Assembly: GCF_001571145.1 (NCBI RefSeq)
Contig: NZ_BCTF01000003.1
Location: 186,001 to 250,000, forward strand
Origin: Hydrogenophaga flava NBRC 102514
GTDB taxonomy: Bacteria > Pseudomonadota > Gammaproteobacteria > Burkholderiales > Burkholderiaceae_C
DNA length: 64,000 nt
Direction of reading: 5' to 3'
In this document: positions 1 through 64,000 of the stretch, in pieces
Layout of the letters: every line of letters begins with the position of its first letter
Numbering within the stretch: position 1 is the stretch's first letter
Program-made: the position numbers and the translations under genes
The notes under the pieces: generated by a model
Databases searched by the model: none
Told to the model about the DNA's origin: nothing
What the model saw: only the letters and a program-made list of their open reading frames with translations

Positions 1-121
1 TGTTTATTCACGCTTGATCCCGTTTTTTGGGGCGGGGAACGGCGGCGGGCCGGGGTGCCGCGGGCACAATGCGCGCTCCCCCTTTTGCCCGAATGTCCGC
101 CCCGGAGGCCCCGCGTACCGT

Positions 122-328
122 TTGCCGCTCGCCATCACCGTCCTCATCGCCCTGGCGGCGTGCTCATCGACCAAGCGGCAATGGCAGAAGGAAGGCGTGA
201 ACGCGTTCGACACCGCCAACGTGGAGTCGGAGTGCAAGTTCCAGACTGGACTGGCCAAGATCAAGGGCGACCAGGCCGAGGAGCTGGTCCGCCACTGCAT
301 GCAGGCGAAGGGTTTCCGGCTGAATTGA
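122..328 (+). CDS. Small predicted lipoprotein, hypothetical
   Basis: Encodes 68 residues. I start it at a TTG (122) because it follows a GGAGG at 104-108 and gives a compact lipoprotein signal: a hydrophobic run ending in LIALAAC-SS, a lipobox with Cys about residue 13. A longer frame opens upstream at a TTG at 14 but its first residues are Gly/Pro-rich and do not look like a signal. The mature part is short, charged, and carries two further Cys. Likely anchored in the outer or inner membrane facing the periplasm. I do not recognise the family. Its stop codon is also the first three bases of the repeat at 326-414. Confidence 0.6.
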   Translation: MPLAITVLIALAACSSTKRQWQKEGVNAFDTANVESECKFQTGLAKIKGDQAEELVRHCMQAKGFRLN

Positions 329-413
329 CCCACCCCCGCGCCGCCTGCGGCGTCACCCCCTCAAGGGGGCGATGCCAGCGGCCCGGCGGAGCCGGTTCCG
401 CGGCATCTCTGGA

Positions 414-414
<1 letters not shown>
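326..414 (+). repeat. GC-rich 3'-end repeat, copy 1
   Basis: About 89 bases that recur, inverted, at 7721-7812. The element begins at the stop codon of the lipoprotein gene, and contains a GCCGCCTGCGGCG hairpin followed by CCCCCT-CA-AGGGGG, then a conserved GGCGGAGCCGGTTCCG tail. Both copies sit directly after a stop codon, so the element probably serves as a transcription end or mRNA 3' stabiliser, although it lacks a T-run. It also separates this gene from the convergent serS. Confidence 0.75.
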
Positions 415-2715
<2,301 letters not shown>

Positions 2716-2716
<1 letters not shown>

Positions 2717-3165
2717 CAGAGGACTCCGATCAGCTGGACTTCAAACTTCACCGGCTGGCCGGCCAGCGGGTGGTTGAAGTCGAACAGCACCGCGCCGTCC
2801 TCGCGCACCTCGACCACGGAACCGGCGTACTGGCCCAGGCCATCGGGTGTGGGGAACTGCACCACGTCGCCCGCGGTGTACTTCTCGTGCGGGTCTCCCA
2901 GCTCGTTGAGCAGCTTGCGCGCGACCCACTGGACCATCTCGGGCTGCCGCTCGCCGAAGGCTTCGCCAGCGGCCAGTTCGATCACCTGGGTGGTGCCCTC
3001 TTCCAGACCGATCAGGCGCTGCTCGATGGCGGGCGAGAGTTCGCCAGCCCCCAGGCTCAGGGTGGCGGGCTGCCCTTGCTCGAAGGTGTCGATCACCACC
3101 TTGCCCTGCGGACCGGACAGGCGGTAGTGCAGGGTGAGAAAAGAACCTTCTTGGACGTGTGTCAT
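2716..3165 (-). CDS. fkpB: FKBP-type peptidyl-prolyl cis-trans isomerase, SlpA/FkpB type
   Basis: 149 residues, the usual length for the SlpA/FkpB group. This is an FKBP fold with an inserted IF domain (about residues 68-120) and the typical end [13 protein letters not shown]. It catalyses proline isomerisation and acts as a cytosolic folding helper. I start at MTHVQEGSF (3165); the longer frame upstream covers the divergent radC promoter and is not coding. It lies directly before ispH with a one-base overlap. A TACAAT-like hexamer at 3250-3255 on this strand may be its -10 box. Confidence 0.93.
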
Positions 3166-3297
3166 GGACAAATGGGGGATGAAACAGGGGTTGCGGCGCA
3201 CACAGCACGCACAGAACGGCCCGGACGACGGCGCCGGGCGAGGGCCTCTATTGTAAAAACCGGCGACCGCCCCGGCGGCAACAGGGAGTACACACAG

Positions 3298-3990
3298 ATG
3301 AATGGACTGGCCGCCACCGGGCTCAAGAGCCTGCCCGCCGACGCGCGCCCGCGCGAAAAGCTGCTCAGCCGGGGCCCCGGCGCACTGGGCGACGCCGAGC
3401 TGCTGGCGCTGCTGCTTCGCACGGGCATCAGCGGCAAACACGTGATCCAGCTCGCACAGGAACTGCTCGACCGCTTCGGTGGCGTCGGCGGCCTGCTGCA
3501 CACCAGCGCGGAGGCGCTCAAGACCGTCAAGGGCCTGGGCCCGGCCAAGCGGGCCGAGGTCGTGGCGGTGCTGGAGCTGGCCCGCCGGGCGCTGGCGCAG
3601 GAGCTGCAGCAGCGCCCGCTGTTCGACAGCCCGAAGGCGGTGCGCGAGTACCTGCAGCTGCAGCTGGGCGCCCGCGCGCACGAAGTGTTCTGCGTGCTGT
3701 TCCTGGACAGCCAGAACCGGCTGCTAGCGCTGGAGGAGCTGTTCCGCGGCACGCTCTCGCAGACCTCGGTCTATCCGCGCGAAGTGGTGCTGCGCGCCCT
3801 GCACCACCACGCGGCCGCCGTGGTGCTGGCCCACAACCACCCCAGTGGCGAGGCGCGGCCCTCGCGCGCCGACGAATCGCTGACGCAGTCGCTCAAGGCC
3901 TCGCTGGCGCTGGTGGACGTGCGGGTGCTGGACCATTTCATCGTCACCCGCGACGCCGCAGCCTCCATGGCCGAAATGGGCCTGGTCTGA
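3298..3990 (+). CDS. radC: RadC/JAB-domain protein
   Basis: 230 residues with a helix-hairpin-helix region ([12 protein letters not shown], about 77-88) and a C-terminal JAB1/MPN-like domain carrying the metal-binding signature [15 protein letters not shown]. The family is named for a radiation-sensitive E. coli mutant, but its repair role is doubtful and its biochemical activity remains unproven. The ATG at 3298 follows an AGGGAG ribosome site. It is transcribed away from the fkpB-ispH pair; the 132-base intergenic region must hold both promoters. Confidence 0.95.
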
Positions 3991-4024
3991 AAGGTCAAGC
4001 TCCCTGGGCGAGAATCGCGCCACC

Positions 4025-4666
4025 ATGAAAGTGCGCGCCCTCGCCGACCTCAAGACGCTGCAGAAGGTGATCGCCCAGCGGGCGGCGGCCGAAGCCGCGG
4101 CGCGCGAGGCCGAGCGCCTGCGCGCGCAGCGCCTGGACCGCGAGAAGCGCCTGTTCGAACTGGCCGTCGGCCCGGTGCGCCCCCTGGCCCATCAGCGCCG
4201 GGTGGTGCACCCGCCCGCGCCGGTCTCGACCGAGCCTCGGCAGCGGCAGCTCGACGAGCACGCCGTGATGCGCGAGGCGCTGTCGGACGAGTTCGACGTC
4301 GAGACCTTGCTGCACACCGACGAGTCGCTGAGCTACCGGCGGCCGGGCCTGGGGCCGGATGTGACGCGCAAGCTGCGCGAGGGCCACTGGAGTATCCAGA
4401 AGCACATCGACCTGCACGGCCTGCGCACCGACGAGGCGCGCGAGGCGCTGGGCCGCTTCGTCCGCGAGGCGCACCAGCTGGGGCTGCGCTGCGTGCGCGT
4501 GGTGCATGGCAAGGGGCTGGGCTCGCCAGGACGCACGCCGGTGCTCAAGGGCCGGGTGCAGCGCTGGCTGGTGCAGAAGAAGGAAGTGCTGGCCTTCGTG
4601 CAGGCACGGCCGGCCGAAGGTGGCGCCGGGGCGCTGGTGGTGCTGCTCAAGCCGGTGGGGCGCTGA
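4025..4666 (+). CDS. Smr domain-containing protein
   Basis: 213 residues. The N-terminal 70 are highly charged and helical (Ala/Arg/Glu-rich, probable coiled coil). The C-terminal half is an Smr domain with the signatures IDLHGLRTDEA and RVVHGKGLGSPGR. Smr domains (as in MutS2 C-termini and E. coli SmrA/SmrB) nick DNA or cleave RNA; SmrB-type proteins act on collided ribosomes. Which activity this one has cannot be read from the sequence. It ends 12 bases from the convergent truncated-haemoglobin gene. Confidence 0.93.
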   Translation: MKVRALADLKTLQKVIAQRAAAEAAAREAERLRAQRLDREKRLFELAVGPVRPLAHQRRVVHPPAPVSTEPRQRQLDEHAVMREALSDEFDVETLLHTDESLSYRRPGLGPDVTRKLREGHWSIQKHIDLHGLRTDEAREALGRFVREAHQLGLRCVRVVHGKGLGSPGRTPVLKGRVQRWLVQKKEVLAFVQARPAEGGAGALVVLLKPVGR

Positions 4667-4678
4667 GGTCTCGCCGAC

Positions 4679-5086
4679 TCACTGCGGCGTGTTCCGCATC
4701 CAGTCGGCGGTCTTGAAGAAGCTGTCTTTCAGGCGTACCCGCAGGTCCTTGGGCACCCCGGTCTCGCCCATGGCCTGGTCCATGCAGGCCAGCCACTGGT
4801 CGCGCTCGACGATACCGATCTGGAACGGCATGTGCCGCATGCGCAGGCGCGGGTGGCCGAACCGGTCTTCGTAGTGCGAGGGGCCGCCGAGCCAGCCGCA
4901 GAGAAACCAGAACAGCTTCTGGCGCGCGTCGTCGAGCGTGTTGCCGTGCGCCACCCGCAGCTCGTGGTAACCCGGCTCGATGTCCATCAGGTCGTAGAAA
5001 CGGTCGACCAGCGCCCGCACGCGGGCTTCGCCGCCGATCCATTCGAAGGGCGTGGAGGGCGCCACCGGAACTTGTGTGTCTTCCAT
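4679..5086 (-). CDS. Group II truncated haemoglobin
   Basis: 135 residues beginning MEDTQVPVAPSTPFEWIGG. The truncated-globin signature is clear: FYDLMD in helix B, LFWFLCGWLGGPS, then HPRLRMRHMPF containing the proximal haem His, and the group II Trp in RDQWLACM. It is a cytoplasmic haem protein that binds O2 or NO. The start was chosen over an upstream in-frame ATG at 5161 because the upstream part lies inside the permease gene. It follows the permease by 11 bases and may be cotranscribed with it. Confidence 0.92.
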   Translation of the reverse strand: MEDTQVPVAPSTPFEWIGGEARVRALVDRFYDLMDIEPGYHELRVAHGNTLDDARQKLFWFLCGWLGGPSHYEDRFGHPRLRMRHMPFQIGIVERDQWLACMDQAMGETGVPKDLRVRLKDSFFKTADWMRNTPQ

Positions 5087-5097
5087 GTTGTCCAGAT

Positions 5098-7641
5098 TCA
5101 AACCGCCGCTCGGCGCAAGGTTTCGACCACCGGCGTGCGCAACACGCTGCGCAGGCCCCACCAGCCCGCCGCCAGCGCCAGCACGCCGCCCGCCAGGCCG
5201 CCAGCCAGCGGCACCCAGGGCGAAGGCTGCCAGCTGAACTCGAAGGCGTATTTCGCCAGCGCCCAGCCGACGGCAATCGCCACCACAGAGGCCAGCACGC
5301 CCGCCAGCAGGCCCACGCCGAGCAACTCCACCCGCTGCACATCGCGCAGCAGCTTCGAACCCGCGCCCACCGCGCGCAGCACCGCGAACTCGCGCTCGCG
5401 TTCGCCGCGCGTGGCCGTGATGGTCGCCAACAGCACCACCAGGCCGGCGGCCAGCGCGAACCCGAACAGGAACTCCACCGCGCTGATCACCTGACCCAGC
5501 ACACGCTGCACCTGCGCGATGGTCTGGCTCATGTCGACGTTGGTGATGTTCGGAAACTGCCGCACCAGTGCGTTGTCGAAGGTCTTGTTCGCGTCAGGCA
5601 CCCGGTAGGCACTGATGTAGGTGGTGGGCAGGTCGGGCAAGTGCGACACCGGGAACAGCACGAAGAAGTTCACCCGCATCGACCCCCAGTCGACCTTGCG
5701 CAGGCTGGTGATGCGGCCCTCGACCGGAATGCCCGCCATCTCGAATCCGAGCCGGTCGCCGAGCTTGAGGCCCAGTTCTTTGGCCAGCCCCTCCTCCACG
5801 CTGAGCCCGTCCTTTTCCTCCGGCGTCCAGCGGCCGGCGACGATGTCGTTGTGGACCGGCGGCTGGGCGCTGTGCGAGAGGTTGAACTCGCGCTCGACCA
5901 GGCGCTGGGCGCGGTCGGTCTCGAAGTTCTCCGGCTGCACCGCGGCGCCGTTCACGCTCACCAGGCGGCCGCGGATCATCGGGTACCAGTCGTACTGGCC
6001 GATACCGCCGTCGGTCAGTGCCTGCCGGAACGGATCGGCCTGCTCGGGCTGGATGTTGATGACGAAGCGGTTGGGCGCGTCGGGCGGCGTCGCGTTGCGC
6101 CAGCTGGCGATCAGGTCGGTGCGCAGCAGCACCAGCAGCACCAGGGCCAGCAGACCCACCGCGAGCGCGCTGATCTGCACCACGGCGTAAGCCGGCCGTG
6201 CGGAGAGCTGGCGCGTGGCCAGCACCAGCGCGCGCGGCGCGGTGCTCTCGTTGACGCTGCGGCGCAGCAGCCAGACCGCGGCCCAGCTCACCAGCGCAAA
6301 CACCGCCACCGCGGCGGCAAAACCACCGACCGCGATGCCGCCCAGCTTGAGGTCGCGGCTGGCGGCCAGCAGCAGCACAGCAAAACCGGCCACACCCAGG
6401 CCCAGCACCGCCAGCGTGGCGGGCTTGAGCTGTCCGACGTCGCGCCGGATCACGCGCAGCGGCGGCACCTGGGCCAGTTGCAGCACCGGCGGCAGGCCGA
6501 AGGCCATCATCAGCGTCAGCCCCATGCCCAGTCCCAGCAGCACCGGCCAGAACGTCGCGGCCGGCAGCGCCGACTCGACCAGTCCGGAGAGCAGCAGCAC
6601 GAACACGTAGTGCAACCCGAAGCCCGCCAGCACGCCCAGGCCGCTGGCCACCAGGCCGACCACGGTGAACTCGAAGGCGTAGGCGCGCGCCATGGTGCCC
6701 TGGGACAGGCCGAGCACGCGCATCATGGCGCAGTCGTCGAGGTGGCGCTGGGCAAAGCCGCGCGCCGCGATGGCCACCGCCACCGCCGACAGCAGCGCCG
6801 CCAGCAGCGCGACCAGGTTGAGGAATTTTTCGGCGCGTTCCAGCGTCTGCTGCATCTCGGGCCGGCCACCTTCGAGCGACTCCAGCCGCAGGCCGCGGAT
6901 CTCCGGCTTCTTCAGTTCGGCCTCGGCCCAGGCCACGTACTGCTTCATTGCCGGGTCGGCGCCCGCCACCGCCAGCCGGTAGCCGACGCGGCTGGCCGGC
7001 TGCACAAGGCCGGAGGCCGGTAGGTCGGCGGCGTTGATCATGACCCGCGGGGCGAAGCTCATGAAACCGGCCCCGCGGTCGGTCTCGACCACGATCACCT
7101 TGGCCAGCGTCAGGCTCGCGTCGCCCAGCAGCAGCGGCTGGCCGATCTGAAGCTGCAGCGCCGACAGCAGGGCCGCGTCGACCCAGGCCGTGCCCGGCGC
7201 GGGTATGTCGCGGGTGGGTGCGTCGGCCGCCTCGGGGCCGTCGGCCACACGCAGGCTGCCACGCAGCGGATACCCGGGCGCCACGACCTTGAGCGCCACC
7301 AGACGCGCAGCGCCGCCCTCTTCGTCCCGCGCCCGCCCCATGGTCGGGAAACTCAGGGTCTGCACCGTCTGCAGGCCCAGCTCGGCGGCCTTGGCAGCAA
7401 ACACAGGGGGCGCCGGCCGGTCGCTCTGGATGACCGCGTCGCCACCGATCAGCGCCCTTGCGTCGCGCTGCAGGCCACCCTGCAGCCGGTCGGCAAAAAA
7501 CGCCACCGCCGTCAGCGCCGCCACCGCCAGCGTCACCGCCAGCAGCAACAGCCGCAACTCGCCCGCGCGCCAGTCGCGCCAGAGCGAACGCCAGCCCAGG
7601 GACCAGAACGAGACCGAAAGGGAATCAGGAGCAGCAGCCAT
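5098..7641 (-). CDS. ABC transporter permease, FtsX/YbbP family
   Basis: 847 residues. An N-terminal membrane helix (about 27-50, LLLLAVTLAVAALTAVAFF) is followed by a large periplasmic domain, three helices, a central helix pair, a second periplasmic domain, and a C-terminal FtsX module (FALAAGLVVLLATI, then a helix pair at the end). This is the double-FtsX topology of YbbP-like permeases, which usually work with a YbbA-type ATPase to move or extract lipids or lipoproteins. No ATPase gene is adjacent; the neighbours are upp and the truncated haemoglobin. The substrate is unknown. Confidence 0.88.
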   Translation of the reverse strand: MAAAPDSLSVSFWSLGWRSLWRDWRAGELRLLLLAVTLAVAALTAVAFFADRLQGGLQRDARALIGGDAVIQSDRPAPPVFAAKAAELGLQTVQTLSFPTMGRARDEEGGAARLVALKVVAPGYPLRGSLRVADGPEAADAPTRDIPAPGTAWVDAALLSALQLQIGQPLLLGDASLTLAKVIVVETDRGAGFMSFAPRVMINAADLPASGLVQPASRVGYRLAVAGADPAMKQYVAWAEAELKKPEIRGLRLESLEGGRPEMQQTLERAEKFLNLVALLAALLSAVAVAIAARGFAQRHLDDCAMMRVLGLSQGTMARAYAFEFTVVGLVASGLGVLAGFGLHYVFVLLLSGLVESALPAATFWPVLLGLGMGLTLMMAFGLPPVLQLAQVPPLRVIRRDVGQLKPATLAVLGLGVAGFAVLLLAASRDLKLGGIAVGGFAAAVAVFALVSWAAVWLLRRSVNESTAPRALVLATRQLSARPAYAVVQISALAVGLLALVLLVLLRTDLIASWRNATPPDAPNRFVINIQPEQADPFRQALTDGGIGQYDWYPMIRGRLVSVNGAAVQPENFETDRAQRLVEREFNLSHSAQPPVHNDIVAGRWTPEEKDGLSVEEGLAKELGLKLGDRLGFEMAGIPVEGRITSLRKVDWGSMRVNFFVLFPVSHLPDLPTTYISAYRVPDANKTFDNALVRQFPNITNVDMSQTIAQVQRVLGQVISAVEFLFGFALAAGLVVLLATITATRGEREREFAVLRAVGAGSKLLRDVQRVELLGVGLLAGVLASVVAIAVGWALAKYAFEFSWQPSPWVPLAGGLAGGVLALAAGWWGLRSVLRTPVVETLRRAAV

Positions 7642-7720
7642 CCGGCGACCTTACCGCAAGCGCATCAACCGCGCGCGACCGTATGGATATGCTTGAAACG
7701 CTGCAGGAGCATGTGCCCGA

Positions 7721-7812
7721 TTCGAGAACGCGGCGGAACTGGCTCCGCCAGGCCGCTCGCGTTGCCCCCTTGAGGGGGTGACGCGCCGCAGGCGCGGCGC
7801 GGGGGTGGGTCA
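7721..7812 (-). repeat. GC-rich 3'-end repeat, copy 2
   Basis: Inverted copy of the element at 326-414. It starts three bases beyond the upp stop codon and keeps both hairpin parts (a slightly longer GCGCCGCGCCTGCGGCGCG stem and CCCCCT-CA-AGGGGG) and the GGCGGAGCC tail. It lies between upp and the permease gene on the same strand, so it probably ends or trims the upp transcript. Confidence 0.75.
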
Positions 7813-7814
7813 GT

Positions 7815-8447
<633 letters not shown>

Positions 8448-8504
8448 GAACGGGGACTCGAAAAAATGAATGGCCAGCCGCCCTGGGCTGGCGCTGCCGC
8501 AAGT

Positions 8505-9383
8505 TTATGCGGCGGGGGGCGGCATGTCGTCGAAGACGATGCGCTGGGGGTGCGAGAAGCACAGGAAGCGCTTGTGCGTGGCCCGGCCGACGGCGCACAG
8601 GCCCACGCGCTGGGCCACGTGCAGTCCCATTTCGGTGATGCCGCTGCGCGAAATCACCACCGGCACCCCCATCTGGGCCGACTTGATGACCATCTCGCTG
8701 GTCAGGCGGCCGGTGGTGTAGAACACCTTTTCGCCCGCGGGCAGCGGCTGCTGCAGGGCCATCCAGCCGGCGATGGTGTCCACCGCGTTGTGGCGGCCCA
8801 CGTCTTCCACGAACAGCTGCAGGTCTTCATTGACGAACAGCGCGCAGGCATGCACCGAGCCGGCGGTCTTGTAGGTGCTGTCGTGCACCCGGATGGTGTT
8901 GACGATGTCGTAGAGCTGAGACTGCCTCAGCTTCGCCTGCGGCGGCAGCACGATGCGGTCCACGTCGTCCATCAGGCCGCCGAACACGCTGCCCTGGCCA
9001 CAGCCCGTGGTGACCACGCGGCGTGCGGTGCGCTCCTCGATGCGGTCGATGCCCGCGCGCGTCACCACGGCGGCGGCGCCCACGTCCCAGTCGACGGTGA
9101 TGGACTCGATGTCGTGCACACCGCCCACCAGCCGCTGGTTGAGCAGGTAGCCCAGCACCAGCCATTCGGGGTGGGCCCCCAGGGTCATGAGGGTGACCAG
9201 CTCGCGCTTGTCCACATAGACCGTGAGGTCGCGCTCGGCCGGGATGCGGATGGCGCGCGGCTGGCCGGACTCGTCCACCACCATCACCTCGCGGGTGAGG
9301 TCGGCATGGGCCTGCGTCAGGCGCGGCCGCAGCGCAGCAGCTTGGTCGGGGGCGACGACGTGGGGCAGATCGGCCAGGTTCAT
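8505..9383 (-). CDS. fdhD: Formate dehydrogenase accessory sulfurtransferase FdhD
   Basis: 292 residues. FdhD passes sulfur from a cysteine desulfurase to the Mo/W-bis-MGD cofactor and is needed for formate dehydrogenase activity. Diagnostic stretches are HPEWLVLGYL, TTGCGQGSVFG, the conserved DVGRHNAVD and the end TGRLTSEMVIK...ISRSGITEMG. The loop holds a single Cys (CGQG) where the E. coli protein has a CxxC pair; the first, essential Cys is kept. It is the last formate-specific gene of the operon, 39 bases after the Ala/Pro-rich gene. Confidence 0.96.
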   Translation of the reverse strand: MNLADLPHVVAPDQAAALRPRLTQAHADLTREVMVVDESGQPRAIRIPAERDLTVYVDKRELVTLMTLGAHPEWLVLGYLLNQRLVGGVHDIESITVDWDVGAAAVVTRAGIDRIEERTARRVVTTGCGQGSVFGGLMDDVDRIVLPPQAKLRQSQLYDIVNTIRVHDSTYKTAGSVHACALFVNEDLQLFVEDVGRHNAVDTIAGWMALQQPLPAGEKVFYTTGRLTSEMVIKSAQMGVPVVISRSGITEMGLHVAQRVGLCAVGRATHKRFLCFSHPQRIVFDDMPPPAA

Positions 9384-9422
9384 GCGGTCAAGGATACGCC
9401 GCCGCGAGGGCGGCGGGAGCCG

Positions 9423-9782
9423 TCAGGACTTCTTGGCCGGGGCTGCCGCGGCTGGTGCAGGCGCGGGTACAGCAGGAGCCGCGGCCGAAGCCGGAGCAGC
9501 GGGCGCCGGCCAGACGAAGGCACCCGGGTCGGCGCAGGGCGGCGTGGCGGTGGCTGGCTTGGCTGCCTTGCCCGCCGCGGCCAGGGTCTTCTGGTGGTTG
9601 ACCGCGGCCTTGTCCATCGACAGGCACAGCTTGTAGGCATCCACCTTGCCGGCGTGTGCGGTCTTGGCCTTGGCCTCCTCGGCCTTGGCCTTGGCGGCGT
9701 CGTCCAGCACGGGGGCGGGCAACTTGGCCAGAGCGGCCGTGGACACGGCGACCAGCGCCATCAGCAGGAATGTCTTCTTCAT
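9423..9782 (-). CDS. Secreted Ala/Pro-rich protein of the formate dehydrogenase operon
   Basis: 119 residues. A clear Sec signal (KKTFLLMALVAVSTAALA, cleaved about residue 19) precedes a Lys/Ala-rich helical part, two Cys (about 53 and 83) flanking the conserved-looking core KVDAYKLCLSMDK, and a low-complexity Ala-Pro tail ending in Lys-Lys-Ser. It probably sits in the periplasm, perhaps with a disulfide. I recognise no enzyme family. Its place between the gamma subunit (16 bases away) and fdhD suggests a link to the enzyme complex. Confidence 0.8.
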   Translation of the reverse strand: MKKTFLLMALVAVSTAALAKLPAPVLDDAAKAKAEEAKAKTAHAGKVDAYKLCLSMDKAAVNHQKTLAAAGKAAKPATATPPCADPGAFVWPAPAAPASAAAPAVPAPAPAAAAPAKKS

Positions 9783-9798
9783 GTTGTCGTCCTCGGGG

Positions 9799-11007
9799 TC
9801 AGGCCTCGGCGGGCGCCTGGAGCGGTGCGGCCGGGCCGGTCTTGCTGCGCTGGGCGGGGATCTTGCCGGCCTTGACGTCGTCGTACCACAGCTCGTGGTG
9901 TTCCTTGGCCCAGGCCTCGTCCACGTAGCCCGTCCTCATGGCGCCGTAGGCGCCCTTGACGCCGACCGTGCCCATGTAGATGTGGCCCATGATGAGGGTC
10001 ATCATCAACAGCGCGCACACCAGGTGCAGCATGTGGGCGATCTGCATGTCGCCGCGCAGGTACAGCATGCCCGGCAGCAGCTTGTCCAGGAACAGGCCCG
10101 AACCCACCACCACGATGCCAGGAATGGTGACACCCCACCAGAACAGGCCCTTCTCGCCGGCGTTGAAGCGGTGCGAAGGCACTTCCTTGTCGCTCAACAT
10201 GCCGCCGGCCTTGCTGAGCCAGACGAAATCGGCGGCGTTGGCAATGTTGTCCTTGATGAAGGTGACCACGATGATCAGCAGCGACACCGCGAACAGCGGA
10301 CCCACGAAGTTGTGGACGTTCTTCAGCGCAAAGGTGAGCCAGCCGAACAGCGTGCTGCCGATCACCGGCAGCAGGAAGAACTTGCCGAAGGCCATGACGA
10401 TGCCGGAGATCGCGAGCGCGACGAAGGCCCCGGCGTTGGACCAGTGGGCGGCGCGTTCGAACGGGGTGAAGCGTTCGATCTTGCGGCCGGTGTCGGGCAG
10501 GTGGCCGCCCAGCGGACCCTTGGTCTTGTAGAAGATTGCCAGCGTGAGCAGCACGATGAAGAGCAGCGCGCCGCCGTAGGGGATCAGCCAGTCGTTGCGC
10601 ACCTGGCGCCAGGCCTCGCCCGCCGTCGTCAGGCGCGAGCCCGGGTACTGCACGAAGGGCTGGATCAGGTTGCCGGCCTCGGGCGCCTGCGTCACCGGCA
10701 GGCTGCTGTAGCCGGTCACGCCCTTGCCCACATCGCGCCACATGGGCGCGTTGTTGCCGGGCTGCACCTGCTTGCGCTGGGCATTGGTCTGGCTGGCGTA
10801 GTTCGGGTCGGAGCTGGCGTCGGGCGCGATCTCGAAGATGTTCGCGCTTTTGACGCCACCAACGGCCGGAGCCGCCTGCTGGGTGGCGGGCGGTGCGGGA
10901 TCGTCGGGCGGGGTGCTGGCGGCCTGTGCGTAGGCCAGGCCCAGCGTCCCGGCCAGCGACAGTGCCACGCCCCAGCCGCGCAGTCGGGCAAAGGTAGGTT
11001 GGCTCAT
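9799..11007 (-). CDS. Formate dehydrogenase gamma subunit (membrane cytochrome b)
   Basis: 402 residues. After a signal-like N-terminus there is an unusual periplasmic stretch of about 110 residues, then a di-haem cytochrome b core with membrane helices at roughly 140-160, 187-208, 222-251, 287-309 and 324-347. Candidate haem ligands are His188 (AAHWSN), His232 (NVHNFVG), His325/328 (AHMLHLV) and His342 (MGHIYMG). It receives electrons from the beta subunit and passes them to quinone. FdnI-type proteins are about half this length, so the N-terminal extension is notable. Ten bases separate it from the lipoprotein gene. Confidence 0.93.
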   Translation of the reverse strand: MSQPTFARLRGWGVALSLAGTLGLAYAQAASTPPDDPAPPATQQAAPAVGGVKSANIFEIAPDASSDPNYASQTNAQRKQVQPGNNAPMWRDVGKGVTGYSSLPVTQAPEAGNLIQPFVQYPGSRLTTAGEAWRQVRNDWLIPYGGALLFIVLLTLAIFYKTKGPLGGHLPDTGRKIERFTPFERAAHWSNAGAFVALAISGIVMAFGKFFLLPVIGSTLFGWLTFALKNVHNFVGPLFAVSLLIIVVTFIKDNIANAADFVWLSKAGGMLSDKEVPSHRFNAGEKGLFWWGVTIPGIVVVGSGLFLDKLLPGMLYLRGDMQIAHMLHLVCALLMMTLIMGHIYMGTVGVKGAYGAMRTGYVDEAWAKEHHELWYDDVKAGKIPAQRSKTGPAAPLQAPAEA

Positions 11008-11017
11008 GCGCGGTTCC

Positions 11018-11257
11018 TCACTGGGTGCTGACGCGGGTGTAGTCGTTCATGCCGTACTGGGCACGCGCCTTAAGCTGCTGCTCCCAGCTGGCCTTGTCGC
11101 CGACCGTCCAGCCCGGCTGCTGGTACTGGCTCTTGCCGACGCCGGTGTAGGGCGCGGTGTCCTGTCGCACACCGGTGGTTTCCTGCGGCTTCTCGCCACA
11201 GGCGGAGAGGACCGCGGCAGACGCCAACAGCCCGAGGATTGTCAGGGTCTTGCGCAT
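11018..11257 (-). CDS. Small lipoprotein within the formate dehydrogenase operon
   Basis: 79 residues from the ATG at 11257, which overlaps the stop of fdh3B (TGATG); a GTG one codon earlier is also possible. The signal LTILGLLASAAVLSAC ends in a lipobox. The mature part is hydrophilic (KSQYQQPGWTVGDKASWEQQLKARAQYGMNDY), without recognised domain. Tight coupling to the beta and gamma subunits suggests a membrane-anchored accessory component facing the periplasm. Function unknown. Confidence 0.85.
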   Translation of the reverse strand: MRKTLTILGLLASAAVLSACGEKPQETTGVRQDTAPYTGVGKSQYQQPGWTVGDKASWEQQLKARAQYGMNDYTRVSTQ

Positions 11258-11862
11258 CACGACTTGGTCCCTCCCTGTGCGGTGCCGTAGGCCGTGCCCC
11301 AGCCCCAGACTTCGGCGCCCTTGCCACGGCGCAGCACGCGGCTGCGGAAGATGTCAGCCACCACGTCGCCGTCGCCGGCGAGCAGGGCCTTGGTCGAGCA
11401 CTGCTCGGCGCAGGCCGGCAGCTTGCCTTCGGCCAGGCGGTTGCGGCCGTACTTCTCGAACTCGGCTTCGCTGCCGTGCTCCTCCGGGCCACCGGCGCAG
11501 AAGGTGCACTTGTCCATCTTGCCGCGCACACCGAAGGTGCCCGAACTGGGGAACTGCGGTGCGCCAAAGGGGCAGGCGTAGCTGCAGTAGCCGCAGCCGA
11601 TGCAGACGTCCTTGTCGTGCAGCACCACACCTTCGTCGGTGCGGTAGAAGCAGTTGACCGGGCAGACCGCCATGCAGGGCGCATCGCTGCAGTGCATGCA
11701 GGCCACCGAGATCGACTTCTCGCCGGGCACGCCATCGTTGAGCGTGACCACGCGGCGGCGGTTCACGCCCCAGGGCACCTCGTGCTCGTTCTTGCAGGCG
11801 GTGACGCAGCCGTTGCACTCGATGCAGCGCTCGGCGTCACAGATGAATTTCATTCGTGCCAT
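11257..11862 (-). CDS. fdh3B: Formate dehydrogenase beta subunit, FDH3 type
   Basis: 201 residues carrying four [4Fe-4S] cluster motifs: CIECNGCVTAC (about 13-23), CMHCSDAPCMAVCP, CIGCGYCSYACP, and a split set KCTFCAGG...ACAEQC. It wires electrons from the alpha subunit to the cytochrome b subunit. Unlike E. coli FdnH (about 290 residues) it has no C-terminal membrane helix, as in the short FDH3 form. ATG at 11862 gives MARMKFICD; an internal ATG three codons in is equally possible. It follows fdhA by 11 bases. Confidence 0.96.
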   Translation of the reverse strand: MARMKFICDAERCIECNGCVTACKNEHEVPWGVNRRRVVTLNDGVPGEKSISVACMHCSDAPCMAVCPVNCFYRTDEGVVLHDKDVCIGCGYCSYACPFGAPQFPSSGTFGVRGKMDKCTFCAGGPEEHGSEAEFEKYGRNRLAEGKLPACAEQCSTKALLAGDGDVVADIFRSRVLRRGKGAEVWGWGTAYGTAQGGTKS

Positions 11863-11873
11863 CGTGCGTCTCC

Positions 11874-14834
11874 TTATGCTTTCTCGACGTTGCAGACCGT
11901 CGTCTTGGTTTCTTGCATCATGGTCACGATGTCGTAACCGTAGGTGGTCGAGGTGTTGATGGCCTCGCCGCGCACCACCGGCATCGCGCCGCTCGGGTAG
12001 TAGGCTTTCATGTCCTCGCCCTGCCAGCGGCCGGAGAAGTGGAAGGGCATGAACACCGTGTGCTCGTCCACCCTCTCGGTCACCAGGGCCTGCACGTTCA
12101 GGCGCGCACCGGTGGGGGTGCTGACCCAGACGCGCTCGCCGTTGCGGATGCCGCGGGCCGCCGCGGCGGCCGGGTTGAGCTCGATGAACATCTCCTGCTG
12201 CAGCTCGGCCAGCCAGGGGTTGGAACGCGTCTCTTCGCCGCCGCCCTCGTACTCGACCAGGCGGCCCGAGGTCATGATGAACGGGAATTTCTCGTGGACC
12301 TTGTCCTCGATGTTCTTCTGCTGCAGCGACTTGTAGAGGATGGGCAGGCGCCAGCGGTTCTTCTGGTCGTCGTGGCTGGGGTACTTGGCCACAAGGTCGG
12401 GACGGATGCCGTAGATCGGCTCACGGTGCTGCGGGATGCCGTCGGGGAAGTTCCAGACGATGGCGCGCGCCTTGGCGTTGCCGAACGGGTGGCAGCCGTG
12501 GGCCATGGCCACGCGGATGATGGCGCCCGTGGGGTCGGTCTTCCAGTTCTTGCCTTCGGCCTTGGCCTTCTCGGCATCGCTCAGGTCGTCCCACCAGCCC
12601 AGCTTCTTGAGCAGCAGGTGGTCGAACTCGGGGTAGCCGGTGGTGATCTCGGAGCCCAGCGAGTGCGAGCCGTCCTCGGCCAGCAGGCTCACGCCGTCCT
12701 TCTCCACGCCGAAGTTCGCGCGGAAGTTGCCACCGCCATCCATCACGTGCTTGGACGTGTCGTACAGGTTGGGCGAACCGGGGTGCTTGATCTCCGGCGT
12801 GCCGTAGCAGGGCCAGGGCAGGCCGAAGTAGTCACCCGACATGTCGTAACCGGTCTCCTTGTCCACCACCTTGCCCTTGCACTTGAGCGTCTTCACGTCG
12901 AAGGCGCCCATGTTGCGCATGTGGGCCTTCAGGCGCTCGGGGCTCTGGCCGGTGTAGCCGATGGTCCAGACGCTGCGGTTGATCTCACGCAGGATGTCCT
13001 CGACCACGGGCTCGTCCATGCCCTTGACCTGCTGCATCTTGTAGTTCTTGCACAGTTCCTTGTCGAAGCCCAGCTTCTGCGCGAACTGGTACATGATCAT
13101 GTGGTCGCTGCGGCTCTCCCACAGCGGGTCGATCACCTTCTCGCGCCACTGGATGGAGCGGTTGGATGCGGTGCAGGAACCGCTGGTCTCGAACTGCGTG
13201 GCCGCCGGCAGCAGGTAGACCGCGCGGTCGGGGTTCAGGTCTTCCGGCTTGCCGGGCATGGCCGCCATGGCCGCGGTGGCCGACGGGTACGGGTCCACCA
13301 CCACCAGCAAGTCCAGCTTGTCCATCGCGCGCTTCATCTCCAGACCGCGGGTCTGCGAGTTGGGCGCATGGCCCCAGAAGAACACGCCGCGCAGGTTCGG
13401 GCCCTGGTCGATCAGCTCGTTCTTCTCCAGCACACCGTCGATCCAGCGCGAGACGGTGATGCCGGGCTTTTCCATCATGCCCTCGGCGTACTGGGCCTTG
13501 ATCCAGTCGTACTCCACACCCCAGGTGGCTGCGAAGTGCTTCCAGGAACCGGCGGCCAGACCGTAGTAGCCGGGCAGCGAATCGGGGTTGGGGCCGACGT
13601 CGGTCGCGCCCTGCACGTTGTCGTGGCCGCGGAAGATGTTGGTGCCGCCACCGCTCTTGCCCACGTTGCCCAGCGCCAGTTGCAGGATGCACGAAGCGCG
13701 CACCATGGCGTTGCCGATGGTGTGCTGCGTCTGGCCCATGCACCACACGATGGTGGCGGGCTTGGCCTCGGCCAGCATCTTGGCCACCTTGGCCATCTGC
13801 TCTTCCTTGACGCCACAGGCCTCTTCGACGGCCGCTGGAGTCCACTTGGCCAGCACCTCCTCACGCACCTTGTCCATGCCATAGACACGGTCGTTGATGT
13901 ACTGCTTGTCTTCCCAGCCGTTCTTGAAGATGTGGTGCAGCAGACCAAACAGGAAGGGGATGTCGGTGCCCGAGCGGATGCGCACGTACTCGTCGGCCTT
14001 GGCGGCCGTGCGGGTGAAGCGCGGGTCCACCACGATCATCTTGCAGCCGTTTTCCTTGGCGTGCAGCATGTGCAGCATGGACACCGGGTGCGCCTCGGCG
14101 GCATTGGAGCCGATGTACAACGCGCACTTGCTGTTCTGCATGTCGTTGTACGAGTTGGTCATCGCGCCATACCCCCAGGTGTTCGCGACGCCGGCCACCG
14201 TGGTGGAGTGGCAGATGCGCGCCTGGTGGTCGCAGTTGTTGCTGCCCCAGAAGCTGACGAACTTGCGCAGCAGGTAGGCCTGTTCGTTGTTGTGCTTGGA
14301 CGAACCGATGAAGTAGACCGAATCCGGGCCGCTGGCCTCCTTCAGCGCCTTCATCTTGGCGGTGATCTCTTCCAGCGCCTGGTCCCAGCTGATCTTCTGG
14401 TACTTGCCGTTGACCAGCTTCATCGGGTAGCGCAGGCGGTACTCGCCGTGGCCGTGCTCGCGCAGGGCCGCGCCCTTGGCGCAGTGCGACCCGAGGTTGA
14501 TCGGCGAGTCGAACACCGGTTCCTGGCGCACCCAGACGCCGTTCTCGACGATGGCATCGGTCGCGCAACCCACCGAGCAGTGGGTGCAGACGGTGCGCTT
14601 GACTTCGATCTTGCCGGTGCCGTCGATCGAGCCACCCGAAGCGGCCTTGGCCTTCTTGACCAGGGTCAACTGCGAGGCGGCGATGCCGACGCCGACACCC
14701 AGGCCCGAGCGGCGCAGGAACGAGCGGCGATCCATGGTGGGCAGTGCCGACGCCAGGCCGCGCTGCAGGCTGTGAACAAAGGCGTGGCTGCGGCCGGTGG
14801 CGGCCGCGCCCGCTGATTTTTTGGTGAGCAACAT
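11874..14834 (-). CDS. fdhA: Formate dehydrogenase alpha subunit, Cys-type, TAT-exported
   Basis: 986 residues. Catalytic Mo/W-bis-MGD subunit oxidising formate to CO2. An N-terminal region with twin-arginine motif DRRSFLRR (35-42) and hydrophobic stretch points to TAT export to the periplasm. The [4Fe-4S] ligands are Cys83, 86, 90 and 118. The catalytic residue is Cys208 in QARICHSTTVAG, followed by His209; the equivalent E. coli FdnG position is selenocysteine, and no in-frame TGA is present here. The bis-MGD binding domains fill the rest, ending RWQGEDMKAYYPSG. I start at MLLTKKSAG; the frame runs 239 residues further up into intergenic DNA. Met34 is an alternative start. Confidence 0.97.
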   Translation of the reverse strand: MLLTKKSAGAAATGRSHAFVHSLQRGLASALPTMDRRSFLRRSGLGVGVGIAASQLTLVKKAKAASGGSIDGTGKIEVKRTVCTHCSVGCATDAIVENGVWVRQEPVFDSPINLGSHCAKGAALREHGHGEYRLRYPMKLVNGKYQKISWDQALEEITAKMKALKEASGPDSVYFIGSSKHNNEQAYLLRKFVSFWGSNNCDHQARICHSTTVAGVANTWGYGAMTNSYNDMQNSKCALYIGSNAAEAHPVSMLHMLHAKENGCKMIVVDPRFTRTAAKADEYVRIRSGTDIPFLFGLLHHIFKNGWEDKQYINDRVYGMDKVREEVLAKWTPAAVEEACGVKEEQMAKVAKMLAEAKPATIVWCMGQTQHTIGNAMVRASCILQLALGNVGKSGGGTNIFRGHDNVQGATDVGPNPDSLPGYYGLAAGSWKHFAATWGVEYDWIKAQYAEGMMEKPGITVSRWIDGVLEKNELIDQGPNLRGVFFWGHAPNSQTRGLEMKRAMDKLDLLVVVDPYPSATAAMAAMPGKPEDLNPDRAVYLLPAATQFETSGSCTASNRSIQWREKVIDPLWESRSDHMIMYQFAQKLGFDKELCKNYKMQQVKGMDEPVVEDILREINRSVWTIGYTGQSPERLKAHMRNMGAFDVKTLKCKGKVVDKETGYDMSGDYFGLPWPCYGTPEIKHPGSPNLYDTSKHVMDGGGNFRANFGVEKDGVSLLAEDGSHSLGSEITTGYPEFDHLLLKKLGWWDDLSDAEKAKAEGKNWKTDPTGAIIRVAMAHGCHPFGNAKARAIVWNFPDGIPQHREPIYGIRPDLVAKYPSHDDQKNRWRLPILYKSLQQKNIEDKVHEKFPFIMTSGRLVEYEGGGEETRSNPWLAELQQEMFIELNPAAAAARGIRNGERVWVSTPTGARLNVQALVTERVDEHTVFMPFHFSGRWQGEDMKAYYPSGAMPVVRGEAINTSTTYGYDIVTMMQETKTTVCNVEKA

Positions 14835-14851
14835 CGTGGGGCTCCTCGGGT

Positions 14852-15070
14852 TCAGATCCGGGTGGTCTTGTAGTACTGCTTGACGTGATCGGTCAGGCTG
14901 TAGCCACCGCCCCGCTCGGGGGCCGGACGGGGCGCGGCCTCGGGTTCCGGTGTGCCCTGCGTGCCGGGCAGCAGGCTGGCCGCCGCGGCCAGCGCACCGG
15001 CGGTGCCAGCGCCCGCAAACAGCGTGCGGCGGTTCAGGCGGCCTCGGGATTCGGGTTGGGGCTTGCTCAT
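14852..15070 (-). CDS. Formate dehydrogenase region TAT-signal peptide protein
   Basis: 72 residues, first gene of the operon. It has a twin-arginine signal (RGRLNRRTLFAGAGTAG) and a short tail ending YSLTDHVKQYYKTTRI. Proteins of this kind are found next to FDH alpha genes as 'formate dehydrogenase region TAT target'; their role is unproven, perhaps a small subunit or export partner. The ATG at 15070 is preceded by AGGAG at seven bases' distance, much better than the upstream ATG at 15328. Seventeen bases separate it from fdhA. Confidence 0.88.
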   Translation of the reverse strand: MSKPQPESRGRLNRRTLFAGAGTAGALAAAASLLPGTQGTPEPEAAPRPAPERGGGYSLTDHVKQYYKTTRI

Positions 15071-15262
15071 GCGTGTCTCCTGTGGGAACAACGCCCGGCT
15101 GGCGTGCACCGGCACACCATGTGGGCTTTTTGCATATGTGGAATCTAACCAAGGCCCCGTGCCGGCGCAAGCCGACGCCATGCATCGGCGCTCGCCGGCG
15201 GAACGGGTTGACAGCCCAGCCGACCCGGTCTGCTGGCACCGGCACGAAAGCGACCGCCTTCC

Positions 15263-15279
15263 AGCCAGAACCATGCCAA
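15263..15279 (-). promoter_or_regulatory. Sigma-54 (-24/-12) promoter of the formate dehydrogenase operon
   Basis: Minus-strand sequence TTGGCATGGTTCTGGCT has the invariant GG and GC exactly ten bases apart, and matches the consensus YTGGCACGRNNNTTGCW at all but two fixed positions. Predicted transcription start near 15252. It fits the adjacent sigma-54 activator gene and the palindromes 138 and 160 bases upstream. Confidence 0.7.
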
Positions 15280-15383
15280 CCCAACACATCCCCCAACAAC
15301 GGCATCCGGGCTTTGAACCACCCTCCAAACCACCTGTTCCAAGGGATTACCCGCAGCTCCGGCACCGCAACCACCCCTCGTGG

Positions 15384-15396
15384 CGACAGGCTGTCG
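15384..15396. promoter_or_regulatory. Upstream activator palindrome 1
   Basis: CGACAG-G-CTGTCG, a perfect palindrome with a single centre base (15390). It shares the core CGACA(G/A)-N-(C/T)TGTCG with the second palindrome; centres are 22 bases apart, two helical turns. It lies about 138 bases upstream of the predicted fdh start, the usual place for an enhancer-binding activator. Confidence 0.65.
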
Positions 15397-15403
15397 AGAC
15401 CGG

Positions 15404-15420
15404 CGCGACAAATTGTCGCG
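15404..15420. promoter_or_regulatory. Upstream activator palindrome 2
   Basis: CGCGACAA-A-TTGTCGCG, 8-bp perfect arms around position 15412. Probable stronger binding site of the same dimeric regulator, about 160 bases upstream of the predicted fdh start and about 100 upstream of the regulator's start codon, so it could also act in autoregulation. Confidence 0.65.
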
Positions 15421-15430
15421 AGCCGCTGCA

Positions 15431-15455
15431 CACCGCCACCGCTGCACTGGCGGTG
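15431..15455. other. Inverted repeat in the regulator leader
   Basis: CACCGCCA and TGGCGGTG form perfect 8-base arms around a nine-base loop. There is no T-run. It could fold in the mRNA leader of the regulator or bind a protein. A further palindrome ATTGGCGCCAAT lies at 15467-15478. Confidence 0.45.
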
Positions 15456-15520
15456 CGCGCTGTCGGATTGGCGCCAATATCCGAGTGAATTGCTCCACCT
15501 CCTCCGTAGAATGCCGTCGG

Positions 15521-16926
<1,406 letters not shown>

Positions 16927-16927
<1 letters not shown>

Positions 16928-18963
16928 TGAGACTGCCCACGCCGCGCTGGCTCGCCACCTCGGTGCGCAACAAGCTGCTGGCGATGGCGCTGCTGCCGCT
17001 GCTGGTGGTGTTCCCGCTGCTGGTGCTGGCGATCGCGGTGTGGAGCAGCGTCACCTACGACCGCCTGCTCATCACCAAGGTGCGCAGCGACCTGGCCGTG
17101 GCGCGCGGCTACTTTGACCAGACCCTGGCCGAGGTGGGCAGTGGCACGCGCGGCGTCGCGCGCTCGCAGCGCCTGCTGCAGGCCATGGCCGGCGGCGACC
17201 TGGCCGCACGCCTGGCCGCTGACCGGCAGGAGCTGGGGCTGGACTTCCTGCTGCTCATGCGCCACGACGACCCGCGCGCCACACTGCCCTCCGGGGTGGC
17301 CTCGCTGCTGCAGACGACCATGACGACGCCCGCAAGGTCGGCGCAGATCGTGCGCCTTTCGCGCGACGAACTCGCGGCCCTCGCCCCGCAACTGCTGCCG
17401 CGCCTGCACATCCCGCTGGTGAGCACGCGCAACGCCGCGCCCGATGCCCGCGCCACGGAAGACCGCGCCCTGGTGCTGCTGGCGCTGCAGCCGGTGCTGG
17501 ACGCCGCTGGCCAGCCCCAGGCCCTGCTGGTGGGCGGCCTGCTGCTCAACCAGAACCTGGACTTCATCGACCACATCAACCGTATCGTCTACCCCGACGG
17601 CGCCCTGCCCTTCGGCAGCGAGGGCACGGCCACCCTGTTCCTGGACGACGTGCGCATCACCACCAACGTGCGCCTGTTCCAGGACCAGCGCGCCATCGGC
17701 ACGCGCGTGTCGCAGACCGTGCGCGACCGCGTGCTCGGCCAGGGCCAGACCTGGCTGGACCGCGCCTTCGTCGTCGACGACTGGTACGTCTCGGCCTACG
17801 AACCGCTGCTGGACGCCGCGGGCCAGCGCGTGGGCATGCTCTACGTTGGCTTTCTGGAATCACCCTTCCGCTGGGTGCGCCACGCCATGCTGGCCGTCAT
17901 CGGCCTGATCTTCCTGGCGGTGATGGCGGTGTCGGCCTGGTTCTCGGTGCGCTGGGCGCGCAGCATCTTCCGCCCGGTGGAGCAGATGAACCGCACCATG
18001 CAGCGCGTGGAAGATGGCGAGAGCGCCGCCCGCGTGGGTGCGCTGCCGGCGCGCGACGAGCTCGGCGCCCTGGCCAGCCACCTGGACCAGCTGCTGGACG
18101 TGATCGACGAGAAGACCACCGCGCTGCGCCGCTGGGGTGAAGAACTGGATCTGAAGGTGGCCGAGCGCACGCGCGAGCTGAAGCAGAGCAACGCCTCGCT
18201 GCGGCTGGCGCAGCAACAGCTCGTCAAGAGCGAGAAGCTAGCCGCCATCGGCCAGCTCACGGCCAGCATCGCGCACGAGATCAACAACCCGATCGCGGTG
18301 ATGCAGGGCAACCTCGACCTGATCCGCGACACCCTGGGCCCGCAGGCCCAGCCGGTGACAGCCGAATTCAAACTGCTGGACGAACAGGTCGAGCGCATGC
18401 GCCTGATCGTCACCCAGCTGCTGCAGTACGCGCGGCCCACCGAGTACGCCGGCTATGTGGAGACGCTGGACCTCAACCAGACCGTGCACGACAGCCTGGT
18501 GCTGGTGGCGCACCTGCTGGCGCAGACCCGCATCGAGGTGGTGCGCGATCTGCAGGCCACGCAGCGCGTGGGCCTGAACCGGCAAGAGCTGCAGCAGGTC
18601 ATCATCAACCTGCTGATCAACGCCATCCAGGCCATGCCGCAGGGCGGCACGCTGCGACTGCTCACACGGGACTGGGCCGACGAGCACGGCGCGTGCGGTG
18701 CGCTGCTGCAGGTGCAGGACTCGGGTCCGGGGCTGGCACCGGGCGTGGCCGAGCGCCTGTTCCGGCCCTTCTTCACCACCAAGAACGACGGCAACGGGCT
18801 GGGCCTGTGGATCAGTCTGGGGCTGGTGGAGCGCTACGGTGGTGGCATCGTTGCAGGCAACCGGGAGGATGGCCACAGCGGCGCGGTGTTCAGCGTGCGG
18901 CTGCTGACCGAGCCGCAGGCGCCGGCGGCGGTGAACACACGGGACGGACGGCCCGGCGGATGA
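16927..18963 (+). CDS. Sensor histidine kinase, partner of the sigma-54 regulator
   Basis: 678 residues. Membrane helix 1 about 18-40, a large periplasmic sensor domain 41-318 of Cache-like character, helix 2 about 319-341, HAMP (to about 395), a coiled coil, HisKA with phospho-acceptor His450 (SIAHEINNP), and a HATPase domain with N box Asn565 (NLLINAIQAM), DSGPGLAPG and GNGLGLWIS (from 623). It phosphorylates the coupled regulator. The ligand is unknown; its extracytoplasmic location would suit formate or another small carboxylate, which is only inference. The ATG at 16927 overlaps the regulator stop codon. Confidence 0.95.
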
Positions 18964-18989
18964 ACCGGTGGCGTGTGCCGCGCTTGCGG

Positions 18990-19658
18990 TCACTGCAGGG
19001 CGGGGACGCCAAGCCTCGTGAGCACGTCGACCACCAGCTGCGAGCCGCCCCACCACAGCAGCACCACCGACGTGGCGGCCACCAGCGTCGCCACGTGGCC
19101 GGCCAGCAGCATCAGGCCATCGCGCAGGCGCAAGCCCCAGGCGGTCAGCACCATGGCCAGGGCGGGCAGCACATTGTCGAAGCTGATGACGGGCACCGGC
19201 ACCACCATGGACACACCCGCCACCGACAGCATCAGGCCGTTGGCCCAGCGCGCGGAGTGGTGGCTCAGGCCCAGCAGCCGCGGCCGCCCCAGACGTGCCA
19301 CCAGGTGGATGACACGGGACAGCATGCGGGTGAGCAGCTCCCGGACGCGGTCGTTCAACGTCCGCTCACCGAGCCACGCAGGCAGGGGCACCGACCGGCC
19401 GGCGCAAAGCCCGAACGCGATCACGAGACAGAAGACGCCCACGGCCGAGCCCATGCCGGGCAGGGCCACCGGGAACAGCAGGGGCATGGCCAGCAGGGCC
19501 AGCCAGACCAGACGCTGGCGGCTGTCATGACCGATGGTGTCGGCCAGGGTGCCGCCCATGGAGGACAACTGGGCGTCCACGATCCGCGCCACGGTGGCGC
19601 GGCGCCGGTCCTTGCGGAGCTCGGAGGGTGTCGGGGTGGGGGATGGCTGGCCTGGCAT
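18990..19658 (-). CDS. ExoD-like membrane protein
   Basis: 222 residues with a charged N-terminus and several hydrophobic segments (about 53-70, 72-88, 140-160 and 165-205). The central VALPGMGSAVGVFCLVIAFGL and SVAGVSMVVPVPVISFDNVLPAL are typical of the ExoD family, named for a rhizobial exopolysaccharide-defective mutant; the biochemical role is unknown. It ends 26 bases from the convergent kinase gene. Confidence 0.85.
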   Translation of the reverse strand: MPGQPSPTPTPSELRKDRRRATVARIVDAQLSSMGGTLADTIGHDSRQRLVWLALLAMPLLFPVALPGMGSAVGVFCLVIAFGLCAGRSVPLPAWLGERTLNDRVRELLTRMLSRVIHLVARLGRPRLLGLSHHSARWANGLMLSVAGVSMVVPVPVISFDNVLPALAMVLTAWGLRLRDGLMLLAGHVATLVAATSVVLLWWGGSQLVVDVLTRLGVPALQ

Positions 19659-19823
19659 GCGGGTTCAAGGAGACGCGTGGTCTCTCTGAAGGAAAAAACA
19701 CCTGCACTGTGCCCGCTGGCGGCTCGCGTTGCAAGGAGCCTGGGCCGAAGGGGCGGATCGAAAAAAACTGAACGCCGCGCCGCCGTGCCGACTCACACTG
19801 TGCAACCTCACCATTGCTCACCG

Positions 19824-20771
19824 ATGCCGGCACCCCCCTTCGACCCCGACTCCCCCCTGCTGTTCGTCATCAATGCCGGCGCCGGCGCCCAGGACATCGA
19901 CGCCAAACGGGCCGTGATCGAGTCGGCCCTGGCGGCGCGCGGCCGCCGGGGCGAACTGCGGGTATGCGAGCCGGCCGAGCTGCCGCGCGTGGCGGCCCGG
20001 GCCGCGGCGGAGGCGGTGCAACGCCGTTCGGCGGTGGTCGCCGTGGGCGGCGACGGCAGCCTCAATGCGGTGGCCCAGGCGGCGCACGCGGCCGGCTGCG
20101 CCATGGGGGCGATGCCCTACGGCACCTTCAACTACTTCGCCCGCACCCACGGCATCCCCACCGACCCGGCCGCGGCGGCGCAGCTGCTGCTGGACGCGCG
20201 ACCGCGGCCGGTGCAGGTGGGTGCCATCAACGACCGGGTGTTCCTGGTCAACGCCAGCCTGGGCATCTACCCCGAGCTGCTGCAGGACCGCGAGGCCTAC
20301 AAGGCGCGCTTCGGCCGCAGCCGCTGGGTGGCCTTTGTCGCGGCCTGCGCCACGCTGCTGCGCGCGCAGCGCCGGCTGCGCCTGCACATCGAGCTGGGCG
20401 ACCAGGTGCGGGACGTGAAAACGCTGACGCTGTTCGTGGGCAACAACCGCCTGCAGCTGGAGCAGTTCGGCGCCACCCCGGAAGACACCGTCGCCGGCAC
20501 GCCCGGGCATGGCAGCATGGCCGCGCTGATGCTGCGCCCGATCGGCACCCTGTCCATGCTCGGCCTGCTGCTGCACGGCGCCATGGGCCGCCTGGGCGAA
20601 GCGGCCGGCGTGGAGAGCTTCGAGTTCCACCACCTGGTGGTTCGGCCGCGGCTGCTGCCGGGCCGCCGGGAGGTGATGGTGGCCTTCGACGGCGAGGTGG
20701 CTCGGATGCGCGCACCGATCGACTTCCGCGTGCTTGAACAGCCGCTCTACCTGCTGCAGGCCGATTCATGA
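19824..20771 (+). CDS. Diacylglycerol kinase family lipid kinase
   Basis: 315 residues. The DAGK catalytic domain is marked by LLFVINAGAGAQ at the start and the nucleotide-binding motif AVGGDGSLNAVAQ (74-86), then MPYGTFNYFARTHGIP. Such enzymes phosphorylate diacylglycerol, sphingoid bases or similar lipids at the membrane; the substrate here is unknown. I start at the ATG at 19824 since the upstream part overlaps the kinase and ExoD regions in shadow frame. Its stop overlaps the metallophosphoesterase start by four bases (ATGA). Confidence 0.92.
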   Translation: MPAPPFDPDSPLLFVINAGAGAQDIDAKRAVIESALAARGRRGELRVCEPAELPRVAARAAAEAVQRRSAVVAVGGDGSLNAVAQAAHAAGCAMGAMPYGTFNYFARTHGIPTDPAAAAQLLLDARPRPVQVGAINDRVFLVNASLGIYPELLQDREAYKARFGRSRWVAFVAACATLLRAQRRLRLHIELGDQVRDVKTLTLFVGNNRLQLEQFGATPEDTVAGTPGHGSMAALMLRPIGTLSMLGLLLHGAMGRLGEAAGVESFEFHHLVVRPRLLPGRREVMVAFDGEVARMRAPIDFRVLEQPLYLLQADS

Positions 20772-21574
20772 GCGTGCTGCTGCACATCTCGGACACGCAC
20801 TTCGGCACCGAACAGCCGCCCGTGATGGCCGCGCTGCGGGACCTGGCCTCGCAGCAGCAACCAGACCTGGTGGTGCTCTCGGGTGACATCACCCAGCGCG
20901 CGCGGCCAGCCCAGTTCCAGGCGGCCAGGGCCTTCGTCGACCGGCTGGGCGCGCCGGTGTTGGCCATCCCCGGCAACCACGACATTCCGCTGCTGGACCT
21001 GCGGGAGCGCCTGACCCGGCCCTACGCGCGCTACGCCGCAGCCTTCGGCGCCGACCTCGAACCCGTGATCACTGCGCCCGAATGGCTGGTCATCGGCGTG
21101 AACACCACCCGGGCCTGGCGCCACCGCAACGGCGACCTGTCCATTGCGCAGATCGATCGCGTGGCCGGGCTTCTGGGCTCTGCAGACCCCGGCCAGTTGC
21201 GCGTGGTGGTGGTGCACCAGCCGCTGGCCGTGACCGAGCCGCGCGACCGCCCCCACCTGCTGTACGGCCACGACGAGGCCGTGCGGGTCTGGGCCGAGGC
21301 CGGGGCCGATCTGCTGCTGGGGGGCCACATCCACCTGCCCTACACGCTGGCGCTGCATGGGCAGGCGCGCCGGCTGTGGGTGGTGCAGGCGGGTACGGCC
21401 GTGTCCTCGCGCGTGCGGCCCGGGGTGCCCAACTCGGTGAACATCGTGCGCTGGGAACCGGCCCAGGGGCGCTGCTGCCGCGTCGAACGCTGGGACTTCA
21501 TGGCCCGTGAACAGGCCTTTGTGCGCACGCTCGCCACGGCCTTGCAGCCCGACCGCGAACCCACCGGTGCCTGA
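20768..21574 (+). CDS. Calcineurin-like metallophosphoesterase
   Basis: 268 residues with all metal-binding motifs: SDTHFG (8-13), LSGDITQRARP, IPGNHDIPLL and GGHIHLPY. The overall form resembles CpdA/YfcE-type phosphodiesterases. Coupling by a four-base overlap to a lipid kinase suggests it hydrolyses a phospholipid head group or related phosphoester, but cyclic nucleotides are equally possible. Cytoplasmic: no signal peptide is visible. Confidence 0.93.
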   Translation: MSVLLHISDTHFGTEQPPVMAALRDLASQQQPDLVVLSGDITQRARPAQFQAARAFVDRLGAPVLAIPGNHDIPLLDLRERLTRPYARYAAAFGADLEPVITAPEWLVIGVNTTRAWRHRNGDLSIAQIDRVAGLLGSADPGQLRVVVVHQPLAVTEPRDRPHLLYGHDEAVRVWAEAGADLLLGGHIHLPYTLALHGQARRLWVVQAGTAVSSRVRPGVPNSVNIVRWEPAQGRCCRVERWDFMAREQAFVRTLATALQPDREPTGA

Positions 21575-21601
21575 GCGCAGGCCATGCACCGGCGGCGCGC
21601 C

Positions 21602-22084
21602 TCAGATCAGCAGCGCCGCGACAAACAGACCCACCATGATGAACGCCAGCACCACCTTGGCCAGCAGGCCGAGCATGATGCCCAGCCAGGTGGCCACACC
21701 CACCCGGACCGCGCGGGTCTGGTCCTTCTGCGCCAGGTACTCGCCCAGCGCGGCGCCCACCAGGGGCATGAACAGCACGCCCACCACACCCATGAACAGC
21801 CCGACCACGGTGCCGATGGCCGCACCCAGCAGCGCCTGCCGGCTGGCGCCAGCCTTGCGGGCGCCGAGCAGCCCGGCCACGTAGTCCAGCACCCAGGCCA
21901 GCGCAGCCAGCACGGTGATCACTACCAGGGTGGCGGTGCCAACACGCTGGAAGTCGTCGATCCAGGCGCCCAGCACGATGCCGCCCCAGACCAGCACCGT
22001 TCCCGGCAGCACCGGCAACACCGTGCCTGCGAGGCCCGCCACGATGAGGGCGGAACACAGAATCCAGAGCAGTGTGATTTCCAA
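21602..22084 (-). CDS. DUF456 membrane protein
   Basis: 160 residues, nearly all hydrophobic. Four or five membrane helices, with the family's glycine-rich features VLPVLPGTVLVWGGIVLGAW, ALLGAAIGTVVGLF and LPGTVLVW near the start. The function of the family is unknown. It stands alone between the convergent phosphoesterase gene and the accessory operon. Confidence 0.9.
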   Translation of the reverse strand: MEITLLWILCSALIVAGLAGTVLPVLPGTVLVWGGIVLGAWIDDFQRVGTATLVVITVLAALAWVLDYVAGLLGARKAGASRQALLGAAIGTVVGLFMGVVGVLFMPLVGAALGEYLAQKDQTRAVRVGVATWLGIMLGLLAKVVLAFIMVGLFVAALLI

Positions 22085-22185
22085 GACAGCCTTTCAGGAC
22101 CGGAAACGGCCGATCACGCCATTCACATGGAGCCGCACCACCCAACTTCAAGCGTGCGGGGCACTGCCTGGCTGCAGGCCTGTCC

Positions 22186-22803
22186 TCAGGCCATCAGGTC
22201 GAACCCCTGCGCTTCCACGCTGACAAAGGCCGCCGTGAAGCCGGCCAGCGCGGCGTAGAACCGTGCCCTGGGGTGAGCGCTGATGGCCTCACACATGGCG
22301 GGCACCCAGGGCTGTACGTGGGCGCTGAAGAACTTCTGCTGCTGGGTGAGGTTGGCCACTTCCACGTCGTCACCGGCGATCAGGTAGCGCATGACTTCAC
22401 ACACGCAGGCGAAGTGGTCCTCGGTCTCGGGCATGGCCTCGTCGCGCGCCAGGCCCAGGGCGGCCAGGTCGCTGCGCAGCGCGGCCAGCGGCTTTTCGTT
22501 CAGGAAGCCGCTGAGGTAGAACGAACCGAACAGGTAGACCTCGGGCTTGCCGACGCCGCCGAACAGCGCGTCGTATTCGTTCGCCACCTGTTCGTCGCTG
22601 AGGTCGCGCACGGTGCCGACGAACTGGCGCCAGGGTTCTTCGAGGAAACCGCCGGCCGCGGGCGCTTCGGTCACGGCCACGCGCAGCTGGGCCAGCAGTT
22701 CGGAGCCGGGCGGCGCGTAGTACAGCGCGGCCAGCAGGCCGTACACCTCGGCGCGGGCGGTTTCTTCGTCGAGGGCGGAGGACACGGGGATCGGTTCGTT
22801 CAT
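22186..22803 (-). CDS. TorD/DmsD-family molybdoenzyme chaperone
   Basis: 205 residues from the ATG at 22803. Helical protein with the family features AEVYGLLAALYYAPP at the start, NEYDALFGGVGKPEVYLFGSFYLSG in the middle and EDHFACVCEVMRYLI. TorD-like chaperones bind TAT signals of molybdoenzymes and hold the apo-enzyme until the cofactor is inserted. Position at the end of the accessory operon, with a TAT-exported FdhA nearby, makes FdhA the likely client. Six bases separate it from the polyferredoxin stop. Confidence 0.92.
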   Translation of the reverse strand: MNEPIPVSSALDEETARAEVYGLLAALYYAPPGSELLAQLRVAVTEAPAAGGFLEEPWRQFVGTVRDLSDEQVANEYDALFGGVGKPEVYLFGSFYLSGFLNEKPLAALRSDLAALGLARDEAMPETEDHFACVCEVMRYLIAGDDVEVANLTQQQKFFSAHVQPWVPAMCEAISAHPRARFYAALAGFTAAFVSVEAQGFDLMA

Positions 22804-22808
22804 GGCGT

Positions 22809-24923
22809 TCACAGATCGGAGATGCGGGACTCGCCCGGGTTCGAATAGATGTCCACCACACGGCAGTCGCCGCACATCTTCAGGCGTTCCAGCGCTTCGC
22901 CCTGGAACATGGCGTGGCCGCTGAGCTTGGCGAGCATGACCTCGATGCCCTTGAGCGTGCCAAAGGGTTTGCTGCAGCGGATGCACTGGTAGGGCTGCGC
23001 TTCGTTGAGCACGCGCGGCTGGCGGCGTTCGTCGCTGAGCAGCAGGCGCGGCTGCAGGGTGATGGCGTTTTCAGGGCAGGTGGTGGCACACAGGCCGCAC
23101 TGCACACAGTTCTTCTCGATGAAGCGCAGCTGGGGGCGCTCGGCGTTGTCCTGCAGGGCGCTGGCCGGGCAGGCGCTGACGCAGCTCAGGCACAGGGTGC
23201 AGGCGTCGCGGTTGATGTTGAGGCTGCCGAAAGGTGATGCTGCGGGCAGCGCAATGGCGGCTTCTTTCGTGCGGTTCGCGCGGCTGGCGCTGTCCTGCAG
23301 CAGGTGGTCCAGCGCGAGGTCCAGCGTGGCGCGCTTTTCGGGCTGCACCGCAAAGCTGGCCGCCTTGGTGACGCCTTGCGCCGGCGCCTCGCCCAGCTCG
23401 GCATCGAGCAGCGGCAGGTCGCGCGCGTCGCGCACCTCGATCAGCTTGAAGTGGCGGCCGCTGTAGCCCAGCGCCTGCACGATGGATTCGGCCACGGCCA
23501 TCTGCTCGCGCAGGGCCTCGTGGTACTGCGGCGCTTCTTCGCCGGTCATCAGCACCCAGACCTGGCGCGCGCCGTAGGCAAACGCGGTGAGCCAGAGGTC
23601 GATGCCGGTGGAGGATGTATGCCACAGCGGCAGCGGGATGACGCGGGCGGGCACGCCGCGCACACTCTTGTCCAGCTGCGCCAAACGTCCGAGGTCGTTG
23701 ACCAGGGCGGCGCCCGCTTCCTGGCTGTGCAGCAGCAGGGCCGCGTCCTGGCCACCGGCCTTGGCGTAGGTGGCCAGCAGGGTGCGCAGCTTCACGCCCT
23801 GCTCGCTGGCGCGCGGGTAGGCATAGCTCAGGGCGCCGGTGGGGCAGACGGTGGTGCAGGTGCCGCAGCCGACGCAGAGGTTGGGGTTGACGACGATCTG
23901 GTTGCGCTTGAGGTCGCTGCTGATGGCCGAGGCCGAGCAGACGTCCACGCAGGCGTTGCAGCCCACGCTCTGGTTGCGGCCGTGGGCGCAGACCTTCTGC
24001 TTGTAGGTGAAAAACCTCGGTTTCTCGAATTCACCGACCAGATCGCGCAGCTGGGTGACGGCGCGCACCTGGGCCAGGGCATCGGCCGTGGGCGGCAGGT
24101 GCACATAGCCCTGTGGCAACGCGTGCTGGGTGAAGCCGGGCGCGTCGCGCAGGTCGAGCACGAGGTCGAAGCTCTCTTCGCGTTCCTGCGTGTCGCGCTG
24201 GAAGTTGATAGCGCCGACCGCCTCGCACGCCTTGACGCAGGCGCGGTGCGATTTGCAGAGCGACAGGTCCACCTGGTAGTCGAGGCCGATGGCGCCTTCG
24301 GGGCAGGCGGCCACGCAGGCGTTGCAGCGGGTGCAGAGGTCCAGGTCGATCGGGTTGCTGGTGTTCACCGTCACGGCGAATGCACCCAGCCAGCCCTGCA
24401 GGCGGTGCAGCTGGCCGGCGAGCACCGGGTACAGGCGCGCCTGCTGCCCGCTGCCGCCAGTGGGCAGCAGGGTCACGTCCAGCGCGTCGCTGACCAGCGC
24501 GGCCATGGCCTCGGCGCGCTCCAGCGGGCCGATGATCAGCAGGCGGCCTTCGCTGTTGTAGGTGACGGTGGGCACGGGCTCGGCATCGGGCAGGCGCGCG
24601 GCGGCCAGCAGGGCCGCCATCTTCGGCGTGGCCTGCGGTGCCTCGCGGCCCCAGCCGCCGGTTTCGCGGATGTTGACGAAGCGGATCGGCCGCACGTCCA
24701 GGTCCACCGCGCCTTCGGTCTGGGTCGAGAGCTCACTGAACAGCCGGCTCTCCTGCGTGCAGGCCACTACCAGGTCGTCGCGGCTGCGGCAGGCCTTCTG
24801 GAAGGCGGGCGCCTCGCGCCGACACAGCGTGGTGTGCAGGCTCAGGTCTTCATCCAGAGCCCGGCCCAGGGCCTTCGGGTCCAGGGGCATGGTCTGGTTG
24901 CAGTTGCAGATCAGCGTGGTCAT
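22809..24923 (-). CDS. Large polyferredoxin of the formate dehydrogenase accessory operon
   Basis: 704 residues, cytoplasmic (no signal or membrane helix). An N-terminal domain with scattered Cys (ICNCNQTM) leads into CTRCNACVAACP (197-208) and a second partial set CKSHRACVKAC. Then come a Cys group near 315-335, CVGCGTCTTVCP near 349, a cluster-free domain of about 200 residues, CTLCLSCVSACP near 577, CVQCGLCATTCP near 607, and two C-terminal CxxC pairs (CIRC, CGDC). It could hold at least five [4Fe-4S] clusters. Probably an electron carrier or scaffold for formate dehydrogenase maturation; the exact role is unknown. It overlaps the DUF3306 gene by 74 bases. Confidence 0.92.
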   Translation of the reverse strand: MTTLICNCNQTMPLDPKALGRALDEDLSLHTTLCRREAPAFQKACRSRDDLVVACTQESRLFSELSTQTEGAVDLDVRPIRFVNIRETGGWGREAPQATPKMAALLAAARLPDAEPVPTVTYNSEGRLLIIGPLERAEAMAALVSDALDVTLLPTGGSGQQARLYPVLAGQLHRLQGWLGAFAVTVNTSNPIDLDLCTRCNACVAACPEGAIGLDYQVDLSLCKSHRACVKACEAVGAINFQRDTQEREESFDLVLDLRDAPGFTQHALPQGYVHLPPTADALAQVRAVTQLRDLVGEFEKPRFFTYKQKVCAHGRNQSVGCNACVDVCSASAISSDLKRNQIVVNPNLCVGCGTCTTVCPTGALSYAYPRASEQGVKLRTLLATYAKAGGQDAALLLHSQEAGAALVNDLGRLAQLDKSVRGVPARVIPLPLWHTSSTGIDLWLTAFAYGARQVWVLMTGEEAPQYHEALREQMAVAESIVQALGYSGRHFKLIEVRDARDLPLLDAELGEAPAQGVTKAASFAVQPEKRATLDLALDHLLQDSASRANRTKEAAIALPAASPFGSLNINRDACTLCLSCVSACPASALQDNAERPQLRFIEKNCVQCGLCATTCPENAITLQPRLLLSDERRQPRVLNEAQPYQCIRCSKPFGTLKGIEVMLAKLSGHAMFQGEALERLKMCGDCRVVDIYSNPGESRISDL

Positions 24924-25488
24924 CGTGGGTCTCTTGTGGGGCTGCCGCGTCTGGCGCGCGGGTGTCTTGGGGGGCCGGCAAGGGCTCGGCGCTGGCGCTG
25001 GGCGTCGCTTCGCTGGCGGCGCTCTCGGCCTTTTTGGCTTGCTGCTCTTCGGGGTCGTCGACCAGTTTCAGGAACTGGGCGCTGACCATCTGGGCCATCA
25101 TCGCGGCGGGGATGGGTTCGGTCTTGGTGTAGTCGTCGATGTAGATGTCCAGCCCGTCCATCACGTTGAAGTGCGGATCGGCGAACAGTTTCTTGACGGC
25201 GGCGTTGCGCACTTCGGGCGGTACGTCCTTGGCCACGAAGCGGCGGAAATCGGAGGCCGGCGTGAGGTGCTGCGTGTCTTCCAGCGTGGGCGCCGGCGGG
25301 GCTTCCGCGGCCTCGGGCGCGGGTGCAGCGGCCACCTCTTCGGGCGGCACAAGCGGGGCTGCGGCCGCAGCAGACGGCACAGAGGGCGCCACCGGCGCGG
25401 CGGGCTCGGGCAACGGCTCGCCCGTGCGGGCCTGCGCCTTGCGGCGCGACCAGCGCGAGAGGAATCCGTCGTCGCCGGCGGTGCTCAT
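24850..25488 (-). CDS. DUF3306 protein, formate dehydrogenase accessory operon
   Basis: 212 residues starting MSTAGDDGFLSRWSRRKAQ, the family's typical opening. An Ala/Pro linker (about 30-70) leads to the conserved core SDFRRFVAKDVPPEVRNAAVKKLFADPHFNVMDGLD...YTKTEPIP, then a low-complexity tail. Function unknown; the family accompanies formate dehydrogenase genes. Its start overlaps the amidotransferase stop (ATGA). The last 24 codons overlap the polyferredoxin frame, so the end of the protein may be under relaxed constraint. Confidence 0.88.
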   Translation of the reverse strand: MSTAGDDGFLSRWSRRKAQARTGEPLPEPAAPVAPSVPSAAAAAPLVPPEEVAAAPAPEAAEAPPAPTLEDTQHLTPASDFRRFVAKDVPPEVRNAAVKKLFADPHFNVMDGLDIYIDDYTKTEPIPAAMMAQMVSAQFLKLVDDPEEQQAKKAESAASEATPSASAEPLPAPQDTRAPDAAAPQETHDDHADLQLQPDHAPGPEGPGPGSG

Positions 25489-26285
25489 GCGGAATTGCGG
25501 TGGCGGTCCGCCCGTTCGCGCGTGGCCTGCAGGAAAGCTTCCATCAGCGGACCGCTGTCGATCAGGCCCTGGCGGGCCTCGGTGGGCAGCAGGTGGAACT
25601 CGGGGTGCCATTGCAGGCCGAGCACGAAGCCCGGCCCGGTGGCGCGGATGGCCTCGATCACACCGTCCTGCGGGCACCGGGCCTCAACGACCAGCCCATC
25701 GCCCAGGCGGTCCACACACTGGTGGTGGATGCTGGTGACCCGGTGCACCGCAGAGCCGTACAGCCGGTCGAGCAGCAGGCCCGGTTCAAAACGCACCTCG
25801 TGCTGCAGCCGGTCGTAGTGAGCCAGGTCCTGGTGCAGCACCGGACTGCGGCGTTGCGAAGGAATGTCCTGCAGCAGCGTGCCACCGTGGTACACGTTGA
25901 TCAGCTGCGCGCCGCGGCAGATGCCCAGCACCGGCTTGCGCGCCTCGATGAAGCCGCGCAGCAGGGCCAGCTCGTAGCGGTCGCGCACCGGGTCGCCCGC
26001 CCATTCGGGCTGTAGCAGCGTGCCACCGTAGGTTTCGGGGCAGACATCGACACCACCCTGCAGCACCAGACCGTCGAGCAGGTCCACCACCTCGCTCGCA
26101 GGCACGCGGTTGACCAGGTGGGGGCTGTTTTCATCCACGAACGGCACCATGAGCGCGATCGCGCCGTGGGCCATCACCCAGTGCGCCATGGAGCTCTCAA
26201 GGAACTGCAGGCGCTTCTGCGGCAGGCCGAGCCCCGGCGGGGGTTCGTGCAGCAGCCGCGCACTGATGCCGATGCGAAGCATCAT
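25485..26285 (-). CDS. Class I glutamine amidotransferase-like hydrolase (PuuD family)
   Basis: 266 residues. The class I glutamine amidotransferase triad is visible: nucleophile Cys in LGICRGAQLINV and His-Pro-Glu in LGLQWHPEF. The closest recognised type is gamma-glutamyl-GABA hydrolase (PuuD) and related peptidase C26 proteins, which cleave gamma-glutamyl amides. It overlaps both neighbours by four bases (ATGA), so it is translationally locked between DUF3305 and DUF3306. No polyamine genes are near. Its substrate in this setting is unknown. Two adjacent ATGs (26285, 26282) are possible starts. Confidence 0.9.
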   Translation of the reverse strand: MMLRIGISARLLHEPPPGLGLPQKRLQFLESSMAHWVMAHGAIALMVPFVDENSPHLVNRVPASEVVDLLDGLVLQGGVDVCPETYGGTLLQPEWAGDPVRDRYELALLRGFIEARKPVLGICRGAQLINVYHGGTLLQDIPSQRRSPVLHQDLAHYDRLQHEVRFEPGLLLDRLYGSAVHRVTSIHHQCVDRLGDGLVVEARCPQDGVIEAIRATGPGFVLGLQWHPEFHLLPTEARQGLIDSGPLMEAFLQATRERADRHRNSA

Positions 26286-26926
26286 CTGGATCCTCCCCCG
26301 CTGTGGCGCGGGCCCACTTTGTCGGTGCTCACGCGGGCCGGCTGGCCGAACCGGTCGGTCAGCGGCTGGAAGCTGTCGGGCCGCTTGCGGCGCTTGGGCT
26401 CGATGTGGTGGTGCTCGGCCACAAAGGCCTGCAGCCACTCGACCACCTCGGGCGAGGCGGGCACCTGGTCCACCTTTTCCTGCGCATCGAGCCAGCGGCC
26501 GGCGTCGTGGTAGCTGAGCGTGGCAATCTGCGGCACGGCCATGGACTCGCCATCAATCAGCCGTTCCTCGTCGGCGCGCCAGAACACCCAGAAACACGGC
26601 GACGGGCTGTTGAGATTCAGAAAGTAGCCTTCAGCGTCGTCGCGGTACAGGGTGGCGCGCAGGCCGGTGAACAGCCAGTAGCGCGCGCCCTCCACCACCA
26701 CCGCACCCGGCAGCGGCTGGACCTCGCGCGGTGCACCGGCCACCGGTTCGGGGGCACCCACGGGTACCTCGCCGGGGGCCCCGGCCGCCATCACGTCGGC
26801 CAGCACCCAGCGCCAGGGCTGCCACCGCGCCATCGGTCCCATGACGGGCTCGCGCCGCATCACCACGTCCACCGGCAGACAGGGGCGCCCGGACGGCGAC
26901 GGAGAAACTTGTGCTTCGGCATTCAT
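26282..26926 (-). CDS. DUF3305 protein, formate dehydrogenase accessory operon
   Basis: 214 residues. Conserved core of the DUF3305 family: VDVVMRREPVMGPMARWQPWRWVLADV, LNLNSPSPCFWVFWR, and EVVEWLQAFVAEHH. The family is found with formate dehydrogenase genes and has no known activity. I start at MNAEAQVSP (26926); the further upstream frame is non-coding promoter DNA. First gene of the accessory operon; its stop overlaps the start of the amidotransferase-like gene. Confidence 0.9.
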   Translation of the reverse strand: MNAEAQVSPSPSGRPCLPVDVVMRREPVMGPMARWQPWRWVLADVMAAGAPGEVPVGAPEPVAGAPREVQPLPGAVVVEGARYWLFTGLRATLYRDDAEGYFLNLNSPSPCFWVFWRADEERLIDGESMAVPQIATLSYHDAGRWLDAQEKVDQVPASPEVVEWLQAFVAEHHHIEPKRRKRPDSFQPLTDRFGQPARVSTDKVGPRHSGGGSR

Positions 26927-27066
26927 AGGACAACGGACTGTACGCCAAGGCGATGGACGGCTGTATCTGCAGGGTGAATGACCAGCTCGTCCTGTACGGA
27001 GGACCTGCCTCGGTGTAATCTGCGTGAGTTTTCGCACAACAAAACCCCATATGTCTCCGCCTTGCC

Positions 27067-29493
27067 ATGTCTTCAGCCCCGTCGTTGCTCGATCAGTGCT
27101 TTGACCGGGTGCTCAGGGAGGCGCCAGCCCTGCTGGGCCGCTGCCTGAACGTGACGGTGGCGGCGCTGCAGGACGCGGAAAACCAGAGCCGCGAGGTGGC
27201 GCAGCGGACCCTACTGGCACGCGCCTGGTTCAGCCTGGAACGCCAGCGCAACCAGCTGACCGCCCAGTTCCCGCTGCGCCTGCAGCAGGCCTTCCAGCGT
27301 GGTGACCACGACGGGCCCACCTCGTCTCTGGGGCGCATGTCCGACTCGTCCCTGCTGGCGTTGGTGGATGACAACTCGATCAACGAGTCGCTGGAGGCGG
27401 CCCGCATGCTGCAGGCGCTGCTGCCGGTGGTCGAACAGTCGCTGTCGATGGTGGATGCCCGCATGAGCTCGCTCATCGGGCTTGACACCGTGCACGCCGA
27501 GAAGAACCCGCTGCGACCCTCTGTGTTCGTGCGCACACTGCGCGACCTGATGGCCGAGCGCGAGACCGACCCGCAGTTGCGCAGCCTGTGGATGCAGAAG
27601 GTGGTCGCCCCGCTCGCCAAGGAGCTGAGCCAGCTCTATGGCCAGGTGGCCCTGATGCTGCAGCAGGCGCGCGTGCAGGAGGCGGGCTACCGCATCCGCC
27701 TGGTGGCCGACGGCGCGCCCCAGACGGCGCCCCACCTGTCCACGCGCGGCTGGCTGGAAGAAGGCACGCCCTCCGAGCGGGCCGGGCTGGGCCTTGCCCG
27801 GGAGGGGCAGGATGCCCCCGCACCGCCGATGTCGCTGCGCATGAAGGACCTGGCGCGCACCCAGACACCGCTGCAGCACGAGGTGCTGCAGGCCTTCATG
27901 GCGGGTGAGCAGGCGGTGTTCGACCACCCGCTGGACAACGCGTATTTCGAGCAGGTGCGCCAGGAACTGCACCACGTCGATCTGCTGGCCCGGCTGCCCC
28001 AGCCCGCGCCCGAGGAGCTGGAGCAGGAGCGCACGCGATACCGCGACCTGCCCGTGGTGGAGCGCCCGGCGCGGCCGGTCGATGTGGCGTCGCCGCTGGA
28101 TGCGGAGCAGTGGGGCGACTACGCCGCGCCGCACGAACGCACCCGCGTCCTGCTGGAACTCAAGCACCAGGCCGACAAGGTGTCACAGGCGGTCGGTCTG
28201 GACGTGGTGCGCAAGCTGGTCAACCAGGTCTCGGGCGATCCGCTGCTGCTGGCGCCGGTGCGCGAGGCGGTAGTGGCCCTGGAGCCGGCGCTGCTGCGCC
28301 TGGCCATGGCCGAGCCGCGCTATTTCAGCCGCAACGACCACCCGGCGCGCCTGTGGATCGAGGCGGTGGCCCAGCGCAGCTTCCGCTACAACGACGAGTT
28401 CTCGCCCGGCTTCGAGGCCTTCTTCGAACCGGTGCGCGAGCAGGTCCGTTCGCTCAACGACAGCGGGTCGGTCGACGCCGAGCCCTTCGCCTCCGCCCTG
28501 GACGAGCTCAAGGCGCAGTGGGCGAGCGACGACGAGGCCCAGGAGCAGCGCCGGCAGCGGCAGTTGCAGGCGCTGAACTTCGCCGAGCGGCGCCAGGAGC
28601 TGGCGGACCAGATCGCCTGGGAAATCAGCCACCGGCCCGACCTCTACGACGCGCCCGCCATCGTGCTCGACTTCCTGTACGGCTCGTGGTCGTTGGTCAT
28701 CGCCTCGGCCGAGCTGCAGCACCCAGGCAAGGGGCCGGACCCGTTTGGTTACCGAAAGGTCATCGGCCACCTGCTGTGGAGCACGCGCAGCCAAGTGACC
28801 CTGCGCCAGCCCAGCCAGCTGTTCCAGATCGTGCCCGGCATGCTGATGACCCTGCGCCAGGGGCTGGAGAGCCTGGGCCAGTCACCCGACGAAACCCGGA
28901 CCTTCTTTGACGCGCTGCTCAAGCTGCACGAACCCGTGCTGCGCCTGCGGCGCGCCCGCGCCCGGGTGGACGGCCACACCACGGCGCTCACGCCCGAGGC
29001 AAGCGATTCGGAACAGCAGGCGCTGGCCACCCTGCTGGCACCTGCCTCACCCGAGCAGCAGAAACCCACCCCGCGCGATCAGCCCTGGATCGGCGCGCGC
29101 GAACTGGCCAGCGCCGGTTTCAGTGAGACCATGCCGCTCACCAGCAGCGAAGCTTCTGAGGGGGCGGAGGTGGTCGAAGCGTTCGAAGAAGCCGCTGGCG
29201 CCACCGACGCGGAAGCGAACGCGGACGCGGTGGAACCGGCTCTGATGCTCGCGCGCATGACGACCGGCACCTGGGTGGACCTGTACTCCGGCGGCGAATG
29301 GCTGCGTGCGCAGCTGGTCTGGAGCAGCCAGAAAGCCAGCCTGTTCATGTTCACCAGCCTGGGCGGTCGCACCCACACCATGACGCGCCGCAGCTGCGAG
29401 AAGCTGATGGGCAAGCGCTGGCTGCGCTTGGTCGAAACCCGGCCGGTGATGGCGCGGGCGCTGGACCAGGTCGTGACCGCCGAGGCTCAGTAG
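27067..29493 (+). CDS. DUF1631 family protein
   Basis: 808 residues, soluble and mainly helical with many Arg/Glu/Leu. Typical DUF1631 content: the opening [17 protein letters not shown], the middle [44 protein letters not shown], and a C-terminal PilZ-like stretch ([24 protein letters not shown]) near 740. Some databases call members 'thymidine phosphorylase', but I see no such domain. The PilZ-like end might bind cyclic di-GMP, an inference. It is divergent from the accessory operon and its end overlaps that of boxA by seven bases. Confidence 0.88.
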
Positions 29494-30776
29494 GTTTCCA
29501 GGTGCAGGCGGCCTTCGCGCTTGAGCGCGGTGCCGACCTCGTCCCAGTTCAAGCCGGCCCCGGTGGCGATGTCGCGCAGCGCCAGCACCACGCCCTCTTC
29601 CATCGCCTTGAGGCCGCAGACATAGAAGCAGGCGTTCGGGTCCTGCAGCAGCTGCGCCAGGTCGGCGGCGCGCTCGCGCATCGCGTCCTGCACATAGCGC
29701 TTGGGCTGGCCCGGCGTGCGGCTGAACGCGAAGTTGCTGTCGATGAAGTCTTTGGGCAGGCTCTGCAGCGGGCCGAAGTACGGCAGCTCTTCCTGCGTGC
29801 GGGCGCCGAAGAACAGCATCAGCTTGCCGCCCTCGAACTTGCCGCTGGCGCGCAGCCGGCGGCGCCACTCGGTCATAGCGCGCATGGGGGCCGATCCGGT
29901 GCCGGTGCAGATCATGACGATGCTGGACTTCGGGTGGTTGGGCATCAGGAAGCTGGTGCCGAACGGTCCGATCACCTGCACCGTGTCGCCCACCTGCAGG
30001 TCGCACATGTAGTTGCTGGCCACCCCGCGCACCGGCTGGCCCGAATGGTCTTCGAGCACGCGCTTGATGGTCAGCGACAGGTTGTTGTGTCCGGGCCGCT
30101 CGCCGTTGCGCGGGCTGGCGATGCTGTACTGGCGCGCGTGGTGCGGCTTGCCCTGCGCATCGGCGCCGGGCGGCACGATGCCGATGCTCTGGCCTTCGAG
30201 CACCGGGAAGGGCATGGGGCCGAAGTCCAGCACGATGTGGTGGGTGTCGTAGTCCTTGCCGACCGCGGTGACGCGCAGGTTGCCGACCACGGTGGCGGTC
30301 ACGGTCTTCTGTGCAGCCTTGGGGCCATAGAGGTTGGTGTAGGCGTGGGCGGCGCTCCACGGCGGGATGGTGGCGCCGTACTGGGCGGAGTTGAAAGCGG
30401 TCTGGCCGCTGGGGTCGGGAACGGGGGCCAGCTCGGGCTCGGCGACTGCGGCGGCCACAGGTTCACCGGCGTCGGCGGCCGCGGCGGCCAGGTCCGCGGC
30501 CGGGATCTCGGCGGGCAGCTCGTCCCAGCCGAGCTGCTCCTCAAGCGAGTAAGCCTTGGCACGCACCACGCGGCGGTAGTTGTCGATGGAGCCGGTGGGG
30601 CACGGCGAGATGCAGTCGTTGCACCAGTTGCACTTGCTGACGTCGACGACGTAGTTGCGCGAGTCGTGGGTGATGGCGCCGACCGGGCAGATCGATTCGC
30701 AGGTGTTGCAGCGGATGCAGATCTCGGGGTCGATCAGGTGCTGCTTGATGACGGCGGCTTCCAGGGGGGCGTTCAT
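29487..30776 (-). CDS. boxA: Benzoyl-CoA 2,3-epoxidase reductase component BoxA
   Basis: 429 residues. Two [4Fe-4S] ferredoxin motifs at the N-terminus ([24 protein letters not shown]; about 20-62), an Ala/Pro linker to about 130, then a ferredoxin-NADP reductase-like domain with FAD-binding [16 protein letters not shown]-binding [10 protein letters not shown] and [10 protein letters not shown]. BoxA takes electrons from NADPH and feeds the oxygenase BoxB during aerobic benzoate breakdown. It is the last gene of boxC-boxB-boxA, separated from boxB by 206 bases with a palindromic element. Confidence 0.97.
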
Positions 30777-30850
30777 CTTGGGTCTCCGTTGCTGTGCTCT
30801 TGTGGTGCTCTATTGTGTTGCTGGTGTTGACTTCGTGGTGGCACCGCGTG

Positions 30851-30932
30851 AACCCGGGTGGCTGACTCCCTTCGTGTCCCCCGCCGGCCTGCGGCCGGCT
30901 CCTCCTTTACCTCACTGCGCCAGCCACCCGGG
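30851..30932. repeat. Nested palindromic element between boxB and boxA
   Basis: Outer arms CCCGGGTGGCTG and CAGCCACCCGGG (12 bases, perfect) enclose an inner perfect hairpin GCCGGCC-TGC-GGCCGGC at 30883-30899. Total about 82 bases. It resembles mobile palindromic intergenic elements. In the transcript it would form a very stable stem between boxB and boxA and could lower boxA expression or protect the boxB end. Confidence 0.7.
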
Positions 30933-30982
30933 CTTACGCTCGCGGGCTCGCGTGCGTGAAAGCCCAGGCAGATTCTGGCCGC

Positions 30983-32410
<1,428 letters not shown>

Positions 32411-32448
32411 GCTGGTCTCCTGCGGGTGGGGTGGATCGGTGGTGGGGC

Positions 32449-34119
32449 TTAGACGCGGTTGAAATCGAACTGGGCCTTGTCGCCCTTGCCATAGACCTTG
32501 AGCGCACCCTTTTCGCCGACGGCGTTGGGGCGCTGGAAGATCCAGTTCTGCCAGGCGGTCAGGCGGCCGAAGATGCGGGTGAACATGTTTTCCTTCTGCG
32601 CGAAACGCAGGTTGGCTTCGAGGCCGGTCAGGGCGTCGGGCGACATGGCGGCGCGCTCTTCCAGCGCCAGGCGGATCTCGTCGGCCCAGTCGATGTCGTC
32701 GGGCGCGGCGGTCACCAGGCCCAGCTTCAAGGCGGCGTCCCCGTCGAGTGCCTGACCGATGGCGCCACGCGCGGCTTCCATCGGGGCGGTTTCTTCATAG
32801 AAGCGGCGCTGCAGGCGGCTCTGGTCGTTGACCATCGGCAGGTAGCCGAAGTTCATCTCGCCCAGGGTCAGCACCGGCTGCTTCTGGGGCTCGTCGGGCA
32901 GCACCAGCATGTAGGCGCGGTCGGCGCAGAAGGCCAGCTCGGCCAGCGTGCCGGCGAAGCACGAGCCCGGCTCCAGCAGGGCGAACAGGCTGCGCGAGGA
33001 CACATCCAGGCGGGCGAAGGTGCGGCGCAGGTGGCCGATGGTCTCGTTGACGAACCAGTGGTCCTTGTTCGCCAGCATCAGCGCGTCGTTGGCCAGCACC
33101 GCGGCGCTGTCGCCCTCGGTCTTGAGCAGCCAGGTGCCGATGTCCAGCTCGTTGGTGCGCATGTGCAGGATGGCGTCGTCCAGTTCGCGCACCATCTGCA
33201 GGGCGTACCAGTTGGCGCCCAGGGCCTCGATGCCGGCGATGTCGGTCGGCTGCGCACCCTGCGGGGCCTTGACGGTGAAGGTGGCGGTGCGCTTGGCGCG
33301 GTCGATCTCGACCGTGACGTTCGTGTAGGTCAGGCGGTCGCCGTCGATGCTGCGGTTCAGCGGGGTCAGAGCCACAGGCTTGGCACCGGCCGCACCGCGG
33401 TGGCTGCCTGCGGCCAGCTTCTCGGCGCGTTCGCGCACGGCCTGCTGGAACACGGCGGGCTTGGCGATGGCGTCCACCAGGCGCCAGTCCACGGCCTTCT
33501 GGCCGCGCACGCCTTCCACGCTGGTGCAGAAGATGTCGGCCAGGTCGTGGCGCACATGGCGCTTGTCGGTCACGCGGGTCAGGCCGCCGGTGCCGGGCAG
33601 CACGCCCAGCAGCGGCACCTCGGGCAGGCTGACCGAGCTGCTGCGGTCGTCCACCAGCACGATCTCGTCGCAGGCCAGGGCCAGTTCGTAGCCGCCGCCA
33701 GCGCAGGCGCCGTTGAGCGCGGCGACGAACTTCAGGCCACTGTGCTGGCTGCTGTCTTCAATGCCGTTGCGGGTTTCGTTGGTGAACTTGCAGAAGTTGA
33801 CCTTCCAGCCGTGGGTGGAAAGGCCGAGCATGAAGATGTTGGCGCCGGAACAGAACACGCGGTCCTTCAGGCTGGTGACCACCACCGACTTGACTTCGGG
33901 GTGCTCGAAGCGGATGCGCTGCAGCGCGTCGTGCAGCTCGATGTCCACGCCCAGGTCGTAGCTGTTGAGCTTGAGCTTGTAGCCAGGGCGCAGGCCGGCG
34001 TCTTCGTTGATGGCCAGCGACAGCGTGGCGATGGCGCCGTCGAACGACAGGCGGATGTGCTGGTAACGGGACGGGTCGGTCTGGTAGTCGACGCGGGGGG
34101 CGCTGGCGGTGGCGGTCAT
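32449..34119 (-). CDS. boxC: 2,3-epoxybenzoyl-CoA dihydrolase (benzoyl-CoA-dihydrodiol lyase) BoxC
   Basis: 556 residues. Crotonase-superfamily enzyme that hydrolytically opens the epoxide ring to 3,4-dehydroadipyl-CoA semialdehyde and formate. Features include the crotonase stretches FVAALNGACAGGGYELALACDEIVL and VPLLGVLPGTGGLTRV. The release of formate provides a metabolic tie to the formate dehydrogenase genes in this window. I start at MTATASAPRVDYQ (34119), preceded by GGAGACC; the frame's extra upstream codons include the promoter. Confidence 0.98.
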   Translation of the reverse strand: MTATASAPRVDYQTDPSRYQHIRLSFDGAIATLSLAINEDAGLRPGYKLKLNSYDLGVDIELHDALQRIRFEHPEVKSVVVTSLKDRVFCSGANIFMLGLSTHGWKVNFCKFTNETRNGIEDSSQHSGLKFVAALNGACAGGGYELALACDEIVLVDDRSSSVSLPEVPLLGVLPGTGGLTRVTDKRHVRHDLADIFCTSVEGVRGQKAVDWRLVDAIAKPAVFQQAVRERAEKLAAGSHRGAAGAKPVALTPLNRSIDGDRLTYTNVTVEIDRAKRTATFTVKAPQGAQPTDIAGIEALGANWYALQMVRELDDAILHMRTNELDIGTWLLKTEGDSAAVLANDALMLANKDHWFVNETIGHLRRTFARLDVSSRSLFALLEPGSCFAGTLAELAFCADRAYMLVLPDEPQKQPVLTLGEMNFGYLPMVNDQSRLQRRFYEETAPMEAARGAIGQALDGDAALKLGLVTAAPDDIDWADEIRLALEERAAMSPDALTGLEANLRFAQKENMFTRIFGRLTAWQNWIFQRPNAVGEKGALKVYGKGDKAQFDFNRV

Positions 34120-34181
34120 GGTGGTCTCCTGGGTTCTGGGCGGTGGCCGGTCGGGATGCACTGGACATCCGATGGATGTGA

Positions 34182-34211
34182 ATAATAGTGCATGCATCGC
34201 AGCGCAGTCAA
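34182..34211 (-). promoter_or_regulatory. Probable boxCBA promoter
   Basis: Minus-strand -35 TTGACT (34211-34206), 18-base spacer, -10 TATTAT (34187-34182). Start expected near 34175, giving a leader of about 55 bases before boxC. TGCA boxes flank the -35 and fill the spacer, the placement expected of a repressor site. Confidence 0.6.
34193..34206. promoter_or_regulatory. Imperfect BoxR operator in the boxC promoter spacer
   Basis: TGCA-TCGCAG-CGCA: seven of eight bases match TGCA-N6-TGCA, lying between the -10 and -35 elements. The preceding TGCA at 34189 makes a direct TGCATGCA. Confidence 0.4.
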
Positions 34212-34212
34212 A

Positions 34213-34226
34213 TGCAGTTTAATGCA
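34213..34226. promoter_or_regulatory. BoxR operator upstream of boxC
   Basis: TGCA-GTTTAA-TGCA, a perfect match to the TGCA-N6-TGCA sequence reported for BoxR, directly upstream of the probable -35 element of boxCBA. Confidence 0.65.
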
Positions 34227-34256
34227 TGTCGCTCCGTGTTTACCCGAATGCCCGGG

Positions 34257-35183
34257 TCAGGCGGGCAGCTTGAGCAGCTGGCGCACCTCGCGCCGCAGCT
34301 TCGCAAAGCTTTCTTCCAGCGGCTGGGCGCTGGTGTTGAAGGCCAGGTCGGCCTTGGAATAGAACGCCGCGCGCCCTTCCAGAATGCGCTTGAGGTCTTC
34401 CATGGCCTCGCGGCTGGCGGCCATGGGCCGCATGTCGCCCTGCGCCGCCACCCGGCCCATGTGGTCGGACGGGTCCGCCTGCAGCCAGACGGTGGTGCAG
34501 TGCTGCAGCAGCAGGTTGAAGTTGGCCGAGTCGGCCACCAGGCCACCGGGCGTGGCGATCACCACCTCGGGGTAGATCTGGATCGCTTCTTCCAGCGCGC
34601 GGCGCTCGTAGCGGCGGTAGGCGTTGGCGCCGTAGAGGTTGTGGATCTCGCTGATGCTGCAGCCAGCGAACTGCTCGATCTCGCGGCTCAGCTCGATGAA
34701 CGGAAAACCCAGGTCGTCGGCCAGGCGCTGGCCCAGCGTGGACTTGCCCGCGCCGCGCAGGCCGATCAGCGCCACACGCGCCAGCCGACCCTGCGTGTCG
34801 ACCCCGCCGCTGGCGCCCAGCAGCTCCACCAGCTGCAGCCGCGCGCGGCGCAGGTCGGCCTCGTTGCGGCCCTGCAGCAGCTCGCGGATCAGCAGCCATT
34901 CGGGTGAGGAGGTGCTCACATCACCGATCAGCTCGGCCAGCGAGCAGTGCAGCGCCTGCGCCACCTGCAGCAGCACCAGGATGGAGGCGTTGCCCGTGCC
35001 GTACTCCAGGTTGGCCAGGTGCCGCTCGGACACGTCGGCCGCAATCGCCACCGCCTTGCGCGTCATGCCCTTGCGCGAGCGCAGATTGCGCACCCGCTCG
35101 CCCAGCGCCACCAGAAAGGGGTGGCGCTCTTCCTCGTCGGAGGGCGCGGCGGCGGGTGGGGCAAGGGTCTCGGTGCTGGTCAT
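34257..35183 (-). CDS. boxR: BoxR, benzoyl-CoA-responsive transcriptional regulator
   Basis: 308 residues. An XRE-type helix-turn-helix (about 25-87: RNLRSRKGMTRKAVAIAADVSERHLANLEYG) fused to a shikimate-kinase-like domain with Walker A GLRGAGKS (141-148). In BoxR/BzdR proteins the kinase-like part binds benzoyl-CoA rather than phosphorylating shikimate, which relieves repression. I start at MTSTETLAP (35183). It is upstream of boxC on the same strand, with 137 bases and a separate promoter between; divergent from the dehydrogenase-ligase operon. Confidence 0.96.
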   Translation of the reverse strand: MTSTETLAPPAAAPSDEEERHPFLVALGERVRNLRSRKGMTRKAVAIAADVSERHLANLEYGTGNASILVLLQVAQALHCSLAELIGDVSTSSPEWLLIRELLQGRNEADLRRARLQLVELLGASGGVDTQGRLARVALIGLRGAGKSTLGQRLADDLGFPFIELSREIEQFAGCSISEIHNLYGANAYRRYERRALEEAIQIYPEVVIATPGGLVADSANFNLLLQHCTTVWLQADPSDHMGRVAAQGDMRPMAASREAMEDLKRILEGRAAFYSKADLAFNTSAQPLEESFAKLRREVRQLLKLPA

Positions 35184-35255
35184 GGCGCGGGCGCCTTTCG
35201 TCTGTTGGCGGGGGCGGCTGCGGGTAAACCCCAGCCAGCGGCGCCCCCACAAACA

Positions 35256-35269
35256 TGCACTTTACTGCA
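35256..35269. promoter_or_regulatory. BoxR operator in the boxR / boxD-ligase intergenic region
   Basis: TGCA-CTTTAC-TGCA, perfect TGCA-N6-TGCA. Two more TGCA tetramers follow at 35273 and 35292. The site overlaps the probable boxR -10 box, so BoxR would repress its own gene as well as the divergent operon. Confidence 0.65.
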
Positions 35270-35286
35270 TACTGCACCGGACGCAA
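35259..35286 (-). promoter_or_regulatory. Probable boxR promoter
   Basis: Minus-strand -35 TTGCGT (35286-35281), 16-base spacer, -10 TAAAGT (35264-35259). Start expected near 35252, about 70 bases before boxR. The operator at 35256-35269 covers the -10. Confidence 0.45.
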
Positions 35287-35357
35287 GATAGTGCAGTTAT
35301 ACCGTCAAACCCCCGCCGCGACCACGGCAAAAACGCAAAGCGCTGCAGCTTCCGACC

Positions 35358-36941
35358 ATGACCACACCCGACCCCCCCCTGCTTCCGAACTACTTTGCCG
35401 GCCGTTGGCAGACCGGCCACGGCCACGGCACCACCCTGCGCGATGCGGTGACCGGCGAGGCCCTGGTCCGCGTCGACAACACCGGCCTGAACCTGCACGA
35501 AGGCTTTGCCTTCGCCCGCGAACACGGTGGCGCCGCGCTGCGCGCCATGAGCTACGGCCAGCGCGCCGCGATGCTGGGCGAGGTGGTCAAGGTGCTGCAG
35601 GCCAATCGCGACGCCTACTACGACATCGCCACCCGCAACTCCGGCACCACCACCAAGGACTCGGCGGTCGACATCGACGGCGGCATCTTCACCCTGGGCT
35701 ACTACGCCAAGCAGGGCGAGGCCCTGGGCGAGGCCAAGTGCCTGCTCGACGGCGAGCGCATCCGCATGGGCAAGGACCCGGTGTTCCAGACCCAGCACGT
35801 GCTGAACCCCACGCGCGGCGTGGCGCTGTTCATCAACGCCTTCAACTTCCCGAGCTGGGGCCTGTGGGAAAAGGCCGCGCCGGCCCTGCTCTCGGGCGTG
35901 CCGGTGATCGTCAAGCCCGCCACGGCCACCGCCTGGCTGACCCAGCGCATGGTGGAGGACGTGGTCAAGGCCGGCGTGCTGCCCGAGGGCGCGCTGTCGG
36001 TGGTCTGCGGCTCCTCGGTCCACCTGATGGACCAGCTGCAGCCCTTCGACGTGGTCAGCTTCACCGGCTCGGCCGAGACGGCGCGCATCATCCGCAGCCA
36101 CCCGGCCGTGGCCCAGCGCTCGGTGCGCTGCAACATCGAGGCCGACAGCCTCAACAGCGCCCTGCTCGACCCGTCCGCCACGGCCGAAAGCGAGGCCTTC
36201 AAGCTGATGGTCAGCGAGGTGGTGCGCGAGATGACGGTCAAGAGCGGCCAGAAGTGCACCGCGATCCGCCGCATCTTCGTGCCGCTGGAACTCTTCGACG
36301 ACGCGGCCGAAGCCATTTCCGCCAAGCTGGCCAAGGTCACCGTCGGCAACCCGCGCGACGAAAGCGTGCGCATGGGCGCGCTGGTGAGCCAGGAACAGAA
36401 GCGCAGCGTGCTGCACGGCATCGAGGCGCTGTGCCACGAGGCCCTGGTGCTGTTCGATGGCAGCGAGGTGCCCCTGGTCGACGCCGACCCCGAGGTCTCG
36501 GCCTGCGTCGCGCCCACCCTGCTGGGCCACCGCGACCCGGGCCAGGCCAAGGTGCTGCACGAGGTCGAGGTGTTCGGCCCGGTCGCCACCCTGATGGCCT
36601 ACGAGGACGAAGACGAGGCCTGGGACCTGGTCCGCCGCGGTGAGGGCTCGCTGGTGGCCTCCATCTACAGCGAAGACCCGGCCTTCATCGCCCGCGCCGC
36701 CGCCGAACTGGCCGACAGCCACGGCCGCGTGCACGCCATCAGCCCCGACGTGGCCGCCAGCCAGACCGGTCACGGCAACGTGATGCCCATGAGCCTGCAC
36801 GGCGGCCCGGGCCGCGCGGGCGGCGGCGAAGAGCTGGGCGGCCTGCGCGCACTGGGCTTCTACCACCGCCGCACGGCCGTACAGGCCAGCAGCGCGGCGC
36901 TCGACGCCCTGGCCGCCACCGCGACCACCCTCAAATACTGA
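35358..36941 (+). CDS. boxD: 3,4-dehydroadipyl-CoA semialdehyde dehydrogenase
   Basis: 527 residues of the aldehyde dehydrogenase superfamily, PaaZ-N-terminal-like subgroup. Visible are FINAFNFPSWGLWEKAAPAL, the cofactor-binding stretch SFTGSAETARI and the catalytic Cys in SGQKCTAIRR. It oxidises the ring-cleavage semialdehyde to 3,4-dehydroadipyl-CoA, the step after BoxC. First gene of the plus-strand operon under a BoxR operator; 33 bases before the ligase gene. Confidence 0.95.
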   Translation: MTTPDPPLLPNYFAGRWQTGHGHGTTLRDAVTGEALVRVDNTGLNLHEGFAFAREHGGAALRAMSYGQRAAMLGEVVKVLQANRDAYYDIATRNSGTTTKDSAVDIDGGIFTLGYYAKQGEALGEAKCLLDGERIRMGKDPVFQTQHVLNPTRGVALFINAFNFPSWGLWEKAAPALLSGVPVIVKPATATAWLTQRMVEDVVKAGVLPEGALSVVCGSSVHLMDQLQPFDVVSFTGSAETARIIRSHPAVAQRSVRCNIEADSLNSALLDPSATAESEAFKLMVSEVVREMTVKSGQKCTAIRRIFVPLELFDDAAEAISAKLAKVTVGNPRDESVRMGALVSQEQKRSVLHGIEALCHEALVLFDGSEVPLVDADPEVSACVAPTLLGHRDPGQAKVLHEVEVFGPVATLMAYEDEDEAWDLVRRGEGSLVASIYSEDPAFIARAAAELADSHGRVHAISPDVAASQTGHGNVMPMSLHGGPGRAGGGEELGGLRALGFYHRRTAVQASSAALDALAATATTLKY

Positions 36942-36974
36942 AGTCCGCCAGAGACGCACGACAGGAGACAAGCC

Positions 36975-38555
<1,581 letters not shown>

Positions 38556-38595
38556 ATCGCCGACCGAAACCGCCTGTCCGCCCAGAGACACCGGC

Positions 38596-38611
38596 CCCGG
38601 GTAAACCCGGG
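38596..38611. terminator. Hairpin after the benzoate ligase gene
   Basis: CCCGGG-TAAA-CCCGGG, a six-base perfect stem 40 bases after the ligase stop. There is no T-run, so termination would be weak or Rho-assisted, and the binding-protein gene downstream may still be cotranscribed. Confidence 0.35.
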
Positions 38612-38683
38612 CGCCGCGCGCTTGATCTGATTTCAGTTCATAACGAAACTCGTCGGCTTCTGGAGACAAACACAGGGGTTCAG

Positions 38684-39814
38684 ATGGTTCGCAAATGGCT
38701 GGGGGTGTGTGCGTGGATGCTGGCAATGGCCGCGCATGCAGGAGACGAGGGCGTCACACCCACCGAAATCAGGCTGGGCGCCTCACAGGTGCTCTCGGGC
38801 CCCCTCGGGCCACAGACTCTGCAATACGGCGAGGGTGCACGGCTGATGTTCGACTCGGTGAACGCCGCAGGCGGCGTGCACGGCCGCAAGATCAGCTTCA
38901 CCACACTGGATGACGGCTTCGACCCGAAGCGCGCCGTCGAGAACACACGCAAGCTGGTCACGGAGCAGAAGGTGTTCATGCTGTTCAACAGCACGGGCAC
39001 CGCGCAGACTGCCGCCGTGCTGCCCGTGCTCAAGGAGACCGGCACCATCCTCTTCGGACCGGTCACCGGCGCGTCGTCGATGCGCGAGGGTGTCAATCCG
39101 CACCTGTTCCACGTGCGCGCGGGCTACGCCAACGAAACCGAGCGCATCTTTTCCCAGCTCAAGCAGATCGGCGTGACCCGCGTGGCCTTCTTCTACCAGG
39201 ACGACGGCCTGGGCAAGACGCTGCTGAGCGAGGTCAAGAAAGCCTCCGCCGCGCTGAACCTGCCGCTGGCGGCCGAGATCAAGGTAGACCCGGCGGCGCC
39301 GGACTTTGCCGCCGCCGCCACGGCCACCGCGCAGGCCAACCCGCAGGCCGTGATCGTGGGCACCGCGGGCCTGACCTTCCCCAACTACGTCAAGGCCGTC
39401 AGCGCCACGACGGCGCGCCCCACCTACTACGGCTATTCGGTTGCCAGCCTGGACGTGATCAACCGGGAGCTCAAGGACAAGGCCCGCGGCATCATCCTGG
39501 CGCAGATCATGCCGTCGCTGCGCAACACCACCATTCCGGTGGTGGCGGAGTACCTGAAGCTGCTCAAGGAGAAGAGCCCCGACGCCGCGCCGTCCGCGTC
39601 GCAGTTCGAAGGTTTCGTGCACGCGCGGCTGCTGGTGGAGGGCCTGCGGCGCACCGGCCGGGACCTGAGCACTGCGTCGTTCACGCGCACCCTGGAGAGC
39701 GCCGGTGAAATCGCGTTCGGCCGCTTCACCGCCAAGTACTCGTCCAAGTCCCACAACGGTTCGGACTATGTGGAACTGGCCATCATCGATGGCCAGGGAC
39801 AGTTGCGGTATTGA
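38684..39814 (+). CDS. ABC transporter substrate-binding protein, branched-chain amino acid/aromatic type
   Basis: 376 residues. Signal peptide (VRKWLGVCAWMLAMAAHA, cleaved about residue 20) and a type I periplasmic binding fold: ITEIRLGASQVLSGPLG-like opening, GARLMFDSVNAAGGVHGRKI, and VAFFYQDDGLGKTLLSEV. No permease or ATPase genes follow. Next to benzoate ligase it may capture aromatic acids for a transporter encoded elsewhere, or serve another solute. I start at the ATG at 38684; the long frame upstream is shadow of the ligase. Confidence 0.9.
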   Translation: MVRKWLGVCAWMLAMAAHAGDEGVTPTEIRLGASQVLSGPLGPQTLQYGEGARLMFDSVNAAGGVHGRKISFTTLDDGFDPKRAVENTRKLVTEQKVFMLFNSTGTAQTAAVLPVLKETGTILFGPVTGASSMREGVNPHLFHVRAGYANETERIFSQLKQIGVTRVAFFYQDDGLGKTLLSEVKKASAALNLPLAAEIKVDPAAPDFAAAATATAQANPQAVIVGTAGLTFPNYVKAVSATTARPTYYGYSVASLDVINRELKDKARGIILAQIMPSLRNTTIPVVAEYLKLLKEKSPDAAPSASQFEGFVHARLLVEGLRRTGRDLSTASFTRTLESAGEIAFGRFTAKYSSKSHNGSDYVELAIIDGQGQLRY

Positions 39815-39822
39815 CTGAGCAA

Positions 39823-39843
39823 GGCGGCCGCCAGCGGGCCGCC
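39823..39843. terminator. Hairpin between convergent genes
   Basis: GGCGGCC and GGCCGCC, seven-base perfect stem around a seven-base loop, midway between the stop codons of the binding-protein gene and apbC. A likely bidirectional transcription end, though without T-runs. Confidence 0.4.
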
Positions 39844-39851
39844 TGCCGGAC

Positions 39852-40943
39852 TCAGGTGTCCTTGGAGATCTTGATGGTCGGGAACTTGCTGGAGAAGTCC
39901 TTGGCCTTGGCCGCGATCTTGATCGCCACCTGGCGCGCCACCGTCTTGTAGATGCCGGCGATCTCCCCCTCGGGGTCGGCCACCACCGTGGGCCGGCCGC
40001 TGTCGGCCTGCACGCGGATGCTCATGTTCAGCGGCAGCTCGCCCAGGAAGTCCATGCCGTATTCGGCCGCCATCTTCTTGCCGCCTTCGGCGCCGAAGAT
40101 GTGCTCGGTGTGGCCGCAGTTCGGGCAGCAGTAGACCGCCATGTTCTCGACGATGCCCAGGATGGGCACACCCACCTTCTCGAACATCTTGATGCCCTTG
40201 CGTGCGTCCAGCAGGGCGATGTCCTGCGGCGTGGTCACGATCACCGCGCCGGTCATGGGCACGCGCTGCGACAGCGTGAGCTGGATGTCGCCGGTGCCCG
40301 GCGGCATGTCGACGATCAGGTAGTCCAGATCCTTCCAGTTGGTCTGGCGCAGCAGCTGCTCCAGCGCCTGCGTGGCCATCGGGCCGCGCCAGATCATGGC
40401 CTCGTCCTTGTCCACCAGGAAACCGATGGAAATCACCTGCACGCCGTAGTTCTCCAGCGGCTCCATGGTCTGGCCATCCACACTTTCGGGGCGGCCTTCG
40501 AGGCCCATCATCATGGGCTGGCTGGGGCCGTAGATGTCGGCGTCCAGGATGCCGACCTTTGCGCCCTCGGCGGCCAGCGCCAGCGCCAGGTTGACGGTGG
40601 TGGTGCTCTTGCCCACGCCGCCCTTGCCGGAGGCCACGGCGATGATGTTCTTGACGTTGGGCAGCAGCTGCACGCCGCGCTGCACCGCATGCGGAATGAT
40701 CTTGACCGTGAGGTTGACCGACACGTTCTCCACGCCCGGCACGCTCTTGGCGGCCTCGATCAGGCCGCGGCGCAGCGCCGGGATCTGGCTCTTGGCGGGA
40801 TAGCCCAGCTCCACATCGAAGGACACGTCGCCGCCATCGGACTGCAGGTTCTTCAGGGCCTTGGTGGACACGAAGTCCTTGCCGGTGTTGGGATCGGTCA
40901 CCGCCTGCAGGGCGGCAAGGAGCGCTTGGGTATCGACGGCCAT
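39852..40943 (-). CDS. apbC: Iron-sulfur cluster carrier protein ApbC (Mrp/NBP35 family)
   Basis: 363 residues. N-terminal MIP18/DUF59-like domain (about 5-80) followed by a P-loop ATPase: deviant Walker A ASGKGGVGKST (near 106), DADIYGPS, VDMPPGTGD, and the cluster-binding CxxC in YCCPNCGH. It carries [4Fe-4S] clusters to target proteins in the cytoplasm. I start at MAVDTQALL (40943); the longer frame covers the metG start in antisense. It is divergent from metG with 114 bases between. Confidence 0.96.
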   Translation of the reverse strand: MAVDTQALLAALQAVTDPNTGKDFVSTKALKNLQSDGGDVSFDVELGYPAKSQIPALRRGLIEAAKSVPGVENVSVNLTVKIIPHAVQRGVQLLPNVKNIIAVASGKGGVGKSTTTVNLALALAAEGAKVGILDADIYGPSQPMMMGLEGRPESVDGQTMEPLENYGVQVISIGFLVDKDEAMIWRGPMATQALEQLLRQTNWKDLDYLIVDMPPGTGDIQLTLSQRVPMTGAVIVTTPQDIALLDARKGIKMFEKVGVPILGIVENMAVYCCPNCGHTEHIFGAEGGKKMAAEYGMDFLGELPLNMSIRVQADSGRPTVVADPEGEIAGIYKTVARQVAIKIAAKAKDFSSKFPTIKISKDT

Positions 40944-41020
40944 GAAACGGGCTCTCCGGGGTACGGGGGTGGGGGGATGAAGAATCTCACCGAAGTCTAA
41001 CGGCCCCGGCATGCCCCGCC

Positions 41021-41026
41021 TAAAAT
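41021..41026 (+). promoter_or_regulatory. Putative metG -10 box with GC-rich discriminator
   Basis: TAAAAT followed by TGCGGG, 31 bases before the metG ATG. The same TAAAAT/GCGGG arrangement appears at 46154-46159 and in altered form upstream of the tRNA at 52027-52032. Confidence 0.45.
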
Positions 41027-41057
41027 TGCGGGTTCCCCCGAATGAAAGCCTTCTGAC

Positions 41058-43103
41058 ATGAGCCAGCGCCGCCTGTTCGTCACCACCGCCCTGCCCTACG
41101 CCAACGGCCACTTCCACATCGGCCACATCATGGAATACATCCAGGCCGACATCTGGGTGCGGTTCCAGCGCATGCAGGGCCACGAGGTGCACTTCGTCTG
41201 CGCCGACGACGCGCACGGCGCGCCCATCATGATCGCGGCCGAGAAGGCCGGCAAGACGCCGCAGCAGTTCGTGGCCGACATCGCCACAGGACGGCAGCAG
41301 TACCTCAACGGCTTCCACATCGGCTTCGACAACTGGCACAGCACCGACGGCCCGGAGAACCACGAACTGGCACAGGACGTGTACCGCGCCCTCAAGGCCA
41401 ATGACCTGATCGAGACCCGCACCATCGAGCAGTTCTTCGACCCCGAGAAGGCCATGTTCCTGCCCGACCGCTTCATCAAGGGCGAATGCCCCAAGTGCGG
41501 CGCCAAGGACCAGTACGGCGACAACTGCGAGGTCTGCGGCGCGGTCTATGCACCCACCGAGCTGAAGAACCCGTACTCGGCCCTGTCGGGTGCCACGCCG
41601 GTGCTCAAGCACTCGGACCACTTCTTCTTCAAGCTCTCCGACCCGCGCTGCCTGGACTTCCTCAAGGGCTGGACCACCAGCGGTGCCGTGCAGCCCGAGG
41701 TGCTCAACAAGATCACCGAGTGGATCGCCCCGGGCGAGGACGGCAAGCCCAAGATGGGCGACTGGGACATCAGCCGCGACGCGCCCTACTTCGGCATTCA
41801 GATCCCGGACGCGCCGGGCAAGTATTTCTATGTGTGGCTGGACGCCCCGATCGGCTACCTGGCCTCGCTGAAAAACTACTTCGGCAAGACGGGCCGCGAC
41901 TTCGATGCCTTCATGGGCGACCCGTCCACCGAGCAGTACCACTTCATCGGCAAGGACATCATCACCTTCCACACGCTGTTCTGGCCGGCGATGCTGCACT
42001 TCAGCGGCCGCAAGGTGCCCAACGCGGTCTTCGTGCACGGCTTCCTGACCATCAACAACGGCGAGAAGATGAGCAAGAGCCGGGGGACCGGCCTGTCGCC
42101 GCTGAAGTACCTGGAACTGGGCATGAACCCCGAGTGGCTGCGCTACTACCTGGCGGCCAAGCTCTCGGGCAAGAACGAGGACGTGGACTTCAACGCCGAA
42201 GACTTCATGCTGCGGGTCAACAGCGACCTGGTCGGCAAGTTCGTCAACATCGTCTCGCGCTCGGCCGGCTTCATCACCAAGCGCTTCGGTGGCCAGCTAT
42301 CGTCGGCCAGCGATGCGCAAAGCATTGAGCTGCTGGCGGCAATCCGAGGCGCTGCGACCGAGATCGCGGAGTTCTACGACACCCGTGAGTATGGGAAGGC
42401 AATGCGGGTCATCATGGCACTGGCCGACCGCGTCAACGCCTACGTGGACCAGCACAAGCCCTGGGACCTGGCCAAGGACGCCGCCAACGACGCGCGCCTG
42501 CAGCAGGTCTGCTCGGTGCTGGTCAATGCCTTCACCGTCCTGGCCCGCTACCTCGCGCCCGTTCTCCCCGAACTCGCCGGCAAGGTGCAGGCGCTCACCG
42601 GTGCCGACCTGAAGGACTGGCACAACGCCGCCGACGTCGCGGCCATCCAGCCCTACCAGCACCTGATGCAGCGCGTGGACGTCAAGCAACTGGACGCCCT
42701 GTTCGAACCGCCGCCGGTGCCCGAAGAACCCAAGACCGTGCCCGGCGGCGAAGAGATCGCGCCCACCATCTCCATCGACGACTTCGCCAAAGTCGACCTG
42801 CGCATCGCGCAGATCGTCAAGTGCGAGGCGGTGGAAGGCTCGACCAAGCTGCTGCGCCTGACGCTGGACGTGGGCGAAGGCCGGACGCGCAACGTCTTCA
42901 GCGGCATCGCCAGCATGTACAAGCCCGAGGACCTCGAAGGCAAGCTGACCGTGATGGTGGCCAACCTGGCACCGCGCAAGATGAAGTTCGGCGTCAGCGA
43001 AGGCATGGTGCTGGCCGCCAGCCACGCCGACGAGAAGGCACAGCCCGGCATCCACGTGCTGCAGCCCTGGCCGGGCGCCCAGCCAGGCATGCGCATCCAC
43101 TGA
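41058..43103 (+). CDS. metG: Methionine--tRNA ligase
   Basis: 681 residues. Class I synthetase: HIGH-type motif FHIGH (about 15-19), four zinc Cys in [18 protein letters not shown] (near 145-162), KMSKS motif ([11 protein letters not shown], near 335), and a C-terminal tRNA-binding OB-fold domain ([20 protein letters not shown] to the end) used for dimerisation in bacteria. Charges initiator and elongator tRNA-Met. It is followed 13 bases later by a DUF1275 gene. Confidence 0.99.
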
Positions 43104-43116
43104 CCGGCCACCGCAC

Positions 43117-43857
43117 GTGTTCGCCCCCATCCGAGGCTTCACCGCCCTGCAGCGCACGCCGCAGGCCGACCTGAAGCTGGGCACGGTGCTGGCCTTCGTG
43201 GCCGGCGCCGCCAACGCGGGCGGCTTCCTGGCCGTGGGCCAGTACACCTCGCACATGACGGGCATGCTCTCGGCGCTGGCCGACAACCTGGTGCTCGGGC
43301 AGTTCGTACTGGTGGGTGCAGGACTGGTCTCGGTGCTCGCCTTCATGCTGGGCGCCATGAGCACCGCCTGGATCGTCAACTGGGGCATGCGCCTGCAGCT
43401 GCGCAGCGCCTACGGTCTGCCGCTGCTGCTGGAAGCCGTGCTGTTGCTGGTGTTCGGCCTGTTCGGCGCCGTCATGAGCCTGTGGCACACCGTGTTCCTG
43501 CCGGTCACCGTGGTGCTGCTCTGCTACATCATGGGCCTGCAGAACGCGGTCATCACCAAGATTTCGCAGGCCCGCATCCGCACCACCCATGTGACCGGAC
43601 TGGTCACCGACCTGGGTATCGAACTGGGCAAGCTGCTCTACGTGAACCGCCACCCGGACATGCAACCGGTGCGGGCCGACCGCGAGCGCCTGCGGGTGCA
43701 TGCCCAGCTGGTCCTCAGCTTCCTGATTGGCGGTATTGCAGGCGCCCTGGGCTTCAAGCACCTGGGCTACATCAGCACCCTGCCGCTGGCACTTGCACTG
43801 CTGCTGCTGGTGCTGCGCCCCCTGCTGGACGACTGGCAGCACCTGCGCGCCGGCTGA
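43117..43857 (+). CDS. DUF1275 (YoaK-like) membrane protein
   Basis: 246 residues from a GTG at 43117. Six predicted membrane helices with the family features AFVAGAANAGGFLAVGQYTSHMTGMLS at the N-terminus and MGLQNAVITKISQARIRTTHVTGLVTDLG in the middle. The transported substrate, if any, is unknown. It lies just after metG and may share its transcript. It ends 15 bases from the convergent lipoprotein gene. Confidence 0.9.
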   Translation: MFAPIRGFTALQRTPQADLKLGTVLAFVAGAANAGGFLAVGQYTSHMTGMLSALADNLVLGQFVLVGAGLVSVLAFMLGAMSTAWIVNWGMRLQLRSAYGLPLLLEAVLLLVFGLFGAVMSLWHTVFLPVTVVLLCYIMGLQNAVITKISQARIRTTHVTGLVTDLGIELGKLLYVNRHPDMQPVRADRERLRVHAQLVLSFLIGGIAGALGFKHLGYISTLPLALALLLLVLRPLLDDWQHLRAG

Positions 43858-43872
43858 AACGCCGGGACCTTC

Positions 43873-44379
43873 TCAGCGGGCCCGGTCCAGTTCGGGGTCT
43901 CGCACCGACAAAGTCGAGATCACACGCAGGTCCGGGCTGAAGATGACGGTGAACAGCTGGCTGTCACTTTCGTTCGGTCCGTCACGCCATCGCCAGTCGT
44001 AGTGGACCTCCTTCTTGAGGGCGTACTCGGTCACCTTCATCGGTTTGCCCAGCAGCTTGCGCACGTCTTCCATGGCCATGCCAGGCCGGATCTCGGCGAA
44101 GGTCCCCGGGTTGAGCACCTGCCGCAGGGCCGCCATCTTGCCGTCCGGGCCGATGGTGATCTGGTAGTTCTGGTAGCCCTCGGGCTGGCGGTTGTATTCG
44201 TAGATCTGGGCGCCATCCGGCCCGTCCCAAACCGCCTCGGGCGCCCCGAACTTCTCGCGCACATCGGCCTCGGTCGAGACACCCTCCTCCAGTTCGCTGA
44301 TGGCGCGCTGGTCGCAGGCCGTCAGCAGCACCGCCCCCAGCAGGAGGCATCCCAAGCGGTTGAACATCTGTGAGGTCAT
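43873..44379 (-). CDS. Lipoprotein, SmpA/BamE-like
   Basis: 168 residues. Signal with lipobox VLLTAC (Cys about 22). The mature part has two related segments reminiscent of the SmpA/BamE fold: GVSTEADVREKFGAPEAVW and IRPGMAMEDVRKLLGKPMKV, each a 'start-motif, helix, turn' unit, and ends in a strand pair with HYDWRW. Probably an outer-membrane-anchored periplasmic protein. Whether it belongs to the BAM complex is uncertain; true BamE is usually shorter. An internal ATG at 44367 (MFNRL) is an alternative start. Confidence 0.8.
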   Translation of the reverse strand: MTSQMFNRLGCLLLGAVLLTACDQRAISELEEGVSTEADVREKFGAPEAVWDGPDGAQIYEYNRQPEGYQNYQITIGPDGKMAALRQVLNPGTFAEIRPGMAMEDVRKLLGKPMKVTEYALKKEVHYDWRWRDGPNESDSQLFTVIFSPDLRVISTLSVRDPELDRAR

Positions 44380-44474
44380 GGGTCGCACCGGGAAGGTCAA
44401 AAATTCAGTGTATACCCTGACATCACCACCCCATGCACCATGGCGCGGGGGTATGCAAACGGTAACATCTGACG

Positions 44475-46139
44475 ATGCTGAACAACCTGCCCCCGCTGGC
44501 GCCGTTCCGGCCCCGCCTGTTCCAGGACATCCGCGGCTACAACAGCGAAAAGCTGGTGCGCGACATGGGGGCCGGCGCCACGGTCGGCATCGTGGCGCTG
44601 CCACTGGCCATGGCGTTTGCCATCGCCAGCGGCCTCAAGCCGGAGGCCGGCCTGTGGACGGCCATCATCGCCGGCTTCCTCATTTCCGCCCTGGGCGGCA
44701 CCTCGGTGCAGATCGGCGGTCCGGCCGGCGCCTTCATCGTCATCGTCTACGGCATCGTCGAGCGCTACGGCGTGGCCAACCTGCTGATCGCCACCGCCAG
44801 TGCCGGCGTGCTGCTGTTCCTGCTGGGTCTCTTCCGCCTCGGCACCCTGGTGCGCTACGTGCCGGTCAGCGTGGTGATCGGCTTCACCAACGGCATCGCG
44901 GTGCTGATCGCGCTCTCGCAGGTGCGCGACTGGCTCGGGCTGGACATCGCCAAGATGCCGGGCGATTTCTTCGGCCAGATCGCCACCATCGCCCAGCACT
45001 TGGGCAGCTTCAATCCCTACGCCTGCCTGCTGGGCGTGCTGTGCGTGGTGGGCCTGTTCATCTGGCCGCGGCTGTGGGCGGTGGACTCGCAGTTCCGGCG
45101 CCAGCTGGAGCAGGTGGACACCATCAGCGCGCTCAAGGCCACCTCGCGGCTGCCGGCGCCGGTGGTGGCGCTGGTGACGCTGACGCTGCTGGCCTGGCTG
45201 CTGCAGATGCCGGTCGAGACCATCGGCTCCCGCTTCGGTGGCATCCCGCAGGGCCTGCCGACCTTCGAACTGCCCGACTTCAGCTGGCAGACCGTGAAGC
45301 TCCTGGTGACGCCCACGCTCACCATCGCGCTGTTAGGCGCGATCGAGTCGCTGCTCTGCGCCCGCGTCGCCGACCAGCTCGGTGACACCCCCAAGCACGA
45401 CCCCAATCAGGAGCTCATGGCGCAAGGGGTAGCGAACTTCGCCGTGCCCTTCTTCGGCGGCATGCCAGCCACCGGCACCATCGCGCGCACGGTGACGAAC
45501 ATCCGCGCAGGGGCGGTGTCGCCGGTCGCGGGCATTGTGCACGCGGGCACGCTGGCCGCCGTGGTCCTGATCGCCGCACCGCTGGCGCAGCACATCCCGC
45601 TGGCGGTGCTGGCCGGCGTGCTGCTGTTCGTGGCCTGGAACATGGGCGAGTGGCGCGAGTTCGGTCGCCTCAAGCAGTTCACCAACCACTACCGCCTCAT
45701 GATGGTCTCCACCTTCCTGGTGACCATCGTGTTCGACCTCACCGTGGCCGTGGAACTGGGCTTGGTGCTGGCCTGCCTGCTGTTCGTGAGGCGCCAGAGC
45801 GATATCTTCCGCGCCGACCCGGTGCCCCAGCAGCACCCCGGGCAGCTCCACTTCAGGCTCTATGGCTCGCTGTTCTTCGGGGCCGTCGCCAAGATCGACC
45901 CCATCGTGGCTTCGGTCGAGCGGGCGCCGGCGGGCTTGGCGGTGACACTGGACGCCAGCCGGCTGATCTCCCTGGACACCACCGGCCTGGATGCACTGGA
46001 ACAGTTGCACAAGGCCATCCTCAAGCGCGGAGGCACCCTGGAACTGACCGAGCTGAATCCGCAACCGCAATCGCTGATCGAACGCTCCGGCTTCGGCGCC
46101 CGGCTGCGGGGCGAGGCTGCCGACCGGCACGCCGGATGA
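44475..46139 (+). CDS. SulP-family anion transporter with STAS domain
   Basis: 554 residues. The SulP transport domain spans about 1-410 with a dozen hydrophobic segments and the signature GIVALPLAMAFAIASGLKPEAGLW plus GGTSVQIGGPAGAF. The STAS domain (about 450-545) includes VTLDASRLISLDTTGLDALEQL. Family members move sulfate, bicarbonate or organic anions by proton or sodium coupling; the substrate cannot be assigned. It stands alone with its own upstream region. Confidence 0.94.
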   Translation: MLNNLPPLAPFRPRLFQDIRGYNSEKLVRDMGAGATVGIVALPLAMAFAIASGLKPEAGLWTAIIAGFLISALGGTSVQIGGPAGAFIVIVYGIVERYGVANLLIATASAGVLLFLLGLFRLGTLVRYVPVSVVIGFTNGIAVLIALSQVRDWLGLDIAKMPGDFFGQIATIAQHLGSFNPYACLLGVLCVVGLFIWPRLWAVDSQFRRQLEQVDTISALKATSRLPAPVVALVTLTLLAWLLQMPVETIGSRFGGIPQGLPTFELPDFSWQTVKLLVTPTLTIALLGAIESLLCARVADQLGDTPKHDPNQELMAQGVANFAVPFFGGMPATGTIARTVTNIRAGAVSPVAGIVHAGTLAAVVLIAAPLAQHIPLAVLAGVLLFVAWNMGEWREFGRLKQFTNHYRLMMVSTFLVTIVFDLTVAVELGLVLACLLFVRRQSDIFRADPVPQQHPGQLHFRLYGSLFFGAVAKIDPIVASVERAPAGLAVTLDASRLISLDTTGLDALEQLHKAILKRGGTLELTELNPQPQSLIERSGFGARLRGEAADRHAG

Positions 46140-46153
46140 AACGGGCCGACCGG

Positions 46154-46159
46154 TAAAAT
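46154..46159 (+). promoter_or_regulatory. Putative -10 box of the DUF3460-scpA-nadB group
   Basis: TAAAAT followed by CGCGGG, 40 bases before the DUF3460 ATG. Same layout as at metG. Confidence 0.45.
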
Positions 46160-46199
46160 CGCGGGTTTTCCGCTGACCGGCGCCCTGCGCCTTCTTGCC

Positions 46200-46412
46200 A
46201 TGAGCATTTTCGGCCGCCCCCACTACACCTCCGACACCACACAGTTCATCGACCAGCTCAAGTCCAGCCGGCCCGAGATCGAGCAGGGTCAGCTTCAAGG
46301 GCGTTCGCTTCTGTGGGACAAGCAGGTCGACCGCGACCTGCTCGCCCAGGCGCAGGCCGCGCGCGTGCCGCAGCAGCCCTACGTCTACCAGACCCAGCCC
46401 GATCCGCACTGA
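46200..46412 (+). CDS. DUF3460 family protein
   Basis: 70 residues, soluble, no signal. The sequence MSIFGRPHYTSDTTQFIDQL and GRSLLWDKQVDRDLLAQAQAARV is characteristic of DUF3460, a short family of Burkholderiales with no known function, usually just upstream of scpA, as here (22 bases). Confidence 0.93.
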   Translation: MSIFGRPHYTSDTTQFIDQLKSSRPEIEQGQLQGRSLLWDKQVDRDLLAQAQAARVPQQPYVYQTQPDPH

Positions 46413-46434
46413 GCCATTCCGTCCCGAGCCTGCG

Positions 46435-47289
46435 ATGAGCAACGAGGCCGGCGCACTCGATGCGCCCCCGGAGGGTCTGGATGCCGTGCTGCCCGACGTG
46501 GTCGACCAGGTGGCGCTGGCGCGCCTGTACGGTGAGCCGCTGTTCGACCTGCCGCGCGACCTGTACATCCCGCCAGACGCCTTGCAGGTCTTCCTCGAAG
46601 CCTTCGAGGGCCCGCTGGACTTGCTGCTCTACCTGATCCGCAAGCAGAACTTCAACATCCTCGACATCCCGATGGCGGCGGTGACCCGCCAGTACCTGAG
46701 CTACGTCGACGAGATCCGCGCCAGCAACCTCGAACTGGCGGCCGAGTACCTGCTGATGGCGGCCATGCTGATCGAGATCAAGTCGCGCATGCTGCTGCCG
46801 CCCAAGAAGACGGCCGAGGGCGAAGAAGCCGAAGACCCGCGCGCCGAGCTGGTGCGCCGGCTGCTCGAATACGAACAGATGAAGCTGGCCGCCCAGCGCC
46901 TGGCCGAGGTGCCGCAGTACGGCCGCGACTTCCTGCGCGCCCAGGTGTACGTCGAGCAGGCGCTGCAACCGCGCTTCCCCGATGTCACTGCCCTCGACCT
47001 GCAGTCGGCCTGGCGCGACATCATGAAACGCGCCAAGCTGGTCCAGCACCACAAGATCAGCCGCGAGGAGCTCTCGGTGCGCGAGCACATGAGCATCGTG
47101 CTGCGCCATCTACAGGGCCGCAAGTTCGTCGAGTTCGGCGAACTGTTCGACACCACCCGCGGCCCGCAGGTCATGGTCGTCACCTTCATCGCCATGCTCG
47201 AACTGGCCAAGGAAACGCTGATCGAGCTGACCCAGGCCGAGGCCTTCGCGCCGATCTACGTGCGCCTGGCCTACACCCCAGCATCATGA
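46435..47289 (+). CDS. scpA: Segregation and condensation protein A
   Basis: 284 residues. Kleisin subunit of the SMC-ScpAB condensin that organises and separates chromosomes. Family features: [24 protein letters not shown] (near 61-84), [18 protein letters not shown], and the C-terminal winged-helix region [18 protein letters not shown]. Its stop overlaps the nadB start (ATGA). scpB is not in this window. Confidence 0.97.
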
Positions 47290-48887
47290 CCACCCATACT
47301 TTTGACGTCCTCATCATCGGCAGCGGACTGGCCGGCCTGACCGCCGCCCTCAAGCTGGCCCCCACCCACCGTGTGGCCGTGGTGACCAAGCGCGGCATCT
47401 CCGACGGCTCCAGCAACTGGGCCCAGGGCGGCATTGCCGCCGTGCTGGCAGAGGGCGACAGCTACGCCTCGCACGTGGACGACACCCTGGTGGCCGGCGC
47501 CGGACTGTGCGACCTGGAAGCCACCCAGTTCACGGTCGAGAACGCTCCGGCGGCCATCGCATGGCTGCAGGAACTGGGCGTTCCCTTCTCCACCGAAAAC
47601 GGCGAGCTGCACCTGACCCGCGAGGGCGGCCACACCCACCGTCGCATTGTGCACGCCACCGATGCCACTGGTGCCGCCGTCCAGGCCACATTGAGCAGCC
47701 TGGCCCGCAAGACCCCCGGTATCACGTTCTTCGAGAACCACATGCTGGTGGACCTGATCACCGATGCCAAGCTGCCCGGACACCAGCCCGGCAACAGTGC
47801 CCAGCGCTGTCACGGCGCCTATGTGCTGGACGTGGACCGCGACGAGGTCGAGACCTTCGCGGCACCGCACACCATCCTGGCCACCGGCGGCGCGGGCAAG
47901 GTCTATCTGTACACCACCAACCCCGACACCGCCACCGGCGACGGCATTGCCGCCGGCTGGCGAGCGGGCTGCCGGGTCGGCAACATGGAATTCATCCAGT
48001 TCCACCCGACCTGCCTATACCACCCGCACGTCAAGAACTTCCTCATCACTGAGGCGGTGCGCGGTGAGGGCGGCCAGCTCAAGCTGCCGGCGCACCTGGG
48101 CGGCCACCGCTTCATGCCCGACCACGACCCGCGCGCCGAGCTGGCGCCGCGCGACATCGTGGCACGTGCCATCGACTACGAGATGAAGAAGCACGGCCTG
48201 GACTGCGTGCACCTGGACATCTCGCACAAGAGCCCGGAGTTCCTGAAGGAGCATTTCCCCAACATCCTGGCGCGCTGCGCCGAGCTGGGCATCGACATCA
48301 CGAAAGAGCCGATCCCCGTCGTACCGGCCGCGCACTACACCTGCGGCGGCGTGGTGACCGATCTGGCTGGCCGCACCGACATCGATGGCCTGTACGCGGT
48401 GGGAGAGACCACCTGCACCGGCCTGCACGGCGCCAACCGCCTCGCCAGCAATTCGCTGGTCGAGTGCATGGTGTTCGCCCAGGCTGCGGTCAAGGCCATC
48501 CACACCGCCACCACGGCGCCACGGCCCGAGATTCCGCTGTGGGATGCCAGCCGCGTCAAGGACGCCGACGAACAGGTGGTGATCTCGCACAACTGGGACG
48601 AGCTGCGCCGCTTCATGTGGGACTATGTGGGCATTGTGCGCACCAACAAGCGGCTGGAACGTGCGGCCCACCGGATCGCCCTGCTGCAGGGCGAAATCCA
48701 GGAGTTCTACGCCCAGTTCCACGTCACGCGTGACCTGCTGGAGTTGCGCAACCTGGTCCAGGTGGCCGACCTGATCGTGATGTCGGCCATGCTGCGCAGG
48801 GAAAGCCGCGGCCTGCACTACAGCCGCGACTACCCGGAAAAGCTCCCGGAAGCCCGCCCGACCATCCTCGTGCCCCCCGCGCGCTGA
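47286..48887 (+). CDS. nadB: L-aspartate oxidase
   Basis: 533 residues. FAD enzyme that makes iminoaspartate for NAD synthesis. FAD-binding [11 protein letters not shown] near the N-terminus, [31 protein letters not shown], and the catalytic region [13 protein letters not shown] (near 380). The C-terminal helical domain is present. Coupled to scpA by a four-base overlap. Confidence 0.98.
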
Positions 48888-48935
48888 TCTCCCGCACCGG
48901 CGGTGGTGGCGTGCGTCTCGCGCTACAGTAAGGGG

Positions 48936-51188
48936 ATGATCACCAACGCCGACCCCGGCAGCCTCGCCCCGCCTGCACCACAGGCCCATCCCGCCGCCAG
49001 CGCAGCGGCGGCGAGCTTTGCAGCGCTGCTGGGTCGGCTGGACTACCTGGGTGCGGCCGACATCGAGGCCATCCGGCGCGCGTACCGATTCGCCGACGAG
49101 GCCCACCTGGGCCAGCTGCGCAAGAACGGCGACCCCTACATCACCCATCCCATCGCGGTCGCGGCCCAGTGCGCCGAGTGGAAGCTGGATGCCCAGGCGC
49201 TGATGGCGGCCCTGATGCACGACGCGATGGAAGACTGCGGCGTGAGCAAGGTCGAACTCGTCGAACGCTTCGGCGCTCCGGTCGCGGACCTGGTCGACGG
49301 CCTGACCAAGCTGGAGAAGCTGGCCTTCGACACCCGCGAGCAGAACCAGGCCGAGTCCTTCCGCAAGATGCTGCTGGCGATGGCCAAGGACGTGCGGGTG
49401 ATCCTGATCAAGCTCGCCGACCGCACCCACAACATGCGCACCATGGGCGACATGCCGCGCAACAAGTGGCAGCGCATCAGCAGCGAGACGCTGGAGATCT
49501 ACGCCCCGATCGCCCACCGCCTCGGTCTGAACTTCACTTACCGCGAGCTGCAGGACCTGTCGTTCCGCTTCCTGCACCCCTGGCGCTACGAGGTGCTGTC
49601 CAAGGCGCTGAACAAATCCCGCAACCGCCGCAAGGACCTCATCGCCCGCGTGCAGAAAGAGGTGGAAGGCGCGTTTGCCCGCCACGGCATGCAGGTGCGC
49701 ATCGTCGGCCGGGAAAAGACGCTCTATTCCGTCTACCGCAAGATGGACAGCAAGCACCTGTCTTTCTCGCAGGTCACCGACATCTACGGTTTCCGCATCG
49801 TGGTGCCCGAGCTGACCGACTGCTACACCGGCATGGGCCTGCTGCACCAGCTCTACAAACCGGTGCCCGGCAAGTTCCGCGACTACGTGGCCATTCCCAA
49901 GGTCAACGGCTATCAGTCGCTGCACACCACCCTGATCGGCCCCTTCGGCACCAACATCGAGTTCCAGCTGCGCACCCACGCGATGGACGTGGTGGCCGAG
50001 TCTGGCGTCGCCGCCCACTGGCTGTACAAGGCCAACGAGCCCAACAGCGACACCACCCAGCGCCTGGGCACACAGTGGTTGCAGTCCCTGCTGGACATCC
50101 AGCAGGAAACGCACGATGCCAGCGAGTTCTGGGATCACATCAAGATCGACCTGTTTCCCGACGCGGTCTATGTGTTCACGCCCCAGAGCAAGATCCTCGC
50201 GCTGCCGCGGGGTGCCACGGTGATGGACTTCGCCTACGCCATCCACAGCGGCGTGGGCAACCGCGCCGTGGGTGCCCGCATCAACGGCGAACAGCGCCCG
50301 CTGCGCACCGAACTCGCCAACGGCGACGTGGTGGAGATTCTCACCAGCGAGTCCGCCGAGCCCAACCCGGCCTGGCTGTCCTTCGTCAAGACCGGTCGCG
50401 CGCGCTCCAAGATCCGGCACCACCTCAAGACGCTGGCACAGGAAAAGACACATCTGCTTGGTGAGCGCATGCTGGCGCAGGCACTGCGCTCCGAAGGCAT
50501 CGCCCAACTCCCCGATGCCAGTGGCGAGCACAAGGCCACCTGGGACAAGCTGTTGCGCTTCACCGGCACCAAGTCGCGCGAGGAACTGCTGTCAGACATC
50601 GGCATGGGCAAGCGCATCGCCAGCATGGTGGGCAAGAAGCTCGCCGTGCTGCTGGCCGAAACCGGGCTCAAACCCGACGCGGTGCTCATCAGCACCGAGC
50701 GCTACGCCACCGGTGAGGACGGATCGGTTTCCCAGGGGGTCGTCAGTCTGGATGGCAGCGAAGGCCTGTCGGTCCAGTTCGCGCGCTGCTGCCAGCCGAT
50801 CCCGGGCGACCGCATCGTGGGCTATCTCGGCCGTGGCGAGGGGCTGACGGTGCACACCGAAGACTGCCCCACTGGCAAGCGCCTGCTGGCGCGCGACGGT
50901 GAGCGCTTCCTGCAGGTCGAGTGGGCCGATGAGCCGACGCGTCCGTTCGACACCACCGTGGTGGTCACGGTCACCAACGGCAAGGGGGTTCTGGCTCGCG
51001 TGGCCTCCGCCATCGCCTCGGCCGAGGCGGACATCACCCACGTGGACATGGGCGACGAGCCCGCACAGACAGCCACCGACATCCGCTTCTCCGTGGCCGT
51101 GCGCGACCGGGTGCACCTTGCCGAAGTGCTGCGCAGCCTCAAGCGGACCACCTCGGTGATCAAGGCGCAGCGGTTCCGCGCCAGCTGA
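48936..51188 (+). CDS. spoT: Bifunctional (p)ppGpp synthetase/hydrolase
   Basis: 750 residues. HD hydrolase domain with intact His95-Asp96 (MHDAMED), synthetase domain with NGYQSLHTTLIGP and YGFRIVVPE, TGS domain (LPRGATVMDFAYAIHSGVGN), a zinc-finger-like/helical part with ARCCQPIPGD, and a C-terminal ACT domain. Because the HD residues are intact, it should both make and degrade (p)ppGpp. I start at the ATG at 48936; a TACAGT hexamer ends six bases before it. No rpoZ gene is adjacent, unlike in gammaproteobacteria. Confidence 0.96.
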   Translation: MITNADPGSLAPPAPQAHPAASAAAASFAALLGRLDYLGAADIEAIRRAYRFADEAHLGQLRKNGDPYITHPIAVAAQCAEWKLDAQALMAALMHDAMEDCGVSKVELVERFGAPVADLVDGLTKLEKLAFDTREQNQAESFRKMLLAMAKDVRVILIKLADRTHNMRTMGDMPRNKWQRISSETLEIYAPIAHRLGLNFTYRELQDLSFRFLHPWRYEVLSKALNKSRNRRKDLIARVQKEVEGAFARHGMQVRIVGREKTLYSVYRKMDSKHLSFSQVTDIYGFRIVVPELTDCYTGMGLLHQLYKPVPGKFRDYVAIPKVNGYQSLHTTLIGPFGTNIEFQLRTHAMDVVAESGVAAHWLYKANEPNSDTTQRLGTQWLQSLLDIQQETHDASEFWDHIKIDLFPDAVYVFTPQSKILALPRGATVMDFAYAIHSGVGNRAVGARINGEQRPLRTELANGDVVEILTSESAEPNPAWLSFVKTGRARSKIRHHLKTLAQEKTHLLGERMLAQALRSEGIAQLPDASGEHKATWDKLLRFTGTKSREELLSDIGMGKRIASMVGKKLAVLLAETGLKPDAVLISTERYATGEDGSVSQGVVSLDGSEGLSVQFARCCQPIPGDRIVGYLGRGEGLTVHTEDCPTGKRLLARDGERFLQVEWADEPTRPFDTTVVVTVTNGKGVLARVASAIASAEADITHVDMGDEPAQTATDIRFSVAVRDRVHLAEVLRSLKRTTSVIKAQRFRAS

Positions 51189-51198
51189 CTGGCAAGCG

Positions 51199-51756
51199 TC
51201 AGGCCCCGGGCGCGGGATAGCTGACCGAGAGGATTTCCAGTTCCTGGCTTCCGCCGGGGACCACCAGCCGGACCAGATCGCCCACGCGCGCCTTCAGCAG
51301 AGCCCGGGCCACCGGGGACACCCAGCTGATCTCGCCGCGGGCGCTGTCAGCCTCGTCCACGCCGAGTATGGTCACCGTGGTCTCCTTGCCCTCATCGTCC
51401 GTATAGATCACGGTGGCACCGAAGAACACCTGGTCGCCACCATGGTGCTGCGAGCAGTCCACCACCTCGGCGATCTCAAGCCGGCGCGTGAGAAAGCGGA
51501 TACGGCGGTCGATTTCACGCAGGCGCTTCTTGCCATAAAGATAGTCCCCGTTCTCGGACCGGTCTCCGTTGCTGGCGGCCCAGTGAACAATCTCGACGAT
51601 GCGGGGCCGCTCGTCGTCGATCAGCGCCATCAGCTCGGTCCGCAGCCGGTCGTAACCCGCCCGGGTGATGTAGTTCACCCCGGTCGGCAGCACCGCCGGT
51701 TCGGGCAGGTCGTCGTCTGCGTCGGAGTCGGTTTCGCGGGTGAATGCTTTGCTCAT
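51199..51756 (-). CDS. greB: Transcription elongation factor GreB
   Basis: 185 residues. N-terminal coiled coil with the acidic tip (SENGDYLYGKKRLREIDRRIRFL, near 75-97) that enters the RNA polymerase channel to restart stalled complexes, and a C-terminal FKBP-like domain (EISWVSPVARALLKARVGDLVRL). An extra acidic N-terminus of about 25 residues precedes the core. I start at MSKAFTRETD (51756). It is downstream of the tRNA pair but separated by a terminator, and ends ten bases from spoT. Confidence 0.95.
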   Translation of the reverse strand: MSKAFTRETDSDADDDLPEPAVLPTGVNYITRAGYDRLRTELMALIDDERPRIVEIVHWAASNGDRSENGDYLYGKKRLREIDRRIRFLTRRLEIAEVVDCSQHHGGDQVFFGATVIYTDDEGKETTVTILGVDEADSARGEISWVSPVARALLKARVGDLVRLVVPGGSQELEILSVSYPAPGA

Positions 51757-51800
51757 GAAAGAACGGCCCGGGAAGAACGTTTCGGAGCGGAAAAGAAAAA

Positions 51801-51825
51801 AGCCCGCAGCTTGTGACTGCGGGCT
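51801..51825. terminator. Intrinsic terminator after the tRNA pair
   Basis: AGCCCGCAG and CTGCGGGCT form a nine-base perfect stem around CTTGTGA; T-runs occur on both strands (AAAAAA before it, TTTT after it). It ends the minus-strand tRNA transcript just before greB. Confidence 0.9.
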
Positions 51826-51832
51826 TTTCATT

Positions 51833-51909
51833 TGGTGCGGCTGGCAGGAATCGAACCCACGGCCCCTTGGTTCGTAGCCAAGTACTCTATCCAGCTGAGC
51901 TACAGCCGC
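51833..51909 (-). tRNA. tRNA-Arg (ACG)
   Basis: 77 bases including encoded CCA. The acceptor arms GCGGCTG / CAGCCGC pair fully; D arm AGCTCAGCTGGATAGAGT; anticodon loop CTACGAA gives anticodon ACG (read as ICG); T arm GTGGGTTCGATTCC. Second gene of a minus-strand tRNA pair, followed by the terminator. Confidence 0.96.
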
Positions 51910-51937
51910 GAAGACATGCATTGTAGCACGGTTTTTT

Positions 51938-52014
51938 TGGTAGGCCGTGTTGGGCTTGAACCAACGACCAAAGGATTATGAGTCCTCTGCTCTGACCAAC
52001 TGAGCTAACGGCCC
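51938..52014 (-). tRNA. tRNA with CAT anticodon (elongator Met or Ile2)
   Basis: 77 bases including encoded CCA. Acceptor arms GGGCCGT / ACGGCCT (one G-T pair at the end), D arm TAGCTCAGTTGGTCAGAGC, anticodon loop CTCATAA, T arm GTTGGTTCAAGCCCAAC. CAT is used both by tRNA-Met and by tRNA-Ile2, whose C34 is changed to lysidine. The anticodon-stem/variable/T-arm stretch resembles E. coli Ile2 more than its elongator Met, but this does not settle it. It is not initiator-type: no three G-C pairs precede the anticodon loop. Confidence 0.9.
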
Positions 52015-52051
52015 GATGAGGCCCGCATTGTAGGCGGCCGCCATGCCCCTC

Positions 52052-53071
52052 TCACTTGTGGCTCAGGGCGTTGCTCACCAGCTTGGCGGTCACGTCGACG
52101 ATCTGGATCATGCGGTCGTAGGGCATGCGCTGCGGACCGATGACGCCCAGCGTGCCCACCACCTGGCCGTCCACCTCGTAGGGCGCGGTGACCACCGACA
52201 GGTCTTCAAACGGCACGACATGGCTTTCACCACCGATGTAGATGCGCACGCCATCGGCCTGCGAGGACACGTCGAGCAGGCGGATCAGCTGGGTCTTCTG
52301 CTCAAACAGATCGAACAGCTGGCGAAGGTGCCCCATGTCGCTGGAAAACTCGCTGACCGACAGCAGGTTGCGCTCGCCCGAGACCACCACCTCCTCGCGC
52401 TCGGTGCTCGCATCCGCCCCGATGTCCACGGCGGCCTGCATCAGCGCCGCGATCTCGCCCCGCAAGGCCTCAACCTCGTTGCGCAGCCGCGCCCGCACCT
52501 CTTCCATCGTCAACCCGGCGTAGTGGGCGTTGAGGAAGTTGGCCGCCTCCAGCAACTGAGACTGGGTGAAGTTCGCCTGGGTGTGAATGATCCGGTTCTG
52601 CACATCCCCGTCCGGCGACACTAGGATCACCAGCACACGGCGCTCCGACAGGCTCAGGAATTCGATGTGCCGGAACACCGAAGCGCGCCGCGGCGCCATG
52701 ACCACGCCCACATATTGCGACAGGCTGGAGAGCATCTGGGCGGCGTGGCTGATGACGCGCTGTGGCTGGGCGCCCGCCTCGATGCCGGTGGCGCCGATGT
52801 TCTCCGCACCCGAAAGGTCTTCGCGCCGCACGGTGAGCATCGTGTCCACGAACAGCCGGTAGCCCCGCGCGGTGGGGATGCGCCCGGCCGAGGTGCGGGG
52901 GCTTGCGATTAGCCCCAACTCCTCCAGGTCGCTCATCACGTTGCGAATGGTCGCCGGGGAGAGCTCCATCCCGGCCGCCTTGGCCAGCGTGCGGGAACCG
53001 ACGGGCTGGCCGTCGGCGATGTAGCGCTCGACCAGTGTCTTGAGCAGAAGTTTGGATCGGTCGTCCAGCAT
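52052..53071 (-). CDS. hrcA: Heat-inducible transcription repressor HrcA
   Basis: 339 residues. N-terminal winged helix ([31 protein letters not shown], about 21-51) and the central HrcA domain ([16 protein letters not shown]). HrcA represses chaperone genes by binding CIRCE elements; no CIRCE was seen upstream of hrcA itself. A TAAAAT hexamer lies six bases before the ATG. Divergent from nadK with 97 bases between. Confidence 0.97.
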
Positions 53072-53168
53072 GGCCTCATTTTACGGACGGTGTCACCCGA
53101 AAACAGGAAATGAGAGCAAGGGTTTACGGGGGGCCGGCGTCCCTTGCCCCCTATGTTGTAATTTGTGC

Positions 53169-54086
53169 ATGACCCAGCCAGACACCAGCCGCCATGCGGC
53201 CCCTGCGCCCAAGCGCCGCCTGCGATTCGCCCACGTGGCCATCGTCGGCAAGTACCAGGCACCGGGCTCTCGCAAGGTGGTCGAGACACTGGCCGAGTTC
53301 CTGCACGACGAAGGCTGCGACGTCTCGCTGGAGAAGGACACCGCGCTCAACACCGGCCTGCTTCAATACCCCGCACTGGACGTGCCGGCCATGGGTCAGT
53401 CGATCGATCTCGCGCTGGTGCTGGGCGGCGACGGCACCATGCTGGGCATCGGCCGGCAACTGGCCCGCTATGGCGTGCCACTGGTAGGCATCAACCAGGG
53501 CCGCCTGGGTTTCATCACCGACATTCCACTGGGTGCCTACCAGGAGAACCTGCGGGCCATCCTGCGCGGCGAGTTCGAGGAAGACCACCGCTCGCTGATG
53601 GCGGCCAGCGTCTGGCGCGACGGCCGCTGCGTGTTCGAGGCCACCGCCCTGAACGATGTGGTCGTCAACCGGGGCGGCGTGGCCAGCATGATCGAGCTGC
53701 GGGTGGAGGTGGACGGCCATTTCGTGGCCAACCAGCGCGCCGACGGCCTGATCATCGCCACCTCCACCGGGTCCACCGCCTACGCGCTGTCGGCCGGTGG
53801 CCCGCTGCTGCACCCTTCAGTGGGCGGATGGATCATGGTGCCGATCGCACCCCACACGTTGTCCAACCGCCCCATCGTGCTGCCCTCGCACTGCGAGGTG
53901 GCGGTCGAGATCGTCTCAGGCAAGGACGCCAGCGCCAACTTCGACATGCAGTCGCTCACCAGCCTGCTGCACGGTGACCGCATCGTCGTGCGCCGCTCGG
54001 AACACACGCTGCGACTGCTGCATCCGTTGGGCTGGAGCTACTTCGACACCCTGCGCAAGAAGCTGCACTGGAACGAGGGCGCCTGA
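53169..54086 (+). CDS. nadK: NAD kinase
   Basis: 305 residues. Makes NADP from NAD and ATP. Family motif [11 protein letters not shown] (84-93) with catalytic Asp88, the NE/D-type motif [10 protein letters not shown], and [15 protein letters not shown]. The start at 53169 matches the family's length; a TGTAAT hexamer ends six bases upstream. Followed 43 bases later by recN, as in many betaproteobacteria (hrcA-nadK-recN). Confidence 0.98.
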
Positions 54087-54129
54087 GAGCGGTCAAAATA
54101 GCCGCCTTCCTTTCGTTTGTTCCGAAGCC

Positions 54130-55776
54130 ATGAGCCTCCGACGCATCGTCTTGCGTGACTTCGTCATCGTTCCCTCGCTGGACCTCGATCTGGACCAGGG
54201 CTTCAACGTGCTGACCGGCGAAACCGGAGCCGGCAAGTCGATCCTCATCGACGCCTTGCAGCTGGCGCTCGGTGCGCGCGCCGACAGCGGCGTCGTGCGC
54301 GAAGGCGCCACGCGCTGCGAGATCGCGGCTGAATTCGACCTGCCCGCTTCCCTGCGGCCGTGGCTGGACGAACAGGGCTATGCCACAGGCGAAGACGGCT
54401 TGCTGCTGCGCCGCACCGTCGACACCGACGGGCGCAGCCGCGGCTGGATCAACGGCAGCGCGGCCACCATGGCCCAGCTCAAGGCCCTGGCCGATCACCT
54501 GGTCGACATCCACGGTCAGCACGCCTGGCAGAGCCTGACGCGCGCCGATGCCGTGGGCGGCCTGCTGGATGCATACGCAGGGGTCGACACCTCGGCGGCT
54601 TCCACTCTCTGGGCCGACTGGCGCCAGGCCCGCAAGGCGCTGGAGAATGCGGCCGAGCGCCAGAACACACTGCAGCAGGAAAGCGAGCGGCTGGCCTGGC
54701 AGATCGGCGAGCTCGACAAGCTGCAGCCACAAGCGGGCGAGTGGGAAGACATCAACGCACAGCACAGCCGCCTGGCCAATGTGCAGGGCCTGATGGACGC
54801 CGCACGCGAGGCCGCTGCGGTGCTGGACGATGAGGACAGCAGTGCCGCGTCGCTGATCCACCGGGCGCTGTCCGCACTGCAGGCACAGGCCCACCTGGAA
54901 CCGGCGTTCAACGACGCCATCGAAGCACTGCAGGCGGCCCTGGCCCAGGTGCAGGACACGGTGCACAGCCTGCACCACTACGCACGCCACGCCGATCTGG
55001 ACCCCTCGGGGCTGGAGGCGCTGGATCAGCGCCTGTCGCAATGGATGTCGCTGGCCCGCCGCTACCGTCGGCCGCCCGAAGAACTGGCCGAGCTGCTCGC
55101 GGGCTGGAAGAAGGAGCTCGAAAGCATCGACCAGGCCATGGATATGGACGCCCTGCGCGCCGCGGAACGCAAGGCTTGGGGTACGTTTGAGGTTGAAATC
55201 AAGCGCCTGGGCAAGCTGCGCCAGCAGGCAGCGCCCAAGCTGTCCCGCGCCGTCACCGAGGCCATGCAGACCCTGGGCATGCAGGGAGGCCGCTTCGAGG
55301 TGGGCCTTACAAAGCTGGAGGAGCCGCAGGCACATGGCTGGGAGCAGGTGGAGTTCCTGGTGGCGGGTCATGCCGGCGTGAGCCCTCGCCCGGTCGGCAA
55401 GGTGGCCTCGGGCGGAGAGCTCTCGCGCATTGCCCTGGCGATCTCGGTGGTCACCAGCCGGCTGGGACAGGCCCCGACCCTGATCTTTGACGAGGTCGAC
55501 TCGGGCATCGGTGGTGCCGTGGCGCACACCGTGGGGCAACTGCTGCGCCAGCTCGGCCGCGACCGCCAGGTGCTCGCCGTCACCCACCTGCCCCAGGTCG
55601 CTGCCTGCGGGGACCACCACCTGTTGGTGAGCAAGCGCCGGAGCGGCTCGGTCACGCACAGCACCGTCACCCCGATCACTGACGAACAGCGCGTGAGCGA
55701 ACTGGCAAGGATGCTCGGTGGCAACGACCGTTCGGAAGTCTCGCTGGCGCACGCCCGGGAACTGCTGACCGCATGA
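54130..55776 (+). CDS. recN: DNA repair protein RecN
   Basis: 548 residues. SMC-like ATPase for double-strand break repair. Walker A GETGAGKS (30-37), a long coiled coil (about 155-370), ABC signature [14 protein letters not shown] and Walker [14 protein letters not shown]. The start [14 protein letters not shown] is typical. It overlaps rapZ by four bases (ATGA). I noticed no LexA-type box in the 43-base gap upstream. Confidence 0.97.
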
Positions 55777-56711
55777 ACACGCCAGACCCCGCCCAGCCCC
55801 TCAAGCCGATCGAGCTGGTGCTGATCACTGGTATGTCTGGCTCGGGCAAGTCGATCGCCCTGACCGCGCTGGAAGACCTCGGCTACTACTGCGTCGACAA
55901 CCTGCCGCCCGAGCTGCTGGCCTCATTCATCGCCCTGGAACAAAGCCACCGCGCCAGCAAGGTGGCGATTGCAATGGACGTGCGAAGCGCCGCGTCGTTG
56001 CCCGGACTGCCCGCGCGCCTGGCCGAGATACGGCACCAGCCCGGACAGGATGTCCACCTCACCACGGTCTTCCTGGACGCCACCACCGACACGCTGGTGC
56101 GGCGTTTCTCCGAAACGCGCCGCCGCCACCCGCTCTCGCTCAAGCCTTCCAACGACGAGCACCGTGCGCTCACGGACGCCATCGAATACGAGCGCGAACT
56201 GCTGTCGGAACTGCGCGACCGCGCCCAGGTGCTCGACACCAGCCTGATCCGCCCAGCGCAGCTGCGCAGCCACATCAAGGAGCTGATCGGCGCCCAGCAG
56301 GCCCCGCTCACCCTGGTGTTCGAGTCGTTTGCCTTCAAGCGCGGCATTCCGATGGACGCCGACTTCGTGTTCGATGTCCGCATGCTGCCCAACCCGCACT
56401 ACGAACCCGACCTGCGCCCGCTCACCGGACGGGACGGACCGGTGGCCGAGTTCCTGGCTCGCCATGCCGAGGTGGAGGTGATGCAGGAGCAGATCGACAC
56501 ATTCCTGCGCCATTGGCTGCCGCACATGCTGGACGATCACCGCAGCTACGTCACCGTGGCCATCGGATGCACGGGTGGACAGCATCGGTCGGTCTACCTC
56601 GTGGAGCGCCTGGCCAAGGCGTTTTCCAGCGCCTGGTCCACGCGGTTGCGCCACCGCGAGATCGATGGCTGGCCGACGCCACCGGCCCGATCGGCCTCCG
56701 TCGGACCCTGA
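55773..56711 (+). CDS. rapZ: RNase adapter protein RapZ
   Basis: 312 residues. Walker A GMSGSGKS (20-27), [12 protein letters not shown], and the C-terminal [16 protein letters not shown] region that binds small RNA/sugar-phosphate in E. coli, where RapZ directs RNase E to GlmZ. The family is about 284 residues; this one carries a short N-terminal addition and a Pro/Arg tail of about 20. No ptsN/hpf or rpoN genes are near, so the local role may differ from enterobacteria. Confidence 0.95.
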
Positions 56712-56718
56712 CCGAGCG

Positions 56719-57789
56719 TCAGCCGGGCAGCTGCAGCAGCAGGCTTCGAACGGGCGCAGGAAGACCGACCTCACCCGGCTGGTCCATCGGCACCCAGCGA
56801 CCGTTCGGGATTGCCAGCTCCACCGCACCAGGCACAAGATCGACCAGCACCGGATGCAACCGCAACTCTCGGTGGGTCAGTGCATGGGACAGTGCAGGCA
56901 GATGCCGGGCAGCCACCGCGTTGGCACCGGTCACCGCCAGCGCCTGGGCCTCGTCCCCGGCCACCGGCACACAGTGCAGGCCCGCCCAGATGCCGCGTGG
57001 CGGCCGCCGCTCCAGCCAGACAAACGCCTGCCCCGCCACGCTCTTGCGCAACACCAGCAGCCACCAACTCTCGTGGCGTCGGGCGACCCGCTTCGTCTTC
57101 ACCGGGAACCAGTCGGTGGAGCCTGATCGGCGCGCCTCGCAGAGCGCCGTCACGGGGCAGCGTTCGCAGGCGGGCTGCCGGAGCGTGCACACACCGGATC
57201 CCAGGTCCATCAGGCCCTGGGTGTAGGCCACCATGTCGTCCACCGAAGGGCGCTCGGGCAGCAGCGACTGGGCCAGTTGCCACAGCTCCCGCTGGGCACG
57301 GGCCTGGGAAAGGTCCCCCTCGAAGGCCAACAAACGGCTGAGCACCCGGCGCACATTGCCATCGGCGATGGAAACCCGTTCGCCGTGGCAGAAGGCGGCA
57401 ATCGCAGCAGCGGTGGAATCCCCGATTCCCGGCAGGGTGGCCAGCACCGACGACGTGGCGGGGAAGTGGCCCCCATGCTCGGACACCACGGTACGGGCGC
57501 AGCGGTGCAGGTTGCGAGCGCGGCTGTAGTACCCCAGCCCGCTCCACAAGGACATCACCTCGTCCTCGGACGCCGCGGCGAGGGCATGCACATCGGGAAA
57601 CCGGTCCAGGAAGCGCGGGTAGTAGCCCAGGACGGTGCTCACCTGGGTCTGCTGCAGCATGATTTCGGACAACCACACGCGGTAGGGATCGCGGGTGCCC
57701 TGCCAGGGCAGGCCGTGCCGCCCGTCGCGGCGCTGCCAATGCACCAAGGCCGGCGCAAAACCAGCGCTCACCGGGCCTGGAACCTTCAT
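56719..57789 (-). CDS. mutY: Adenine DNA glycosylase MutY
   Basis: 356 residues. Removes adenine opposite 8-oxoguanine. Catalytic Glu42 (SEIMLQQTQV), helix-hairpin-helix LPGIGDSTAAAI, catalytic Asp143 (IADGNVRRVL), [4Fe-4S] cluster ligands C-x6-C-x2-C-x5-C (CTLRQPACERCPVTALC), and a C-terminal NUDIX-like domain recognising 8-oxoG. I start at MKVPGPVSAG (57789) whose ATG overlaps the dynamin-like gene's stop (ATGA). mutM, its repair partner, is two genes away. Confidence 0.97.
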   Translation of the reverse strand: MKVPGPVSAGFAPALVHWQRRDGRHGLPWQGTRDPYRVWLSEIMLQQTQVSTVLGYYPRFLDRFPDVHALAAASEDEVMSLWSGLGYYSRARNLHRCARTVVSEHGGHFPATSSVLATLPGIGDSTAAAIAAFCHGERVSIADGNVRRVLSRLLAFEGDLSQARAQRELWQLAQSLLPERPSVDDMVAYTQGLMDLGSGVCTLRQPACERCPVTALCEARRSGSTDWFPVKTKRVARRHESWWLLVLRKSVAGQAFVWLERRPPRGIWAGLHCVPVAGDEAQALAVTGANAVAARHLPALSHALTHRELRLHPVLVDLVPGAVELAIPNGRWVPMDQPGEVGLPAPVRSLLLQLPG

Positions 57790-59729
57790 GCCTCGACGAC
57801 TTCGGCCGGGGCTGCCTCGGGAGATTCCAGCAACTGACCTGTCAGCTCCACCAGCTTGGCATCGACCAGGTTGAGCTCGGCCTGCTGGGACTGCAGTTCG
57901 CGAATCCGCTCGTCCAGCCCGCTCGCGGCCTGCTGGATGCGCGACACCGCTTCGATGCGGCGGCTGAAGTTGCGGCGGCGCTCGCGCAGCTGGGCGTCCA
58001 GCTGGGCCGCGGCCGACTTGTTCCACAGTTCCACAGCGTTGACCGCCGTGTCGTAAACCACCCGCAACCGGCTCATAAGCGCGCGCGCCAACCGCTCGCC
58101 AAACTCAGGCTGGGCCAGCCGCAGGGCGTTGCCCAGGCTGAGGTACTGCAGGTGGCTCTTCTCGATGAGCTCCAGATCTTTCAGGTACTGCTGAAGCTGC
58201 GGCGGCGTGGGTGGCTGCAGGGAGAAGCCGTATTCGGCGTTGAGCCCCTTGAAACTGCCTTCGAGCATCGACTGGATCTCGGACGCTAGCTGGTCGGCCT
58301 TCAGAAGGTCGGCCCGCAGCTGCTCGAAGGTATGCCCGTAAGCGCGGCGCACGCCCAGCTTGATGCCGGGTTGTTTGAGCGCCCGCGCCAGTTCGGTCAC
58401 GCGCGATTTGAGATGGGAGTGCCCGAGCAGCGAGAACAGGTCCTTGAGCAGCCGCAGATGCACCGATCGCACGGCCTGGATCTTGGCGCCACTGGCGTCG
58501 AACTCGGCCTGCTCCTGCTCGATGCGCAGCCGCATCTGCTTGATCACCCCGGCGTTCTTGCCGCGCAGGCCTTCGAGCTCCTGCACCTGCTCGACCAGGT
58601 CGCGGGCACGGGTGTGCACCAGACGCCCCGTCTCCTGGCGCAGGGCCTGCATCGCGCTGGCCACCGCCGCGCCCAGAATCCGGCGGCGCTGGCCCAGCAG
58701 GTCAACGCCCAGCGCGGTCTCCAGTTCCATCAGGTTGCTCGCCTGCAGCAGGCGCTCGTCCCGGCTGACCTTGGCCAGCAACCCCTTCTGTGCGGACACC
58801 GCGATCACCTGCAGCGGCGACAGCCCCAGCACATCGGCCGATTCGGTGCGCTGTGCTGCAATCTGCAATTGCACCTGCTCGGGGGTGCTCAGCGCGTCCC
58901 ACATCGTGTCGATCTTGTTGAGCACCACCAGCCGGTTGGCCTGGCCTTCGGGCAACCCGGCGATGTGCTGGCGCCAGATGGCGAGATCCGACTTGGTCAC
59001 GCCGGTGTCCGCCCCGAGGATGAACACCACGGCATGCGCCTGGGGAAGCAGGCTGACTGTCAGCTCCGGTTCCGCTCCGATCGCGTTCAGCCCAGGGGTG
59101 TCCAGAATCACGAGCCCCTGCTTGAGCAACGGATGGGCCATGTTGATCAGCGCATGCCGCCACTTGGGCACCTCGATCATCCCGTCGGAGCCCATCACCG
59201 GGTTGTCGTCTGGCAACTCGTCGTTCCAGAAGCCCAGCGCAGTGGCTTCCGAACGGGTCACCCGGCGCACCTCGGCGACCTTCTGGATAGCGCGCGCCAG
59301 TTGCTGTGGGTCGTTGACATCCAGATCGACCCGTTCCCACTTGTCCGGCGCATTGCGCCAGTCCAGCAATGATTTGGACTGCAAACGGGTCTCAATCGGC
59401 AACAGGCGCAGGCAGGGCGGGACCTCGGAGTCGTAGCCCAGCTCCGTGGGGCACATGGTGGTGCGGCCCGCACTGGCCGGCATGATCCGGCGCCCATAAC
59501 CCGCAAAGAACACTGCGTTGATCAGTTCGGACTTGCCCCGCGAGAACTCGGCCACGAACGCGACCATGATCTTGTCGTTGCGGACCTGTGCATGCAGTTG
59601 GTCCAGCCGCTCGCGAACCCCTGACTCCAGCAGCTCGTGGTCCTGCAGCCATTCGGACATGAGCTTGAGACGCAGAGCAAACTGCCTGCGCCATACGCCG
59701 TGGTCGTCGAATTCCTGGTTGAAGCTCAT
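57786..59729 (-). CDS. Dynamin-like GTPase
   Basis: 647 residues. Dynamin-family GTPase domain: P-loop AEFSRGKSE (60-68, Ala where the usual first Gly stands), switch region AGRTTMCPTEL, G3 LDTPGLN and G4 NKID. Long helical regions follow (about 350-450 and 590-640) and no clear membrane helix. Bacterial dynamins remodel or protect membranes; the role here is unknown. It is coupled to mutY by a four-base overlap. A TATATT hexamer at 59756-59761 may be its -10 box. Confidence 0.9.
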   Translation of the reverse strand: MSFNQEFDDHGVWRRQFALRLKLMSEWLQDHELLESGVRERLDQLHAQVRNDKIMVAFVAEFSRGKSELINAVFFAGYGRRIMPASAGRTTMCPTELGYDSEVPPCLRLLPIETRLQSKSLLDWRNAPDKWERVDLDVNDPQQLARAIQKVAEVRRVTRSEATALGFWNDELPDDNPVMGSDGMIEVPKWRHALINMAHPLLKQGLVILDTPGLNAIGAEPELTVSLLPQAHAVVFILGADTGVTKSDLAIWRQHIAGLPEGQANRLVVLNKIDTMWDALSTPEQVQLQIAAQRTESADVLGLSPLQVIAVSAQKGLLAKVSRDERLLQASNLMELETALGVDLLGQRRRILGAAVASAMQALRQETGRLVHTRARDLVEQVQELEGLRGKNAGVIKQMRLRIEQEQAEFDASGAKIQAVRSVHLRLLKDLFSLLGHSHLKSRVTELARALKQPGIKLGVRRAYGHTFEQLRADLLKADQLASEIQSMLEGSFKGLNAEYGFSLQPPTPPQLQQYLKDLELIEKSHLQYLSLGNALRLAQPEFGERLARALMSRLRVVYDTAVNAVELWNKSAAAQLDAQLRERRRNFSRRIEAVSRIQQAASGLDERIRELQSQQAELNLVDAKLVELTGQLLESPEAAPAEVVEA

Positions 59730-59780
59730 GGGCCGGTGGGGGAGTGAATCCGTTCAATATAGCATCGCGCCCCCTCCGGC

Positions 59781-60596
59781 TCACGGCTTCTGGCAGCGGG
59801 GACAGAAATACGTCGAGCGTTGTCCCTGGCGCAGCTGCCGTACCGGTGTGCCGCAGGCCCTGCAGGGTTGCCCGTCCCGACCGTAGACCATGGCATCCAT
59901 CTGAAAGTAACCACTCTGGCCATCCGCGCTGGAAAAGTCGCGCAGGGTGCTGCCCCCGAGCGCCAGCGCGCGCTGAAGCACATGGACGATCGCCCCATGC
60001 AGGCGAGTCGCGCGCGGGCGGCTCAGCCGGTCGGCGCGCACCGTCGGGCGTATGCCCGCCATGAACAAGGCCTCGGACGCATAGATGTTGCCTACCCCAA
60101 CCACCACATCACCAGCCAGCAGCACCTGCTTGATGCTGGCCCGACGCTGTTGCAAGGCCATGTGAAACCCAACCGGATCGAACCCGGGCTCCAGAGGCTC
60201 GACTCCCAGGCCGTCCAGCAGCTTGCGGGCCCGCGGATCCTCCATCGAGTCGACCAGCACCACGGCCCCGAACCGACGGGGATCGTGCAAACGCAGCAAG
60301 CCCCGGGAGGTGTGAAGCTCGAAATGATCGTGAACACCGCGCTCGGGCAGCTCGCCGGCAAACTGAAGGCTACCGGACATGCCCAGATGAACGAGCAGCA
60401 CACCCTGGTTCAGATGGATCAGCAGGTACTTCCCGCGGCGCCCGACCGCCAGGACATGGCGGCCGGTCAGCGTGGCGGGATCGGCCCCCAGAGGCCAGCG
60501 CAGGGGTTTGCCCATCAGCGCACCCTGGACCTGCGCGCCAGCGATACGGTCCGCAAAGCTGCGACGGGTGACCTCGACCTCGGGCAATTCGGGCAT
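59781..60596 (-). CDS. mutM: Formamidopyrimidine-DNA glycosylase
   Basis: 271 residues. Excises 8-oxoguanine and formamidopyrimidines. The catalytic N-terminus MPELPEVE (Pro2, Glu3), lysine in GRRGKYLL (near 57), NIYASEALF (H2TH domain) and the zinc finger CRACG...CPRCQ at the end are all present. It is divergent from the TPR-lolB-ispE group. Confidence 0.98.
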
Positions 60597-60679
60597 CGCT
60601 TGGTGATTTCTGGGGATGAAGGGAACGCCCGACCGGGCACTGGAATCCCAGACCTGCCGACCTGGACCCTTCCATTATC

Positions 60680-62482
60680 ATGAGCTTGATGAATACTCCG
60701 CACGACCGCAGCCACCACAGCCCGCAACGTCGGAGCGTCCGGACAGTGCAGCGAGCAGTGCTGTGTCTCGGCCTCCTGGCGGGTCCGCCGACCCTGGTGC
60801 TGGCCCAGGACACGCCACCGGCAGAGCCCCCAGCGGCCAACTCGGCGCTTTCCGCACCCCTGTTCTATCAGCTGTTGCTGGGAGAACTCAACGTGTCCTC
60901 CGGCGAACCCGGCACCGGTTACTCGCTGCTCCTGGATGCTGCCCGCAAGCAGAACGACCCCGACCTGTTCCGCCGAGCCGTGGAAATCGCCTTGCAGGCA
61001 CGCTCGGGAGACGCGGCGCTAGCGGCAGCGCGCGCATGGTCGCAGGCCATCCCGGTCTCGCCCGAGGCCGACCGCTTCGAACTCGAGATTCTGCTGGCGC
61101 TCAACCGCGTGGGTGAAACCGGTCCGGTGCTGCGTCGCCTGCTCGACCAGGCCCCTGCAGCGTCCCGCAACGACGCCATCAACGGCATCCCCCGCATCTA
61201 CGCGCGCGTGGCGGACAAGGCTGCCGCCCTGCAGGTGGTGCGCGAAGCCCTCGCCCCAGCGATCAAACAGGGAGCGCACGCCGCAGCGGCATGGACCACG
61301 ATCGGCGCCATGGAGATGGGCAACAACCAGCCCACCCAGGCGCTTACATCCGCCCGGAACGGGCACGCCGCCGACCAGTCCTCGCCATTTCCCGCCCTGC
61401 TCGCCCTGGACCTTATGGAACGAGGGCAGACCGCAGCGGAATCCGTGGTTCGTGGCCAGCTGAAAGCCAGCCCACCGGTGGCGGGCAGTCCGGCCCCCGT
61501 GGCGCTCGGCTACGCCCGTATCCTGTTCGATCTTCAGCGCCACGCAGAGGCGCGCAGCCTGCTGGAAAACCTGACCCGCATCCAGCCCGAGGCCATGGAA
61601 CCCTGGCTGCTGCTGGCTGCGCTGCAGGTGCAGGACAAGCGCCTGCCCGCCGCCACGCAGTCCCTGCAGACCTACATGGGTCTGGCACGCCAGTCCGGCG
61701 ACGAGCGGGCCGCACGCGGCCTGACGCAGGCCTACCTGCTGATGGCCCAGATTGCCGAACAGCAGAAAGACTTCCAGGCGGCCAGCGCCTGGCTGGACCG
61801 GATCGAGAACGCGGACGATGTCATGGCAGCACAGATGCGCCGCGCCTCCCTGCTGGCCCACCAGGGGCAAATGGACCGTGCCCGGGCGTTGTTGCGCAAC
61901 CACCCCGAGCGGCGCCCCGAGGATGCGCGGCTGAAATTCGTCGCCGAAGCGCAGTTGTTGCGGGATTTCAAGCAATGGGAGCAGGCCTACCAGCTCTATG
62001 GCGAGGCGGTCATCCGGTTCCCGAAGGACAGCGACCTGATCTACGACCAGGCCATGATGGCGGAGAAGCTCAACCGCATCGACGACATGGAGCGCCTGTT
62101 CCGCCAGGTGATCGAACTCAAGCCCGACCATCACCATGCCTACAACGCACTGGGCTACTCCCTGGCAGATCGCGGCCTTCGCCTGGCCGAAGCAAGGCAG
62201 CTGATCGAAAAAGCCGTGTCCATGGCACCCGACGATGCCTACATCCAGGACAGCCTGGGCTGGGTGGAGTTCCGAGACGGCAACATAGCCCGAGCCCTGC
62301 AGATCCTGCATGCCGCCTTTGAAAAACGCCCCGACGCGGAAATTGCCGCCCACCTGGGCGAGGTTCTGTGGGTCAGCGGTGAGCGGGACAAGGCCTTGAA
62401 GATCTGGCGTGAGGGGATGCTGCTGGCCAGCGACAACGAGACGCTGCAAAGCACCCTTCAGCGTCTTCGCGTCAAGCCATGA
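60680..62482 (+). CDS. Tetratricopeptide-repeat exported protein
   Basis: 600 residues. Arg/His-rich start, hydrophobic segment (VLCLGLLAGPPTLVLAQ) that looks like a Sec signal, then mostly helical repeats; clear TPR units near the C-terminus (HHAYNALGYSLADRGLRLAEARQLIEKAVSMAPDDAYI and DSLGWVEFRDGNIARALQILHAAF). Probably a periplasmic or outer-membrane-associated scaffold linked to lipoprotein sorting, as it precedes lolB with a four-base overlap. A CATTAT hexamer (60673-60678) just before the first ATG suggests that the second ATG (60689) may be the real start. Confidence 0.88.
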   Translation: MSLMNTPHDRSHHSPQRRSVRTVQRAVLCLGLLAGPPTLVLAQDTPPAEPPAANSALSAPLFYQLLLGELNVSSGEPGTGYSLLLDAARKQNDPDLFRRAVEIALQARSGDAALAAARAWSQAIPVSPEADRFELEILLALNRVGETGPVLRRLLDQAPAASRNDAINGIPRIYARVADKAAALQVVREALAPAIKQGAHAAAAWTTIGAMEMGNNQPTQALTSARNGHAADQSSPFPALLALDLMERGQTAAESVVRGQLKASPPVAGSPAPVALGYARILFDLQRHAEARSLLENLTRIQPEAMEPWLLLAALQVQDKRLPAATQSLQTYMGLARQSGDERAARGLTQAYLLMAQIAEQQKDFQAASAWLDRIENADDVMAAQMRRASLLAHQGQMDRARALLRNHPERRPEDARLKFVAEAQLLRDFKQWEQAYQLYGEAVIRFPKDSDLIYDQAMMAEKLNRIDDMERLFRQVIELKPDHHHAYNALGYSLADRGLRLAEARQLIEKAVSMAPDDAYIQDSLGWVEFRDGNIARALQILHAAFEKRPDAEIAAHLGEVLWVSGERDKALKIWREGMLLASDNETLQSTLQRLRVKP

Positions 62483-62970
62483 CCAAGGCGGATCGTGGTC
62501 GCCTCGCCCTTCTGGGCGTGGTGGCGATAGCGCTGGCAGGTTGCGCAACCCCCCGACCGGAGGCACCGAGGGACGCCTCATCCTGGAGCGGTCGCCTCGC
62601 GCTCACTGTTCACAGCGAGCCGCCGCAATCGTATTCCGCCGGATTCGAACTTCGTGGAGCCCCTGCTGAGGGCGAACTGCAGCTGACGTCCCCGCTGGGA
62701 ACGGTGCTGGCATCGGTGCACTGGTCGCCGCAGGGCGCCGAGCTGCGACAGGGCGCACAGCGCACCCGCCGCCCCTCGCTGGACGAGCTCACGGCAGACC
62801 TGGGGGGCACCCCCTTGCCCGTGGCCGCGCTCTTCGGCTGGCTGCAAGGCCAAACCGCCGATGTCAGTGGCTGGAATGCCGACCTCAGCCATCACAGCGA
62901 GGGACGCGTGGTCGCACGCCGCCTCCAGCCCCTGCCCACCGCCGAACTGCGCCTGGTGTTCCAGCCATGA
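62479..62970 (+). CDS. lolB: Outer-membrane lipoprotein LolB
   Basis: 163 residues. Signal with lipobox ALAGCATP (Cys21). WSGRLALTVHSEPPQSYSAGFELRG and GELQLTSPLGTVLA are typical of LolB, which takes lipoproteins from LolA and inserts them into the outer membrane. Somewhat shorter than the E. coli protein. Overlaps the TPR gene at its start and ispE at its end (both ATGA). lolB-ispE adjacency is common in proteobacteria. Confidence 0.93.
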   Translation: MTKADRGRLALLGVVAIALAGCATPRPEAPRDASSWSGRLALTVHSEPPQSYSAGFELRGAPAEGELQLTSPLGTVLASVHWSPQGAELRQGAQRTRRPSLDELTADLGGTPLPVAALFGWLQGQTADVSGWNADLSHHSEGRVVARRLQPLPTAELRLVFQP

Positions 62971-63881
62971 CCCCAACGACCGAACCGCTTCAACGCCTGG
63001 AGGGTGTGCCCGCACCGGCCAAGCTGAACCTGTTCCTGCACGTCACGGGCCGCCGCGCCGATGGTTATCACCTCCTTCAGTCGGTGTTCATGCTGATCGA
63101 CTGGACAGACCTCCTGGATTTCGAGCGGCGCCCAGACGGTGTGATCAGCAGGGAAGACACGCTCCCCGGCCTGCCACCCGAAGACCTGTGCGTCCGTGCT
63201 GCCCGGGCACTCCAGGAAGCGACGGGGTGTACCCTGGGCGTCCACATCCGCCTGGACAAGCGCATCCCTGCCGAAGCAGGCATGGGCGGAGGCTCTTCGG
63301 ATGCAGCGACCTGCCTGCTCGCGCTCAACAGGCTCTGGGGGCTCGGGCTATCAAGGAGCAAGCTCTCCGCAATCGGCCTGAAGCTGGGCGCCGATGTTCC
63401 GTTCTTCCTCGGTAGCTACAACGCCTGGGTCGAGGGTGTGGGGGAACAGCTCACCCCGGTGTCGCTGCCGTCCGCCCGCTTCGTGGTGATCAAGCCACCC
63501 ACCGGCGCGTCGACTCCCGCAATTTTCAGTTCGCCAGAACTTCAACGCGACACAAAAACTGCTATACTCCAAGGCTTTGCTGCAAACACCAATGCAGAAC
63601 AGTTGAACGGCAATGCCCGCGTTGCCTGCGATCTTCAGAAAATTCTGGATTTCGGACACAACGACCTGCAGCCGGTGGCACAGACACTGTGTCCCGACGT
63701 GGTGCGATGCTTGGAGTGGTTGTCGGCCCGTGGCCTTCACGGACGGATGACCGGTTCTGGTACCGCGGTGTTTGCGCAACTGCCGCAGGCAACGGACCTC
63801 TCTGGCGCTCCAGCCGACTGGGTGGTTCGTGAATGCAGCAACATGGATGCACATCCATTGCTGGACTGGTGTCCCGGGTAA
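62967..63881 (+). CDS. ispE: 4-diphosphocytidyl-2-C-methyl-D-erythritol kinase
   Basis: 304 residues. GHMP kinase of the non-mevalonate isoprenoid pathway, upstream of the ispH step also present in this window. PAPAKLNLFLHVTGRRADGYH at the start, ATP-binding PAEAGMGGGSSDAA (near 95-108), and the C-terminal RMTGSGTAVFA. Its TAA stop is part of the TAAAAT that may serve the following tRNA. Confidence 0.98.
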   Translation: MTPTTEPLQRLEGVPAPAKLNLFLHVTGRRADGYHLLQSVFMLIDWTDLLDFERRPDGVISREDTLPGLPPEDLCVRAARALQEATGCTLGVHIRLDKRIPAEAGMGGGSSDAATCLLALNRLWGLGLSRSKLSAIGLKLGADVPFFLGSYNAWVEGVGEQLTPVSLPSARFVVIKPPTGASTPAIFSSPELQRDTKTAILQGFAANTNAEQLNGNARVACDLQKILDFGHNDLQPVAQTLCPDVVRCLEWLSARGLHGRMTGSGTAVFAQLPQATDLSGAPADWVVRECSNMDAHPLLDWCPG

Positions 63882-63884
63882 AAT
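63879..63884 (+). promoter_or_regulatory. Putative -10 box overlapping the ispE stop
   Basis: TAAAAT followed by CGGGAC, starting on the ispE TAA stop codon. A start near 63891 would give a precursor leader of about 80 bases before the tRNA at 63971. A TTGCTG lies 15 bases upstream, a short spacing, so this is tentative. Confidence 0.3.
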
Positions 63885-63970
63885 CGGGACGGTCAGTCCG
63901 GTCAACGGATGTGTGACCAGCGACATTTTTCGGGTGTCCGTGAAGCGCAAGCCTCACGAATGTCCTGAGT

Positions 63971-64000
63971 AGGGGAGTCGCCAAGTTGGTAAAGGCACCG
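63971..64000 (+). tRNA. tRNA-Gln, 5' part (cut by the window end)
   Basis: Thirty bases fitting a tRNA start: AGGGGAG acceptor arm, TC, then D arm GCCAAGTTGGTAAAGGC. It closely resembles the start of known tRNA-Gln genes, and ispE-tRNA-Gln-prs is a common order. The anticodon lies outside the window, so identity rests on this likeness. Confidence 0.75.

Follow-up and report, generated by a model that had tools for sequence, protein, structure and literature searches.

The window described here is a 64,000-nucleotide stretch of the Hydrogenophaga flava NBRC 102514 genome (contig NZ_BCTF01000003.1, positions 186,001 to 250,000; G000:C3:186001-250000), in which genes were identified from ORF calls and from Pfam and NCBIfam profile scores. 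Five tightly packed ORFs on the minus strand are found where a preliminary description had placed them, and Pfam backs each of their names. They encode a DUF3305 protein of 214 amino acids (26282..26926; PF11749, 140.5 bits against a cut-off of 25), a PuuD-like hydrolase of the Peptidase C26 family with 266 amino acids (25485..26285; PF07722, 179.2 bits, cut-off 20.5), a DUF3306 protein of 212 amino acids (24850..25488; PF11748, 123.6 bits, cut-off 25), a polyferredoxin of 704 amino acids with 32 cysteines (22809..24923; PF00037 and other Fer4 families) and a TorD-like chaperone of 205 amino acids (22186..22803; PF02613, 93.3 bits). The coordinates agree with the claimed four-base overlaps between the hydrolase gene and both DUF genes; the DUF3306 and polyferredoxin ORFs overlap by 74 bases, and a gap of 5 bases then precedes the TorD-like gene. 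A scan of positions 21500-27200 found no promoter-like site and a single terminator-like site, on the opposite strand, which is fewer than in shuffled sequences. Rfam and tRNA scans of the window detected two tRNAs, far from the operon; a tandem tRNA-Arg(acg) and tRNA-Met(cat) occupies positions 51833-52014.

The TorD-like protein scores 54.2 bits against the TorD equivalog (NF003442), short of the cut-off of 132; it does belong to the NarJ-type family PF02613, and is predicted to act as the chaperone of FdhA. The polyferredoxin exceeds the cut-off for RnfB (TIGR01944, 75.3 bits against 68.7), yet its best stretch covers only positions 110-165 of the 190 in the profile, so that the match is confined to the ferredoxin part. 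Its structural model has a mean pLDDT of 58. A FlpD-like resemblance in the middle part of the protein (E 0.12) is a mere hint; the polyferredoxin would presumably serve as an electron carrier in maturation. Four loci (L195, L201, L202 and L208) have shorter polyferredoxins of about 550-570 amino acids, which differ from the 700-residue form in having neither its CxCN part at the N-terminus nor one of its ferredoxin regions. For DUF3305, NCBIfam contains a named MobA protein that carries the domain, which hints at molybdenum-cofactor handling. The DUF3305 model, built with 16 close relatives, has a mean pLDDT of 72.5, and its best PDB match (E 0.61) is uninformative.

The formate dehydrogenase structural genes lie on the same strand in the window, about 7 kb beyond the accessory operon. 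They comprise a candidate for the small TAT-target protein found in formate dehydrogenase regions (72 amino acids, 14852..15070; TIGR02811, 37.2 bits and E 3e-9, below the cut-off of 48.45), the Cys-type catalytic subunit gene fdhA (986 amino acids, 11874..14834; TIGR01591, 474 bits and below the cut-off of 666, with PF00384 above its cut-off), a putative fdhB encoding an iron-sulfur subunit of 201 amino acids (11257..11862; assigned by place and cysteine pattern only), fdhC for the gamma (cytochrome b) subunit (9799..11007; TIGR01583, 165.2 bits, cut-off 115.85) and fdhD for a sulfurtransferase (8505..9383; NF001943, 133.8 bits, and TIGR00129, 132.4 bits, both below their cut-offs). FdhA has a cysteine at the catalytic place. 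The intervening region holds a DUF456 gene, a phosphoesterase gene, an ExoD-like gene, others, and a plus-strand two-component system (15380..18963) recognised by NtrC-type matches, with a sigma-54 regulator at 15380-16927 and a sensor kinase at 16894-18963, a relative of which has HisKA, HATPase and cache domains. In Hydrogenophaga, as well as in two further genomes (G603 and G493), this two-component system lies between the accessory operon and fdhA; 19 of 20 stretches from the order do not show this separation.

On the other side of the operon, a plus-strand DUF1631 gene (27067-29493; Pfam) is followed by three minus-strand ORFs (29487..34197), putatively boxA, boxB and boxC of the benzoate pathway. 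Box genes adjoin the accessory operon in many Hydrogenophaga (27067-34197 in the window; L180-L190 and L200). They are near it in two further genera of this family (L215 and L217), in which boxCBA lies about 5 kb upstream of DUF3305. Among the 11 stretches with the hydrolase gene embedded in the operon, box genes are found upstream in nine, as they are in G049; in the remaining two (L187 and L188) no box genes were detected in the 6-7 kb upstream.

The four genes other than the hydrolase are associated with formate dehydrogenase. FdhA was called with a query lacking its first 11 residues, at E 1e-200 in 200 genomes of the order and at E 1e-100 in 60 Hydrogenophaga genomes. The preliminary description had proposed a survey of co-occurrence with fdhA, and in the order sample the expectation is borne out for the core: DUF3305 occurs in 40 genomes and FdhA in 39, with both in 38 and one alone in three. 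It does not hold to that degree for the hydrolase, as only 12 of 30 hydrolase genomes have FdhA. In Hydrogenophaga, FdhA accompanies DUF3305 in all 45 genomes that carry the latter; both are missing from 11, and the four with FdhA alone are all less than 90% complete. Gene maps were made by tblastn with the window proteins and a few relatives, and may miss diverged genes. In 20 of the other 39 order genomes with DUF3305, the mapped stretches all (20/20) preserve the order DUF3305, DUF3306, polyferredoxin, TorD-like, FdhA, FdhC. In a phylum sample DUF3305 was detected in 61 of 398 genomes, and 19 further stretches of 15-20 kb from it all contain the polyferredoxin and FdhA (19/19), with the polyferredoxin on the other strand in eight (L218-L225); in these stretches tblastn does not always pick up DUF3305, DUF3306 or TorD.

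The unit in the window is the known accessory operon (DUF3305, DUF3306, polyferredoxin, TorD-like) of a Cys-type formate dehydrogenase. It had been put forward as possibly undescribed, but the accessible text of PMC4464133 already reports operons with DUF3305, DUF3306, fer4, a TAT peptide, TorD or DmsD, and fdhGHI; that of PMC10609526 mentions neither DUF3305 nor the polyferredoxin. The four accessory genes and the association with formate dehydrogenase are common to the fdhGHI operons and the window. The two differ in that the available text on the fdhGHI operons names no hydrolase, whereas the window has one inside the unit, and in that the structural genes in the window are split off by the two-component system and other genes.

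The family score given above places the hydrolase well within Peptidase C26, and the Cys and HPE (His-Pro-Glu) motifs are intact in all 88 hydrolase sequences compared. Cys123, His227 and Glu229 are all present in the window protein, as the preliminary description had it, and are presumably catalytic, by analogy with PuuD-type enzymes. The pN/pS ratio is below 0.4 in 13 of 13 hydrolase pairs tested, and the window protein is 95% identical to that of H. pseudoflava NBRC 102511, a species with the embedded arrangement. It shares its family and catalytic motifs with PuuD (PDB relative 6vtv, E 3e-19), but at 81.4 bits against an equivalog cut-off of 266 (NF008471) it was rejected as a PuuD gamma-glutamyl-GABA hydrolase, and it differs from PuuD further in its proposed partner, the ligase YbdK. 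Family, motifs and partner together suggest a predicted cysteine hydrolase that would open a gamma-glutamyl amide.

The position of this gene inside the accessory operon is limited to one clade. Outside it, no hydrolase match was found by tblastn in any of 39 DUF3305 stretches (20 from the order and 19 from the phylum), so that the hydrolase is not a general member of the DUF3305/DUF3306 operon. Orthologs in the order sample were taken as the 30 genomes scoring at least 179 bits, out of 61 at E 1e-20; DUF3305 is present in 12 of these 30 and adjoins the hydrolase gene in one of the 12, the window's own. The phylum sample gives a similar picture, with the hydrolase in 15 of 398 genomes (E 1e-40), DUF3305 as well in five, and adjacency in one of the five, again the window's own. 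Among the 60 Hydrogenophaga genomes, the embedded type (at least 71% identity) is found in 23, of which 20 have it between DUF3305 and DUF3306, a second type of 55-60% identity is found in 23, and 14 have no hydrolase. Recurrence of the order DUF3305-hydrolase-DUF3306 in 20 of 60 genomes is therefore not a matter of chance. The two types occur together once among the 60, in G245, a genome with 7% contamination; they are nearly exclusive, as if one had replaced the other. A genome from another genus of the family (G603) has a hydrolase 75% identical to that of the window near YbdK and thiL, with the accessory operon elsewhere and free of a hydrolase, and this arrangement is likely to represent the state before insertion.

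Within the genus, a hydrolase of any type is present in 42 of 49 genomes with FdhA as opposed to 4 of 11 without (p 0.002, kinship uncorrected), which counts against independence of the two; for the 38 best genomes the figures are 30 of 31 and 3 of 7. Of the seven genomes with FdhA and no hydrolase, six are less than 90% complete and one (G207) is 93% complete. The embedded type itself shows no association with FdhA, which is present in 20 of 23 genomes with this type and 29 of 37 without it (p 0.5).

Three Hydrogenophaga genomes (G216, G217 and G238; 99, 87 and 100% complete) retain an embedded-type hydrolase beside BoxA, although neither FdhA (at E 1e-100) nor DUF3305 gave a match in them. 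The hydrolase comes after BoxA in all three, and DUF1631 lies between them in two. Both flanks are visible in G217 only, where a two-component system follows the hydrolase as in FDH-positive relatives; the G216 contig ends about 1 kb past the hydrolase, and no two-component system was seen in the mapped stretch of G238. At E 0.1, no trace of DUF3305, DUF3306, TorD or FdhA was found near the hydrolase at the three loci. The polyferredoxin matches there fall on BoxA, and two short, low-quality matches in L173, one to FdhC and one to the regulator, are distant from the hydrolase. The pN/pS ratio is 0.12 for G216 against G217, and 0.32-0.38 for G238 against four others. A hydrolase tree of 61 of the 88 sequences (the 27 omitted being 7 near YbdK, 2 from Hydrogenophaga and 18 others), in which deep forks are open, forces at least two origins of the FDH-less state; so does a genus tree of YbdK, a quick one of 33 rows with a very long outgroup branch. 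Two of the losses of formate dehydrogenase thus look independent. Because the gene persists intact where FdhA has no match, it seems to be retained for something other than formate dehydrogenase.

A likely partner emerges from the neighborhoods of related hydrolases. Of the best 80 of 429 hydrolase relatives in named genomes, 21 are embedded, 3 are the solo copies of the FDH-less genomes, 35 are within 2.5 kb of YbdK and 21 have neither context, some of the latter being cut by contig ends. An antiporter match is present in all 35 of the loci with YbdK among these best 80, two examples of which were confirmed as PF00999, and thiL lies downstream in 13 loci of the same 80; for the YbdK of one locus (L096) the score is 598 bits (cut-off 425). 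A cation antiporter, YbdK and a C26 hydrolase recur together, often accompanied by an MscS channel or thiL, in L080, L086, L088-L090, L092-L097, L099-L108, L110-L114, L120, L123, L124, L129, L130, L134 and L138-L140. In the order sample, YbdK was counted in 59 genomes (G028 and G080, at less than 32 bits, were dropped from 61), and is found in 29 of 30 genomes with the hydrolase and 30 of 170 without it (Fisher p 2e-17, kinship uncorrected). FdhA is found in 12 of the 30 hydrolase genomes and in 27 of the other 170 (p 0.005, kinship uncorrected), an enrichment that also counts against independence of hydrolase and formate dehydrogenase. The hydrolase is within 3 kb of YbdK in 8 of the 30. In the genome of the window, YbdK is next to an antiporter on another contig; that the Hydrogenophaga hydrolase is not next to YbdK counts against the partnership.

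Pairs of this general kind have precedents. The accessible text of PMC2588565 describes a carboxylate-amine ligase gene adjoining one for a glutamine-amidotransferase-like hydrolase of the same fold, as with YbdK and the C26 hydrolase, although that ligase belongs to another family of GCS2 size. In the aniline pathway, as far as it is given in the available part of PMC4539516, a gamma-glutamylanilide ligase makes a gamma-glutamyl amide and a hydrolase reverses the step, as proposed here, but the ligase is glutamine synthetase-like, unlike YbdK. The literature searched, which mostly excluded subscription journals, gave no account of a neighborhood that joins YbdK, the hydrolase and an antiporter.

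The hydrolase, predicted from sequence to act on gamma-glutamyl compounds, is probably a partner of YbdK that was captured by the accessory operon and is independent of formate dehydrogenase. A Peptidase C26 gene would have been inserted into the known operon in Hydrogenophaga, where it would not serve formate dehydrogenase; its partner would be the YbdK encoded elsewhere. A YbdK-type ligase would make a gamma-glutamyl amide, and the inserted hydrolase may open it. From its seat in the operon the hydrolase may be expressed along with the genes of formate and benzoate metabolism, if the genes are indeed co-transcribed. A broader proposal, offered tentatively, is that YbdK, the C26 hydrolase and the cation antiporter, to which a mechanosensitive channel is often added, make up a gamma-glutamyl cycle in Burkholderiales that has not been described before. 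The amide made by YbdK would be removed by the hydrolase, and its level would be linked to ion transport. In Hydrogenophaga, the half of the cycle that degrades the amide may have moved into the benzoate/formate locus, so that catabolism of aromatics would set the level of the metabolite.

Alternatively, the hydrolase could belong to benzoate degradation by the box genes, where it might cleave, for instance, an aromatic amine conjugated to a gamma-glutamyl group. It stays next to BoxA at each of the three FDH-less loci, only 72 bases away in G238, nine of the 11 embedded stretches have box genes upstream, and a comparable hydrolase is used by aniline degraders according to the accessible text of PMC4539516. 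This reading is nevertheless unlikely, given the two embedded stretches in which the 6-7 kb upstream showed no box genes and the lack of a BoxA match in any YbdK-adjacent locus among the 80 best of the 429 relatives.

The preliminary description had suggested that the hydrolase may be part of a system for maturation of, or electron delivery to, formate dehydrogenase. A version in which it was recruited to that end within the clade, for instance to trim a gamma-glutamyl group off a cofactor or carrier, would account for the embedded order and tight spacing kept in 20 of 23 embedded-type genomes and for the enrichment with FdhA in both genus and order. It is a distinctly unlikely explanation in view of the absence of the hydrolase from all 39 other DUF3305 stretches, its retention beside box genes in the three genomes that gave no match to either FdhA or DUF3305, the other Hydrogenophaga that have DUF3305 and no embedded copy (L019 and L200), and an association with YbdK that is far tighter than that with FdhA. 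That the hydrolase is a chance passenger of little functional weight, kept only since its loss would disturb translation of the operon, would suit the overlapping start and stop codons of its neighbors and the Hydrogenophaga that have the 55-60% type elsewhere and no embedded one, but is very improbable for a gene that follows YbdK closely and persists under purifying selection after the operon is gone.

If the hydrolase is a partner of YbdK, the formate dehydrogenase maturation set loses a tempting part, and studies of DUF3305, DUF3306 and the polyferredoxin can leave it aside. YbdK, a ligase with weak known activity, would gain a candidate partner enzyme that is directly testable. The locus would also be a natural case of a gene that was taken up by an operon and then outlived it.

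The surroundings of the operon suggest a source of formate as well. According to the accessible text of PMC6449761, formate is a product of BoxC, and Azoarcus has genes for formate dehydrogenase near its box genes. Because BoxC yields formate and the box genes adjoin the operon, formate derived from benzoate is a likely substrate of the formate dehydrogenase in the window. A second formate dehydrogenase-like gene in the same genome (L231:3248-3250; G000:C2, about 138747) has an in-frame TGA where the window FdhA has its cysteine, as expected of a candidate selenocysteine codon.
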